This document shows, piece by piece, positions 1 to 64,000 of a stretch of 64,000 nucleotides of DNA (the first letter of the stretch is position 1; each line of letters starts with the position of its first letter). The notes below the pieces were generated by a model. The model saw nothing but the letters and a program-made list of their open reading frames with translations, did not search any database and had not been told where the DNA came from. Origin of the DNA: Basidiobolus meristosporus CBS 931.73. Lineage: Eukaryota > Basidiobolomycota > Basidiobolomycetes > Basidiobolales > Basidiobolaceae. The stretch spans positions 31,519 to 95,518 of the forward strand of contig MCFE01000321.1 of assembly GCA_002104905.1 (NCBI GenBank), given 5' to 3'. The position numbers and the translations under genes were made by a program.

Positions 1-2330
1 TCCATCATATAGATTCTGTGTGAGGTAATAGAAATGACCTATATTAGGCAAAGCTAAGGTTTTGTCATCTATATGTGATCCAGATTATCCCATTTCTTGG
101 TACTGTGTCACACAGTGCATGGCCAAAAAAGGGTTTTTGTTCAACTCTGAGCTAGGATGGCCTTCTCCCACTTGAACCACGCCTATTTAGTGCTTCAGAT
201 ATACAAAAATGATCTAGAGTGGTTATGTTTGTTTTCCTTAAGTAACAATATCTATCTTTGATAGTTTACTTTGCTTACAATAGACTCAAGGTCCATTTGC
301 TTCTTGGTTTTCCCAGTTTGGTATCAGAAAGTACCATTGATTAGTGAGTAGGTACTTTCAGAGTGCTTCCACAGATTTGAATTGATACAACTGCTTTTGT
401 CTTATCAGAATATACATATGGAGTAGAGTCTAGTGCATTCCCAGAAGTGAGATTCTTCTCAACAAGGGCTTTGATCATCCTTATTCTCCTAATAGGTATT
501 TTCAGCCTTGAGCTTGGTTTGCAAGGCTAACTGATGTTCTCAGTGTCTTCAGAATCCATAAAACACATCTGGTTGATGCTTGCACCTTTTTTCTTTTAGC
601 TCCATAGACAGCACTGTGGTAGGGTTAACATACCTCCCACAGACAAGTTTATTCATGCAGTCATTATGATAAACCTATCCATATTTTATCTTATTAGTAT
701 TATCCCATTCTTCTTTTGCCCATATTATCAGTATTATCCCCATATGATGTTTACCCTGATTAGTTATTAGCATTAGTTATCCCAGATGTTATTCAGCTTT
801 GTGATCAATATATGTACCTACATAAGGCAAGTACCCGCGTCAAGTACCTGTGACACATGACCTAGGTCTGTGTTACCATCCCTACCAGTTCAATACCATA
901 TATGGTATTTCTATGTTGCACAGGTTTCAGATTACTGATTCCTGATTGGTTGAATGTGCTGTGCCTTTTAGAATCTTCCAGGACATTCTTGGCATATTTT
1001 TGGCTCATAGTGATGTCACCAAGAATTCCACTGATACCTGGAATCTTCTAGAACCTTGTCATTAATAATCACTTGGCAATCAGGAAAAGTATTTAAGGGA
1101 AAGCAATCCCTTGTCAATAAATCATCCCTTCTTTCAGTAACACTTCTACCTTATTGTTTAGCAGTTGATCACTGCACCTGCCTTTAACAGTACATCTCAG
1201 ACCTGCCATCAAGGAGCTTTTCAGGGTAGTGCACAAGACACACAGAGGCCTTTGGAGACACTTGGAGCACCTAGGAAGCTAGAGAAGCAGGAGCTTTTAC
1301 CATTGTGATATATTGACAAAGACACCAGCAGTTTAGACACAGAGGGTATTGCACCCATCAGACACCTCACACACCTCAAGTTGTGTAGCTTCCCCCAGGA
1401 GTACCTCTACACCACCACAGCACACATCAAGACTTCTGCTTCAATGAATCTGCTCCAATTTAAACTACAATATCTGACAGATATTGTTGAAATTTCAGGG
1501 CTCTTGTGGAATTTGAGACTCAATGACTTTGTACAAGAGGCACCATGAAGCATATCTACACTGATAGATAGTCCAAATATAGCCTACATAGGTTTTGGCT
1601 CCATTTGGGGAGTACCTTAATTTGTAGTAGTAATATTTTCCCATTTCTCTACTTTTTCTTTTTCTGCTAAGGATCCAAGGGAGATCCCATTTGTGGGATG
1701 GTTCTGGACTCTCCTACAGGAGGGACCACAGCGTGCTTTAGCATAGAAGTCCTCATGAGATTGTTCCAGAATATATGACTATTTGGCAGTGAAATAATCA
1801 AAATTGGTATCCACTTAGATCTATCGTAACTTTAGATAGAGTTAACAAAATTTGATCAAATAAACTGCATTTGCAAGCTGTATAATATCTTATCCAAAAG
1901 CTTGTCTAACATTTATTGAGGTCATATAAATACATACAGCAATAAATTTCTTTGCAGTACTGAACCCTCAAATGCCAATATTACACAATTTTTTCAGTAG
2001 TGGTAGAGCACCAATGTACTATATATCTTGACATATTTGCATGCCAGCTTGCTAGACTCTGCTTCATAACAAGCTTCAGTAGGTACTAAATCAGTATCTT
2101 GGGGGCAAGTTCTTCTTCTCTACAGTAATATCCTCAGGAACATAGTCCTTTGGGCAGTGGTAGTATTTGTTAACTTTAGCAGAGCAATAGTGCAGAAAGT
2201 CTTTCTCCAGACTAGCAGAAAAGAATTCAAGGCAAAGTAGACACTAAGAGAATAGCAGACTTGGGGTTTATAACCTCTTGCAATATTCTGAGAAGTATTG
2301 GAAGTGGTAATGAGAATTAGTGGATTTACA
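1..2330. other. AT-rich gene-free repeat-derived region
   Basis: No reading frame above about 90 codons looks like a real protein here. The base composition matches the copia debris to its right. A TATA-like stretch followed by AATAAA near 1085-1125 suggests an old LTR (listed separately). I see no host gene. Confidence 0.5.
849..1193 (+). repeat. Candidate solo LTR (low support)
   Basis: The block starts TGTGACAC and ends TTTAACAGTACA, giving the TG...CA ends of an LTR. Near its right side it contains a TATA-like TATTTAAGG, then CAATAAATCATC about 25 nt later, which is the usual order of promoter and poly(A) signal in fungal LTRs. No second copy is visible in the window, so the limits and identity are uncertain. 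Confidence 0.28.
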
Positions 2331-2600
2331 TGATATATAATTGTGGATTTATTGATCAAATGTATGGTATTTATACATTTGACAAAGTAGAGCATACAAA
2401 TATATAGGTTCTGTCATGGAAGGTTCCAAGAATATGTATGCAAAGTTTGGGGCTTTTGGACAACTTTAGGAAAGATTATAATCTGGGTACCTGATAATTT
2501 GGAGAAAATATTCTAGGTAGATCCTGACAAGAAATTTTGTCAGTACAGAATGATAATCAACAAAAAAGATCTATGTAACTAAGCAATCCTGAACATTAAG
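2330..2600 (-). repeat. Degenerate copia-type LTR fragment
   Basis: The sequence resembles the better LTR blocks at 9291-9630 and 12777-13103. They share a 'ggtatttatac' stretch, 'aaggttccaag', 'gcaaagtttgggg', 'ctgggtacctg' and the 'gaaaatattctaggtagatcc' region. It is diverged and its edges are not clear. Confidence 0.45.
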
Positions 2601-2639
2601 GAGACAACTTAATAATTGCAACACTCAAGAGCTTTGGTA

Positions 2640-2935
2640 TCATCAAGACTAAGACACAATCTCATCTATTTCAATGACATCTGTGTGGACTTAAGCATAA
2701 TTCATCCTTAAGAATGATGAAGAATTTGATCACCTTTATTGATGATAATACAAGATACTTATGGGTTAACTTTATGAAAACAAAAGAAGAAGCACTGTCA
2801 AAGTTCAGGGAGCTTAAAGCTGTGGTGAAAAGAGAAACTGGTGAAAATATCAAGCAAATATACTCTGACAGGGGTGGGGAATTGTTGTGTTGTATTATGA
2901 CTAGTATGAAGCTTGTTCTGCAATGTGGAAGCTAA
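2640..2935 (+). pseudogene. Copia integrase core fragment
   Basis: Translation gives LITFIDDNTRYLWVNFM, then KTKEEALSKFRELKAVV and IYSDRGGE. This is the first part of a Ty1/copia integrase catalytic core (the D of FIDD and the second D of SDRGGE), preceding the third acidic residue. The same segment occurs at about 11010-11160. The frame breaks just after SDRGGE and the rest of the core resumes about 1.1 kb further right, so this copy is dead. Confidence 0.75.
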
Positions 2936-3189
2936 TCAACATTATACAAAAAGTTCCAGAATGCTAATACTAAAATAGCTTATTGGGAGTTTGATATACC
3001 AATAGAAGATAAAATTTTGACTAATATCCTCAATCTTGGGCTCAAAATATACTATAGACAATGATTCTCACTTCTACAGCAGTGTTCTGACCTTCTGTCA
3101 ACTACTGGGCTTATTTGCTTTTATGTAACTTGTTCTTATTTGGAAGTCACTTTCCTTTCTGAGAAAATATTTGCTAATATGGAAATTCT

Positions 3190-3420
3190 GAACTCCCTTT
3201 AACCTAAAGGGGTGTAGTGTAGAAGTCTCCAAAGGGGTCTTTAGACCTAGTGGGGTGTCTAAAGTGGTGTCAGAGTAAAGGGGCTTTTTGTAGTGGTCAC
3301 TAAAGTGGACTTTACACTAAAGGGGTGCCTGAAGGGGCTTCTTAAAGGTGTCTCTAAAGGTATATCTTTAGAATAAAGGGGCTTCTTAGAAGGGACTTTT
3401 CTGACAGAAAAGTTGTAGTT
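3190..3420. repeat. Degenerate G-rich short repeat (TAAAGGGG-like)
   Basis: About ten copies of a loose motif of the type (C)TAAAGGGG(T/C) with flanking TCTTTAGA or TTCTTA occur within 230 bases. Spacing is irregular at roughly 15-30 nt. It contrasts sharply with the AT-rich surroundings and interrupts the copia copy between its integrase halves. Confidence 0.55.
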
Positions 3421-4029
3421 TTCTTGTAGAACTTAGATTGATTCTTGTGAGCTTTGCAGTCTCTTTACTGATGTAGTACCAATCAAAGTCAGAATACTCA
3501 ACAGTGCCAGTGATGCAGAGGAAGTCTTATAACCTTTAAACTTGTAACTGTAGGGTGGAGATTCTGGAAAGAGATGCTCTCCTTTATTTCTCAGCTGGGG
3601 AAGTCATATATATGAAAATTCTGAGGGATCAAAGATTTGCGCAAGCAATACACATTATACAAAGCCAAAATTTTGCAGTGGTGCAGATTTCACATAGGTG
3701 TAGCACCTGTGAAAATATCACATGATTTTATTGGCTGATTTGAAAGCTACACACAATCAAAGTCACTATAGTAATTCTAGCAATAGAGGCCTAGTTTATA
3801 TGATAATTGGGCTCTTTGATCATAACTCCTTGAGTACTGCTTCAAATGAGCTGTAACTTGAACCATGTGTTGACTACTGAGCATTTGGCATGAAATAATA
3901 TTCTTGGGTGAATTTCTTGTCAGGGTCTGGAGCATTTGTCCTTCAAAGTTGAAAATTCTTGATCTTTCACTTGTGTGTTATGATAGTACAAAGCAAAATA
4001 AAGGAATGAGTCCAATATTGGTTTTGAGA

Positions 4030-4720
4030 TATGTAGTAATGGAATACTTTCCATTACCACAGAATATACCTCGAAACTCTTCATCCACTTCTGCAAAAAT
4101 GCTTGGGATAAAGTAAGAGATCACTGCACCATACTCTCCATAACAAAATGAGTGGCAGAATATGCAAGCAATACAATAAGTGAAACTGCAGATCTATATC
4201 CATTATCAAAATTATCCTATGATCTTTGAAAAGAGTCAGTTGTTACCGCAGTATATCTCAAAAATAGGACATTCCAGAGAACTCTATAATCATGGTTTGA
4301 TCTGAATTAGTGCATCAAGTGATTATTTCAGGGTCACAAGCCAGAGGATCCAACCAGATCAGGCATTGCCTGTATTACTATATCAATGAGGGTACAAAGG
4401 TATCCTATGCCTATTCAGTTCAAATTGATGGATCATAGACAGTAAAAGAGTTCCAAAATTGCCTATGGAGGAAGCTTGGAGATGTGCAATGACCACAGAG
4501 TATCAGGCCCTGATGAAAAATCAAACTTGGTACCTAGTCAAATTTCCAACTAGCAAAAAATGAAGTGGATGCTGATAGGTCATCTACAAAAATTACATTG
4601 CTGATTGTATATTTGAGAGACATAAAGTAAGATTTATGGCCATAGGATACTCTCAGACAAAGGACTGGACTACACTGAGACCTGTGCATCAGTAGCCAAT
4701 ATTAACTCCAGCATACAAAT
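4030..4720 (+). pseudogene. Copia integrase C-terminal / RT N-terminal fragment
   Basis: Nucleotide-level match to 11150-12160: the 'aatatacctc-aaactc-tcatccacttctgcaaaa' integrase stretch is followed by the start of the RT region ('tatcaggccctgatg-aaaatcaaacttgg' and 'tcagacaaaggactgg-ctacactgagacct'). In-frame stops and indels abound. The copy is cut at about 4720 by the fold-back element and resumes at about 5455. Confidence 0.65.
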
Positions 4721-4723
4721 ACT

Positions 4724-5450
4724 GGACTTCTTCTGTTGGATAGTGCCATATCAAGACATAAGTACCAAATGAGGCTATAGTGTCCCAAGGAGGCAAAGTG
4801 AGCCTATACATGGCCACAGAGTGTGAAATATAGCTCTGCATCTTCATGCAAAGCAGCCCCTGTGCTTCACCCATTGTGCTGGAGAAAATTCATTTTTTGA
4901 CCTTTTTTTTGGATCAATATTGTGCAGAATGTGCAAGAGCACAAAAAAATTGAAGACATGTGTCAGGTACTCATTACCTATGGCACTCTGAATCTAGCCC
5001 TGTGGCTTGTATCATGTCACAAAGATTATGGGACTATCTTGGTCCACTGGTACTATCAGGCACTATATTTAAATATTAGCCCTAAAGTAAAACCTATAAA
5101 AGCACTTATAGTGCCAGATAGTACCAGTGGACCAAGATAGTGCCATGCATTTTGGTGACATGATACAAGCCACATGGCTAGATTCAGAGTGCCATGAGTA
5201 TTGGGTATCAGATCCATGTCTTCAGTTCTTCTGTGCTCTTACACATCCTGAACAATGTTGATTCAACAAAAAGGTCAAAAAATGGATTTTCTCCAGCGCT
5301 ATGGGTGAAACACAGGGGCTGCTATTCATGAAGATGAAGAGTCATGTTTTACGCGCTGTGGCTAAGTTTAGGTCCACTACACCTTTCTGGCATGTAATGG
5401 CACTATTTGGCACCCATGGCTCAATGTAGCACTATCCAACACAACAAGTC
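4724..5450. mobile_element. Fold-back / long-TIR element inside a copia copy
   Basis: Two arms of about 340 bases are imperfect inverted repeats of each other. The left end reads GGACTTCTTCTGTTGGATAGTGC, and the right end read backwards gives AGACTTGTTGTGTTGGATAGTGC. Shared internal landmarks include 'cagcccctgtg', 'ttttttgacctttttt' and 'ggcttgtatcatgtcac', and the centre near 5050-5140 pairs 'ggtccactggtactatc' with its complement. There is no transposase frame, so it is non-autonomous. It interrupts copia RT sequence whose two halves are collinear with the copy at 12150-12230. A target-site duplication is not clear. Confidence 0.65.
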
Positions 5451-5454
5451 TACT

Positions 5455-6020
5455 AACCAGTGCAGCCAAATATAGGTTTTTGGCTCCTCAAATGGATGTA
5501 AAGCTACATTTTGGTATGGAGAACTTGATGAAAACCTGTACATGGACCATCTTGATATGTTGGTTGGGCAGGATAACCTAAGCTTGGTCTGCAAGATTAA
5601 AAATCTCTATATGGTGTGAAACTATCATCAGGAGCCTAGAATTGCAAAATAGATTTGTATTTGGAATCACTGAGTTTCCATAAATGTACTGCCAGCCACT
5701 GTATCTACTATAAGCTAGGTAGAGCAAGTCTGGCTCTGTTAGCTCTCAATATTGGTGCAATTATTATAGCCAGCAATAACTGAGAAACACTGGAAGAGAC
5801 TAAATCCAGCACATCTAAGGAGTTCAAGATGTCTTATCTAGGAGAACTCAGTTACTGCTTAAAGATAAATTTCTCTCTAAATAGAGGTATCTAAGTTATC
5901 ACCCTTAGACGGTCCAATTATATTCAAGATAAGTTCAAGTGGTGCTATGTGGATGACTGTAAGTTAGCAGCTACCCTAATGAAGCCAAACCTTAGCTTTG
6001 TCCAGGTTTTGTTTTAAATA
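5455..6020 (+). pseudogene. Copia reverse transcriptase fragment
   Basis: Collinear with 12200-12740. Landmarks are 'cagccaaatata', 'caaatggat', 'ggataacct...ttggtctgcaag', 'ctatatggt' and the final 'agcagctacccta-tg' segment that encodes the end of the RT palm/thumb region. Many stops are present. This is the right-hand half of the copy split by the fold-back element. Confidence 0.6.
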
Positions 6021-6109
6021 TTTTTTAAATCCAAATTCAGGCTAAATATCAGCTTACACACATTACTATTTCAAAAATGCGTGAACTAAACCTCATGGTT
6101 GCTAATTCA

Positions 6110-6460
6110 ATAATTACCAACAAGTTTAAAAATATGCCTTGAAATATATATTTTTAAATCCAAATTCAAGCCAAATATCAACATTTATACTTTTATATGG
6201 TCTTAGAGTAATGGGCACTGAGAATAGATTTAGGAAGGCTCTTAGAACAAGTGTGCAAATTGTGTGCTGTTTTGGCAACTTATCAAATCTTTATGACTGG
6301 GTATCTGATATTTTGATGAAAATATTCCAGGTAGATCCTAACAAGGAATGTGGTCAGTATTCTCTAAGATTTGTAGGTAAAGATCTGAGTGGCAAGTTAG
6401 GTGAGTATTTAGGTGGATTTATGAGCCTTCACAATACTCCTGCTGAACTAAACGCTCATA
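6110..6460 (-). repeat. Copia-type LTR
   Basis: Similar to 9291-9630 and 12777-13103. It abuts, on its right, an RNase H region coded on minus, so in the minus orientation this is the 3' LTR position of the 6.5-9.3 kb copy. Edges are degraded. Confidence 0.5.
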
Positions 6461-6489
6461 CTGAATAGTTCTGATATTGACCTATGATT

Positions 6490-9288
6490 TTCAAATTTGT
6501 CTCTAGCTTATGGCTTCATAGATTTGTCTGCAATCATTTAATCTATAAGACAGCAAGCTGATTTAACTAAGTTATGTTCTGTAGTTTTACATATGATATA
6601 ATGTCTAATATCTTTCTGTATAGGTCCAGTATAAGAAGTTGGATTTCTACCTAAACTTGTATACATCCTTCCTTATCTTGAAACAAAGTAATGAGTACTC
6701 TTGACATAAGTCTAAGTCTTTAAAAAGCTTTCTGAGCCCCATTACCTCTTTTGTAGCTTCACAGGCTGCCATATACTCTGCCTCTGTGGTGGAAAGTGTG
6801 TCAGTAGGTTGCTTTCTTGAATTCCATGAACTTGCTCCTTTGCAGTGAAGAAAGGTGTATGCCATGATGGATCATCTGTCTTCTAAACTTTGTCCCCAGT
6901 CTGCATGGGTATATTTTGTGAGATCCTGTTCTGCATCTTTATTGGTGTTCCTTGAGCAGATATCAGCAGCTCCTTTTAGGTATCTAAAAATCCACTCAAC
7001 TGCTGCATATGATCAGATCCATAGTTCTGATTATGCTGGCAGACAACTCCCACCAAGTATGCATATCTGCTCAGGTTTCAAGCATAAAATGTGTTGGACT
7101 ACCAGACATAGCTTAGTAAGCAAATGCTGGCTTTCAGATGGCCCCAGACTCACTTGACTTGGTTGAGCTTGGACTAACTTAAGGTTTGTCCCCATTGGAG
7201 TAGCTGCTGATTTACAGTCTTCCATTTGGTACTTCTTGATTATATCTTGAATATACTTTGACTGGGTAAAGGTGATAGTCTTGGTACTTCTGTTATTGTA
7301 GAACATAATTCCTAATGAATAACTGGGTTCCCTAGACTGGATATCTTGGGCTCCTTAGATATGCTGGATTTGATCTCTTCCATATAGTAGATACTATGGT
7401 CAGCAGTACCTTTTGGCAACTAAATGATTTCTAGTAAGAATCTGTCTTGCATATCCAGGCTCTTTGTCATTGTTCCAGAATATATAGAAAGCTTTTGAGC
7501 TTTCAGACCAAACAGGGGCTATTTGATCAGCAAGCCCTCCAGGCTGGTCTATGTACCTGCTCTCATCAAGCTCTCCTCTCAGAAATGCAGTTGTTGCATC
7601 CACTTGGTGAATCAAAAATCTTTTTTGGCTGCAATAGTTAGCATTTATATGCTGGATTAAATCTTGCTACTGGTGCAAAGGTCTCAGTGAATTTAAGTCT
7701 TTTATTTGAGAGTATTCTTGAGCCACAAGTCCTGCTTTGTAACCTTCAACTGTACCATCAGCCTTGTAATTCTCTTGAAGATACATCTATATCTGATTGA
7801 GTTTTGGCTGATTGATAATTTGATTAAGTTACAAGTTTGATTTGCATTAGGACCTGACACTCCCCAGTCATTGTAGACCTCTAAAACCTTGTCTGAGGGC
7901 TATTTAGAGTCTTTTTTACAGTCTGAGTCTTATTAATGTGGACTGAATAGGTATATGCTAGAAATGTAACCTTGCTGATATAGTATATGGGCTAGTTCTG
8001 GTCTAGTTGGGTCTACTGGCTTGTAATACTAGAATGATCACTTCTGAGATATTTCTTGGCACTGATTCTGGCTGCACCATGGTTATCAAGTCCTCTGGAG
8101 TGAAAGGAATCTCATTGTTTTCCTCTGATTCAATCCTGACTGGTAATGCACTTGAGGTCAGATTTTTGTAATCATCTGATGTCATTTTTTGTAAAAAATC
8201 TTAATTTCTGTTAAGAACACATCATTGAACTAGATCCACTTCATTGCTTTGGAATTGTAGAGTCTAATATACCCTACTATCAGTGCAGTAGCCCAAAAGG
8301 TTGCATTTCACACTTTTGGGCTCAAATTTTGACTGATTTCAGAGCAGTTTCTTGGCATATGCTGTGCACCCAAGTGTTCTTAGATATACTGCACTTGGCC
8401 TGTACTCATATCATGCTGCAAGTGCAGTAGGCTCACAAGTTATTCTGTCATAGCTCCTATTTCAAGGGATACAGTTGTGGCAATTAATTTGCCCAAAAAT
8501 TGAAGGATAATATGATACTTGATCATAGAGCTTGCCATTTATACAACTCATCTGTTTGCACATCTGGTCACTTCATTTTGCTGTAGGGAGTATGGCACAG
8601 TAGTCTCTAGCTTATCCCATGAATGTTGCAGCAGTGTATGAAAAGTTTTGAGGTATACTCTTGATCATTGGCAGAGCATATTTTCTTGATTTTTCACTGG
8701 TTTCTCTCTCTACCATGGCTTTAGACTCTCTGAGCTTTGACAAAGTTTCTTCCTTTTTTCCCATGAAGTAGCCCCTTGTGTATCATGTATTATCATTAAT
8801 TAAAGTGACAAAGTACTTCATCATGCCTAAGGATAAATATTTGTAGGACCATATTGACCAGGATAAATTAAAGCTAATTTTTCTTAGTTTCTATTAACTC
8901 AGAGCCCCTGAGCAGCTCTCTGTCGTTTTTCCCATATATGCAGGCCTCATAGTGCTACAAGTTAACTGGGGAATCAAATTTACTTTAGAAATTAGCTAGT
9001 CTGATCATTTTGCACCAATAAACATATGATGTGTTCAAATCTCCAGTGCCAATGCATTGGTGCTTCCTTATTTAAGTTACCTGCGTTGGCTTCCTGATAT
9101 GATGGAATATAAGTCAAATTACATAGATTCTGCTCCCTGATTACCAAAGCAATATGGGTACCATTTTGATCAGCAATCCTGCATCTAGAACTGTCAAAGC
9201 TGAAACTGAGTCCTTCTGCTGAGGTCTCACTTACAGAGAGTAGGTTCTTGGCAATTTCCGGTATATAGAGTACTTCCTTGTGTTGTAA
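6490..9288 (-). pseudogene. Degenerate Ty1/copia pol, minus strand
   Basis: Reading on minus from right to left: a protease-to-GAG-pre-integrase stretch (about 9280-8800), integrase (about 8700-8300), a linker (8185-8003), RT (about 7700-7031, with FTQSKYIQDIIKKYQM near its end) and RNase H (6865-6647, with STTEAEYMAACEA). The order is that of a copia pol. Stops and frameshifts are frequent, so it is not coding. The right edge stops abruptly at the LTR at 9291, in the middle of the protease region. Confidence 0.75.
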
Positions 9289-9290
9289 GA

Positions 9291-9630
9291 GTCTTGGAGA
9301 TATTAGAAGTTATTTAGGAGGACAAGTAGATTATGTGGTTTTCACTCAGAGATATATTGAGTGTAAAAGTAGTACTTATACTTTTACATGGTCTTGGCAT
9401 TACAAGCACATAGAATAGGTTAATGAAGGTCCCAAGAGCATGTGTGCAAAGTTTGGGGATGCTTGGACAACTTTGAGAATTTTCATGATCTGGGTACCTG
9501 GTATTGTGGTGAAAATATTCTATGTAAATCCCAACAAGGAACTTGGTTAGTATTCTATAGGATTTGAAGGTAATTATCTAAGTGACTAAGTTAGGTGAAT
9601 ATCCAGGTGGACTTACAAACTTCTACAACA
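9291..9630 (-). repeat. Copia-type LTR (about 340 bp)
   Basis: Starts TGTTGTAAGAGTCTTGGAG and ends TTCTACAACA. It closely matches 12777-13103 in the same orientation. It sits directly beside an RNase H region on minus (9640 onward), so it takes the 3' LTR position of that minus-strand fragment. Confidence 0.6.
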
Positions 9631-9639
9631 CTCCCACTC

Positions 9640-10432
9640 TGCTAAATGCACATACTGACCAGTCCTAATTTTGACCTAAGATATTCAAGCTCATCTCTAG
9701 CTAATGTTTCATAAATATGTCTGCAATCATATCATCTGAGGGACAGTAAATTAAGCTAACTTGTTACGCTCTATAGCTTCACGTATGAAATGATGTCAAA
9801 TATTTATGTGCTTGGTTCTAGCATGAAAGGTTGGATCTCTACCTAACTTTGTACATCCTTGATTATCCTGAAATAAGTAATAGGTGTTTTTTGACTTAGG
9901 CCTAAATCTGTACAAAGCTTTCAGAACCACATTGCTTCTTCTGTAGCTTCACAAGCTGCAATATACTCTGCCTCTGTGGTAGAGAGTGCTACGGTTAGTT
10001 GCTTTTGTGAATTCTATGAAACTGCTCCTTTGCAGTAAGGAAAGGTGCATCCAATGGTGGATCATCTGTATTCCAACTGATATCCCAATAAACATCATAG
10101 TATGCTGCAAGATCCTGTTTTAACTCCTTATAGTTATATCTTAAGCAGATATCCACAGTTCCTTTTAGGTATCTAAAAGTCTGCTTAACTGCTCCAATAT
10201 GATCAGATCCATAGTTCTGATAATGCTGGCTGACAACTCCCACTGAATATTAGATATCTGGACATGTTCTAAGCATGAAATAAATCAGACTGCTGACTAT
10301 AGTTTGATAAGGAAAGTCAGGGCTTTTGGATGGTGTCAAGCTCTCTTGATTTGGTTGAGTGTTGACCAAGTTAAGGCAGACTGGTGCTTCAGAAAGTGAG
10401 ATAGTCAGCAGAAAAAGCCTAAGAAATGCCAA
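9640..10432 (-). pseudogene. Copia RT end plus RNase H fragment
   Basis: On minus, the segment begins with the RT C-terminal part (NTQPNQESLTPSKSPDFPYQ) and runs into RNase H (KQTFRYLKGTVDICLRYNY and the A-C-E-A region near 9960). Its start, at NQESL, coincides with the residue where the plus-strand copy 10440-12776 stops. This suggests one element broken by an inversion. Confidence 0.7.
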
Positions 10433-10439
10433 TTAAGAA

Positions 10440-12776
10440 GGTTTTCATGGGTGACAATAGAACAATTGATGCAGTGGGCAAATGAACTATCCAAGTAAGC
10501 CTTAGATGCAAAGAAGGAAGCCATACACTGACCTTTAAAGAAGTACGCTATGTACCAGAAATAGCCAAGAACCTATCATCTGTAAGCAAGGCCACTGTAA
10601 AAGAACTCAGCTTCAGCTTTGACAATTCTGGATGCAGGATCACTGATCAAAATGGTGCCCATGTTGCTTTGGGTATCAGATATCAGAATCTATACAAGTT
10701 GACTTATATTCCATCATATCTGGAAGCTGATATCAGTAACTTAAATGAAGTAACACCAGTGGTCTGACACAGAAGATTTGGACACATCAATTTAGATTAT
10801 TTGTGCAAAATAATCATATATCATCCAATTTCCAGAGCAAAAATTGATCCCCTAGCTGATTTAGAGCACTGTGAAGCCTGCATATATGGGAAATAAGCTA
10901 GACAACCATTCAAGAGCTTTGGGTTAATCAAAACTAAGAAAAAATTAGATCCAGTCATTTCAGATCTGTGTGGACCTATGCAAAGTTTATCATTAGGTGG
11001 GATGTAGTATTTAATCACTTTTATCGATGATTTTACATGGGTCTACTTCATGAAGTGAAAGGAAGAAGCTCTGTCTAAGTTCAGGGAGTTCAAAGTCATG
11101 GTGGAGAGAGAAACTAGTGAAAATATCATGAAAATACACTCTGACAATGGTGGAGAATATACCTCAAAACTCCTCATCCACTTCTGCAAAATTCATGGGA
11201 TAAAGCAAGAGACCACTGTGACATACTCCCCACAGCAAAATAGAGCAACAAAACATGCAAATAGATCAATAATTGATATGGCAAGATCTATGTTCTATAA
11301 TCAAAAATTATCCTATGATATTTGGGCAGAATCAGTTGCCACTGCTGTATACCTTAACAATAGGAGTTATAACAGAATACTTTGTAATTCTACTCTATTT
11401 GAGGCATGGCATGGAGACAGGCCAAGTATAGAGCTTCTAAGAGAACTTGTGTGTACATCATGTGCCAAGAAACTGCCCAGAAATCAGTCAAAGTTTGAGC
11501 CAAAGAGTCTAAATTGCATATATTTGGGCTACAGCAATGAAAGTAAAGCATACAGACTCTACAATGCCAAAGCAAAGAAGCTTATCAAGCTCAGGGATGT
11601 GTTGCCTGGTGAAAATGGAAAACTTTCACAAATAATGACATCTGATGATGACAAAAATCTGATCTCAAGTCCACCAATTGTCAGGACAGAATCAGAGCTA
11701 AACAATGAGAATTTTTCACTCCAGTGGACTCTACAACCATGGTACAGCCAGAATCAGTGCCCAGGAATATCCCAGAAGAGATTGTTTCAGTATCAAATGC
11801 CAGGAGATTCAACTGGACAAGAAATAGTCCTTATTACTAAATCATTGTGGGAACAAGTTTAGCCTATGCCTATTCAGTCATTATTGATGAGCACCACACT
11901 TTCAAAGAGGCCCTAAATAGCCCTCAGACAAGGTTTTGGAGATCTGCAATGACTGAGGAATATCAGGCCCTGATGGAAAATCAAACTTGGGACTTGGTCA
12001 AATTACCTATCAATCAAAAATCAATTGGATGCAGATGGGTCTCTAAGACAAAATATAAGGCTAATGGCACAATTGAAAGATACAAAGCAAGATTTGTGGC
12101 CAAAGAATACTCTCAAATAAAGGGACTTGAGTATATTGAGACCTTTGCACCAGTAGCCAAATTTATTTCCATCAGATTAATATTGGCTATTGCAGCCAAA
12201 TATGAGTTTTTTATACATCAAATGGATATAAAAACTGCACTTTGAATAGAGAGCTTGACAAGGATGAGTATACATACCAGCTTGATGTGTTGATTACCCA
12301 GGATAACCCCCATTTGGTCTGCAAGCTTAAAAATACCTATATGGTCTCAAACAATCACCAAAAGCCTGGAATTGCAAGATAGATTCATACTTGGAGTCTT
12401 TGAGTTTCAAAAGGAGTTGTGCTGACTATAATATGTACTATAAGCCAGATAGAGTAATTCTAGTTCTATTAGTTCTTTATGTGAATAATCTTATTATAGC
12501 CACCAATAATCTCAAACATTGGAACAGACTAAATCCAGTCTATCTAATTAGCTCAAGATTTCAAATCTAGGAGAACTCAGTTACTACTTTGGGATAAAGT
12601 TCTCCCTAGACAGAAGTACCCAGACTATCACCCTAAGCCAATCCAAGTATATTCAAGGTAAACTAAAGAAGTACCAAATGGGAGTCTGTAAACCAGCAGC
12701 TACCCCAATGGAGACAAACCTTAACTTGGACAAAACTCAACCAAATCAAGAGAGCTTGCATGCTAGAGCTACGCAT
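10440..12776 (+). pseudogene. Degenerate Ty1/copia protease-integrase-RT
   Basis: The best preserved copia segment. It contains a protease-flanking region (about 10460-10740, GDNRTIDAVGK then VRYVPEIAKNLSSVSK), the GAG-pre-integrase zone, an integrase with an open stretch at 11098-11862 (IHSDNGGEYTS, then TVTYSPQQN and RSIIDMARSM), and RT with an open stretch 11847-12245 (WVSKTKYKANGTIERYKARF, ETFAPVAKF, QMDIKTA) running degraded to about 12740. The two open stretches are in different frames and there are stops on both sides. No gag is recognisable. Confidence 0.8.
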
Positions 12777-13103
12777 TGTTAGAGCCTTGGAGATATTGGA
12801 AGTGTTTGGGAGGACAAGTAGATTATGTGATTTTCACTTAAAAGTTTATTGAAAGTACAAGTAGTATTTATACTTTTACATGGTCTTGGCATAATAAGCA
12901 CATATAATAGGTTTAGGAAGGTCCCAAGAGCATGTATTGTCAGTTTGGAGCTGTTTGGATGACTTTGAGAATTTCTGTGTTCTGGGTAAACATTCTAAGT
13001 AAATCCCAACAAGGAATTGACCAGAATTTTCTATGATTTGTAGACAGTGATCCAAGTGACTAAGTTAGGTACATATTCAGGTGTGATTACAAAATTTACA
13101 ACA
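12777..13103 (-). repeat. Copia-type LTR (about 327 bp)
   Basis: Starts TGTTAGAGCCTTGGAGATATT and ends AATTTACAACA. It is in the same orientation as the LTR at 9291-9630 and highly similar along its length (for example 'acttttacatggtcttggcat', 'aggtcccaagagcatgt', 'aaatcccaacaaggaa'). Confidence 0.6.
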
Positions 13104-13756
13104 ACTTCCTGCCCACATAACTTGCCATAGTGACAAAGCTTCCATATATGAAAGTTCTTACAGCACCTAAAAAGTCCTTAGGCTTTTTATGAATGCTTTT
13201 GGTGCCTTCTTAATTATAATGTGTCTTGCCTTTGAAGCCTTGTAAACATATATATATCATTAAGTGAGAGCAACATAATCTAAAGCCCCACATTTGTAAG
13301 GTGATTACCAATTCATAGAACTATCAGAGATTTGATGCTATTTGCAAATTAATTTCGTACCAAGAAAATGCAAGCCTAGAAATTTGCACAAGTTTTCAAA
13401 TATTTGGATTGTTTAGACAAGATAAGAAGTCTAAATGGTTAAGTGAATGGATAGCCAAATCCCTAGTAATATTCTAGTCACTCCATTTGTCAAGTAAAAC
13501 CTACAATGTAATGATTGATATTGCTTAAATTGGACGTAGGCGATGGCAGTATTCTTATGGAAACTGCAAAGAACCTGGTTAGGACACTTCGTCTGCAATT
13601 AGTGGATAGACCATATTGGTACGTGATGATTGGCCAACAAAGATATTTCAACAGCTCCTATATTAGAAACTACAGCACATGAACGCTCTCTAGAGGTGCA
13701 CATAGAGAATAGAGTGCTTCATTCAACTGAGTGCACTTATTAAGCAAGAATCTCTG
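13104..13756. other. Transition from repeats to genes
   Basis: No gene recognised. The first ~400 bases are AT-rich like the repeats; the rest is the presumed promoter and 5' leader of the transporter gene starting at 13757. Confidence 0.4.
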
Positions 13757-15162
13757 ATGAAGAAGCCCGATTCCTCTGGAAAAGCTTACTTGAGGACACT
13801 CCAGACTTGGTCCTCTCTAGCGCTCCAAATCTCGCTCAGAGATTGGCTATTAATAGTTGTTCTTATTTTTGGTGGTTGCTGCAGTAATGTATTTACCCTA
13901 GAGGTTCTCGTAGGGTAAGTGAACAATACAGTTGGTTTACTTGCATTGGCTTTTTTCTCAATTTCCTATTCTTCAAAGGGGAGCCAAAAAAAGTGGAAAC
14001 CTTGTAACCTGTGCTCAGTTCTTATTCGTATCTTTGGATGGGCTAATGCAGCACATAGATATACCAAAGGGATCCTATCTTCCGCGGCTTAAAGAGCGAA
14101 AGGTTCCGGTTCATGTCTGGCTCATCATGGTCGTTCTCTTCTTCTCGCTGTCTGTGATGAATAATCTAGCGCTTGGCTACCATATCTCGGTTCCTCTTCA
14201 CATTATATTCAGATCGGCCGGGCTCATGTTCAACATGATTTTGGGCTGGCTCGTACTAAACAAAAGGTAAGTAAGGTTTGAGGGTTGCTGGCCTTACTCT
14301 GTTCTCATGGCGTTGCTTTGATACAGATACTCCGCGAAACAGATCGTGGCAGTGATCCTAATATCCATTGGTGTGACTGCCGCCACTTTAAGCTCGGCTG
14401 ACACTTCCAAGGTAAGCTTGGTCAATGGCCTATTGGTGCGCCGGATAACTCAGCTTTGTATGTACGCCACAGGGTGTATCGCACGATCAAATGAACTATA
14501 GCGACTGGATGATTGGAGTGTCTCTCTTGCTTATTGCTATTGTTCTTTCGTCTCTACTGGGTCTGTACCAGGAGGTGACATACAAAAAGTACGGAAACCA
14601 GTGGCGGGAGAGTTTGTTTTACACGGTAAGCTGAGTTGGGTGTTCGATGGTGGTTCGTGTACTGACTGCCACATCTTAGCACTTCTTCTCCCTCCCATTC
14701 TTTGCTCTGTTCTACCGAGACATCCTGGAGCAGATACAGATCTACATCGCCTCGGAGCCAATGAAGCTGAGCCAGGTCTTTGAAGGCCTTCCTCTTCACG
14801 GCATCGCGCAATTGGTGTTGGGCGACGTAGCATGTCCGAAGCTACTCCTGTTCCTTGTCTTCAACATCCTAACCCAGTAAGCATCCAGCTTAGCCTAACC
14901 TCGACAACCACGGCTAACCCTACCCTCCCTTAGGTATGTCTGCATCTCCGGTGTTCACAGACTCACTGGAATGGCCACATCCTTGACCCTGAACTTGGTG
15001 TTGACCCTTCGCAAGCTCGTCAGTCTGGTGATATCAGTGTGGTACTTTGACAACGAGCTCAGCTTCGAAGCCATGGTCGGATGCAGTATGGTGTTCTTGG
15101 GCACGGTGCTGTATTCCTTGGGCTCGAGAAGCCAACAGAAGCCCAAGCAGAAAACCACTTGA
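13757..15162 (+). CDS. YEA4: UDP-N-acetylglucosamine/UDP-xylose transporter, SLC35B4/YEA4 family
   Basis: A multi-pass nucleotide-sugar antiporter of the ER/Golgi, in the SLC35B family that moves UDP-GlcNAc or UDP-xylose into the lumen. Six exons read cleanly: 13757-13914, 13979-14266, 14327-14411, 14473-14625, 14680-14876 and 14934-15162, giving 369 residues. Family signatures are FGGCCSNVFTLE in the first membrane helix, then CAQFLFV, SVPLHIIFRSAG, YQEVTYKKYGN, LTQYVCISGVHRLT and TLRKLVSLVISVWYF. The start at 13757 leaves a ~27-residue cytosolic leader before the first helix; no other in-frame ATG precedes the conserved block. The tail is rich in K and Q. The gene converges on ribosomal P1, with only about 115 bases between the stops. 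Confidence 0.9.
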
Positions 15163-15276
15163 ATATCCCAACATGTGATACCATTGCATAGAGTAAATAA
15201 AAGCCATCAATGTCTGGAGGAACTGGATATTTATTATTAGCTGATAGCCAATCTCCTAAGAAAGAAAAGATAGCGT

Positions 15277-15667
15277 CTAGTCGAAAAGACCGAAACCCAT
15301 ATCATCATCAGATTCTTCCTTGGCCTCCTCCTTCTCCTCGGCAGCTGGGCATCAGTGGCAGCTTCACCAGCAGCGGCACCGGCAGCAGCGGCAGGAGCAG
15401 CACCTCCAGAGCCAACATTCATCAACAAATCGCCAATGTTCTTGCCAGCCAAGGCCTTGGCGAAGAGGGAAGCCCAAACAGGCTCGACCTCAACACCGGC
15501 GGCTTTGGTGAGAGCAGTGAGCTTGTCAGCCTGCAATGTACATTAATTAGTATCCAATGCCGAGATACGCCACATCCATCAACCCAGGGTCAACTACTTA
15601 CAGTGATCTCAACACCGTCATCTTGGAGGATGAGAGCGGCATAGACAATAGCTTGTTCAGATGACAT
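15277..15667 (-). CDS. RPP1: 60S acidic ribosomal protein P1, with an apparent C-terminal frame disruption
   Basis: A stalk protein of the large ribosomal subunit that recruits translation GTPases. Exon 1 (15667-15602) starts [18 protein letters not shown] and is joined over a 71-nt intron to exon 2 at 15530. Exon 2 carries [17 protein letters not shown], the [13 protein letters not shown] segment and an Ala-rich hinge. The invariant acidic tail [11 protein letters not shown], ending at a TAG at 15279-15277, lies in a different frame from the hinge. One extra base (or removal of 2 mod 3 bases) between about 15340 and 15365 is needed to join them. Possible causes are a sequencing or assembly indel, a real mutation, or an unrecognised intron: GT...CAG pairs of 23, 35 or 59 nt would all restore frame. 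Length with a simple indel (about 106 aa) fits the family best. Confidence 0.85.
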
Positions 15668-16259
15668 TTTAAAAGATAGTGAAACTCGTGATGCGCAAGT
15701 AACGATTTAACTCTTAACGAGATACAAGACGCTTCAACACGAACGGGGCTGTTAGCGAAAATGGGAAGAGAGAATCAAGCATCATGGTGCCTTTTTGTTC
15801 ATGTCCCATTAACCATCCGGCACACTTCATTGGACGAAAAATTCCTCCATCCATTGGCTTCATCAACCCACTTTTTTTCTGGCTTCTTTTTTAATAGCCG
15901 TATGTGACCGGCTCAGTTTAGTAGGGCTTTGATTTGCTGATTAAAGACTTGGTAGTTTCAATCCTGCATTTATTAATATCATCTACGCTGTATTTTTCTA
16001 TCGTGATTATTCATTTTGTTGGTTTCAAAATGTTGCTTCAATGCTCATGAAGCTAATCCAAGCCAGTTGATTGGTGCCGAAAGTAAACAATCTACACAAT
16101 TTGCACGAATCGCGAAAGTGGATAACTCTTCAATTATATAAACAACTCCAGGCGTGAAGACTTGCCTCGATAGTTCTGCGGTTCACATTCCACTTTTCGC
16201 GTCAATCGTTGTTCAATACACATATTAGTACTTTAGATATTATTACATTACATTCTTCC
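15668..16259. other. Divergent promoter region between P1 and coiled-coil gene
   Basis: 592 bases between two divergent starts. There are several T-rich and pyrimidine stretches (15868-15895) but no element I can name with confidence. Confidence 0.4.
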
Positions 16260-19119
16260 ATGCCACTATTTCGTGCTGACACCGGTCATCAAAGCCCAAA
16301 TAGAAAGGTATCGTAGAATACAGGTCACACTCTCTCTAGATTCCTTACTTACCACTATACTAGATTATTCAGCTAGAGCGCGATACCTCCACTACTCTAC
16401 AAGACAATCTCGAAATAATTTTTACTCGTTTCGATTGCGCCAAAAAGGGCACCATTATTGCCGAAAATCTGTTCCCAATACTCGAACTATTTGAACGCGA
16501 ACAAGGGATCTCACTGTTGGCTTCAGAGCCTAAGGATCTGCTAAACAAATTTTGCCAAAAAAACAGCCAGCTCGAGTTATCGGCAGAGGATTTACACCGA
16601 CTTATATCAGAGCTATCTTCTCCCAGAAACGCCTGTTCTCCTGGTAGCTCACCAAGAAGCTCTACCCCTCAGCCCCATTCGGCTTTAGCGTTCACGCATC
16701 CACTGTCACCCCTCTCATCTCGAAGAAGAACCACACCGCTTATTTCGAAAGTTCTCAGTACCAAAAAAGTCGCCATTAGCAGCTTAAGGCGTAGAAGTTT
16801 ATCCAATAGCGGATTTCCTACTAAGCTTTTCTTCGACGACGACGTGAAAAGTGCACCATCGAACCTAACGGAAGGTTCTCACCCAAAAGTTGACGATATC
16901 AACACCGATTCTATTTTCTACAACCAAAACGGGTTCGAAGGTGATTCTGTACTTAGTTTTTGTTCACCTCTCCAGGTAACCTTGTTCATGCTGGTTTTAG
17001 ATTGTTCAGAAGCTAATAGTGCCACTATTTGCATTTCGGTTTAGCTTGACATGATTGATAGTATCAAAACACCGAAATCAACGCGTCACTCTCACAACAA
17101 CAATGAGTCGTGGGGTAGACATACTATTGAAGCCAGCTCTTGGATTTCCTCTACTTCCGAGAATGAAAGTAGCTTTGAAAGATCGAACGATGTTTATGCA
17201 GATCTTGAGGTGAATTAAAGTGTTGCAAATGTCGTACATATAACAAAATCTCATTTTCAGTATTAATTATTAATAGATACAAGCAGTCAGTCCTTCACAG
17301 CATCACCAACTCCACAAGATGACTGCTAGCTTGAATAGACGACTGCTTCAAGCAGAGAAAAATCTGAATCTTACAGTTCACCAACACGAGGAACAAATTA
17401 GTGATTTACAAACCCGTATCGATGAAATGCAGAAGGAACTGATACTGAAAAGAAGAGATATCCAGGAGTTGAAGGGTCGTGAAAAAACCCATTTAGCACA
17501 AATAAGCTTGGTAAGTAATTCATCATCCTAAGCAAGCTTAGATCTCTTTTTCACCCTTGTCGCGTAGCTTGAATCCGAAGTTGTTTCTGTAACTCGGCGC
17601 TTATCCGACCATCAAAATTCATATGGTGACCTCAAGAGGCAATGCGAAGAAAAAAGAAGTAAGCTAGTATCTTACATATTTCTTTAATCACGAAAATAAT
17701 GGCTGATATATCGCTCCTTTATAGACGAGAATGAGAAGCTTCAGCAACAAATAAAAGTACAAGAGGAAGAATTATGTAATGTGGAGATGGAGCTCCAAAC
17801 ATTTGCATCAAAACAGGAAAAAGTAGTGTGCACACCAATCGATCTTTGCCGATGTAAATTCTCACATTTTCCGAAAGTTCCAGGATGAACGGGTTGCTCT
17901 TGAAAAGCATATTGCTCGACTTGAGCACGAGATCCTATTTGCCCAAACACTTGAGACAGAAGTCAACGAGCTTCAACAAGACAATCAACATCTTAGAGGT
18001 GTCATCGAAGGTTTACGTAAGGACCTTGACGAAACCAGGAAAAGTGTTCGTGGCAATTCTGTTGGAGAACATTTAGTCTACAGGAATCACCCAAGCCAGG
18101 TAGATATTTCATTGCAACTGCTATTAAAGAGGGATAGTATCCTAAGCATCGTTTTTCGATTAGAATTTGTTTTCTGAACTGGCGCTACAAGACCAAGATA
18201 TTGATGCTCAGATTGTTCCGAATTCTGATCAAAACGAAAATAACGATGCAAATGTAAGTGTTTCTGAGTTGACCTGGTGATTGGCGTATCTCTCTGATCC
18301 TTGAATGGTTTCCAGGAGCAATGCAAACATATTGAGGGCTTACTTGAGGAAAATCATTTCTTCAAATCCCAAGTAGACATTGCTACGCAAAAATGGATGG
18401 ATGGTGAGTTACAACGTAGCAGAAATCCTTTACTCTTACAGTGTTTACTTACAATACACATTCTAGCAATGAGTCAATTACAGCAAGCGAAAGCCTCGGT
18501 CAGAGAGGAGAAAGAACTGCTTTTGGCAGAAATTGAACGTCTTCGAAACTCGCAAGTGTCTGTGTCCGACAAAGATACACAATGTGATATCCTTTCGGCG
18601 ACTAGTTCATCGTCGGATGCATTTCCCCAGTGTGACTGTTCTATACTCGACCATGGTTTATCAGAAGTCGAAGTAGGAAGTGCAGAGTCAACACCTCCAC
18701 ATAAGAAGCTCTTGGATAACGAACACCAGAATGTACCAAAAGATTGTGACATTGAGTTACTCAATCCAAATGCCAGTTTGAAAACATCCATGCCCCGAGG
18801 TCGCCACTGCCACCTTTCTTCCCAGGAGAAGAATAAGAGTAAAGAAGCTACTTCTAGAGCACTAGGAAGAAGACCTTGGTTCAGTAGCATCATGTTGTAT
18901 ATCTTAATATCCATACTAGTTATCTTCTTCGCCCGAGCTCTTGCAAGAATTCCTTCCGATGCCGTAAATTTTGAGCCTAGAGGTGTCTCCATAGATTTAC
19001 ACCCTGTTACTTCAGGGTTAAAACGGTTTTATCATGCATGCACCAGAACGCCAGCGTTTGCCGCCGAATGGTTAAACCTATTTGGCGAAGACAATGAAGC
19101 CTTCCAAATTCCAACTTGA
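16260..19119 (+). CDS. EF-hand-like, coiled-coil, tail-anchored protein (KASH5-like layout)
   Basis: Ten exons stay in frame for 761 residues: 16260-16307, 16373-16975, 17045-17209, 17277-17510, 17568-17658, 17725-17822, 17884-18099, 18164-18253, 18316-18403, 18467-19119. From N to C: a degenerate EF-hand-like helix-loop-helix pair at about residues 20-85 (FTRFDCAKKGTIIAENLF, then SAEDLHRLISEL); a Ser/Pro-rich basic linker; coiled-coil heptads from about residue 275 to 410 and again at about 480-560 (LQQAKASVREEKELLLAEI); then one hydrophobic segment (MLYILISILVIFFARAL) about 55 residues before the C-terminus, which ends in IPT. The order EF-hand, coiled coil, single membrane span and short tail is that of KASH5-type LINC proteins that link dynein to the nuclear envelope. 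No PPPX terminus is present, so this is an architectural suggestion only. It could also be another tail-anchored ER/nuclear-envelope protein. Confidence 0.75.
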
Positions 19120-19894
19120 GCAGTCGTATTCTTGACCTTCCCTGGTGGAGTAAAAAGGGCTTGAATAGCATGCGTACATATATATATATATCCTTTGTTT
19201 TCTTTTGTATGTTCTTGGTTTCTTATGTTATAATTGTTTATAGCAGGTAAATAAACAACAATGCTTTGATAAAGTTTGGCGGTCACAGCTACTATTCTTG
19301 ATCAAGATAATCGGGAGCTAGACCTCATTCCATGGAATACAGTATAGATAACGCAACAGCCGGATGGTCATATAATTCGTGTAACAAATTCAGCGAATGT
19401 GCAACATTTTCTCAGCATCAAACCAATTTCAACACACCTGGCGGATCCACATTGATCTGTTGACAAATGAACTCAGTCTCTCATGTTCTACCAGTACCCA
19501 CCAGTACCCACCAGTACCCTTCTAACTAAATAGCGTGATGGAGTTAGTTGGGATTCCTTCCTTTTTAAGCAGGTGGCTATCCATATTATTGATGGATTGT
19601 AGTTAACCGTACCGTTTAATGCACTGAATATGCGCTGATTCAAGCCCCAATTCGTTATTTATTTCAAAGGTTGGATAGATTATAATCGACTTGATAGGAG
19701 AGGGGGCAGTATTGCTTAGGGATAATAGTAGGCTTTCTTTCGAAAAACACCTATCTTTTATTGTGTCCTCACAACACTTTTCTCAGCCAGGGTTTGATAA
19801 TAACCCTCTCATAGAACTTTGCAAAGAATACCATCGTTGTATTCCATCCTTCAAACTACTTTATTTATTCCAACTGCTCCACTACACATCATCC
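19120..19894. other. Intergenic region with short CCAGTACCCA repeat
   Basis: No gene recognised. At 19489-19520 there are three tandem copies of a 10-nt unit (ACCAGTACCC). The region holds the 3' end of the coiled-coil gene and the promoter of the Rho GEF. Confidence 0.5.
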
Positions 19895-22800
19895 ATGATG
19901 AGTAGACATGAGCCATATCCGGCCACCGAAGGCCCGCGAATCCCCTTATTAAAAGACTACCATTTTGGCGAATCCCTAGAGTCTCACATAACTGCTGAGC
20001 CCTTGGAACAGCCAGTGGGTAGCGGGGATTCGTTGTCTTGTCTTGACCAGAGCGGCGAGTTTGCTGCTTATGGATTCCCGCAGACCAGGGAGTCCACCTC
20101 CAGCACGGGTCGTATCATAAGTGGCAAGCATCTGGGTAGACTTTATCCTAGTCTTAGCGGGAGAGGTTAGGATGCACTATTGTTGCTTCAGTGGCGTTTG
20201 CTTACCGTTAATATCATACGTTAATGTAGAGAGTACCTTGCGGCCACCCGCTCGTGGCCAACACATCAGAAGTAATTCAGACGGGGAATTCACCAGGCTG
20301 TCTCGCACCAGCGAAACCATGAGCATCCCAAAGAAAAAGGTGGTCATTTACCCTGCACTACTATCAAGAGTCGCCGAGGTATTTCGGGAGAAGATTGTGT
20401 TGCAAAACCATGTTAAGGATTCACTAGAGTACAAAAATTGCTTTACCGGACGGGAGGCAGTTGTAAGTGGTATTCCAAGCGCAGCGTCCTTGAGACGTCT
20501 TCCCCTATGCTAAGCGGACTGACCTGGACTGCATTTTAGGATATAATTTGCTATATCATCCGGAACAGCGACCGAAATCTCGCCCTGCTCTTGGGCCGTG
20601 CGCTAGATGCACAGAAGATGTTTCACGATGTCACGTACGAGCACAGACTTAGGGATAGTTTGAACGAGTTGTATATGTTTGACGAGTTGATCTCCACTTC
20701 ATACGATGAAGCCGAGTCAGATAGGAACTCGCTGAGCCCGGAGGACACTGCATCCGAACCACCAGTCAATGGTGTATTCACACTGCTAGCCAGTTGCTAC
20801 TCCCCAACGTGCTCTCGAGACAGACTATGCTACAGTATTGCTTGCCCAAGACGGCTAGAGCAGGTATTGCTCATGAGAACAGAATTGCTCGTCATACACC
20901 CAGCTCTAACATCCAACCCAAACCATAGCAAGCAAGGTTAAATATGACGCCCAGTGCTGGTCTTAAACGAACGGAAAGCCGTTCTTCACTCCAAGATAAG
21001 CAGGTAAGAGTTCTACTCTGTGCATCTCCTTGATAGGGCCGGTTGTCAACATCATCCTGTAGGAGCAGCAGGATTTTTGGATCAACTCCGTCCCCAAAGA
21101 GATAGTGGATTCGGTCTCGAAGGAAGAGCAGAAGAGACAGGAGATTATTTTCGAGGTGATCTACACCGAGAGAGACTTTGTCCGAGACCTTGAGATCCTC
21201 AACGAGGTATGCTGTGTTGTGGTTGGTATGGTTGCTGAATGCCATCAACTCACCAGATTCTGTAGCTCTACATGGCTCCCCTGATGTATGGCAGTGTGAT
21301 AGAGGAGACTCGAAGGGAGAGCTTTGGCCGGGAGGTTTTCTTCAATGTAATGGAGGTGTATTCGGTGGGGTCCAAGTTGAGTGATGATCTCATCAAAAGG
21401 CAAAACGAGAGAGCGGTTGTGGAGCGGATCGGTGATGTCTTCCTCAAACACGTCGGGAACTTCAAACCCTTCGTCAGTTACGGTGCGCACCAGATTTACT
21501 CGAAGCATTGCCTAGAGCTGGAGTCCAAGCGTAACCACCGGCTAGCTAAGTTCTTGGAGGTAAGTTCGACCTTGTGTTGGATGGTGTACGGTTGTTGAAC
21601 TTGGGCCACTTCAGGAAAGAGAGCGTTTACCAGAGTCTCGAAAGCTGCCCATCTATAGCTTTTTGGGAAGACCAACCACAAGGCTGGGCCGGTACCCTCT
21701 GCTGCTGGAAGCCGTGATCAAACATACTCCCGATGGCCATCCTGATAAGCGCGATCTACCGATCGTTATCGAGGCCATCAAGGAGTTGTTGTCCCAGGTG
21801 AATACGGAGACCGGTCGCGCGGACAACAAGCTCCGTCTGACCAAGCTAAACGACGCCCTCTTTAGCAAGAACGGCGATATCAAGGTTGGGTCCGAGGGTT
21901 TGTTCCACCGTGCTTCTAGACAACTAATGCGCGTGTTCATTTAAGGAGTTGAGGCTGCTGGACGAAAACCGACAACTGATCAGAGATGGGCCGATCAAGA
22001 AGCGTTCAGGTGTGGAGCAAGTGGAGCTGACCATGTTCCTGTTTGACCATGCGCTCCTGCTTACCAAAAAGAAGAAGACCAAGGACTCGGACTTTTACGA
22101 ATACAAAGTCCACAAGAAGGTAAGGGCGCTTCGTTGCAGAGCCTTGTTTGCATGGACACTTGATTGAATGTGTCTTCCTAGCCAATCCCTCTAGAGCTCC
22201 TCGCTCTATCCTCCACGGACGAGGTGCTTCCTCGAGTGGTCACAAGGCGTTCCAGCGCCGTCTTGGGCCACTTGCCTGGAGCAGCCACGCCCAAGTACAT
22301 CTCGGATATCGGCAAAGGAGGATATCCGCTAACCATCACCCACCTCGGGAAAAACGGGGGTAGCCACACCCTCTATGCCGCGAGCCAAGCAGACTTGCAG
22401 ATGTGGAAAGAGAGGATCGAGCAACAGCGAGCCTTGATAGCCGAGAAGAAGATGAAGTTCGAGCTGGACGTGCTGACCGACATCACCTTCACCACCACCA
22501 ACAGAGTAACCTGCTCCGCGGTCGTCGGTAAGTGGCACACACCCTCCTCCCAGGTGCATTTCTAAACAACCCTCTGCCTCAGACTTCAGCAAGACCATCG
22601 TGATTGGGGCCGAAGACGGCATATACGCAGGGATCGAGGGGTCCCGAAAAAGTTTCAAGAAGATCATCGAGATTGAAAGAGTGTCACAGATCGCTGTGTT
22701 GGAGAGTTACAACATCCTACTTGTGTTAGCAGGTAATGTCAACTGAGGCTTGCCGGCGATGGTCGAATGGTTGCTAATCCACCATTGCCTGGTCCAGACA

Positions 22801-23824
22801 AGGTACTTGTCACCTTCCCCCTGGCGACGCTAGATTCCATGGAGTTGGTGAGCATCAAGCGTGCGCGTAAGATTAGTTCCCACGTCAGCTTCTTCAAGGT
22901 CGGCGTCTGTCTTGGAAAAACGTTGGTTTGCGTGGTGAAGTCCACCGCGCTTTCCTCCACAATCAAGACGTACGAGCCGATCCCTGTAGACACCACCAAG
23001 AAGAAGAGTTCTCTGGGGAAACTATTGATCCGAAGCAGTGGGGACGGGATGAAGGTGTATAAGGTAAACGGCTTCGCACTGTGCCCTTGGGATCGCCGTG
23101 GTCACTCACCCGTCTACGCAGGAATTTTACATCCCCACGGAGTCGTCCTCGGTCCATTTCCTGAGATCCAAGCTGTGTGTTGGGTGTACCAAGGGTTTTG
23201 AGATTGTGGATCTGGAATCGCTCAATACTCAAGGTTCGTTGCACTGTGACCGCGGTAGCCGAGTGGTACTTACGCGCATCCACCTGTAGATTTGTTAGAC
23301 CCAGCCGATGAAAACCTCAACTTCGTTCTGAAGCGCGAGAACATCAGACCTATCAGCATCTTCAGAATCCGGGACGGGGATTTCCTGCTGTGTTACGACG
23401 GTAAAGTGAATTCTGACATCGACCGAGGCCCATCTAACATCCGATATCCCCACCAGAATTCGCCTTCTACGTCAACAAAAATGGCCGAAGATCACGACCC
23501 AACTTCATCATCAACTGGGAGGGTGCCCCATCCGCCTTTGGTACGGCCGCTTGTTCCCCTCACTCACACGGCTGTGACTAACCTTTCCTCGTTGTAGCGC
23601 TGCAATACCCCTATGCCATCGCATTCGATCCGTCGTTCATCGAGATCCGACATATCGAAACCGGTGAGCTTGCGCAGGTGATTGTCGCCAAGAACCTGCG
23701 TCCACTTTGTATCGAGAGCAACACGGTTCATTGTGTGGCCGATTCGATTCTCGACTACCAGAGTGTGTCGCAGCTCAAGCTGCGAAACGAGGAATCGCCT
23801 GACGTCCCGGTGAACGGAAGATAG
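19895..23824 (+). CDS. ROM2: Rho1 guanine nucleotide exchange factor (DEP-RhoGEF-PH-CNH)
   Basis: Activates Rho1 to drive cell-wall synthesis and actin polarity. Fifteen exons stay in frame for about 1016 residues, for example 19895-20135, 20230-20462, 20540-20863, 20929-21003, 21063-21206, 21266-21559, 21615-21884, 21946-22119, 22182-22527, with the last at 23598-23824. Order: Ser-rich N-terminus; DEP domain at about 95-200 (YPALLSRVAEVFREKIVL, FTGREAVDIICYIIR); the fungal Rom/Rgf signature PPVNGVFTLL...CYSPTCSRDRLCYSIACPRRLEQ; RhoGEF (DH) at about 310-500 (QEIIFEVIYTERDFVRDL, LGRPTTRLGRYPLLLEAV); PH at about 535-680 (LTMFLFDHALLLTKKK, YAASQADLQMWKERIE); CNH (citron homology) to the end (ISIFRIRDGDFLLCYDEFAFYVNKNG). 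Domain order is exactly that of yeast Rom1/Rom2 and fission yeast Rgf1. The first ATG of MMSR was chosen; 19898 is equally possible. Confidence 0.93.
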
Positions 23825-24358
23825 GCCATGCGGGTCGGGTCGCCAATGTACATCTCGGTCGAACTTAATTACCTCCCCATCTCTCTCCACCCGTTAATCT
23901 GCTTGCGTTCATTGTATTTTTCCCTGACCTCACCTCTCCGTTTATCGACACACATTGCAATGTTTCCACAGGCCTTTCATATCCTTGATAACCTAGATGC
24001 TCAACACACACACACACACAAATGATATCTCTCCCTTGTTGCATAGCACTTAGAAATCTGACTAAAACCGTATCCAAACAACTTCCATCTCGTTCCCCCC
24101 CCCCGACCGTGTGTCACGTGATATCACGAGGGTAGCGCGGTCGAGAGTTAAAAAAAATGGACGAAAGCAGTCCTCGAAGGGGATGAAAATGAGAATCATA
24201 AAAAAAAACGGACCGAACTGATCAACCACGGCACCAATATCAATCACCGTAAGACTCGTCAATCGGGTCAAGGCAACCCAACAAGTGCGTTCGCATACCA
24301 AACCAAAGCCAAGGCCGAAACCGCGCAACCCGTCACCCCCCTTCCAAACGACCACAGC
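23825..24358. other. Intergenic region with (CA)n, poly-C and CACGTG
   Basis: Contains a short (AC)n run at 24004-24021, a C-run near 24097-24105 and a TCACGTGA palindrome (listed separately). No gene seen. Confidence 0.5.
24115..24120. promoter_or_regulatory. CACGTG E-box upstream of CMS1
   Basis: CACGTG within TCACGTGA, about 240 bases upstream of the CMS1 start. In fungi this palindrome is a typical Cbf1/bHLH site. Function here is inferred from sequence and position alone. Confidence 0.4.
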
Positions 24359-25495
24359 ATGTCCAAGTTAACGTCCGCCGATTCGCTGGAAGACGACTTC
24401 TACCTGTCCGGCTCTGGCAGCGAGCCCGAGTTGGACGAGACCACGGAGCCAACCGAGGACGTCTCCGACGACGAGGAGCAAGACGTCCCGACCGAGACGA
24501 AAAAGAGAAAGGTGGAGGCGAAGGAGGAGCCGAAGAAGGCCAAAAAAGCAAAGGTACACCTCGGGAAGGACCGTCCCCCCCACCACCACCACCATCACCA
24601 CCCCGACCACTAACCCGCTTGCTTGACCAATATTAGAAACCCAAGAAGGCGTACGCGCTCGAGGTGGAGTTTGGTCACATGTCCGCCGGCGAGCAGGCGA
24701 AATACTACTTCGAGAAGCAGAGGGACTGCCGGTCGAAGCTGTCGGAACTCGAGCTGCAGGAGTTGGAGTTTGACGGTAAGCACACGTGGGAGACGGATCG
24801 GCGAGGAGGAGGTTTGGCACTCAACTGAGAGACTTCGTATTCTAGAGAGCTGTTTCGTCGACACCCGGGAATTCGAATTGGAGCACACGCTGGAGAACAT
24901 GACCAAGGTGCTGCAGAAGAGTGAGTGACCAAGTGGAAGTGGTTGAACCCGCCAACGTCGTACTTTGCTAACCCCCATCCCCTCATAGTCATCCCTAGTT
25001 ACAAGGCCAGACTGGTGAGAAAGCCCGCCAAGAAGGGGGCCCCTTCTCTGATCATCATCTGTAGCTCGGCCATCAGAGCGGTGGATCTTTGCAGGTTAGT
25101 CAGTTTTCGAACTTCGGGCAACAGTCGGGAAAGTAGACGAACCCTCCTCCTAACCCACTCCCCCCCTTCACAGAGCGGTCAAGGAGCTCACCAAGACCTG
25201 TCCGGTGGGAAAGCTCTTCGCCAAGCACAAGAAGTTGGCGGAGCAGATCTCGTTCCTGAAGGCGTTCGACTTCAACATCGCCATCGGCACGCCCAACCGT
25301 ATCATGAAGATACTGGAGGACTCGGACGCGCTCGACCTGGAGCGTCTGGAGTTGTGTCTCATCGATTGCCACCGGGACCAGAAGGAGCGCACGATCTTCG
25401 ATATCCCCGAGTGTCGTGGGGACCTCTTCACCCTCCTCGGGAACCACCTCACCCCGCGATTCAAGGCGGACCAGACGAAGCTGGTGTTCTATTGA
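24359..25495 (+). CDS. CMS1: Cms1-like small-subunit ribosome biogenesis protein
   Basis: Cms1/CMSS1 family, found in pre-ribosomal (SSU processome) complexes of the nucleolus. Five exons: 24359-24553, 24637-24775, 24846-24920, 24989-25094 and 25174-25495, giving 278 residues. The first ~65 residues are an acidic then lysine-rich segment (DDEEQDVPTETKKRKVE) typical of nucleolar proteins. The rest is a P-loop-less helicase-like fold: GAPSLIIICSSAIRAVDLCRAVKEL, VGKLFAKHKKLAEQ, IAIGTPNRIMKILE and IDCHRDQKERTIFDIPE. These blocks correspond to superfamily-2 motifs Ia and Ib (GTP-N-R resembles TPGR), as known for this family. It converges on SCL1, with 207 bases between the stops. Confidence 0.9.
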
Positions 25496-25616
25496 TAGGG
25501 TGGGGCGTGGAGTGGTGGCAACGGTGGGCGATAGAGATATGTGTACATATACCGGCGCACCCAATGCTTTTCATCAATAAAAAATGGTCGCATTTATTTC
25601 GACGAGTTGGATTGAA

Positions 25617-25670
25617 GGGAGAGGGGGGGAATAGATGGAGGGGGAGAGGGAGAGGGAGAGGGAGAAAGCC
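25617..25670. repeat. Purine-only GA/G-rich microsatellite
   Basis: A strand-asymmetric purine run containing (GAGGGA)n between the two convergent stops of CMS1 and SCL1. It could form H-DNA or slow polymerase; that is inference. Confidence 0.6.
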
Positions 25671-25702
25671 TCTCGAAATTAAACGTGCACGAAATCCATA
25701 GA

Positions 25703-26682
<980 letters not shown>

Positions 26683-26907
26683 CTAAGGGAGACCACCCAG
26701 CCAGATAGTAATTGATATGGAATTGGAAATTTTGGTTGCGTAATGGTATGCCGTCCTGCGGGTGTGGAGATCTAGCATGTTTACGTCGATTCCCATGACG
26801 CAATCCGGGGGTTGGTGGTTAGATTTCAACATGAATAGGGAAATTCTGCATAAATGGGAGATGGATTCAATTTATTGCTCGGTGGAATCATACAACACAT
26901 GTGGAAA

Positions 26908-29089
26908 TCACAGTTTGGGCTCTGGGTTGGACATCCAACCGAACTCGAGCTTCTTCTTGCCTCCGGGCTTGATCATCACATTGACGACCGACAGCTTCTC
27001 CGTCTCGTTGAGCGCCTGCTGGACGGCACTGCCGAGCTCCTCTGGGGTGCGCACAAAATACCCCTTGCCACCAACCGCATCCGCAATCATGTCGTATCGA
27101 GTCTCGGGCAGCAATGCCGTGGGTGGCAGGCTCTCGATGGGAGTTTTGTTGAATTCCCCATGATCCAAGCCGTGGTAGATCCCGTTGTTGTTCACCACAA
27201 TGATCACCAGAGGAAGCTTAGCACGGGCTGCGGTTTCAAGTTCCATGGCACTACATGATGGTGAATAATGAGTCAGAGATACGATGAGGAGAATGTCCCA
27301 CCAAGAACCCCTGTACTAACCTGAATCCAAATGCGGAGTCACCTACGATGGCAACCACTTTTCTGTTGGTGTGGAACATTTGCGCGGCGACCGAGAAGCC
27401 CATGCCCACTCCCATGGTGGCGAAAGTGCCGGCGTCGAGTCTCAGACGTGGACTGTACATGTCGAAAACGGTTCTCGCTATGTCCATGGTGTTCGCGCCT
27501 TCACTTACAATCACCACGTCCTCCGGTAGCCTTTGCTTGATCTCGGAGAAGACTCGATGGTATGACATGGGGATGGAGTCGTCTTTGTAGCGCTTCTCAT
27601 TGGACTCCGTGTTGGCGTGGATCTTTGCCTTCAGCTCCTTCAGGTATGGGCTCTGCTGAGAATACTGATAGCCCTTTAGGCCCTCGGCGAGTTGGCTGAC
27701 AACGAGGGAGATGTCTCCCACCAGCGGAAGTGTCTCGCGATTGTTGCGGATCTCTTCTGGACAAATATCCACTTGGATGATTTTGCAATCCTTGTGGATT
27801 CTTGGGGACATGCCGAAATGTAGAATCCAGTTGAGTCTAGCGCCAAGAAGCACAATGGCATCTGCCTTGGCAAGAGCTTTGGAACGGGCAGCAGCAACAC
27901 ACAGAGGATGTGTGTCCGAAACAACTCCTTTGCCCATAGGAGTGGGAAGGAAAGGAAGACCGGTGGAGTCAATAAGATGATTGATCTCTTTCTCGCTTCT
28001 TGCGTAAGCTGCACCCTTGCCAACAATAATAAGTGGATTCTTGGCGGTTCTCAACACTTGCACAGCAACTTCAACGTCACGAGGGTCCGCTTGGTACTTG
28101 GGAGCCTCGGGAACCTGGCGATGAATGGAGACCTTTCTGGAGGTAGCCCCTTGAATGTAGTCGCCAGGCAGATCAATATAGCATGGGCCTGGTCTTCCAT
28201 AAGTGGCTGTTCTGAATGCCTTCTCGACAACGAATGGAATCTGCTCGATGCTTCCGGGACGTGCTGCATATCTGAATGAAATTTAATGAATTTATTTTCC
28301 GGAGATTGGGTGGCTGATACCCATGCATGACTTACTTGGTGTATTGACGGCATGCCTCGACTTGTCGGAGTTCCTGGAATCCACCCATATCTTCCTATTG
28401 CAACGTCAGTCTCAAGAAAGAATCTACCCAGCCTGAGAATGCCCCTTACCTGAGTGGTGTCACTGGAGCCACTGATCAATACCATGGGCTGTGAGAACAC
28501 AAAAAATAGTTAGCACAACCAACACACAGGATTCTGGTCGCAGTTGAAAAGACATACCCAGCAATTTACTTGAGCATTACCCAGTCCGGCAAGACCTACA
28601 CAGAAAGGTTAACATCAAGAGATCCGTAACGCGCACAGCAGAATTCCGCCATACCATGGATGACACCCGGGCCAGAAACAGTTAGACAGACCTAGAAAGT
28701 GGAAGGGAGAAGCTTAGCCTTATGTCACTACGTTTGAATCAACCTTCTCTGTGCTTACACCAGGGCGGCCGGTAAGAAAGCCTGAAGAACATCAGTTAGG
28801 GAGACGTCGCTCAACAAACCACAAGTTCACCTACCCCAAGCACCGGCAGCGTAACTGGCGGACTGTTCGTTTCGGAAACCGATAAACTTGATCCAACCTC
28901 GGTTAAAGCCTCGGCAACCTACGTAGTCCTGTAAGCAAGGTACACTCCTCATTCCAAGTTCGTTCGTTCAAGATAGAGTACCTCCACCACGGGGATCCCG
29001 ACAATTCCAAACACCACCGTCACTCCCTGTTCCTTAAGGCACTCTGCAAGGAGCTTGGCGCCGACTGTTTTCTCCTGTATGATAGACAT
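26908..29089 (-). CDS. HACL1: 2-hydroxyacyl-CoA lyase (ThDP-dependent)
   Basis: Cleaves 2-hydroxyacyl-CoA, after alpha-oxidation, to formyl-CoA and an aldehyde, using thiamine diphosphate and Mg; usually peroxisomal. The gene has many short introns, with small 5' exons between 29089 and about 28280. The N-terminus is MSIIQEKTVGAKLLAE, and the ThDP-activating glutamate lies in FRNEQSASYAAGAWG (28.9 kb). Further blocks are GGFQELRQVEACRQYTK, YGRPGPCYIDLPGDY, VGKGAAYARSE, LPTPMGKGVV, LLGARLNWILHFG, VSEGANTMDIARTV and DAGTFATMGVGMGFS. The cofactor-binding motif GDSAFGF...NNNGIYHG spans the last intron. The C-terminus is PKL, a near-consensus PTS1 peroxisomal signal. Oxalyl-CoA decarboxylase is the close alternative; the length and GARLNWILHFG block favour the lyase. 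Confidence 0.9.
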
Positions 29090-29619
29090 GTTGTAGTAGG
29101 GAAACCTGGACCATGATCCATAGATTTATACCCATCTCATCTACATCGCGAACAGGTAAAAATGGAAATTCCATGATTCATTATTCATCTGACTGCCTTT
29201 CCCAATATCCACCTGATAATATAATCCCAGTTGCCTTTTATGCGAGGTAACCTTGAATGCATGTATATATATACATTGGTCGATCCAAGTACCGCGCATG
29301 CCAACCAACTCCCGCAACACCAAAACCAAACCTTGTGCCGAGCTAAACCTAATGCCCACAGCGGATTCACGCCCACCCATGACAGGGTGGTACGACCCTT
29401 GCGTGATTCCCGACCACCGTTGATGAGCAATCTGTGCGAAATATCACAAAATCGATTTATATTATCCAATTGATCAATCGATAGAAGAACCAATTTAAAT
29501 AGGCCAGATAATACAAATGGAGTAAATAGATGTGGGCATAGTGGGAGCTTGGGAAGGCACGCTTCATAACCAGTATATCAAAATAGATAGGATTGGCGAT
29601 ATTCGCTTAAATATGGATG
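29090..29619. other. Intergenic region between HACL and SEC2
   Basis: 530 bases, no convincing frame. It holds the promoter of the lyase gene and the 3' region of SEC2. Nothing distinctive seen. Confidence 0.5.
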
Positions 29620-30951
29620 TTATGGCCCATCTGGGCTCCTGGGAGTGAGGTATCCATACTTCCCATGCTCTTCCTCGCTCTCGTAACATACGTGGGAGCC
29701 CACGCGTGCGAGAAACATTTTCAGTCGAAGTCGCAGGCAATCGTTGTAGAGCTTCTCGTGACTTGACTTGAGCAGGCCGCTGTGGATCATCCGCAGGAAG
29801 CTGTAGAAGTCGCATACCGAGACCAGTCGCTCTCTGCAGAAGCAGCAGAGGGCCTTTGCCTCTGCGTCGTCGTCTTCCAGACGATAGGTGTAGCTGGCTT
29901 GGGAGTCATTCAGAGCCTGATTACACAGGGAACAGCAGCTGAGGGAAGAGGCCTCTTTCCGTTCGTCGCTGGTGAACACCGGTTCGATGAGGATGGTGCC
30001 CGTCTGCGCGGCCGCGGCGAGCTTCCTTTGCTGAAACCAGCTGCGAACGCCAACCGCCGAGGTGTCGAACCGCAGCAAAAGGTCGATGTCTTCGACGATA
30101 CACCGTTTCACAAACCTCGACTGGAGGATGGTTTTGGGGGGCTGGAGCAAGAATTCCCTGAACTCAGCGTACCGGATATCGTCCTGGTTGAAGAAAAGTC
30201 CGGCCCCGGAGAGGGAGCTATCGTCGGAGCACACGCAGCTGCCGACGCTCCGCTTCTCCAGCTCCGAGAGCACGGACTCGGCATCGTTCGAGGCGAGGTC
30301 GTTGGTATAGACGGAGGATTCGGGGGAAGGGAATGGGTTGTTGAATATCTCGACGTTGGCTGGCTTCTTGTCCGCTGGGATAATCAGTGGGGGAAGGTTG
30401 TTGTAGGGACCGGTGGGCCCGGGCTTGATGAAGTTGCACTTGAGCTCCGTCAGCTGCTCTGACTGCAGCCTTGAAAGCTCCCGGTACTCCTCGAGCTGTC
30501 TCTCCAGCACGAGATTCTTGCGTTTCATTTCGGCACAGACCTTGCGTTGTTCCACCACCATCTTGTTCGCCTCCTCGAACAGCTGTATGGACAACTCCTC
30601 AAGTTCATTCTCCAGCTTGAACTTCGCATGCTCCACTTCCCCTCTCAGCTCAGTCTCTATGATCAGCTTCTCGGCGAGCCTCTTCATGTCTAGTTCGTAC
30701 TGGGTGATGTCCCGTCTATTAATGTTGGTGAAGGCGATGCGTAACTCGGCGATGATGTCTTTGGAGGATTTCAAATCCTTCTCAATGGAGTGCAGGCGTT
30801 GCTCGGCAATGGACTTCTCTTGCTCCACCTCGGCAAGTCTGGCCCTCAACTCTCTGATCTCTAGGAAGGGATCCTCAGCGTGCGAGTCAATCGTAAGCTG
30901 GGTTTCGTCAGGGAACAACCCTATGGTCGAATCAAAGGTGGTCGTGGTCAT
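29620..30951 (-). CDS. SEC2: Sec2/Rabin8-type Rab GEF
   Basis: An exchange factor for the Sec4/Rab8 GTPase on secretory vesicles bound for the bud or hyphal tip. One exon, 443 residues from the ATG at 30951 (MTTTTFDSTIGLF). A long coiled coil covers about residues 35-165 and contains the Sec2 GEF signature (KLENELEELSIQLFEEANKMVVEQRKVC, written here in overlapping pieces: LENELEELSIQ and LFEEANKMVVEQR). The C-terminal half has a Cys-rich patch (SCCSLCNQAL, ALCCFCRERLVSVCDFYSFLRMI) of the kind seen in fungal Sec2-like proteins that resemble GRAB/Rabin3. The upstream frame lacks an ATG before 30951. It is divergent from QCR7. Confidence 0.85.
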   Translation of the reverse strand: MTTTTFDSTIGLFPDETQLTIDSHAEDPFLEIRELRARLAEVEQEKSIAEQRLHSIEKDLKSSKDIIAELRIAFTNINRRDITQYELDMKRLAEKLIIETELRGEVEHAKFKLENELEELSIQLFEEANKMVVEQRKVCAEMKRKNLVLERQLEEYRELSRLQSEQLTELKCNFIKPGPTGPYNNLPPLIIPADKKPANVEIFNNPFPSPESSVYTNDLASNDAESVLSELEKRSVGSCVCSDDSSLSGAGLFFNQDDIRYAEFREFLLQPPKTILQSRFVKRCIVEDIDLLLRFDTSAVGVRSWFQQRKLAAAAQTGTILIEPVFTSDERKEASSLSCCSLCNQALNDSQASYTYRLEDDDAEAKALCCFCRERLVSVCDFYSFLRMIHSGLLKSSHEKLYNDCLRLRLKMFLARVGSHVCYESEEEHGKYGYLTPRSPDGP

Positions 30952-31611
30952 TACAAAGCAAATTCCCTTCGATTCTATCAATAAATGATGTTCAGTAAAG
31001 CATACAGCGGGCTCGGTGGATAGAGAGAGACAAGGGGAGGAATGTTACCTAATCCGTGTCCGTCGGGGAGGAATATATACTGACGTACTCGAACAATGGC
31101 ATATTATCGCCGTGCAGCACGATCGCGTTCGATCAGTCATCCAGCTGGCAACAATGCCTCGAGAAGAATCCCTGGTGGCCCTGATGCATCGCGACAGTAA
31201 TTGTGAATCGATTAGCTGGTGCCGGCTGAATGCGCTTGCCGCTAGATTGAGGCTGGAGGCACAGCGCGGGCGCAACAAATAAATGCCATACGATCACTAC
31301 GGTGTTTATTCCATCAATCAGGCGGAGTCGGCGAATGCCATCACATGTGGTATCGGGGGATATAACCCTTAAGGTTACACGAATCAGCGAACATGGATTC
31401 CCTGACCCCTCCCCACCCACCATCAAGGCAGCCTTGAGCTGTGGTGATTTTAGGGCCACGAAAATCAAGCCAAATGATGCGGGATTTTGGGGCCCCATTC
31501 ACGGCGCAGATTCAAGCTTTTGGTTGGGGTAAGGCGGACTACCCATTCTAAAAACCATCCGCCCGTAGGACGTCAAGCACTTTGGCCTACTCCTCTGATC
31601 TCCCCTTCAGT
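30952..31611. other. Divergent intergenic region SEC2/QCR7
   Basis: 660 bases. Short open stretches on both strands (31016-31282 and 31133-31498) overlap each other antisense and show no protein signature. A CTTCAG just before the QCR7 ATG could be the acceptor of a 5'-UTR intron. Confidence 0.4.
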
Positions 31612-32030
31612 ATGTCTCTTGCCAACTACATCAAGAACAGCTCTTTCCTTAAAAAAATATTCGTCCCCTTGGGCAACGCATACGCCAACGCTGCTGGCTA
31701 CAGACGCCTTGGTAACTACTAGATCTTCCCCATGCAGCCTGGCTCTCACTAATCCTCCCTTCCACAGGTCTGCGTTATGACGACATCATCGCCGAAGAAA
31801 GCGACATTGTTAGAGAGGCTTTGAGACGCCTTCCTGAAAAAGAGGCCTACGACAGAGCATACCGTCTGCGTGTCGCCATGCAATGCTCTTTGTCCCACAC
31901 CGAGCTTCCAAAGGCCCAATGGACCAAGGCTGAGGATGACGTCCGTTATCTCCAGCCTATCATCGATGACGTTGAGCGCGAGTACGCCGAACGTGCTCAG
32001 TTCGACTCTCTTAAGCCCACTCGCAATTAA
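31612..32030 (+). CDS. QCR7: Cytochrome bc1 complex subunit 7 (14 kDa, QCR7)
   Basis: A small matrix-side subunit of mitochondrial respiratory complex III. Two exons, 31612-31711 and 31768-32030, give 120 residues, as in the family. Signatures are an N-terminal YIKNSSFLKKIFVPLGNAYANAAGYRRLGLRYDD region (seen as GNAYANAAGYRRLG and LRYDDIIAEES) and the conserved LRRLPEKEAYDRAYRLRVAMQCSL. No cleaved presequence is expected or seen. It converges on DDB1, with about 230 bases between the stops. Confidence 0.93.
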
Positions 32031-32258
32031 ACTCATGTAGCCACCCTTCCCGCCGATTTCTTCTTACATAAGCATTTTCGAAACACCATTAAACCATTGT
32101 GTACCAAACGAACCAGTTGGCGTTTGCGTTTGCGTTTGCTTTTTCCTTGGCCTGGGGGTTTATTTATATGATCAGGCTGAGGTGTTGGTAACTGGCGGGC
32201 TAAGTGCAGCTTGGTGGATCTTGTAATACACTCCATTATGTACACATTTCCGGATAGT

Positions 32259-35200
32259 TTAATGGATTCTAGCTAGTCCTTCAATGATCTTGGTTAGCTC
32301 TTCAACGGTGGTCTTCAGCGGTGCGCCTCCGTCTATCCCAGTCACCACGTCCTCCATGCGCTCTTTCTTCAGATCCAAAAAGCATTCAATCAAATCGCCA
32401 TCCAAGAATCCATGGCAGGCAACTGTCTTGCGTTCGTTCTGGAAGGCTCTCCACCTAAAAGGGCTCATGTTAGTGCGTGCAGTGATAAGGTTCATGTGAG
32501 GGTAGATCAACCACGTACTCCTGATGGTCTAGTCCGCCAACACCGTGGATAACCTTGGTGAGGTTGGACTGGACTTGAAGCAGAAAGTTATACTGGTCTT
32601 GGGGCAGAGAGGCAACCACCCCGATGGACCCATTGGCGGTGCCGAACAGAAGACTGGAAATAGCTGGGGTCTCATTGTCCGGTTGGTTCATCACTAAGGA
32701 GCCTGCAATACACGTTGCAAGTTAGGTGTCTGGGGCAAATTGCACAGAGGATTGCCCACTAACCGTGTCGGAATTTGTTGACGAACTCCCCTAAATGGAA
32801 TTGGCCCACTGTCTCGAGTCGTCGCCTTTCCTCGTCTGTGGTGGCCTCGGCATTCTTGCGTACAGTAAACAAATTAAAGCCTATCTCTGAGCCGATGTAC
32901 AGATCATCATCCAGTGCTTCGACCGCGCTCATCCAGTTCGAGTTGTAATCCTTCGAGATTTCCTCGATGGTATCATCCAACTGTTTGTAGGCGAGGAGTG
33001 AGATGGATCGCATCAGATCACCAACGATAATAAAATCCCCTCTGGTCACGATATATAACGCCAGCACATGCCCCTCGTGACTGTGGACATGGTTCAAGGC
33101 GCCGGATTCACTGTCATTAAGGCTCCATTCAAACAAGGACACCTTCGATGAAATCAAGCTTAGTATCTGCACCATAGTGTCCAGCAGAAGCACCCACTGC
33201 ATACCTTGTTGTTGATTCCCGCAAGGAGTTTTCCGGCAAAGGGAACGATCGAATACACACACCCCTTCACCTCGATATCGGATACAAGCTTGATTTGGCG
33301 GGTATCCAGCACTTGGAAAATCAGGATCTTTCCTGCCTTTGGCTCGTCCTGGTCTGGCAACGCATAGGCTGTACCGACCGCGTAATAGACATTAGGATCT
33401 TGCTCAAAGGTGACGCTGGTGATACACTGGACTGATTCATGCGTGTCCATTTGGAAAGAGTCAAGAACTACGGAGGGGGAATCGGATGTCAGACAACCTC
33501 ATCTGGCTACCAGCAGTCGGTATACTAACCTTCGAAGGTTTGGTCGTCGAACAGCTTGAAATACGATGTCTGATCCTCTTCTCCTGACAGCGGGTCGACC
33601 GAGAGCTTCATCGTCAACACCCCAAAGGTACGAGTGGATTCTTGATGAGTGATTCGTCGAGCCATCTCTCCGAGGGGCACCGTTCGGATATGGAGCTTCT
33701 GGATCTCATCGATCGTTCCAATGGTAAGTCCCTCGTCGGATGTCAGCGCAAGGGAGTTTGGGAAGGAGGATGAGTGGAACGGGCAAACGGATGTCACCTC
33801 CTAAAGCTGGAGTTAGGCATTTGCTTGGACGCAATGCGTGAATCAGAGCTACCTTAAGGTTCACATTCGAATATGACAGCTTTTGGTTGCTACTGTAAAT
33901 GACGGTGGGGCGATCTGAAGCAGCAAACACGTGGGTCGTTCCGTTGGATTTGAATGTGGAAAACACGATGGGCTGCGTGCCCAGAGTGATTTTCTTGCGA
34001 TCGGTGAGCTCGCCGGTAGCCACGTCAAGAACGAAATTAAATAGATGTCCATCGCCTGTTTATCTATCCGGTAAGCATGCAAGGGGCAACCGTACACAGC
34101 TACAAAAAAACCCACCTAAAGCTATCAGCAAATAGTTGATTCCTTCGAATGAGGCCATCAGCACAGATCTTGGGATAATCTCTGCAAATATCGATAACGG
34201 GAAACGATGAGCATCGTCAAATCAGTGGATGTTGCCGAACATAAATCGCAAACCTCCTCCCAAGAACTGCTTGTTCAATGGTTCGAGCGTGGGCAAGCGG
34301 AGAAGCTTCACGCTGATGTCTGTCCAGAGGCCGACAGCGCATATGGAAGAGGCGGTTGGTGAGGCAGGATCCAAGGGATTGATATCGAGGCAGGCGATCT
34401 CGTGCTCTAGCTGGCAACGGCTACGAAGTTTCATCAGTTAGAGACTCATGCATTACAAAGCCCACGCCACGCTTACTTTATCTCAAGCAACTTCGACTCG
34501 CGAATCTCGAAATAGACGAGTATACCACCACCAAGCGCCACGACAATTTGCGAAGGGTTGATGCAGGCAACGTTGATTTTAGATCCGACATCGGGAGTCC
34601 ATTTTGAAGTGCAGGTGTTGCTCTCCACGTCGATTAGATTGATCGAGGATTCCGTGACCTACAGTAGTGCGACAGGTGAGCCAGGTACAGGCGGGGCACC
34701 CACGCTGCTAGAGTTACTTACCTGTGCAACCACTCCTCCGCTAACGTTGGCGGCAGCAATGGTCATTTCGTCGGTTACAAACCCTGCGGTGTCCTCAACC
34801 TCCTCCATCTCCTCCCCATCCAAAGCTAGAATACGCGTTTCGCCAATAAACGATATGACGAGCATGTTTTCATGGCTAGGTTGCATACAAGAGTTTAGGG
34901 GGAAGGCGCTGCATAACTTAACAAGGCGCGCGCTATAAATGCCTACCTTGCATCGACTGCTGGACGAAGCGACCATATTCCCTTGATACCGCTCATCTCC
35001 AAGAACGCTTGCTCGTTGATCCCAACCCCGTTGCGAATGATGCGAAGGGAGCCATCTTTGTAAGCCCCAGAACACGTTACAATTTGTCCCTGGACCACAC
35101 TGATCAATAACTCGTCAAGGCTGGCATCGAGCTGTTTACACACGCACGTACCTGGCCTTGTCTTTCCAGATCAACAACACAAAAGTCGGCTATGGGTGCT

Positions 35201-36736
35201 AGGTTTGTAAACCGATCGACGATTTCCAGGAAATCTCCATTCTCGTTGGGGTCGGTGCCTAGTCTGACGAGTTGTGAATCTCCGAAATGCGAACCAACAA
35301 AAGTGTAACCGTTGTCAAGGTAAACTATGCAAGAGGCGGATGAGGTCTAAGCCGATGTCGAATCCAAAAATATGAGTGTCTGCGTCGCGATCCATCGATA
35401 TCATTCCCACTCACCTCGCCCAGCCTTTCCAGCTTCAAATCCGTCAGTGTGCTACCATTGGTCAACAGGACGAGGACATAGAGATTCCCTAGATAATCAC
35501 CCAACAGATACCGAGATCCATCGCTGTCAATCTGGCCATAACTAAAGAGAAGAGTCAAGGATCGGCCACGAATAATGGTACAATCGGTTTCGGGCTCCAA
35601 AAAGATACGCTTTGATCACGGTTGTGTTCATGGATATGGATTTGGTGGCTTTCCCGGTGTAATGGGTGATCGTTTGTTCTCCGATAGCGATAACGCCGCC
35701 TACGGGAATTCAGAACTGCGTTAGTCCACAACTTCCAACTGGTTGTGTGGGTTTGGCTACCTAGAGGCGCTGGGACTCCAATCAAGATGTTTGCTCCTGG
35801 CTCAACATTGCTAACACTCCATGGGCCTTCCAGGAACTCCTTGTCTTTGATAGAGACCTCATATGTCTTGATATGTCGAGCTTCCTTAGTGTCTTGATAT
35901 AACACAGCCAATGTTGGCTTGGCCATTCCATGCAAAAAGGTCATCGAGACGATCAAGAGCTCCTCCAGACTAAAGACAAGGCATCGATGTTACTTGTGAA
36001 TCAACAATGGGCTGTTACAATAAACCGTGCAAAATACCGAATGTTGAAAGCATCCCGGAGATCCCCAACTTTAGCTGGTTTCAAGGGTTCTTTTCCGCGA
36101 CTTGAGCTTCGGGTTCCGCCGGTTTGCTTCCCATAATGGTCGCTTTCTATGGGAATAACCTTAAGAAGTCCTTGGTACAAATGCATTCCGATAAGTCGGC
36201 ACTCCGGGTCGATCAGGCCGATCTGCCCGCTCTCACATGGTTTACCGGTGAGATCCTTCAGATCGCCATTCGCTTCCGTATTTACGACTCCCGCGTCGTG
36301 GTCGTAAGATAGTACGAAGAATTTGTATTTCTCCGTGGACACAAACAAAAGATCCGTGTCGCGCCCCTTGAAAAGAACAAGAAACCAATTAAAACGGACA
36401 CCTCGTAAAGTTACTTATGTCTATGCACACATATGAAGCATGTCTGCACGTACCGGTGGACGATATAATTTCAAGGTTGCGATTCTACCATACACCCCAA
36501 ATTCCATGAACGGTCTCAAACCCTCCGGTGATAGTAAATATATCTCGACCCTAGTACCCTTACTAGGTAGAACAAAGAAGTTAGAGAGGGGAAAACAACC
36601 ACCTGCGCTAGTATCCGAATCGCTGCCGACCATACCTCACAATTAAATTGGTATGATCAGGACCAGTGAAATTCCCTTTGACTGCATTTTGTATGGAGGT
36701 CGACTTCTGTGCGGTCACTACGTAGTTATAAGCCAT
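32259..36736 (-). CDS. DDB1: DDB1, damage-specific DNA-binding protein / CUL4 adaptor
   Basis: A triple beta-propeller adaptor of the CUL4-RING ubiquitin ligase, active in nucleotide-excision repair, replication licensing and heterochromatin. The true start is at 36736 ([19 protein letters not shown]), in a short exon that ends at 36636. A 73-nt intron joins LIVS to [18 protein letters not shown], completing the DDB1 N-terminal block. Later landmarks on minus are [158 protein letters not shown] and the C-terminal [19 protein letters not shown] ending LARIH. Many introns of ordinary size are present. Full exon limits were not all checked, but no disabling break is evident. Confidence 0.9.
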
Positions 36737-37024
36737 GACAGAAGGAAATTACTGCACTGGTTAATGTCGAAAAAGCTCAAGAGTGTTTACTGCGTAATAA
36801 GCAAATCAATGCACCACACCATTTACACATTTGATGGATTTCGGTGATATCACATATAAAATCTCCCCTCCAGGCACGTGACTGCTGGTGGATGGTTTAG
36901 GTAAGCAACACTTGGTAATCATGATGATGCTACTGGATATTTGTGCCTTTCAATATCGCCTCAGGTCTGATGCCCATTGTACATATTAGGTCATACAACC
37001 AGAAGCAAGCCTCCAACTCTATTG
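36737..37024. promoter_or_regulatory. Bidirectional promoter DDB1 / adaptin-like gene
   Basis: 288 bases between divergent starts. It contains a CACGTG at 36875-36880 within GGCACGTGACT and a TATA-like CATATAAAAT at 36853. Both are candidates only. Confidence 0.45.
36875..36880. promoter_or_regulatory. CACGTG E-box in divergent promoter
   Basis: Same core as upstream of CMS1. It lies midway between the DDB1 and adaptin-like starts and could serve both. Confidence 0.4.
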
Positions 37025-39397
37025 ATGACCCCCTTGGAAATAAATCGTGACTTGTCTGAACTCAGCGTTCAACTAAACACTGTTCTTAATAATGACAAAC
37101 CAGCGAACGGGCCGCACCTGAAGCGGTGCATATCGAGACTCCTTGAGCTAGCCACCAAAGGATACAACCTATCTTCTTTACTGAAAGACATTATCATGGT
37201 AACCTCGCATACAACTATCCCTCCAACCTGAAATCAACCCTACTGACTCTCTTGGAAGGTTGCGGCCAAGTGTGAGTGGATTGACAGGAAACTAATGTAT
37301 TACATTCTCAGTCTGCAGGCCACCTTAAATCCGGAGATATTTTTGATGCTCGTCAATTCATTGAGAAAGGATTGTGCTAGTGAGATTGGGACTATCCGTG
37401 CGCAGGCACTCAAAATTCTGTGTACCTTCCCGAATACGCTAGACTCGCAGGAGTACAAAAGCTACCTGATAGAGGCCCTGAAGCCTGCCTTGTCGGATAC
37501 TAATGCCTATGTTCGAAAGACGGCGATGGCTCTTCTACCAACAATCAGGCGGAGATATGGCATCCTAGAGGGTATTTAGTTATTACGATGTGGTCCATGG
37601 ATTGGATTTAACTGGTATCGGGGATATATTAGAGTTCAATCCGATCCTCGTGAAGCTAGTAGATGACTCGAACGCAGAGGTTTCGGCGGGTGCGGTTGCC
37701 CAGTTGTATGGTGTGGTTGGGAGCGATCTCTCCATGAGCTCTCGGGATTTTTCCAAGCTGCTGAATAAGATTGACCAAGTCGATTCTTGGAGCCGATGCA
37801 AGTATCTTCCGCTGATGAACAACTATGCCGTCAGTACCGAAAACGAGCTTCAGAAAATCCTGGTGAGTGCTACAATTTGACTTCTTGCAAGAAGCACCGC
37901 CGGAGCTAAACATCCATTTTAGTCACGTCTGAAACACAACCTACAGCATTCCCACCAAGGGGTGGTCTTTGGGACGATGGAGTTTATAATAAAGCAAGCC
38001 AGTCGATTTCCCACCCTACTTCCCGATGTGTTAAGCTCACTCAAAAGTAAATGACCTTTAAATTCGCTTGGTCAGCGCGCGTCGCTAACATTCACTACAG
38101 GGCCATTATTAAATGCGGTGGCGCTGGGGGATCAAGAGCTGATGTACATATCCTTGGCTCACCTTCATACCATTCTAATGGCCAACCCGAATGTGGCTGC
38201 TACCTTACGATACCGGGATTTTTACTGCAGGTAGGCCACATTTTCCGCATCAACCATTCAATCCCTGTTGACATGAACACTTCAATCCTACAGAGATCAG
38301 GACATCTCGTTTTTAAAACAGCAAAAGATCCGGATGCTCGTTGACATGGTTACACAGGAGAATGGCTTGGAAGTTCTTGATGAGCTTTAGTATGGCGCCT
38401 CTAATGCTCATGCGTACATGCATCTTGTCTAAACCTACATTCTTTTAGCCTTTACGCAGTCAGTGGAAGCACGGCAGTTGCGCAATCATCCATACTAGCT
38501 ATATCTCAAATTACTGAGAAGTCCCCAGAGCTCTCCACCCCTTGTCTACGAAAACTACATGACATTTGCTCACGTCGAGATGCAATTATACCGTTCGTAT
38601 TCACATCTATCTCAAGTCAGGCCTACTGCAATTTCCCATCCAACATGGTCGATTATACTAAGCATGGACTCTACTTTAGTTTGTTTGAGAAACCTTCCCT
38701 CGCAAGAAGGCTCCAGCATATTTACGCGGTTCTTTGTTTTCCTGAATCACATCCGAGACTCCAACGATGCCATGATCGCCTTTCTTAGGATCCTTGGGAA
38801 GTATGCGGCCTACGCCCCTGAAACCCCGTACATCTTGGAGGAATTCATAAGAATAACCCAACCGGCAAGTGCTACGGATGTATATGTGGAATTGCTGCAC
38901 TGCACCTTGGCTGCTTTTTTCCAACGGCCTGGTGAATGCCGAGATCTCTTGGGCTTTTTAATGAAGAGGGGCACAGGTGTCGATGTGCCAACACCTGTAT
39001 TAGAAAGAACCCGAATATTGTATGCGCTGTTGAAGTCGGAGCGTTCTATGGTACGTGTCATTCCACCCGCTTCCCTACCTGGTTCCGACTAATCCAATTC
39101 AACTAAGGCCCAGCAAATGCTCGAGACTTACTATAATCTCCACTTCGACACATCTACTTCGATCGATACTTCGGTAGGTAGCCATGTCACTTGAGCCTTA
39201 GAGTATCAACTCAATCCTTTTTCCAGAAACCAGGGCTTCATGATTTCAATACTTTAAAGATCGCTCTGCCCTCTTGGGTTGACAACGAACCTTACGATAT
39301 ACCGGCAATGAACAAGGGCAAGGGCAAAGCAGTGTTGATTGATCTGACCAACGATATGACCAACAATGCACCAAGTCCCGTGACTTCGGTGGAATAG
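37025..39397 (+). CDS. Beta-adaptin-like trunk protein without ear domain (AP-4 beta-like)
   Basis: A vesicle-coat adaptor large-chain relative. Ten exons stay in frame for 613 residues: 37025-37198, 37259-37571, 37633-37862, 37923-38046, 38101-38230, 38294-38389, 38449-38615, 38680-39050, 39108-39173, 39227-39397. The HEAT-like solenoid shows the beta-adaptin pattern: VAAKCEWIDRKLMYYILS, NSLRKDCASEIGTIRAQALKIL, SDTNAYVRKTAMALL, NPILVKLVDDSNAEVSAGAVAQLY, RDQDISFLKQQKIRML and LGKYAAYAPETPYILEEF. It then ends with a short Lys-rich tail; there is no hinge or C-terminal appendage. Divergence from AP-1/2/3 beta and the lack of a clathrin box favour an AP-4 beta-like assignment, but this is not proven. 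37025 is the first ATG in frame with the conserved block; an upstream ATG at 36970 is in another frame. Confidence 0.75.
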
Positions 39398-39683
39398 TAG
39401 CTAGCAGTCAAACTACCAGCAGTACACCCCGTGACCGCGCATCCCCTCCGCTCGTACACCACATATCACTCCTCCATCATCCGTAATTAACCCATCAACC
39501 CATCAACCCAAATCCAAACCCTCATCACACTGAAAAAAAAACAAAAAAAAGATTGCCCACCTTCTTTAGGGATTGGAAAACAGACCCCGAATTGAAATAA
39601 TTAGATCGGATAATAAAAAGAGAGTTCATAAAAATTATACCTTCTCTTTCATACACGTTCAACGGGTACTCAGTGCATCCAAC

Positions 39684-40569
39684 ATGAAGGTGATTGTCAA
39701 TCCAACGAATATATGAAGCCATACATCAACCTCAGCCAGAACAACCTACTAACCAACCATTCCCTCCCCAGTTGAACATCGCCAACCCAGCCACTGGCTG
39801 CCAAAAGACCATCGAAATTGATGATGAGCGTAAGGTGTAAGTAGCGACACCCACCCCCATCCCCACCCGAAACCCTGGTACTGATTCGCATTTTTGTAGT
39901 CGTGCTTTCTACGACAAACGTATGTCCGCTGAAGTTCCTGGCGATTCCCTTGGTGACGAGTTCAAGGGATATGTCTTCCGTATCACCGGTGGTAACGACA
40001 AGCAAGGTTTCCCCATGAAGCAAGGTATCCTTCTTCCCCACCGTGTTCGTCTTCTCTTGTCCAAGGGTCACTCTTGCTACCGCCCCCGTCGTACCGGTGA
40101 GCGCAAGAGAAAGTCCGTTCGTGGTTGTATCGTCGGTTCCGATCTCTCTGTCCTCTCCTTGGTTATTGTTAAGCAAGGTGAGCAAGAGCTCCCCGGTTTG
40201 ACCGACACCACCGTTCCTAAGCGTTTGGGCCCCAAGAGAGCCAGCAAGCTTAGAAAGATGTTCAACCTTACCAAGGAAGATGATGTTCGCAAGTTCGTTA
40301 TTCGTCGTGAGGTCCAACCCAAGAACGCTGAGAAGAAGCCTTACACCAAGGCTCCTAAGATTCAACGTCTTGTCACCCCTCTCACTCTTCAACGCAAGAG
40401 ACACAGAATTGCTCTCAAGCGTAAGAACTCCCAAGCTTCCAAGGAGGCTGCCGCCGAATACGCCAAGCTTCTTGCTCAACGCGTTAAGGAACAACGCGAA
40501 AGAAAGGAAGAGATCAAGAAGAGAAGACTCAGCTCTCAACACGCCAGCGCTGCCAAGAGCCAAGCTTAG
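39684..40569 (+). CDS. RPS6: 40S ribosomal protein S6 (eS6)
   Basis: A small-subunit ribosomal protein and target of TOR-linked S6 kinases. Exon 1 is only six bases (ATG AAG, 39684-39689). An 82-nt intron leads to exon 2 at 39772 ([18 protein letters not shown]), ending at 39836. Exon 3 runs from 39900 to 40569 and contains [46 protein letters not shown] and [11 protein letters not shown], with a basic tail ending [20 protein letters not shown] is the usual phosphorylation cluster. Codon use is strongly biased (CGT, AAG, CTT, ACC), as expected for a highly expressed gene, unlike its neighbours. The tiny first exon in the second codon region is shared with yeast RPS6 genes as I recall them. 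Confidence 0.96.
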
Positions 40570-40871
40570 AATAGTTCTCTCACTATTTTTCTAAAATAAA
40601 TAACTTTCACGACGTAGCCCATCATCTGCTGTACATTTGTCCTTACAATAGAATACGAACCATGACATTGGAAGGGGTGCTGGTTATGTGTGATATGGGT
40701 TGGTGCGGACCAGCTGGCCTGGATCTCACATGGTTCGCACATCTCAGTGAGATGTAGTCGGTGCGAATCAATCATCCAAAATTCTGGAAATCCCTGTGAA
40801 TTTCTTTTTTTTTATTCACATTTTCACCTTATATACACTCACTCATCATCGGGCGGTGTTCCTTGCTAAGC
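40570..40871. other. Intergenic RPS6 to zinc-knuckle gene
   Basis: About 300 bases. It contains an AATAAA at 40595 just past the RPS6 stop, an imperfect inverted repeat around 'gatgtgcgaaccatgtgag' (40725-40745) against 'gaatacgaaccatgac', and an A/T run. No gene seen. Confidence 0.4.
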
Positions 40872-41783
40872 ATGACCAGAATCACGAAACTATACAGGAA
40901 GACACATGAAGAAGCCTCCGGCTTCAAGGTAACCCCTTTGCTACCCAAGTCAAAGCAGAAGCGTACTGGTGACGCGGGGGACTCCAACTCGGAGAAAAGG
41001 CCAAGGCTCACCAAGGAGCAAAGACGGGAGAAATTTAGCACCGGAGGTATGTGTGAAAGGCGATTTCGAAGAGAGACATCATTTCTGAGCTCGAAGCAAT
41101 TCTAGGGTCTGAACGTTCGGAGTCGAGACGTCTTCGCCGAATTCGCGAGCGTAATTCCAAGCTTGTACGACCTTTTCACCACAACGCTCTCGGCTCTCCA
41201 TAAGACTAAACCAAGGATTTTCCTTCTGTAGACTTGCTTTGTTTGTAGACAGACTGGGCACGCTGCTAAAGATTGCCCTAAAGCCGACGATACTGGTGTT
41301 GGAGTGTGCTATAACTGCGGCTCTACAGAGCATACCTCCAAGGAATGCCGCAAGCCCGTCAATGGTTAGAAAACGTGGCACATCGTATGCCTGAGCGTAA
41401 CTAACCGTCTCTTGGATATAGGGAATCCATTCGCCTATGCCACCTGCTTTATTTGCAACTCTCAAGGACATCTCGCGTCCAGATGCCCTCAGAATCAAAA
41501 GGGGCTATATCCCAATGGTGGTGGGTGCCGGTATTGTGGCTCGATCAACCACTTGGCCAAAGATTGCCGCCCTACCCGCAACTCAGGTAAGTCACAGCGC
41601 TCTTTCCAAAATCCATCCCTTGGCTAACAACCTATTCCAGAGAACATGACCACCATTGGAAAAATCGATCTGGAACAGGGAGGTGATGATGACGATGTAT
41701 TTGTCGCGCTGCATAAAATCCAGAAGGAAAAATCCCAGCAAAAGCCGGCGGCCAAACCCAAGAAAAAAGTTGTTACTTTCTAA
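40872..41783 (+). CDS. ZCCHC9: CCHC zinc-knuckle protein, ZCCHC9 family
   Basis: A putative RNA-binding nucleolar protein; ZCCHC9 homologues carry four zinc knuckles. Five exons (40872-41046, 41106-41164, 41232-41364, 41422-41586, 41641-41783) give 224 residues. A basic leader is followed by RRLRRIRERNSKL and then four knuckles: CFVCRQTGHAAKDC, CYNCGSTEHTSKEC, CFICNSQGHLASRC (followed by PQNQKGLYPNGGG) and CRYCGSINHLAKDC. The GLYPNGGGC spacer and the closing ENMTTIGK segment are specific to ZCCHC9. The tail is acidic then basic (KPAAKPKKKVVTF). The start is the first ATG in frame, at 40872. Confidence 0.9.
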
Positions 41784-41957
41784 GACCCAGAACTCCACCA
41801 TTTAGACTGTACAAATAATAAAGTTCTTTCCAAATGTTAATTGGGAGGCATTTGTTGCATATTTGTTTTAAAAGCACGTGCTTGTTCTTCAGTGTGCATA
41901 TATGCTTCAAGTTATAAGCGACGGAACTTGAGAATGCTGCTGATTGTATCTGACCAT

Positions 41958-42683
41958 ATGTCGCGTATCCGGGTACTGCTAGCGTTGCTACTTTTCAAGG
42001 GGGTGGCTGCCCATATGGCTATGGTCGAGCCTGCTCCACGAAGGTCAGAGTTTAACCCATATTTTCGGCAAAGTAACGATGTAGACTACGATATAACATC
42101 CCCGCTGGACAGCCAGGTAAACTTCCCCCTCACTCTTGCTGTCGCGCGCGCTTGCTAATTCCGTATCCACCAACAGAGACCATACCCTTGCCAAGGTGCT
42201 CCCAGCAGTCGACCAATAGCCACATACCAAGCAGGACGCACGATCCCGGTTCGAGTAGGAGGTGATGCTCCACACGATGGTGGCCACTGTCAATTTGCAT
42301 TATCGTATGACGGAGGCCGAACTTTCGTGGTCATCCAGACTGTCCTTGATACGTGCCTGTTGAATAGGAACCAGTTTTCAGTGCCACTACCTGTGGATAC
42401 ACCAAGCGGAACGAGGGTCATATTTGCATGGACATGGATCAACAAGACTGGTGATCGCCAATATTACATGAACTGCGCAGACATCAACATTAATGGGAAG
42501 AAGAGCGGAGGGAAAATCACTGGGCCAAGGCTATTGGTCGCAAATTACGGCAATTACCCAACAATCCCCGAATGGCCTGATCCGGAATGGCAAGGGCGCA
42601 AACACTTTCAGGCCAGACAAACAATCACCGTCCATGGTCCCGTCACTGAGAATGAAGGGGAGGATAGCGACGAGGATGACTAG
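41958..42683 (+). CDS. Secreted AA11-like lytic polysaccharide monooxygenase
   Basis: A probable copper enzyme that oxidatively cleaves chitin or related polysaccharides outside the cell. Two exons (41958-42116, 42177-42683) give 221 residues. The signal peptide MSRIRVLLALLLFKGVAA is followed at once by HMAM, placing a histidine at mature position 1 as the LPMO histidine brace demands. The second candidate copper ligand is the His in APHDGGHCQF, and YYMNCAD carries the axial Tyr, as in family AA11. FAWTWINKTGDRQYYM matches the conserved AA11 core. The C-terminus is a short Asp/Glu-rich tail instead of a carbohydrate-binding module or GPI signal. An ATG 24 bases upstream (41934) would lengthen the leader and is less likely. 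Confidence 0.82.
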
Positions 42684-42841
42684 TGGTCGGAGATCAATTG
42701 AATCATACTCGTTTTCATGAGATTCGCAAAATTCCCTTTACAATCTAAGTTTTGATCCCCTTCACGATTCCAAATATAATAAATTTTGGTTGATTTCAAT
42801 TCGTGTAGCAGTCAAATTTTGGTCGATTTGTTGCTTGAACA

Positions 42842-44734
42842 ATGGTACTTTGGTTGAACCACAGTCGGCTAGTAGTGTTGAAAAATGTCTCGCATATTCG
42901 GCCTTTCCAACCAACTACCTCCATCCGATGTCTCTCTCGGTCTACCAGCATTCTACAAAGCATCCCCTCGAAGATAACAGGCGCCGAAAATCTGGAGCGC
43001 TTTCTGTCGGAGAAAAACTGGGAAAAGTCCTGGAAGGAGTTCAGTAGACTCTCGGGAAGTGGACGAGAGATTCCGTTGAGTACTCGGCAATTTGCCCGAC
43101 TCCTTCAGCTGGCAACTAAGCAAAATTCAGCCGAAAGCGAGGCTTTTGGGGCAAAGGTGATCGAAACGATGAGAGAACGTAAGATCACCTGCAGTCATGG
43201 AGAAGAGTACAGTGCATTGATTTTGTACTACGGAAAATACGGACGCTTCAAGGAGTTAAAATTGGTGCTCAACGAGATGAAGGAAAAAAACCTCCCCAAG
43301 GACATACATGTCTATAACGCACTAATCGAAGCCTTTGGTCGCATTAGTTCCTCACAAACATACGGAGTGTACCGATTGCTGCAGCAGGAATCAGTCGCCC
43401 CCAATAGACACACTTTCGAGGCTCTTATCCAAGTTGCTGATACCCACAACGACACGATATTGCTTACGAAGGCCTACGACGAACAAAAAAAATACTTGAC
43501 AAACCCGGATGCTTCTTGGAATACCCTCCTGATGAATATTTGCTTGAAGAGAGCCGATCCGGAGCTGGGGCTGAAGCTCTTCAAAGATATGCGGCTGCAT
43601 TCATTCCCTCCTGAATCGCCAGTATTTCCCTCTTTCATAGAGATGCTTCTTGAGCAAGGGAAAGGGGTGGACATTCACCAGAGTTTGATCCAACAAGATA
43701 TGCCAACCAATCCTGCAATGTTAGATACAATGCTCGACGTGTTCTCAAAGCATGGCATGCATCCACAGGCTGTCGACATTCTGAACAGTATGCTTGCTAG
43801 CAATTCCACGCCATCGCCAGAAAGATGCAGCAAATTCCTCCAGGAATTGTGTAAAACCTCGGACGTGCAGCAGGTCACTCGTGTCCTCGAAGCAATGGAG
43901 AATAAGAACGTCGCGTTATCCAACGATACTTACCTACGAATATTCAAGAGATGCTTGGCAGATCCCACGAGTCTCGAGCGGAATAGTGAGATTTACCAGA
44001 AGATGGCACGCCAAGGAATCAAGGTAGAAGCACAAGATGTGGAGAGGATGATTAGCCAGTGTTCGAGGCTACCCACGACTGGCCAAACCATTGAGCTGTA
44101 CGGGGCAATTGCTGCACAGAAAATCCCCCTAAGCCCTGAGGCTCAGCAAACGATTGCTGCGGTACTTTCGAGCAGTGGTAGGTCGACTGCGGAATATAGA
44201 ACTTTGATCATCAACAGTTCGAAAAAGAGAGAGTTCAAGCAGGCGATCGAGCTGTTCGAAGAGATGGTATCCAAGAATGTCCAACCAGACCAATATATTT
44301 ACACCATGGCTATGAACTGCTACAGCCATTGCGGCAACGGAGAGAAAGTGCTTGAGCTGTGGAAGATCGTCCGAGGCCTGGCCCTTCCCCAGAAAGCCAA
44401 AAACATATCGGTCTCCATATTGCTGGACTCATGTGGGTTGAACTCGAGTTTCGATACGCTCCAGAGGACCTGGGAGGCCCTCAGGGCTTCGAAGTTCCCG
44501 TTGGATGAAAACAACTTCACGTCGTATATTGAGGCTTTGTGCAAGCATGGCAAGTACGCCGAGGCAAGGAGAGTGTTCCAAGAAGAGATTGAGGAAGCAG
44601 GCCTACAATTAAGCTACAAGACATGTGAAACAGTGATTACCCAATTCAAGATGAGCAAGCATCGCCACGAATTCCACAAACTTTTCAACTATATCCAAGC
44701 CAAGCACCCAGAATACTTCGCACTGAAATTGTGA
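42842..44734 (+). CDS. Pentatricopeptide repeat (PPR) protein, probably mitochondrial
   Basis: A single intronless frame of 630 residues. The N-terminus is basic and Ser-rich with no acidic residues in the first ~45 positions (RLVVLKNVSHIRPFQ, SIRCLSRSTSIL), as in a mitochondrial presequence. From about residue 115 there are at least ten helix-pair repeats with PPR character: YSALILYYGKYGRFKELK, VYNALIEAFGRISSSQ, SWNTLLMNICLKRADPE, EYRTLIINSSKKREFKQAIELFEEM, QYIYTMAMNCYSHCGNGEK and NFTSYIEALCKHGKYAEARRVF. PPR proteins bind organellar RNA and act in its processing or translation; the particular target cannot be read from sequence. Confidence 0.85.
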   Translation: MVLWLNHSRLVVLKNVSHIRPFQPTTSIRCLSRSTSILQSIPSKITGAENLERFLSEKNWEKSWKEFSRLSGSGREIPLSTRQFARLLQLATKQNSAESEAFGAKVIETMRERKITCSHGEEYSALILYYGKYGRFKELKLVLNEMKEKNLPKDIHVYNALIEAFGRISSSQTYGVYRLLQQESVAPNRHTFEALIQVADTHNDTILLTKAYDEQKKYLTNPDASWNTLLMNICLKRADPELGLKLFKDMRLHSFPPESPVFPSFIEMLLEQGKGVDIHQSLIQQDMPTNPAMLDTMLDVFSKHGMHPQAVDILNSMLASNSTPSPERCSKFLQELCKTSDVQQVTRVLEAMENKNVALSNDTYLRIFKRCLADPTSLERNSEIYQKMARQGIKVEAQDVERMISQCSRLPTTGQTIELYGAIAAQKIPLSPEAQQTIAAVLSSSGRSTAEYRTLIINSSKKREFKQAIELFEEMVSKNVQPDQYIYTMAMNCYSHCGNGEKVLELWKIVRGLALPQKAKNISVSILLDSCGLNSSFDTLQRTWEALRASKFPLDENNFTSYIEALCKHGKYAEARRVFQEEIEEAGLQLSYKTCETVITQFKMSKHRHEFHKLFNYIQAKHPEYFALKL

Positions 44735-44842
44735 TTAAAGAGGCCCGTTTCTAGATTTATTCTCTGGTTTATTGATGCGGTTTAGTTGTTAGCAGATTAT
44801 TGCTCGGTTCACGGCAAAATGTACAGTTTAGTGTTTCGAAGG

Positions 44843-45286
44843 TTAGAACAGACGGGTGAACTTGGAGCTTTGCCTCTTTCGTGAGCGAAGGAAGCGTGGA
44901 AAGCTATGTCGCATCATGATCTCAGTTACTTCTACGATGGCCTCGTCGAAAATCGTTCGGTCTATCTGCTCGTCTAGAATTCGAAGGGTGATCTGCTTGA
45001 CCACCGAATCGCCGACGTTGACTTGCAGTGCAGCGCCCGGCACAATGAAAGTCTCGTATATCGCTAGCACTTCTTCCCTGAGATGGCGTATGGTGAGCAG
45101 CTTTGCTCTCTGACAGCGCTCGAAAAACAACGGATTCTCAACACTGAACTCTTGTACCGCGAAGTCCTTGAACAGCTCGAAAAGCATAGGGTCTTCTACC
45201 ACGTCGTAGAAGCCCAACTGACCTTTATCTAAGCTCCGTTGGTTACGAGTGTTCCTATAAACTCTGATTAGGGGTAAGTTTATCAT
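44843..45286 (-). CDS. Small single-domain RGS protein
   Basis: A one-exon frame of 147 residues that is almost entirely an RGS domain: GFYDVVEDPMLFELFKDFAVQEFSVENPLFFERCQ at about 25-60 (seen in pieces: DPMLFELFKDF, EFSVENPLFFE), then VGDSVVKQITLRILDEQ and IFDEAIVEVTEIMMRHSFPRFLRS. RGS domains speed up GTP hydrolysis by G-alpha subunits. There is no DEP, PX or membrane segment, so it is smaller than Sst2-type or Rgs1-type fungal regulators. It converges on the PPR gene (about 110 bases between stops). The start at 45286 is the first ATG. Confidence 0.85.
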   Translation of the reverse strand: MINLPLIRVYRNTRNQRSLDKGQLGFYDVVEDPMLFELFKDFAVQEFSVENPLFFERCQRAKLLTIRHLREEVLAIYETFIVPGAALQVNVGDSVVKQITLRILDEQIDRTIFDEAIVEVTEIMMRHSFPRFLRSRKRQSSKFTRLF

Positions 45287-45956
45287 GAAGGGCCATCAAA
45301 GACTACAAAAGTGGAAGATGTGATTTAAATGGAACCGACGCAAAATGCTCCTCATAAATAAGTGCCTGGCCTTGCACCAATAAGCAGATTATCGTCACGA
45401 TCGCCACCCTCAGCTGTACCGAGGCTGAGCTCAAGAAGCGTCCAAAAATTCAATGCATGCTTCAAAAGTCAACGGCAACCTCGCTTGATGGATGTATCCG
45501 GATGTGTAGGGACATCAGAGTGTATATGCGCATCTCCTTGATGTACGGCTCTGCAGCCCTGCCTTCACACAAATGGCTAGTCTTTGCTCTCACATAAATG
45601 GCCAGTCTTTGCCCTCACACAACTGGCTAGTCTTTGCCCTCACATAAATGGCTAGTCCTAGATGCTGGATCTGTCTATTCTCGCCACTAGCTAGCCTTAG
45701 ATGATGAATAGGAACTGCTATACCTATTTCCATCGTTTTGGCTAGCATATTGACCAACATGTAGGCGTATACTTATTTCCATTGATTTAACTTTATATTT
45801 AGCTTCAATAAAATCGTTCCCTATCAGGCGAATGGTCGATGGATTGTTCGATTGAACGGATGTTGAATGGATATGGTTTATCTCTAACTGTGCTACCCAT
45901 CATATATATCGGGCTTTTTGCCTTTGAATCCAGGTTTTTGTTTTCCTTCGCGTGTA
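45287..45956. other. Intergenic region with 25-nt tandem repeat
   Basis: Divergent promoter area of the RGS gene and the PY-motif membrane protein. Apart from the tandem repeat (listed separately) nothing is recognised. Confidence 0.5.
45566..45660. repeat. 25-nt tandem repeat, nearly four copies
   Basis: The unit CACAYAAATGGCTAGTCTTTG plus CYCT repeats with one or two changes per copy (starts at about 45566, 45591, 45616 and 45641). Further degenerate CTAGCC/GGCTAG words follow to about 45740. Confidence 0.75.
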
Positions 45957-46496
45957 ATGAGTGTAGACGAGCCCTCCGCCACTAATCACCAGAGCAGAAT
46001 TGAATGCTTGCGGAAGCGAAGAGAGACCCTCATCGCAAGATTTCGGATATTGATTCGGATTTCCCTGATGTTTGTCATATTAACGCTGGTGTTCGGTGTA
46101 CGCACTCTGCATCTACCGTGGTGGTTGATTCTTGTCCCTGTAGGGCTCATGGTAGTCAACTTCGGGCTCATCATTGTAAGTTGCATTTCCGAGTTTACGA
46201 GTGGCGGCCGTTACTTAACTTTCACTTCTTAGGCTGTGCGAGGCCAGATTCGCTCTGTCAACGCGGAGGAGGTATTTTTGATACAATCCTTACCGAGAAT
46301 CGAAGTGGCTCGCCCCAGGCAACCTATTGCTACCACGCTACAATCACCTCCTCCGACTTACGCAGCAGCAGCTGCAGAGCCGCCTGCTTATATAAACCCT
46401 CTAAAATCCCCCAGCTATGTATCACTAGTGCCTACACACACCGAGTTAGAGGCTCCGTCTAATCCTCATGATTCTGTCAGTATAGAGATGCCATAG
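45957..46496 (+). CDS. Small two-TM membrane protein with PY motifs
   Basis: Two exons (45957-46175, 46233-46496) give 160 residues. A basic N-terminal segment is followed by two hydrophobic stretches (LIRISLMFVILTLVFGV and WWLILVPVGLMVVNFGLII), then a Pro/Ala/Ser-rich tail with two PPxY-type motifs: PPPTY at about residue 120 and PPAY ten residues on. PPxY motifs bind WW domains of Rsp5/Nedd4 ubiquitin ligases, and small membrane PY proteins of this shape serve as Rsp5 adaptors (for example Bsd2 or Ear1 types). No family is recognised by full-length similarity; the adaptor role is inference. Confidence 0.65.
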
Positions 46497-46749
46497 GCGC
46501 TCCATTAGACGAGCGAGCTTCACCCATAGTTTATATATGTACATAAAGAGTAGTCATTTCCCACCTTCATTTCCCACCTCACCAAACTATTTCCCGATGA
46601 TTGTATCATGTCGGGAAACATGCAAAATATCGATGTCTGTGTGATACGGTTTAACTCCAATTAAAGGAGTAAAAAAGGGATATCGAGGGCTTAGCACCTA
46701 CCACTCAAACAGCCCAGTTGTCTCGACAGCATCGGCATATGCCAGAGAA

Positions 46750-49700
46750 ATGAGCTCCATACGTGCGATACTTAAAAAGCGTAGGCCAGCCTTTCAGGTC
46801 ACAATCTAGAGTTCACCTTGCCAACTTGGTTGTCAACGTAGGTTTTTTGGAAGCCATCAGAGGGCCAAACGGAGCCACAACATGGAAAGTTTTGGTAACC
46901 GATCCCTATTCAGCCCACTTGCTGTCCAGTTCCTGCAAGATGTTCGACATCTTGGAGGAGAAAGTCACTTGTAAGCCTTCGACTTAGTAAGCCTGCTGCA
47001 GCGCGTACTCACTGCTTTCCATTACAACAAGTGCTCGAAAATATCGAGTTCAATCGGCAGGCCTTCCCGGATTTGGAGGCGGTCTACTTGTTGACGCCAA
47101 CCTTTGAATCGGTCTTTAGGCTGTTGGAGGATTTCTGCACCAAGAAAGGGCCCATGTATGCTGCAGCTCACGTGTACTTTATTTCGGGTAAGGAGAACGA
47201 AATAACACGGAGAAGCATCTATTCGTAATAATAGTTGGACTTGCGTCTAGGTCTGGAGGAGCAAATGTTTGAGAAAATATCATCGTCTAGAGCGATGAAA
47301 TTTATCAAGACATTACAGGAGCTCTATGTGGATTTCATAGGTTTGAATTAGTCATGAGGAGATCCCATATGAACCTCCTAACCGCGTAGCTGTTAGGAAT
47401 GGAGTCTCGTGTCTTCTCCCTCGAGTCCCCCGCCTCTTTCTTCACTTTATTCTCACCCCAGTCCAACCGAAAATCTGCACTGGAGCTCCAAGATATCGCA
47501 CGCCGGGTACGAAGCCATCATCCCACCTTTCTGCAATCAACGATTCACACGTGTATTCAGCTTGTCTCCGTATGCGCTTCGCTGGATGAAAACCCCACCA
47601 TTCGCTACTTTTGCCCGGAAACGGAATCCAACAACACCGTCATATCGAGAAAGCTGGGAATGCTGCTGCAAGCAGAAATGGACGTATTCATGCAAGACAA
47701 CGGCAACTTTCCGGCAAGTGCTAGACCACAACTCAGCCGCGCTTCGGTGGAATACTAACGGGACGAGCTCTAGGTGAAGAAAGACCAACCAAAAAGTCAG
47801 CTCTTGGTACTTGATCGAACCATAGACATGATGAGTCCATTTCTGCACGAATTCACCTATCAAGCCATGAACAACGACTTGCTCGACATTGCGGACGGGG
47901 TGAATTACAAGTAATGCCAAGTAATGCCTTGTCCATCCTAACCAATATTCGAGCCCTAACCAAGCCCCATGCAGATTCAAATACACCACTGGGACCGATG
48001 ACCAAGCGGAGAAGCAAGTTACATTGAATGAAGAGGACAAACTCTGGTCCGAGATTCGGCATAAACACATAGCAGAGTGTATCGAGCATGTCATCACAAA
48101 CTTCAAGTCCCTGATTGGCGACAACAAGGCCATTGCCAACCTAGGAACGAGGTATGTGGCTTCACGGGTTTTGCAAATCGACCTGCTCTGAGCTTCTCGT
48201 CAGCGGAGAAGCGGCGAATCTGAAGAAACTCAAGGATATCCTGACCTCGTTGCCGCAATTCCAAGAGCAGAAGGATCAGGTAATGCGGCGATCGGCCTTG
48301 GGGGTTCAAGTCACTAACACTGGTGAATGTTTAGTACTCCATCCACCTGAATATTGCTCAGGAGTGTATGAGTATCTTTGATAAGCAAAACCTCACTGCG
48401 GTCGCGGGAGTAGAGCAGGTAATCTATAGTCGGTATGGTGTGGGAATCTCCACTAGAATGCACCCATCTAGGACATGGCAACATGGACCAGTGCCGAGGG
48501 AGAGCCAAGCAAAAGGGTGGTCGTCGACATGGTCCCACTGTTGGACAACCCAGCCATCAGGTACTCAGGAATTCCCTAACCCTGGCTATGGAGGTCAAAC
48601 TGACGCATCTCCTAGCCACGAAAACAAGCTCCGATTACTTCTCCTGTATGTTGTTTTCCGTGGAGGAGTAAAAGAAGAGGATCGAAGAAGGCTGCAAATC
48701 CATGCGCAATTGAAGCCAGACGACCTGGAGATCCTAGGCAATTTGCCGTTGCTTGGAGTGCCGTTAAACAGGGTAGAGAACCGAGATCCCCATCTTTAAA
48801 TTAGTCATGCTAACACGACATATCATCCCAGGTTCCAAAGACCCCCCAGGAAAGAGCGAATCGAAAAATCCGGTTCCTTCGGGGCAAAAAGCCTCCGGGA
48901 GACGGCGAAATGCCATATGAGCTTTCAAGATATGTCACAGTCATCAAGTCCATCATGGAGGTGAGCTTTTTCCATAGAGCTGGTTACGGAATTGACGATA
49001 TGAATGCATGTTCAGAGTTTAATCAAAGGTGACCTCGATACAACGCTATTTCCTTATGTGAGAGTGCCCGAAGATATGCGCGCGTTCCAGGAAACGAAAT
49101 TCTCGGCCACCTCTTTACGAAGGTAACTGACAGCCGATAGGAATTACTTGAGAGTTGGTGTTGATTTTCCTCATAAAAGCAACAAATCAAACTGGCAGCA
49201 AAGTAGTGTTGGTTCACGGCCAGAGGTGATCTATCTCAGCCAGCTTCACAAATAGTCTTCGTACTAATGAAGCTACCAGGAGAACAGCTACGGCCTAACC
49301 GGGAAGCTCATCATATTTGTCGCAGGAGGGATCACCTACTCTGAAATTAGGTCGGCCTACGAGGTTGCGAAGACTCTTCAGCGAGATGTTTATATAGGTA
49401 GCTTGTTGTCCGCGTTGAAAGTTTGCTCGTCGGCTTAACTTTGGTGGCTATTTAGGCAGCACCCATATCATTACCCCAAAAAGCTTTCTGAAAGACCTTG
49501 GTGCTCTTCGTAATCCACCCAGCCCTGAGCCAAGAAAGCTTAGCACCGGAGATTTGAAAATCAGTCCCGACATTCCTTCAGTCGCGAAAGCTCCGGCAAC
49601 TCCTGAAGCACCACAGGAGATACAGGTCAACGAGAATCCCCCAACAACAGGCTCGGGCAAAATCAAAGCCCCCGGAGCGGAAAAGAAGGCAGGAAAGAAG

Positions 49701-49760
49701 ATTCTGACGAAACTTCGGTTGCAAGGACGCAAAGAGCCAACTCCACAGCTACGGCCATGA
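46750..49760 (+). CDS. SEC1: Sec1/Munc18 protein (exocytic SM protein)
   Basis: Binds syntaxin/SNARE complexes to promote vesicle fusion with the plasma membrane. Exon 1 (46750-46780, MSSIRAILKKR) joins exon 2 at 46842 (FLEAIRGPNG, then TWKVLVTDPYSAHLLSSSCKMFDILEEKVT). Later blocks are LENIEFNRQAFPDLEAVYLLTP, VFSLESPASFFTLFSP, LLVLDRTIDMMSPFLHEFTYQ, KLRLLLLYVVFRGGVKEED, LTGKLIIFVAGGITYSEIRSAYEV and STHIITPKSFLKDLG, all in the order of the SM family. About ten or more introns are present; the one at about 48561-48618, between AIS and HENKLR, restores the only apparent break. The C-terminus has a ~70-residue Pro/Lys-rich extension (as in yeast Sec1) ending QLRP. Confidence 0.9.
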
Positions 49761-50194
49761 TCCGATATAGTGATGTACATCAATCCACTTCGATGTGATC
49801 GACCCACTCGTTTTCTGTAGGAATCAAGCAAATACGCACACGCTACAAATGGGGCTTAGTTGCACCGTTCCGATCACTCGTCTCTAGAGATTTGTGCTAA
49901 ATAAACAATTGATTGGCAGTTACACTGATGCTAAACAATCGATTGGCAGTTACATTGATGTGCATACCGTAATCAACATGAAATCGATCTTGCGGTTAGC
50001 GTTACTTTGTCTTACATCTCACACCGCGTCACTTAACCTTACATCTAATGTGGAGTCAAAATTGCTGATGTTTTCCCCGATGTTTGACGATGTACATCCC
50101 AGTCCCACCGTCTCTATTGTTTAGGCGATTTCATCAGTTAAAACTCAGCGCCACCTCTCACTTTCCATGAACTATCTCCTCCTCTCAACCCCCC
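49761..50194. other. Intergenic region with 30-bp duplication
   Basis: Promoter region of the Pcl cyclin gene. It contains two tandem copies of a 30-bp unit (TAAACAATYGATTGGCAGTT...) at 49902-49961. A 48-codon frame at 49979-50124 with a hydrophobic start is present but has no other support. Confidence 0.5.
49902..49961. repeat. 30-bp direct tandem duplication
   Basis: Two copies, 49902-49931 and 49932-49961, differ at about four positions. Each contains an ATYGATTGGCAG core including ATTGG, the inverse of a CCAAT box. Confidence 0.7.
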
Positions 50195-50890
50195 ATGAAA
50201 GAGCTGCTTGTTCCCAGTCCAATAAGATACTTCGCCAAATCTCCGAACACATGCCGCCAACTCCGAGGCAGGCTGATAGGTATGCTCAGTCCACACCCAG
50301 TCCACACCCAGTCCACACCCAGTCCTTTACCACTCAGGTATTGCCATCCAAGAGAATAATCCTGTCTTACTTCATTCGTAGATGTTGCGGAGGACATGAT
50401 TAACCACCTGTTCAAGTGCGACGACACCCGCACAAACGAACTCCACCAGCTGCCGAAACTTTCCGAATTCATCGACTCCGTGGTACGGCGCACGAACACG
50501 AGCTGGTCAAGCATACTGATAGCATTGACCTATTTGATCCGACTGAAACAAAAGCATCCTGGATGCAAAGGAACCTATGGGTCAGGTCATCGGCTCCTAC
50601 TGGCGTCCATCATGGTTGCCACGAAATACCTCAACGATGATGCGTACTACAACAAGACCTGGGCATCGGTGTGCAACGGGATATTCACGATCCAAGAGAT
50701 CAACAAGATGGAGATGGAGCTGCTGTTTTTCTTGGATTTCAAACTGTATGTCTCCGTGGAGTGTTGGTCGGAGTTGGTCGGTCGCATGGACGACAGGCTG
50801 CATACCGTCTGGCCTTACATCAAGCATTCCTCGGTGGAACTTGAATGTAGACAGCTTCCGACAAACCTTCTTCCATCCGGTCTAACCTAA
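50195..50890 (+). CDS. Pcl/Pho80-type cyclin, copy 1
   Basis: A cyclin partner of a Pho85/Cdk5-type kinase. The start at 50195 (MKELLVPSPIRYF) was chosen because its exon ends in phase 1 at 50279 and joins ...GRLI to DVAEDMINHLF, the same splice position and phase as in the paralogue at 51.8-52.8 kb. The frame from 50167 ends in the wrong phase. Exon 2 is 50382-50890; total 197 residues. The cyclin box contains LPKLSEFIDSVVRRTNTS, ILIALTYLIRLKQKHPG, GSGHRLLLASIMVATKYLNDDAYYNKTWA and FTIQEINKMEMELLFFLDF. The intron (102 nt) carries an 11-nt tandem repeat. It is shorter than its paralogue, lacking the C-terminal extension. Confidence 0.85.
50286..50325. repeat. 11-nt tandem repeat inside cyclin intron
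   Basis: CAGTCCACACC is repeated about three and a half times. It lies wholly within the intron if the splice above is right, so copy-number change would not disturb the frame. Each copy carries a GT that could act as a weak decoy donor. Confidence 0.75.
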
Positions 50891-51008
50891 TCCAATCTCC
50901 CTCTCTTCAACTCATTCATGTATGTATTTTTCATCCTAATCTGTCTGCGTGGAATAAAAGCTTTTCTGAGTAGTTTGTTTGTTTTACTTATTATGTGCGA
51001 ACAATTGC

Positions 51009-51646
51009 TCAATCCAATCGACTAGACACACATAGAGTGACCCCAACCACAACCAACGCCATCCCTAGACAATCTGAGCCGAGCATTAGTCCAGCGTTAA
51101 CCAAGACCCAAAGGAAACCACATTCTACCTCGTCTGCTGACTTTCTCTCCCAAAAGGTATCCGGCAAAGGTTGTAAATATAAAGGTCAGGGAATTCGTAA
51201 TCGGCACAGCCAACGATAAATCTCGAAAACACCGTGTGAGCTAAACGGGACGTGGGTTTAATGCTGGTGAGCTTGAAAACATACCTGCTTTTCCCAGCGT
51301 GTAATAATATACAACAGAGCCGCTGAGATTGATAGCCAAAGGCAGAACGTACTGAGCGAATGGGAGCTTAGAATCAAATAAATCCCAGACATATAGCACT
51401 GTGAATCAAATTTACCTGCCAACGAGTGATGAGGAACCAAATCTCTGCCAAGGTTTGCTTTATGAAGCTATCTTTTCGAAGCTTCTCCAATCCTTCGGAG
51501 CCACGCTTGATAAAGGGATTGGTGAAGCCCCAGCACATCGCAACTAAGAAGAAGCCAAAAGCATTCTCTACAGTGAAGGGATGATAAGTCTGTTGTTTCG
51601 CTCTGCACAAGGTAAGCCACCTACCTATAATGTTACTATTATTCAT
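51009..51646 (-). CDS. TMEM234: TMEM234-like membrane protein (DMT superfamily)
   Basis: Five short exons on minus. Exon 1 is MNNSNII (51646-51625); exon 2 is ENAFGFFLVAMCWGFTNPFIKRGSEGL and on to WFLITRWQ; exon 3 is YVLPLAINLSGSVVYYYTLGKA; exon 4 is DLSLAVPITNSLTFIFTTFAGYLLGEK; exon 5 is GMALVVVGVTLCVSSRLD with its stop at 51011-51009. Four hydrophobic helices and the block order match vertebrate TMEM234 along the full ~130-residue length: W-G-x-T-x-P/KR, NxxGS-x-x-Y-Y-x-TL, DLxLAVPIxNSL and G-x-LGE. Exon-exon phases agree at each join. The biochemical function of the family is not established. The gene sits between the two Pcl cyclin paralogues. Confidence 0.85.
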
Positions 51647-51824
51647 GCTTGTCTGAAAGGGCTAACTAGCTAAGGCAAATGGTCAAAGGTACTCCCCTCC
51701 ACTGACCCATGTATCATAATAACGAATCACGAACAGATTCAAGTATTTAATATTCAGGAATATAAAACAGCGGCAATACAATCTACTGGAATGGAATATA
51801 CAAAAGCCATCTATAATCACACTA

Positions 51825-52805
51825 TTACTTGGGAGTACCAAAAACCGATTGAGGCAACAATGACCACATCTGTGGGAGTACTGGCATACTGAGACGCTTA
51901 TGTACCGTTTCAACTATGGGGTATCGAGGTACAGCAGCCTTGTCTATGGGTTTCCTACGAGCAACCGGGAATCTTTGGGGATCGAGTGTTAGCGACTCGC
52001 CCATCCCGGATTTCCTGTAGGATTCGTGATGGATATCCATCTTTTGAAGTCGACCGCATACATTCTCTAGCAACTGGTCAGTGGGGTTCGGCTTCCCCGA
52101 TTTCTGCCAGCTCTGGGCCACCTTTTTGTCCATCAGCTGAACAAAGTCCCCCCATTGCTCGGTATTGATGTGCAGCTTGAAATTTAAGAAATACAGCAGC
52201 TCGAACTCCATCTGGTTGATTTCTTCTATACTAAACGCCCCGTTACTTACCATCGCCCACGTCTTGTTATAGTATGCATCATCGTATAGATACTTCGTGG
52301 CCACTATGATGGCCGCCAGCAATAGCCGATGTCCAGATCCGTGGGTTCCCTTACACCCGGGGTGTCGCTGCTTTAGTCGGATCAGATACATGAGTGCAAC
52401 CAATATCGTGGAATGTCCAATATTCAGACGCCTAACAATTCTCCATATAAATTCGGAGAGCTTCGGAAGAGTCTCGTGCTCGGTGCTGTCCGCTTTAGGC
52501 TCGCCGCACTGAAATAACGTGTTGATGATCCTCCCAGCGATATCTAAGCAACATGTAGGATAAGCCGACCATTCCACAGTGTGCATGTTATTTCCTCGCC
52601 TGTAGAAACACATACCTATCAATTCCATACGGAGGTGCGTATTGAATTGTTCACTTGAACGCAAGCCACTCGATTTATTCAATAAAACTCGGTTGATGAC
52701 CTTTCGAAGTTCATTTGCGGAATGCGAAGAGTGAAGCCTCTGGCCCTGCAGTCTGCTGTTGCCCAGAGCATTCTGAGGCAGGCGTGGGGATTGTTGAGTT
52801 TTCAT
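51825..52805 (-). CDS. Pcl/Pho80-type cyclin, copy 2
   Basis: Paralogue of the 50.2 kb cyclin. Exon 1 is 52805-52616 (MKTQQSPRLPQ... to MELI); a 72-nt intron follows; exon 2 is 52543-51825 (DIAGRIINTLFQCGE to the end), total 302 residues. Cyclin-box blocks LPKLSEFIWRIVRRLN, GSGHRLLLAAIIVATKYLYDDAYYNKTWAM and FSIEEINQMEFELLYFLNF are closely alike in both copies, and the intron has the same position and phase. It has a ~110-residue C-terminal extension, rich in basic and Pro residues, that copy 1 lacks. An upstream ATG at 52874 is in frame, but it lies inside a GTATGT that looks like the donor of a 5'-UTR intron ending CATTAG before 52805; 52805 is therefore preferred. Confidence 0.87.
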   Translation of the reverse strand: MKTQQSPRLPQNALGNSRLQGQRLHSSHSANELRKVINRVLLNKSSGLRSSEQFNTHLRMELIGMCFYRRGNNMHTVEWSAYPTCCLDIAGRIINTLFQCGEPKADSTEHETLPKLSEFIWRIVRRLNIGHSTILVALMYLIRLKQRHPGCKGTHGSGHRLLLAAIIVATKYLYDDAYYNKTWAMVSNGAFSIEEINQMEFELLYFLNFKLHINTEQWGDFVQLMDKKVAQSWQKSGKPNPTDQLLENVCGRLQKMDIHHESYRKSGMGESLTLDPQRFPVARRKPIDKAAVPRYPIVETVHKRLSMPVLPQMWSLLPQSVFGTPK

Positions 52806-53725
52806 TGGTCTAATGTTGATAAAATGTGAGAGTGAGATAGTTGGTTGGAGTGAAAGGCAATCAAAGCCCGACATACCAGCGCTGGTCTAAATGACAGGAG
52901 TGGTTAGGTCGAGAGTGAGCTTGAAGGGGGCGCGCAGACTAAAGATAAAAGACCTAAAAATGTACTGTGTAAACGTGGGATAACTCAAACTCAGCTTCTA
53001 TGCGTTCGTTGGAACGGTCACCACGGATTTATATTCAACTTGAAGATTGCCCGGGTAAAACATCTGGTTGTTGACATTATTTTACAGTGCTGTACAACGC
53101 AGTGAGGAGCTTGTCTTCGGGCTGGGTTGCTACCACGATACGTTCAATTCTCTGCACTTGCAAACATCGGGAAAAACAACGGGCGAATATTTTCCGCTAA
53201 TACTTTCCACTCTCTGATACATGTGAAACAGGCGATTCCATGAAGGACGATGTAACATCCCTGGAGCAACACATCTCGATGGCCATGGAGACACAACGAA
53301 TCGAAACAATCAAACCACGCTGCTCATGACGTCAAGCAAGTCAAGGCAATAATAATGAGATGAAGGCTAACACCTAGCAAAAACCTCAGGTTTGGGCGTA
53401 GAGGCTTGGGGTGGTGGGGAGCCGTCATTTGCAGGTCGATTTGTTCTAAAAATGGAACAAATACAGATGGATTCTATATATAGGTCAATATGAATAACTC
53501 ATGTTTGTGCACTTCAGAGCTGAATGGCAAGATCTAAGGGTACTGAACCTACCAATTAATACTAATTACTGCCTCTGGGTTAGGTGTAGTTGCCCATCCA
53601 CTGATTTTACCCAAAGACTTTTGCATATAACTGCCGAGACGGGTCCTTACTGCATTCTGTTTCTTTGACTTGCTTTTATCCCGCCGTAGCCACCAACTTC
53701 TTCACCCTCTTCTTCCCCTTGAACC
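52806..53725. other. Intergenic region, divergent promoters
   Basis: About 920 bases between the second cyclin and the four-TM gene. Short frames only, no repeat, and no gene recognised. Confidence 0.5.
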
Positions 53726-54428
53726 ATGGCCATGTTGAACGTTCGAGTCCCCGCGATTAACTCCTGTTGCTTCTGCATCAACTTGAGAACTGCCACTCTA
53801 CTTTTGGCCGCTCTTGGTATGGTAAGTCTAGTTCCTTGTTGAGTTTGCCCAGCCCCCTGTTCTGACTGGCCATTGTCAAACAAAAGTTCAGCCATTTGTA
53901 TAGCGCACTTGTGATTAGACAAATGCCTACTACACAAGGTTCCTTCTTTTACACTCTTTGGATCGTCTACTCCTACCTCTCAATTGTGCTCTGTGGTGCT
54001 GGCGCCTTTGGCGTGTACAAGAACAAAAGCAAGCTTGTGAAGATGTTCGCCTTGTACTACTGGGTAGACCTTGCCTTTGGTTTCTTCCTCAGTATACTTT
54101 TCTCAGTAAAGGCTTTCCACTTGGAGGACTCTGTTTGCCAAGAGCTCGGTAACGATGCCAATGGAAGAATCAATTTGGAAACTTGCCATCAATTCTACAA
54201 CAATGCCGCTCTTGCCGTATTGGTCGCTCTTGGTCTTTCCTTAGTGATTAGAGTAAGCTCCTTTTTATCAAAGCTATTTCAGCTTGTCGAGACTAACCAA
54301 TTTTTGATATATAGCTCCACTACTCTCTCGCAGTGTGGTCGTTCTACAGACAGTCTACCACAACTCGTTATGCCCACGTCGAAGGTTCCCAAGATACGGA
54401 CAAATTGTACGAGATGGATTTCGAGTAA
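53726..54428 (+). CDS. Four-helix membrane protein
   Basis: Three exons (53726-53821, 53887-54252, 54315-54428) give 191 residues. It begins MAMLNVRVPAINSCCFCINLRT, with a Cys-rich juxtamembrane patch, followed by four hydrophobic segments: ATLLLAALGMFSHLYSALV; FFYTLWIVYSYLSIVLCGAGAFGVY; MFALYYWVDLAFGFFLSILFS; and AALAVLVALGLSLVIR. A loop with two Cys (SVCQELGNDANGRINLETCHQF) sits between helices 3 and 4, and the cytosolic tail ends YEMDFE. CCFC-x-x-LRT at the start of helix 1 is seen in several fungal four-TM proteins of unknown role. The function is unknown to me. The tail signals (YAHVEG, LYEMDF) could be sorting motifs. Confidence 0.75.
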
Positions 54429-55225
54429 ATCCCACCGTCAATACCTCTGACAACACCTCTGCCCTACTACTACATCAGCCTTAATTAACTGTCAGACCTT
54501 TGAAGTAAATTTCTTTTACCCTTCAACTCATCATTTCACTAGACCCAATCCAAGTCACTTTCCCCATGCTGATACGTCTATGAGGCAGGTAGCAGATGGG
54601 TAAATGGAATACCAATCTTGACCTCACGCCCTATTGCCTAAATCTGAGAAAACCATAAAAATAAAAGTAATACTAAACAAGAGCGCGAAGTTAGCAAATA
54701 ATCATACAGAACTCCTAAAATTAGCTTAATGTACAGGCTAAGTAAACAATGGCCAAATGAACAATCATAACTCGCCGTATATTAATCCACATTTGTACAT
54801 GGGATGATTCCAAGGGGAGTCGAATGACACAGCAAATATGTGTTTAGAGAAGGTACCAGGTTCGCAATATTGACACGTGTGCGGTCAAATGTTGGCTCGA
54901 TTAATCGATCACCTCCATCGGATCCTATGTCTCATATCCGCTTGATGCTTGTTCCTCCGTAATGAAACATCAACATCTTCATTCATTCCCCGAATTAGGA
55001 AATTGGTCATCCCAAGGATACGCCATCCCAACAGTTGTGCAACCAGCCTTGGCTACAAGTCATTTAATGACCAAATTTCTAATATTGGTTTGGGACATCT
55101 CTCAATCAATCTAGATGAGTTTTATTTCTTCGAAACCAGAGCGAGGTTCAGGTGCAATGATTCCATAACCATGCGAATTAGATTGTAGATAATTACAATT
55201 TCAAAATATATTAGAATACCTAGGG
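54429..55225. other. Intergenic region
   Basis: About 800 AT-rich bases between two convergent genes. No frame with a recognisable product and no repeat seen. Confidence 0.5.
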
Positions 55226-56686
55226 TTAGTTGTGTGCCTCAGTGGCAGGGAAATCGGCGTCTGGCGACTTGGTGCCGGTGATTTCCTCGATACTGCGACC
55301 CTTGGTTTCAGGCAAGAGGAAAAGAACTCCGATAAATCCGACGATACACGCAACCACGAAGATCAAAAATACGTAGCCCTCCATGGCGTTCTTCAATGAT
55401 GGAAAGAAGAAACCAACAACAAAGTTACCAAACCAATTGAGCCCAAGCGCCGAGGAGGCCACGGTCGAGACTGCTCTCGTAGGAATAAGTTCGGAGATGA
55501 TCAAAAATGGAATAGGTCCCATTCCGAGAGCGAAGGCGACAACAAAGGCAAACAGTCCAAGGATGACGAGCCCGGAGTCGTTACATTGGATACCAATGAT
55601 CATGAGTACGTTGAAAGAGGCCATACCAGCCAGACTCAAAAGTACTAGGAACTTTCTTCCGACGCGGTCGATAAGAAGGATGGTAACCACCGTGGCAAGT
55701 AGATTGATCGCTCCCACGCCAACGGTTAGGTACTGTGCAGTCTTGTTACCGTAAATGGAGGTGAAGATTGATGTGGAATAGTACATGATACCGTTGATAC
55801 CACAAAGTTGCTGGATTACACAAAGGAACATGCACATGAAAGCATGCTTACGGGTCAACGGGTCACTCATGATGAATCGGAACCCGTCCATCACAGAGGT
55901 ATTGTCTCCGGTGGATTTAGCATGAGCACGAGCATCGATCATGGTTTGGAGCTCACCACTAATGTCCATACCCTTGCGCAGTTTCAGGAGTGACTTCTCC
56001 GCATCCTCCACACGATCCTTCGATATGTAGTAACGAGGGGTTTCCGTGATAAACGACAAGGTAACCAGCTGGAAAACGGCGATGGCGCCAGTAAGTGCTA
56101 AGCAGACACGCCATCCAGCACGGGTAGATAGCCCAAGACCAGCCGCCTGAGTGACTAACTGACCAATGACACACGTAAGCTGAGTCATGGCACCGTAGGC
56201 ACCACGCACCCTGGTGGTTGAAACCTCACCGATGTAGGTTGGGAGAACTACAGTTCCGAAGCCAGAGCCAATACCGGTGAATGCACGGCCAACGATCCAC
56301 ATACCCTTGTTTTTAGAAAGACCGATGAGCAAAGCACCAACAATGAAGAAAACATTGTTGAAAAGGAGAGAGTTACGGCGTCCAAACTTTGCCTGGGCCC
56401 AACCGGCAGAAAGGCCGCCAATGGCACCACCAATGGAGAAACTACTCACGGCGAAGCCCCACATCCAGTCGCCCATAGGGAAACAGTATGGGAACCCATT
56501 CACCTTCTCATCGGGGTGGTCACAGTTCACAATGGATGCTTGAATAATATTGGTATCGGAGGTATTCCAGCCATTGTTGAAGGATACAATACAAGCAATG
56601 GAAACACACAGCAGTGTGTAGAGCGAGAAGCCAGCCTCAGACGAATCCATCGGACCCTTCTGTTCTTTTGAAGAACGGTTGAGCAT
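55226..56686 (-). CDS. MFS sugar (hexose-type) transporter
   Basis: A facilitative or proton-coupled sugar carrier of the plasma membrane. One exon, 486 residues, twelve membrane helices. Sugar-porter signatures are AKFGRRNSLLFNN after helix 2; GRAFTGIGSGFGTVVLPTYIGEVS in helix 4-5; RGAYGAMTQL; TETPRYYISK before the central loop; QQLCGINGIMYYSTSIF in helix 7; DRVGRKFLVLLSLAG after helix 8; and PETKGRSIEEI after helix 12. The helix-7 QQxxGIN block and PETKGR put it in the GLUT/hexose group. The substrate cannot be settled from sequence. This is the last intact host gene before the chromosome end. Confidence 0.93.
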   Translation of the reverse strand: MLNRSSKEQKGPMDSSEAGFSLYTLLCVSIACIVSFNNGWNTSDTNIIQASIVNCDHPDEKVNGFPYCFPMGDWMWGFAVSSFSIGGAIGGLSAGWAQAKFGRRNSLLFNNVFFIVGALLIGLSKNKGMWIVGRAFTGIGSGFGTVVLPTYIGEVSTTRVRGAYGAMTQLTCVIGQLVTQAAGLGLSTRAGWRVCLALTGAIAVFQLVTLSFITETPRYYISKDRVEDAEKSLLKLRKGMDISGELQTMIDARAHAKSTGDNTSVMDGFRFIMSDPLTRKHAFMCMFLCVIQQLCGINGIMYYSTSIFTSIYGNKTAQYLTVGVGAINLLATVVTILLIDRVGRKFLVLLSLAGMASFNVLMIIGIQCNDSGLVILGLFAFVVAFALGMGPIPFLIISELIPTRAVSTVASSALGLNWFGNFVVGFFFPSLKNAMEGYVFLIFVVACIVGFIGVLFLLPETKGRSIEEITGTKSPDADFPATEAHN

Positions 56687-58776
56687 GTTGTGTGATAGGA
56701 TCGATGGATGTAGATAAAGCTCAATAAAGTGGATGTGTAATGGGAATTAGACCACAAACGACATTGGAAAACGGTATTTATATCGTGCCAGGGAATTTGG
56801 ACCATTCCAACGGTGTCCGTTTTCGCTGGCTATTTCCATAAGTAGATTTCACTGGATAAGTAAGAAATCAATACTTGTGTCTGGACTATACCCATGATTG
56901 TCAAGTTTAGTCCATTACTTCTCCCGCCAAACTCAACTAATTCTCCGCGCCCTTGGCAAGAACAGGTCGTATATAAATATGTATATATCAAGTGTATGGT
57001 ATGTCTATTACACTTGGAGGTAAAGAACAACCTGTGTTGAGTGTTACCATCGCAGCAAGTTGGCAAGTTGGAAAGAACTGACCTCAACAATGCTCGTGGA
57101 GGCCGCAATTTCGTTAGGGCCGTACAATACCGAATTTCCTTTCCAATTGAACATATCCGTTCGATGCACCGTAATATAAATATACCTAATCAAGCCTGAG
57201 GTCTTTCTGGTTAACTTTAAAAAATGCCGCCAGTAAAGTGCACGGAAAACATCAACTCCCAATTGCTAAGATCCAGCTGATTATTGGTTCCCCGAACGTC
57301 ATAATCCTAATTCAGAGGATTCTGTGTTGTTTATGGAGACACGGGGTAGGTAAATGCATGGGCATCTATGTGTGATAGGACAGTTCTAGAAGCGTGCTCG
57401 TGGGCATTGCTTAATTGAGCTTCTTGCCTAGTTGAATCCTCAGCCAAGCCCTAGAAATGCTTGGACTTACCCGGGCACCACACTTGAATGATAATTGTGG
57501 AGGGGTGGTTAAGCGTGGCATTATACAGAGTTCGGGTCAGGTTTGGTAGCGTTTATTATTCTTTATTGTTAGGCATCACGAGCTATCAAACCATATACAC
57601 ATGAGCCTTTGGTATGGTACAGCTTGTGGTTCAATGCACATAAGTCATTGCGGTGAGTTTGTGCTTACTGACTCCCAGCAAGTCGGTTATACACATTGCG
57701 CTTCCGGTTGGACAGTTATTGCGAATTATCGGAGCCATCAGTTTAAGGTAATCCCAATGATATCATCTTGAAAATCGGGAAATTGATCCAATTGAAGAGA
57801 ATTTCCTTCGATCAGCAACCTATATACGGAAACACGATCGGTGTATTAGCTTTGGATTTATTCAGTGCTGTAATAATAATTCCTATTTGTTGTACAATCT
57901 GCATCACATACTCTTGACTTCGAAGTTGAGAGCTATTGGAATACTGTCGATAGTGCTTGTGGGTTTTTAACGATGTCATACGGTGTGGTTGATGTGAATA
58001 TCACCGGGAACTGCCTCTTTTTCGCTAGCTAGTGTGTTACTCCGCCCTGACACACATTCTAGTAATGTAGAAAATGAATCCTGTTCTCGGCAGCGTTACT
58101 TTTATATACTTCATACGACTCTAACATTCTGCTGGTATGTCATGCAGGCGCAACTTCGATAAAGCATCTGAAGTATCAGGATGTTGAGGACTATTGGATG
58201 CTCCTGGTCTGATGCTGGAGCATGAATGGAAATTTGCCTGGTTTAGAAGGTGTGGGTAATCTTTGTACACTGTAGATTTACACAAGGCTACAGTAGTAAT
58301 CCAAACTGGATATGAAATCATGGTGCTACCCTCGAAGGATACCGATAGATCAGTTGATAAGCGATGAGACTCTGGTACTGAAGTCTTTGGACGATCCTTT
58401 GCTAAGTATAATTCTATTCTCTACTAGAAAGAAGGAGTGAATAGCTTGCTTTTGAATACAAAGAAAGATCTACCCGCTGCTCGTCTACCGGCTGATATTC
58501 TCTTTATCTTGATGGCTGTTAACAAAGTCTGCTTGAATGCTGGAGCAAGAGGACATGTAGATCGTATAGGATACAATCTACGCTTAGCCCTCCTATTAAT
58601 GTTACATTAGGTGAATCGACCCAGAAAGGATGTGATAAGCAAATTGTGTTTCAACCGTATTTTACGTAACATACATGAACTTATGTATATCGCTCATACC
58701 AGCTAAATGCCCTAATTAGTATATATATATCTATTCTGGTGAATTATGGTTCTTGTGCTGGTTAAACATCATGTAA
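56687..58776. other. Gene-free subtelomeric transition
   Basis: About 2.1 kb with no frame above 92 codons that looks real. Base composition is like the single-copy region, not like the repeats on its right. No seam motif and no repeat seen. Confidence 0.5.
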
Positions 58777-58787
58777 GGGTTAGGGGG

Positions 58788-59313
58788 TGTGTGACAATTC
58801 CTAACAGGTGAAACCTTTGTTTCAATAACCCAAAATGAAGAAGTCAAGGATTACATGGGGAGCTTTTTTACAAGTGAATGAAGAGAAGGGTCATTTTGGG
58901 AATGCCTATAAGAAAGAGTACTAAGTTCAAGAGGAGTAAAAACAGATCCTAAGAAAAAATCCAAGAAAAGGCCAGCAGAACACCATCATTATATCAGCTG
59001 AATTCCAAGTTTCTCAAACTGGCAACTCTCAGTAACTCATTTACTGGCTGTTGGGTGGATAAGCAGACATATTTTCCAGGAGAAGACTAGGCCAACTAGC
59101 ATTCATAACAAAATTCTTAATAAGCTGCTTGTTCCTTCCACTAAAACTTGCAACTGAAAATTTGAAGGAAAGCCACCAGCTGAATGCCTGCAAAATACAA
59201 CTAGAATTCCAGCTGAACACTAGGTGATAATCAGATGAGTACCAAGTTTGAGATTTTATGTAGGGAGAGTCTAGTGGTACTGGAGGGATAACTAAAGCAT
59301 GCAGTGGCTCATA
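58788..59313 (-). mobile_element. Telomere-seam element, family A
   Basis: A segment of about 526 bases between TTAGGG-type seams at 58777-58787 and 59314-59324. Its sense strand is minus, and its 3' end abuts the left seam. At that end TGAAAC-CTTT-GTTTCA (58809-58824) forms a 6-bp hairpin equivalent to the TGAAAT-CTTT-ATTTCA of family B, with a compensatory pair change. No coding frame recognised. Origin unclear. Confidence 0.55.
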
Positions 59314-59324
59314 GGGTTAGGGGG

Positions 59325-59876
59325 AAGACAGTCACCAACAAGTGAAATCTTTATTTCAATTGAGACAAAAAAGCCAATGCTACTGTTGTAGCTTTTGTAC
59401 AAAAGTGTGTAGCTTCAGGAATTTGTAGGTAAGCTAATAGGGAGAGATGATAGTTCTTCAGTGCTCAAAACACTGTTCAGTGGAAAGGGGGGTAGCAAGA
59501 GGGGTAGGAATGCTTTGTGAGCAACATTGACAAGGGGAATATGATAAAGATTGATATTCATCATAAAGGGAGTGTGCGGCTTCAGATATTGCTGTCAAAG
59601 GTCTGCCAAGTACTTCAGGTAGGCCAGCTTGGGTTTTTCTGACTGCAGAATATAATGAGCAAACTTCTTGACTTTGGGATCTCAGAGTATAGTTCTCCAG
59701 CAGGAGCCAGGCATAGTGTGGTGTATTCTCTTCCAGGCCTTGATTAGTGGGTTGTTGCAGTGGAGAAGTCTGAGATATAACCTGGTTCTAAGGTAGAGAA
59801 GTCCAATCTTATAGGGCATAAACCCAAAAGCACCAAGAATTGCATGTCTGTAGGGGCTTTCAGGCAGATTTAGGGC
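59325..59876 (-). mobile_element. 5'-truncated LINE-like fragment, family B copy 1
   Basis: On minus it encodes part of a polyprotein C-terminus: YRHAILGAFGFMPYKIGLL, YLRTRLYLRLLHCNNPLIKAWKR and GSCWRTI, then frame breaks. The arrangement (small hydrophobic-basic helices after an RT, then a stop) fits the C-terminal region of a LINE ORF2. The 3' end is fused to a GGGTTAGGGGG seam. The 5' end runs into TTTAGGGCTAGGGTTAGGGG at 59869-59888. Confidence 0.65.
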
Positions 59877-59911
59877 TAGGGTTAGGGGAGGGAAAGTAGG
59901 GGGAGGAAAGT

Positions 59912-60420
59912 CACCAAGTGGTGAAATCTTTATTTCCTTATAACAAGTATCTAAAGAAGCCAAGTTAATCTGAAGTTATTCCTAGAACACTAGGTCTGAG
60001 AGATATCTTCCTGGTAAGCCAGGTCTGAGAGTTGAGAAACTGAGTGGTACTATATTTCCTAGTTAGCTAGGTCCAAGAGAGATTTCCTGGAAAGCCAGGC
60101 CTGAGAAGTAAGAATCTGAGTATATCTGAGCTAAGTTATACTGGTTTGCAATAGCTGAATTGTGGCTGGAATGGTCAGTAGACTGGGGGAACTCAGAGGA
60201 ATTTCTGAGTGATTACTGGCCATATTTACTAGGCAAATCTGGCCAATTAGCATTTCAAGGACTTCAGCCAATCAGAGCCTTTACTTTGCTTGATGGTTGA
60301 TCAAGCCATCTCCCAATAAGCACACTTCAATTAATTAATCAAGCTTTGCTAGATCTAGGATTTCAACCCACAACCATGGGTATGGAAGGGTTAGGAATAA
60401 CCACAAGTCTAAGTGTTCTT
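59912..60420 (-). mobile_element. tRNA-headed SINE-like element, family C copy 1
   Basis: A full-length copy between seams at about 59875-59911 and 60421-60438. Its sense 5' end (on minus) has a tRNA-like head: an A-box-like TAGACTTGTGGTTAT (60411-60397) and a degraded B-box (GTTGAAATCC, near 60358-60367). The body holds four short hairpins (CCTAG/CTAGG, CCTGG/CCAGG, CCTAG/CTAGG, CCTGG/CCAGG). The tail ends CACC-ACTT-GGTG on minus, at the seam. Confidence 0.65.
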
Positions 60421-60438
60421 GGTTAGGGGGTTAGGGGG

Positions 60439-60597
60439 AGCAAAGTAACCAAGTGGAGAAATCTTTATTTAATTATGACAAGTATCTAAAGAAGCCAAGT
60501 TAATCTGAAGTAATTCCTAGAAAGCTAGGTCTGAGAGATATCTTCCTGGTAAGCCAGGTCTGAGAGTTGAGAAGCTGAGTGGTACTATATTTCCTAG
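60439..60597 (-). mobile_element. 5'-truncated SINE-like element, family C copy 2
   Basis: The 3' part of family C only. It breaks off inside the third hairpin at TTCCTAGTTA, where the element's own TTAG overlaps the first letters of the next TTAGGG seam (microhomology at the 5' junction). The 3' hairpin is decayed (AACCAAGTGGAG). Confidence 0.65.
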
Positions 60598-60607
60598 TTA
60601 GGGGGGG

Positions 60608-60916
60608 AGACAGTCACCAACAGGTGAAATCTTTATTTCAGTTGAAACAAAGAAGCCAGCACTACTGTTGTAGCTTTGATATAAGAGTGTGTAGCTGAGG
60701 GGAATTTGTAGGTAAGTTAATAAGAAGTAATGATAGTTCTTCAGTGCTCAAGACACTGTTCAGTGGGAAGGGGGGTAGCAAGAGAGGTAAGAATGACTTG
60801 TGAACAACATTAATGAGGGGAATGTGATAAGGATTGATATTCATCATAAAGGGAGTGTGCTGCTGCAGATATTGCTGCCAAAGGTCTGTCAAGTACTTCA
60901 GGCAGGCCAGCTTGGG
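60608..60916 (-). mobile_element. 5'-truncated LINE-like fragment, family B copy 2
   Basis: The 3' part of family B. On minus it encodes LTDLWQQYLQQHTPFMMNIN, HIPLINVVHKSFLPLLLPPF and the terminal SPQLHTLISKLQQ-stop, then a 3'-UTR ending in the two hairpins. It is truncated at GGGTTTTAGGGG, again overlapping the seam sequence. Confidence 0.7.
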
Positions 60917-60928
60917 TTTTAGGGGGGG

Positions 60929-61447
60929 AGGAAAGTCACCAAGTGGTGAAATCTTTATTTACTTATGACAAGTATCTAAAGAAGCCATGTTAATCTGAAG
61001 TAATTCCTAGAAAGCTAGGTCTGAGAGATATCTTCCTGGTAAGCCAGGTCTGAGAGTTGAGAAGCTGAGTGGTACTGTATTTCCTAGTTAGCTAGGTCTG
61101 AGAGAGGTTTCCTGGAAAGCCAGGCCTGAGAAGTGAGAATCTGAGTATATCTGAGGTTAGTTGTACTGATTTGCGGTAGCTGAATTGTGGCCGGAATGGC
61201 CAGTAGACTGGGGGAACTGAGAGGAATATCTGGGCGATCACTGGCCAAATTTACGAGGCAAATCTGACCAATTAGCATTTCAAGGATTTCAGCCAATCAG
61301 AGCCTTTACTTTGCCCGATGGTTGATCAAGCCATCTCCCAATGAGCACACATCAATTTATTAATCAAATTTTGTTGGATCTAGGATTTGAACACACAACC
61401 ATGGGTATGGAAGGGTTAGGGATAACCACAAGGCTAAGTGTTCTTGG
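60929..61447 (-). mobile_element. tRNA-headed SINE-like element, family C copy 3
   Basis: The cleanest copy. Minus-strand head: A-box-like TAGCCTTGTGGTTAT (61436-61422) and B-box GTTCAAATCC (61392-61383), about 30 bases apart as in tRNA genes. Body hairpins on plus coordinates: 61006-61019, 61035-61048, 61083-61096 and 61111-61124, each with a 5-bp stem and 4-nt loop followed by (T/C)CTGAGA. The tail hairpin CACC-AAGT-GGTG sits next to AAAT-CTTT-ATTT, then the seam TTTTAGGGGGGG. Confidence 0.75.
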
Positions 61448-61578
61448 TTTAGGGGGAGGGAAAGTCACCAAGGTAGGTGAAATCTTTATTTGATTGCAGA
61501 CAAGTCTAACTACAAATAAAGAAGCCAGCTGGGAATAGAAGATTCCCAAAGTAAACACGAAGTTGAATATGAATAAAT

Positions 61579-62307
61579 CTAAGCTAAAGTTAAGGCAGTA
61601 TCCCAGAGTACACTGGAGTTCAGGTTCATGGGGGAGTGAAGTAGATAAGCCTGAGAGATATAATAATCCTTTAAGAAGTGGGTAACAGCAGGTGAAGGGG
61701 AGTTTTTGATAAGTGAAGTGAATCTTGAGATTAGAGATTCCTCTAATGAGAAGGTCTTGTAAACTGGAGAATCAGGAAACTCTTTAAAGGCATGGTCAGT
61801 AGGTTCCCAGTAAAACTGGTCAGAGACATTTTGAGAGAACTCTTTAGCAATACTTTTGTCAAGTACTACCTCCAGAGTGTGATGGTTGATAAATCTCATG
61901 TTAACAATCTTGGATAAGTTGTAACCTTGTTGCTTGAGATACATCCTATGCTCAGATATAGGAATAAACTCCACATTGGCAAAGTAGCAGACAGCCCAGT
62001 CAGTAGCAGGAGGCAAATCAGAAGTAGCAGGAAACTTTCTTTTAGTCTTGGGAGGGGCAGCAGGATGTCTTGAGGAAGTAGGAACAGGCTTTTTGACAGC
62101 TTCAGAGTAGGAAGAGTGAGCAGGAGCAGATGATTCTTGGGGAATCTTGTTGACAGGAAGAGTTGGCACAGGGACAATAGATTCTTGCAGATCAGAAAAG
62201 GCAGAAAACAGCTTTTGAACTTGCTTCTTGAGTAAAGCATTTTCAGCTTCAACAAGTGCAAGCCTTTCCTCAAGGAAGGAAATCTGAAGGGAATGGAGTG
62301 AAGGCAT
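61579..62307 (-). CDS. LINE ORF1-like protein of family D element
   Basis: A 242-residue frame from the ATG at 62307 (MPSLHSLQISFLEERLALVE) to TTALA-type end (WDTALTLA). A leading coiled coil of about 45 residues (EERLALVEAENALLKKQVQKL) is followed by a Pro/Ser/Lys-rich linker (KKPVPTSSRHPAAPPKTKRK) and a globular part with DWAVCYFANVEFIPISEH, then IVNMRFINHHTLEVVLDKS. Coiled coil, basic linker and a compact RNA-binding-like domain is the usual LINE ORF1 plan. No CCHC knuckle is present. The frame extends upstream without an ATG into the 83-bp monomers. Confidence 0.65.
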   Translation of the reverse strand: MPSLHSLQISFLEERLALVEAENALLKKQVQKLFSAFSDLQESIVPVPTLPVNKIPQESSAPAHSSYSEAVKKPVPTSSRHPAAPPKTKRKFPATSDLPPATDWAVCYFANVEFIPISEHRMYLKQQGYNLSKIVNMRFINHHTLEVVLDKSIAKEFSQNVSDQFYWEPTDHAFKEFPDSPVYKTFSLEESLISRFTSLIKNSPSPAVTHFLKDYYISQAYLLHSPMNLNSSVLWDTALTLA

Positions 62308-62347
62308 AAGAAACAAGAAGAAGAGGGTAGGATGGGGTGGGTGGGTG

Positions 62348-63201
62348 GGAAAATTAGCAGGGAGAAGAGAAGGAAGGAGCAAAAATTCCGAAAGTCAGAA
62401 TTTATAGATGGATGGATTATTCCTGGGTTAGGAAAATTAGCAGGGAGAAGAGAAGGAAGGAGCAAAAATTCCGAAAGTCAGAATTTATAGATGGATGGAT
62501 TATTCCTGGGTTAGGAAAATTAGCAGGGAGAAGAGAAGGAAGGAGCAAAAATTCCGAAAGTCAGAATTTATAGATGGATGGATTATTCCTGGGTTAGGAA
62601 AATTAGCAGGGAGAAGAGAAGGAAGGAGCAAAAATTCCGAAAGTCAGAATTTATAGATGGATGGATTATTCCTGGGTTAGGAAAATTAGCAGGGAGAAGA
62701 GAAGGAAGGAGCAAAAATTCCGAAAGTCAGAATTTATAGATGGATGGATTATTCCTGGGTTAGGAAAATTAGCAGGGAGAAGAGAAGGAAGGAGCAAAAA
62801 TTCCGAAAGTCAGAATTTATAGATGGATGGATTATTCCTGGGTTAGGAAAATTAGCAGGGAGAAGAGAAAGAAGGAGCAAAAATTCCGAAAGTCAGAATT
62901 TATAGATGGATGGATTATTCCTGGGTTAGGAAAATTAGCAGGGAGAAGAGAAGGAAGGAGCAAAAATTCCGAAAGTCAGAATTTATAGATGGATGGATTA
63001 TTCCTGGGTTAGGAAAATTAGCAGGGAGAAGAGAAGGAAGGAGCAAAAATTCCGAAAGTCAGAATTTATAGATGGATGGATTATTCCTGGGTTAGGAAAA
63101 TTAGCAGGGAGAAGAGAAAGAAGGAGCAAAAATTCCGAAAGTCAGAATTTATAGATGGATGGATTATTCCTGGGTTAGGAAAATTAGCAGGGAGAAGAGA
63201 A
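62348..63201. repeat. 83-bp tandem repeat, ten full copies plus a partial
   Basis: Units start at 62348, 62431, 62514, 62597, 62680, 62763, 62846, 62929, 63012 and 63095, with a partial unit from 63178. Copies are almost identical: the only difference I see is a single-base change (GAGAAGGAAGG to GAGAAAGAAGG) in the units starting at 62846 and 63095. Each internal unit boundary contains GGGTTAGG, a telomere-like word. The array lies directly upstream of the family D ORF1 on minus. Confidence 0.9.
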
Positions 63202-63214
63202 GGGTTAGGGGGGG

Positions 63215-63836
63215 AGACAGTCACCAACAGGTGAAATCTTTATTTCAGTTGAAACAAAGAAGCCAGCGCTACTGTTGTAGCTTTGATACAAGAGTGTGTA
63301 GCTGAGGGGAATTTGTAGGTAAGTTAATAAGAAGTGATGATAGTTCTTCAGTGCTCAAGACACTGTTCAGTGGGAAGGGGGGTAGCAAGAGAGGTAAGAA
63401 TGACTTTTGAACAACATTAATGAGGGGAATGTGATAAGGATTGATATTCATCATAAAGGGAGTGTGCTGCTGCAGATATTGCTGCCAAAGGTCTGTCAAG
63501 TACTTCAGGTTGGCCAGCTTGGGTTTTTCTGACTGCAGAATATAGTGAGCAAACTTCTTGACTTCAGGATCTCCAAGTATAGTTCTCCAGCAGGAGCCAG
63601 GTGTTGTGTGGTGTGTTCTCTTCCAGGCCTTAATCAGTGGGTTGTTGCAGTTGTGAAGTCTGAGGTATAATCTGGTTCTAAGGTAGAGAAGTCTGATCTT
63701 ATAGGGCATAAACCCAAAAGCACCAAGAATAGCATGTCTGTAGGGGCATTCAGGCAAATGAGGCACCAAGGAGGTAATGCACCATACTGCAAACTTGTCA
63801 AGCTTAGTGCAGTCTCTAGAAGTAAGAGAGAGAAGT
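63215..63836 (-). mobile_element. LINE-like fragment, family B copy 3, capped by telomere
   Basis: The longest B copy. On minus, an open frame 63769-63269 encodes PYRHAILGAFGFMPYKIRLL, CWRTILGDPEVKKFAHYIL and LKYLTDLWQQYLQQHTPFM through to LVSKLQQ-stop. The 3' end at 63215 abuts the seam GGGTTAGGGGGGG (63202-63214), with hairpins CACC-AACA-GGTG (63222-63233) and TGAAAT-CTTT-ATTTCA (63232-63247). The 5' side is truncated directly into telomere repeats. Confidence 0.75.
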
Positions 63837-64000
63837 GGTTAGGGTTAGGGTTAGGGTTAGGGTTAGGGTTAGGTTAGGGTTAGGGTTAGGTTAGGGTTAG
63901 GGTTAGGGTTAGGGTTAGGGTTAGGTTAGGGTTAGGGTTAGGGTTAGGGTTAGGGTTAGGGTTAGGGTTAGGGTTAGGGTTAGGGTTAGGGTTAGGGTTA
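63837..64000 (+). repeat. Telomere, (TTAGGG)n with TTAGG variants
   Basis: Uninterrupted G-strand telomere repeat reading 5' to 3' to the window edge. The inner part contains three TTAGG (five-base) variants; the outer part is uniform TTAGGG. This marks the right chromosome end. Confidence 0.97.

What the first reader, a model, noticed from the sequence alone, without database searches (positions are those of the whole stretch)
58777..63836. Array of telomere-seamed retroelements, all in one orientation
Eight segments from four families lie head to tail. Each has its sense 3' end on the centromere side, joined to TTAGGG followed by extra Gs (5-7 G in a row). If an exposed telomeric G-strand 3' end primed reverse transcription of an RNA ending in ...CCCCCUAA, the result would be this orientation and this seam. 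The outermost copy is capped directly by telomere repeats. Telomere-attached elements are known (Drosophila HeT-A/TART, silkworm TRAS/SART, Magnaporthe MoTeR, Penelope-like elements); the mix seen here is not one I recognise.
Basis: partly seen in the sequence, partly recalled or inferred. Interest (0 to 1): 0.92.

Follow-up and report, generated by a model that had tools for sequence, protein, structure and literature searches.

The report
Chromosome-end LINE and SINE arrays
In the fungus Basidiobolus, two families of jumping genes and several short hitchhikers that copy their tail pile up head to tail at chromosome ends, apparently copied directly onto exposed ends; the telomere-bound SINE-like hitchhiker is the part that looks new.

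Summary
The array is real and genome-wide. Window 58777-63836 holds eight same-direction segments of four families, capped by TTAGGG. The genome (Basidiobolus, probably B. meristosporus) has 1,521 exact matches to the shared 3' tail. All 37 listed matches on long contigs lie within 22.2 kb of the end they point to. Two autonomous non-LTR families, LINE-A (about 4.4 kb or more) and LINE-B, encode ORF1, UGA-CUA, then an in-frame ORF2 with an APE-like endonuclease and a reverse transcriptase. Riding on the same tail are RT-less ORF1-only elements and a 519-bp SINE-like element with A/B-box-like motifs. The tail is AAATAAAGATTT, a 5-bp hairpin, then a C run. The near-constant part of the seam is the G run (114 of 123 reverse-strand tails), not TTAGGGG (87 of 123). 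91 of 93 sampled seams hold at most 12 telomere-phase bases, against 27-36 repeats at four caps. Telomerase is encoded. Best explanation: stringent-type LINEs specialised for chromosome ends; the C run pairs with a short or bare G-rich 3' end that primes synthesis. It works like Terminons and MoTeR/FoTeR but belongs to neither. New variant of a known kind; no telomere-bound SINE turned up in the paper searches made.

The parts
58777..58787 (+). Seam of S1 (GGGTTAGGGGG) on the centromere side of the array
58787..59316 (-). S1, unassigned element with a diverged version of the shared 3' tail
59317..59324 (+). Seam TTAGGGGG of S2
59328..59871 (-). S2, 5'-truncated LINE-A (ORF2 C-terminal part and 3' tail), about 90% identical to S8
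59882..59897 (+). TTAGGGG plus 9 nt of a LINE-B/ORF1-only type tail: reads like an aborted insertion
   Evidence: interpretation
59898..59904 (+). Seam (T)AGGGGG of S3, lacking the TTA triplet
59900..60422 (-). S3, SINE-like element with the recurrent 5' end
60423..60438 (+). Double seam TTAGGGGGTTAGGGGG of S4
60439..60596 (-). S4, 5'-truncated SINE-like element
60598..60607 (+). Seam of S5; its TTAG coincides with S4 body sequence (no separate telomere repeat needed)
60609..60917 (-). S5, 5'-truncated LINE-A
60919..60928 (+). Seam TTAGGGGGGG of S6
60930..61448 (-). S6, 519-bp SINE-like element; A-box-like TAGCCTTGTGG at 61436-61426, B-box-like TGTTCAAATCC at 61393-61383
61449..61456 (+). Seam of S7
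61457..63202 (-). S7, ORF1-only (RT-less) element with LINE-B-type 3' tail
61579..62307 (-). ORF1-like protein of S7 (242 aa), 35% identical to LINE-A ORF1 over 163 aligned positions
62348..63203 (-). 83-bp tandem repeat (10.3 copies) forming the 5' region of S7
63203..63214 (+). Seam GGTTAGGGGGGG of S8
63214..63837 (-). S8, 5'-truncated LINE-A (ORF2 C-terminus and 3' tail), with near-identical copies on many contigs
63837..64000 (+). Terminal TTAGGG repeats, end of contig C560

Best explanation
The array is the product of a telomere-specialised, stringent-type LINE system in Basidiobolus. Two autonomous non-LTR retrotransposons (LINE-A, LINE-B) and their dependants (ORF1-only elements and a 519-bp SINE-like element) carry the same 3' tail: AAATAAAGATTT, a TCACC/GGTGA hairpin, then a run of Cs. 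Proposed steps: (1) ORF2 (APE-like endonuclease plus RT, reached from ORF1 by UGA-CUA readthrough) binds the tail hairpin, its own or a hitchhiker's; (2) the C run pairs with the G-rich 3' strand of a chromosome end whose telomere is very short or gone; (3) that 3' end primes first-strand synthesis, so the element lies with its sense 3' end towards the centromere and the seam is a G run; (4) synthesis often stops early (5' truncation), and telomerase or another round of element addition caps the new end. Shown: the shared tail, orientation, end location, G-run seams, scarcity of telomere repeats in sampled seams, open RT frames, a telomerase gene, and the UGA-CUA junction in both LINEs. Inferred: hairpin recognition, pairing, priming from a bare end, readthrough, and that the LINEs mobilise the SINE-like element.
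For: Genome-wide tail: 1,521 matches, control 0. Reverse-strand tails: 123, of which 114 have at least 4 G within 10 nt and 87 have TTAGGGG within 14 nt. In the part of the genome that one search lists, 35 of 37 tails have the G run. Of the 100 tails listed, 37 lie on 11 contigs of at least 50 kb, and all 37 are within 22.2 kb of the end their orientation predicts; the last 25 kb hold 12.8% of those contigs. LINE-A RT copies: of 58 scored, 22 are on contigs of at least 50 kb whose length I know, and 21 of the 22 lie within 8.4 kb of that end. SINE-like 5' ends: 15 of 15 on such contigs (of 100 listed) lie within 17.9 kb. Seams: 91 of 93 have at most 12 telomere-phase bases, while four caps have 27-36 repeats. 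55 of 93 seams join one element directly to another. The tail is shared across LINE-A, LINE-B, two ORF1-only families, the SINE-like family and, diverged, S1; the hairpin is predicted in all three tails folded. TCTGCC-UGA-CUA (12 nt) and the shared frame are identical in LINE-A and LINE-B, although ORF2s are 48% identical (439 of 918) and third positions at shared residues match in 107 of 271. RT: RVT_1 and L1 ORF2 matches. TERT RNA-binding domain found.
Against: No RNA or biochemical data. An endonuclease domain is present with most motifs, so nicking inside telomere repeats is not excluded. The hairpin stem hardly varies, so there is no covariation support, and for one of three tails 38 of 200 shuffles fold as well. 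Two internal arrays exist: C558 beside a Ty3/gypsy element and C726 beside a truncated Ty1/copia element, with no telomeric cap on their outer side; C726 includes a full SINE-like copy. Contig length, hence distance to the end, is unknown for 31 of 58 RT copies and most other matches. The 93 seams are not a random sample (19 regions were picked for lacking TTAGGGG, 25 for having it, 16 at RT copies). ARAGORN and Rfam do not recognise a tRNA in the SINE-like element, and copy S3 fails the box test that S6 passes. The stem-loop after the UGA is in LINE-A only.
Confidence: 0.7

Rival explanations
1. SART/TRAS-like target-primed insertion: the APE-like endonuclease nicks inside TTAGGG repeats and elements insert there; long telomere tracts left between elements are later lost because interstitial telomere tracts break, leaving short seams.
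For: EN domain with Y-PP, GDxN, SDH motifs kept. In Magnaporthe, interstitial tracts of three or more repeats were concluded to promote breaks (PMC7367193, passages seen). FoTeR junctions were interpreted as TPRT (PMC12857005, section 19).
Against: The usual catalytic Glu is Asp in each Basidiobolus-type EN that covers the site: LINE-A, LINE-B, P0002, P0004. 11 of 93 seams have a telomere-phase suffix of at most 4 bases, i.e. a G run with no TA before it, e.g. L042, L045, L055, which tract loss does not by itself predict.
Confidence: 0.2
2. Template jumping: several RNAs are copied one after another in a single event, so chains of elements are added at once; only the first seam needs a chromosome end.
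For: Seams with no telomeric hexamer, and SINE-like 5' ends joined directly to the next TTAGGGG. Within-seam double starts at 59882-59897 and 60423-60438.
Against: Other seams carry one to three telomere hexamers, as expected if telomerase acted in between (e.g. L095, L002); segments in one array differ in divergence (S2/S8 90%, S5/S8 98%), so they were probably not all made at once. It may still contribute.
Confidence: 0.2
3. The elements inserted rarely; most copies were spread between ends by recombination or break-induced replication of whole subtelomeres.
For: The 40 best matches to S8 are 99-100% identical; MoTeR arrays expand and contract by recombination-type events (PMC7367193 passages).
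Against: Breakpoints differ: the 20 sampled LINE-A truncation points are all different, so these junctions are independent events.
Confidence: 0.15
4. Assembly artefact: seams are false joins of repeats at contig ends.
For: Repeats at contig ends are error-prone; forward:reverse telomere counts are lopsided (6,568:68).
Against: The same seam grammar recurs in 93 sampled junctions with different upstream sequences.
Confidence: 0.03

Closest known systems
Terminons / Athena (endonuclease-deficient Penelope-like elements of bdelloid rotifers)
   Same: 3'-terminal RNA fold followed by a stretch complementary to the telomeric G strand; 5'-truncated head-to-tail arrays with short telomeric stretches (PMC6431247, passages)
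   Different: Here the RT is LINE-like with an APE-like endonuclease, the fold is a small hairpin (no Rfam ribozyme match in the window array), and a SINE-like element shares the tail
MoTeR1/MoTeR2 (Magnaporthe) and FoTeR (Fusarium)
   Same: Fungal non-LTR elements at chromosome ends, 5' end outward (MoTeR), head-to-tail, with upstream tandem repeats (FoTeR) and an RT-less partner (MoTeR2)
   Different: Those carry a REL endonuclease (C-terminal in FoTeR) and group with CRE-type elements; their 3' seams often hold several telomere repeats. Here an N-terminal APE-like endonuclease, two ORFs and a C-run tail, and no REL zinc motif in LINE-A ORF2
Stringent LINE/SINE pairs (UnaL2, ZfL2; L2/CR1 group)
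   Same: SINE shares the LINE's 3' tail; in ZfL2 the LINE protein recognises the tail stem-loop (PMC4176376, passages)
   Different: Those pairs are not confined to chromosome ends (recalled); here the stem-loop is followed by a telomere-complementary C run
Drosophila HeT-A/TART/TAHRE
   Same: Chains of non-LTR elements at ends with sense 3' end inward; HeT-A lacks RT (recalled)
   Different: Telomerase and TTAGGG caps are kept here; no poly(A) at sampled seams
SART/TRAS (silkworm)
   Same: APE-endonuclease LINEs at telomeres (recalled); TRAS1-EN is matched by the mixed profile
   Different: They insert within telomere repeats (recalled); here seams have few or no repeats

Membership tests
APE-type non-LTR retrotransposon (LINE) | RT of non-LTR type | tested here: met
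   RVT_1 5e-25 and 1e-25 (two LINE-A copies), 1.5e-20 (LINE-B); best solved chains for LINE-A ORF2 alone are L1 ORF2
APE-type non-LTR retrotransposon (LINE) | N-terminal APE-like endonuclease | tested here: met
   Aligned motifs Y-PP, GDxN, DW, SDH; Pfam endonuclease score over cut-off in relative P0006 only, below it in LINE-A, absent in LINE-B. Profile A1 (5 Basidiobolus-type and 13 other LINE rows) matches L1-EN and TRAS1-EN; LINE-A EN alone matches no PDB sequence. Model pLDDT 85 from the same alignment, fold not searched. Catalytic Glu is Asp
Stringent LINE/SINE pair | SINE and LINE share a 3' tail with stem-loop | tested here: met
   Alignment A2, folds
Stringent LINE/SINE pair | LINE protein binds or mobilises the shared tail | not testable with these tools
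   needs a biochemical or cell assay
SINE | Internal Pol III promoter (A and B boxes) | tested here: inconclusive
   S6 reached by 12 of 20,000 shuffles anywhere and 1 of 20,000 in the first 25 nt, motif forms chosen after seeing the sequence; S3 fails; ARAGORN and Rfam negative
MoTeR/FoTeR (CRE clade) | REL endonuclease with CCHC motif after the RT | tested here: not met
   No such motif in LINE-A ORF2 (LINE-B not scanned); APE-like endonuclease instead
Penelope-like / Terminon | Hammerhead ribozyme at the 3' end | tested here: not met
   No Rfam match at E up to 1 in 58700-64000
Penelope-like / Terminon | Penelope-type RT | tested here: inconclusive
   Closest solved chains are L1 ORF2, but no tree with Penelope references was made
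Drosophila-type telomere (HTT) | Telomerase lost, elements replace simple repeats | tested here: not met
   TERT RNA-binding domain present; TTAGGG caps
SART/TRAS | Insertion at a fixed position inside telomere repeats | tested here: not met
   Sampled seams begin on many non-telomeric sequences and may lack TTA
SART/TRAS | R1-clade RT phylogeny | not tested

The most novel reading that the evidence does not exclude
A complete telomere-bound retroelement ecology: two APE-type LINEs, ORF1-only satellites and a Pol III-type SINE all use one hairpin plus C-run tail as an address label for bare chromosome ends, adding to short or lost telomeres alongside telomerase. The endonuclease has drifted (Glu to Asp) because the chromosome end supplies the primer, and ORF2 is made by UGA-CUA readthrough. 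It would be the first SINE confined to chromosome ends.
Probability: 0.5. Interest if true: 0.85.

Novelty: new variant of a known kind. Interest (0 to 1): 0.72.

Why it matters
It would show that the Terminon trick (RNA 3' fold plus a telomere-complementary tail) arose independently in APE-type LINEs of an early-diverging fungus, and that a SINE can parasitise it. With about 1,500 tails in one genome and near-identical copies on many contigs, it offers a natural record of how retroelements extend eroded ends in an organism that still encodes telomerase, and a tractable tail (hairpin plus C run) for testing end-primed reverse transcription directly. The UGA-CUA junction kept in two diverged LINEs is a testable case of readthrough expression in a non-LTR element.

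Tried and rejected
tRNA origin of the SINE-like head: ARAGORN on the window end and on 14 loci found nothing, Rfam on 5.3 kb found nothing, and Rfam on five short loci gave one chance-level snoRNA match, so only the A/B-box motifs remain.

Covariation of the 3' hairpin: the stem hardly varies, so it says nothing. A downstream stem-loop as part of the readthrough signal: present in LINE-A, not in LINE-B, so dropped; in LINE-A itself 36 of 200 shuffles fold as well. An endonuclease-free LINE was my first reading, since the 781-aa ATG-started ORF2 showed only RVT_1; rejected when the frame proved open back to the ORF1 stop, with APE-like motifs.

Clade of the LINEs (R1, L2, CR1, Jockey) could not be tested, having no labelled references. 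Plasmid collection: no match. Structure search was not open. Counts with variable gaps on the forward strand overlap (1,128,766 are not numbers of elements), so reverse-strand counts are used for fractions; that these count each tail once is my inference from the rows listed.

Paper searches for a telomeric SINE, telomeric LINEs or Basidiobolus telomere elements; for readthrough. The only near hit, a 'subtelomeric SINE' phrase in a frog genome paper (PMC10794172, passages seen), concerns SINEs spread through the genome. Other papers looked into by passages: PMC10088271, PMC10386755, PMC8381367 (no hits for my terms), PMC3747384. Arkhipova 2017 was not held.


Full report
Where it is. The window is G000:C560:31519-95518, and its right end is the end of contig C560 (95,518 bases). 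The genome has 89.0 Mb in 1,311 contigs. A protein search with ORF2 returned, as its fifth hit, a protein named as Basidiobolus meristosporus CBS 931.73 (P0005). With the assembly size (recalled) I take the host to be that species or a close one; this is inference.

The observation. Eight segments lie head to tail between 58777 and 63836, sense 3' end towards the centromere, and the last is capped by TTAGGG repeats. Families: LINE-A (S2, S5, S8), SINE-like (S3, S4, S6), ORF1-only (S7) and unassigned S1. S3 and S6 end 5' at the same place (...TTCTTGG on the plus strand). That 23-base end occurs 210 times exactly in the genome, so these look like complete 519-523-bp elements. A related pattern running into TTAGGGG or TTAGGGT occurs 171 times; of the rows listed, 32 by my count continue as TTAGGGT and the rest as TTAGGGG. 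The two patterns are not strict subsets of each other.

Genome-wide pattern. The tail pattern GTCACCAA-N(1-6)-GTGAAATCTTTATTT occurs 1,398 times forward and 123 times reverse, control 0. TTAGGGx6 has 6,568 forward and 68 reverse overlapping matches, so contigs mostly have the telomere at their right end, which would explain the strand bias. Of the 100 tails listed, 37 are on 11 contigs of at least 50 kb, and all 37 lie within 22.2 kb of the end that their orientation predicts. The other 63 lie on contigs of about 20 kb or less and are uninformative. Of 58 scored LINE-A RT copies, 55 are on the minus strand. Contig length is known for 27: 26 of them lie within 10.1 kb of the expected end, but five are on contigs under 20 kb; on contigs of at least 50 kb it is 21 of 22 within 8.4 kb, the exception being C726. 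Of the listed SINE-like 5' ends, all 15 on contigs of known length and at least 50 kb lie within 17.9 kb of the expected end. LINE-B: 53 of 55 matched stretches are on the minus strand.

Internal exceptions. C558 (95-99.5 kb of 218 kb) borders a Ty3/gypsy pol region, and C726 borders a truncated Ty1/copia pol, both without a telomeric cap on the outer side; the C726 array contains a full SINE-like copy (element types by eye). They may be rearranged ends, insertions or misassemblies; I cannot tell. Other exceptions may exist on contigs that I did not examine.

The elements. In L041 LINE-A runs 4.4 kb to the ORF1 leader; L039 has a further 101-bp tandem repeat 5' of it, and its ORF2 is interrupted. 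ORF1 has 502 aa, with CxxC and CxC motifs near its N-terminus (my reading) and sub-threshold coiled-coil matches. A UGA follows, and then, in the same frame, an ORF2 open for 922 codons. In LINE-B (L108-L110) the arrangement is the same with a 949-aa ORF2 (in L109 the ORF1 frame is partly shifted). The 12 nt TCTGCC-UGA-CUA are identical although ORF2 identity is 439 of 918 and third-position identity at shared residues of the four- and six-fold families is 107 of 271. UGA-CUA alone gave 1.5% readthrough in human cells, per the abstract of PMC4132726 (passages seen). I infer programmed readthrough; reinitiation is possible.

Endonuclease. Y-PP, GD(L/I)N, VDW and SDH motifs are kept in LINE-A and LINE-B, but the residue aligned with the catalytic Glu is Asp in LINE-A, LINE-B, P0002 and P0004, and a PTR-like motif seen in most of the other aligned LINEs is missing from the Basidiobolus-type sequences (motif roles recalled). 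Support is by alignment: the Pfam endonuclease score passes its cut-off only in relative P0006, is below it in LINE-A and absent in LINE-B; a profile of 5 Basidiobolus-type and 13 other LINE sequences matches L1-EN and TRAS1-EN, while the LINE-A region alone found no PDB sequence at E up to 10. An AlphaFold model from the same alignment has pLDDT 85; I could not search its fold.

Dependants. S7 has a 242-aa ORF1-like protein (35% identity to LINE-A ORF1 over 163 positions) and no RT. A second ORF1-only family is in L039. S7 carries the LINE-B-type tail. The SINE-like element S6 has an A-box-like and a B-box-like motif 32 nt apart; 12 of 20,000 dinucleotide shuffles do as well anywhere and 1 of 20,000 near the 5' end, with the motif forms chosen after seeing the sequence. 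Copy S3 does not pass the same test.

The tail. LINE-A, LINE-B, both ORF1-only families and the SINE-like element share CTTCTTT, AAATAAAGATTTCACC, a loop, GGTGA and a C run; S1 has a diverged version. The hairpin is predicted in all three tails folded; 0, 38 and 5 of 200 shuffles fold as well. No covariation was available.

The seam. I collected 99 seams, 93 unique by 60 bp of upstream sequence, after leaving out duplicate loci (L001, L003-L005, and all but L009 and L027 of L009-L038). The sample is biased: 19 regions were chosen because they lacked TTAGGGG, 25 because they had it, and 16 at RT copies; the rest come from longer loci. G runs are 3-12 long, mode 6. The telomere-phase suffix is at most 12 bases in 91 of 93, the other two being 21 and 22; in 11 of 93 it is at most 4. 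By contrast four caps have 27-36 repeats. In 55 of 93 the upstream partner is another element of the system (a few of them by matching a library piece cut from that same place), and the 20 LINE-A breakpoints are all different. On the reverse strand, 114 of 123 tails have at least four Gs within 10 nt and 87 of 123 have TTAGGGG within 14 nt. So the C run is probably the constant, template-encoded part and TTA is optional. At 59882-59897 a seam is followed by 9 nt of another tail before the next seam begins, as if synthesis had aborted.

Mechanism. The facts fit a stringent-type LINE whose protein recognises a 3' stem-loop, as shown for ZfL2 elements (PMC4176376, passages), followed here by a telomere-complementary C run, as in Terminons (PMC6431247, passages). 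Priming seems to have occurred at ends with few or no telomere repeats. Two alternatives for the short seams remain: loss of fragile interstitial tracts after insertion, in the light of MoTeR work (PMC7367193, passages), and template jumping. Telomerase is encoded (PF12009, two pieces on C880, one with a stop in the match), so the elements act alongside it, not instead of it.

Known systems. FoTeRs (PMC12857005; abstract, sections 18-19 and passages) and MoTeRs share location but have REL endonucleases and group with CRE-type elements. Terminons share the tail logic but are Penelope-like. No paper found in the searches listed describes a telomere-bound SINE or these Basidiobolus elements; most subscription papers are not in that library. 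Verdict: new variant of a known kind, with the SINE-like hitchhiker and the shared address tail as its novel parts.

Noticed in passing
window 10421-12758: Degenerate Ty1/copia-like pol region, about 89% identical to a copia-like element in C726 that directly adjoins an internal LINE-A array.
   Followed up: partly
window 1-14000 versus the rest: GC is 36-39% up to about 14 kb, then 41-55% (2-kb blocks); the AT-rich part holds retroelement remains.
   Followed up: no
L043 (C558), L044/L106 (C726): Internal arrays without telomeric caps, bordered by LTR-retrotransposon pol genes; C726 has two arrays with their centromere sides facing each other about 240 bp apart.
   Followed up: partly
L039:9599-9858 and L041:6911-6941: LINE-A has two internal TTAGGG repeats and a GCGCGCTGTGACTGC block upstream of ORF1, then (L039) 101-bp tandem repeats. 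Two LINE-A 5' ends fall within one base of each other, and the four S7-type breakpoints inside the 83-bp repeat fall within 8 nt of one register, suggesting a start site in each unit.
   Followed up: partly
whole genome G000: TTAGGG telomere matches are almost all on the forward strand of contigs (6,568 against 68), an oddity of how this assembly is oriented.
   Followed up: no
L041:5327-5336 and L108-L110 at the ORF1/ORF2 junction: In-frame UGA-CUA between ORF1 and ORF2 in two LINE families: candidate programmed stop-codon readthrough.
   Followed up: yes
window 55226-56746: Sugar-transporter-like MFS gene about 2 kb inside the array, the nearest long host frame to the chromosome end (family name by eye).
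   Followed up: no
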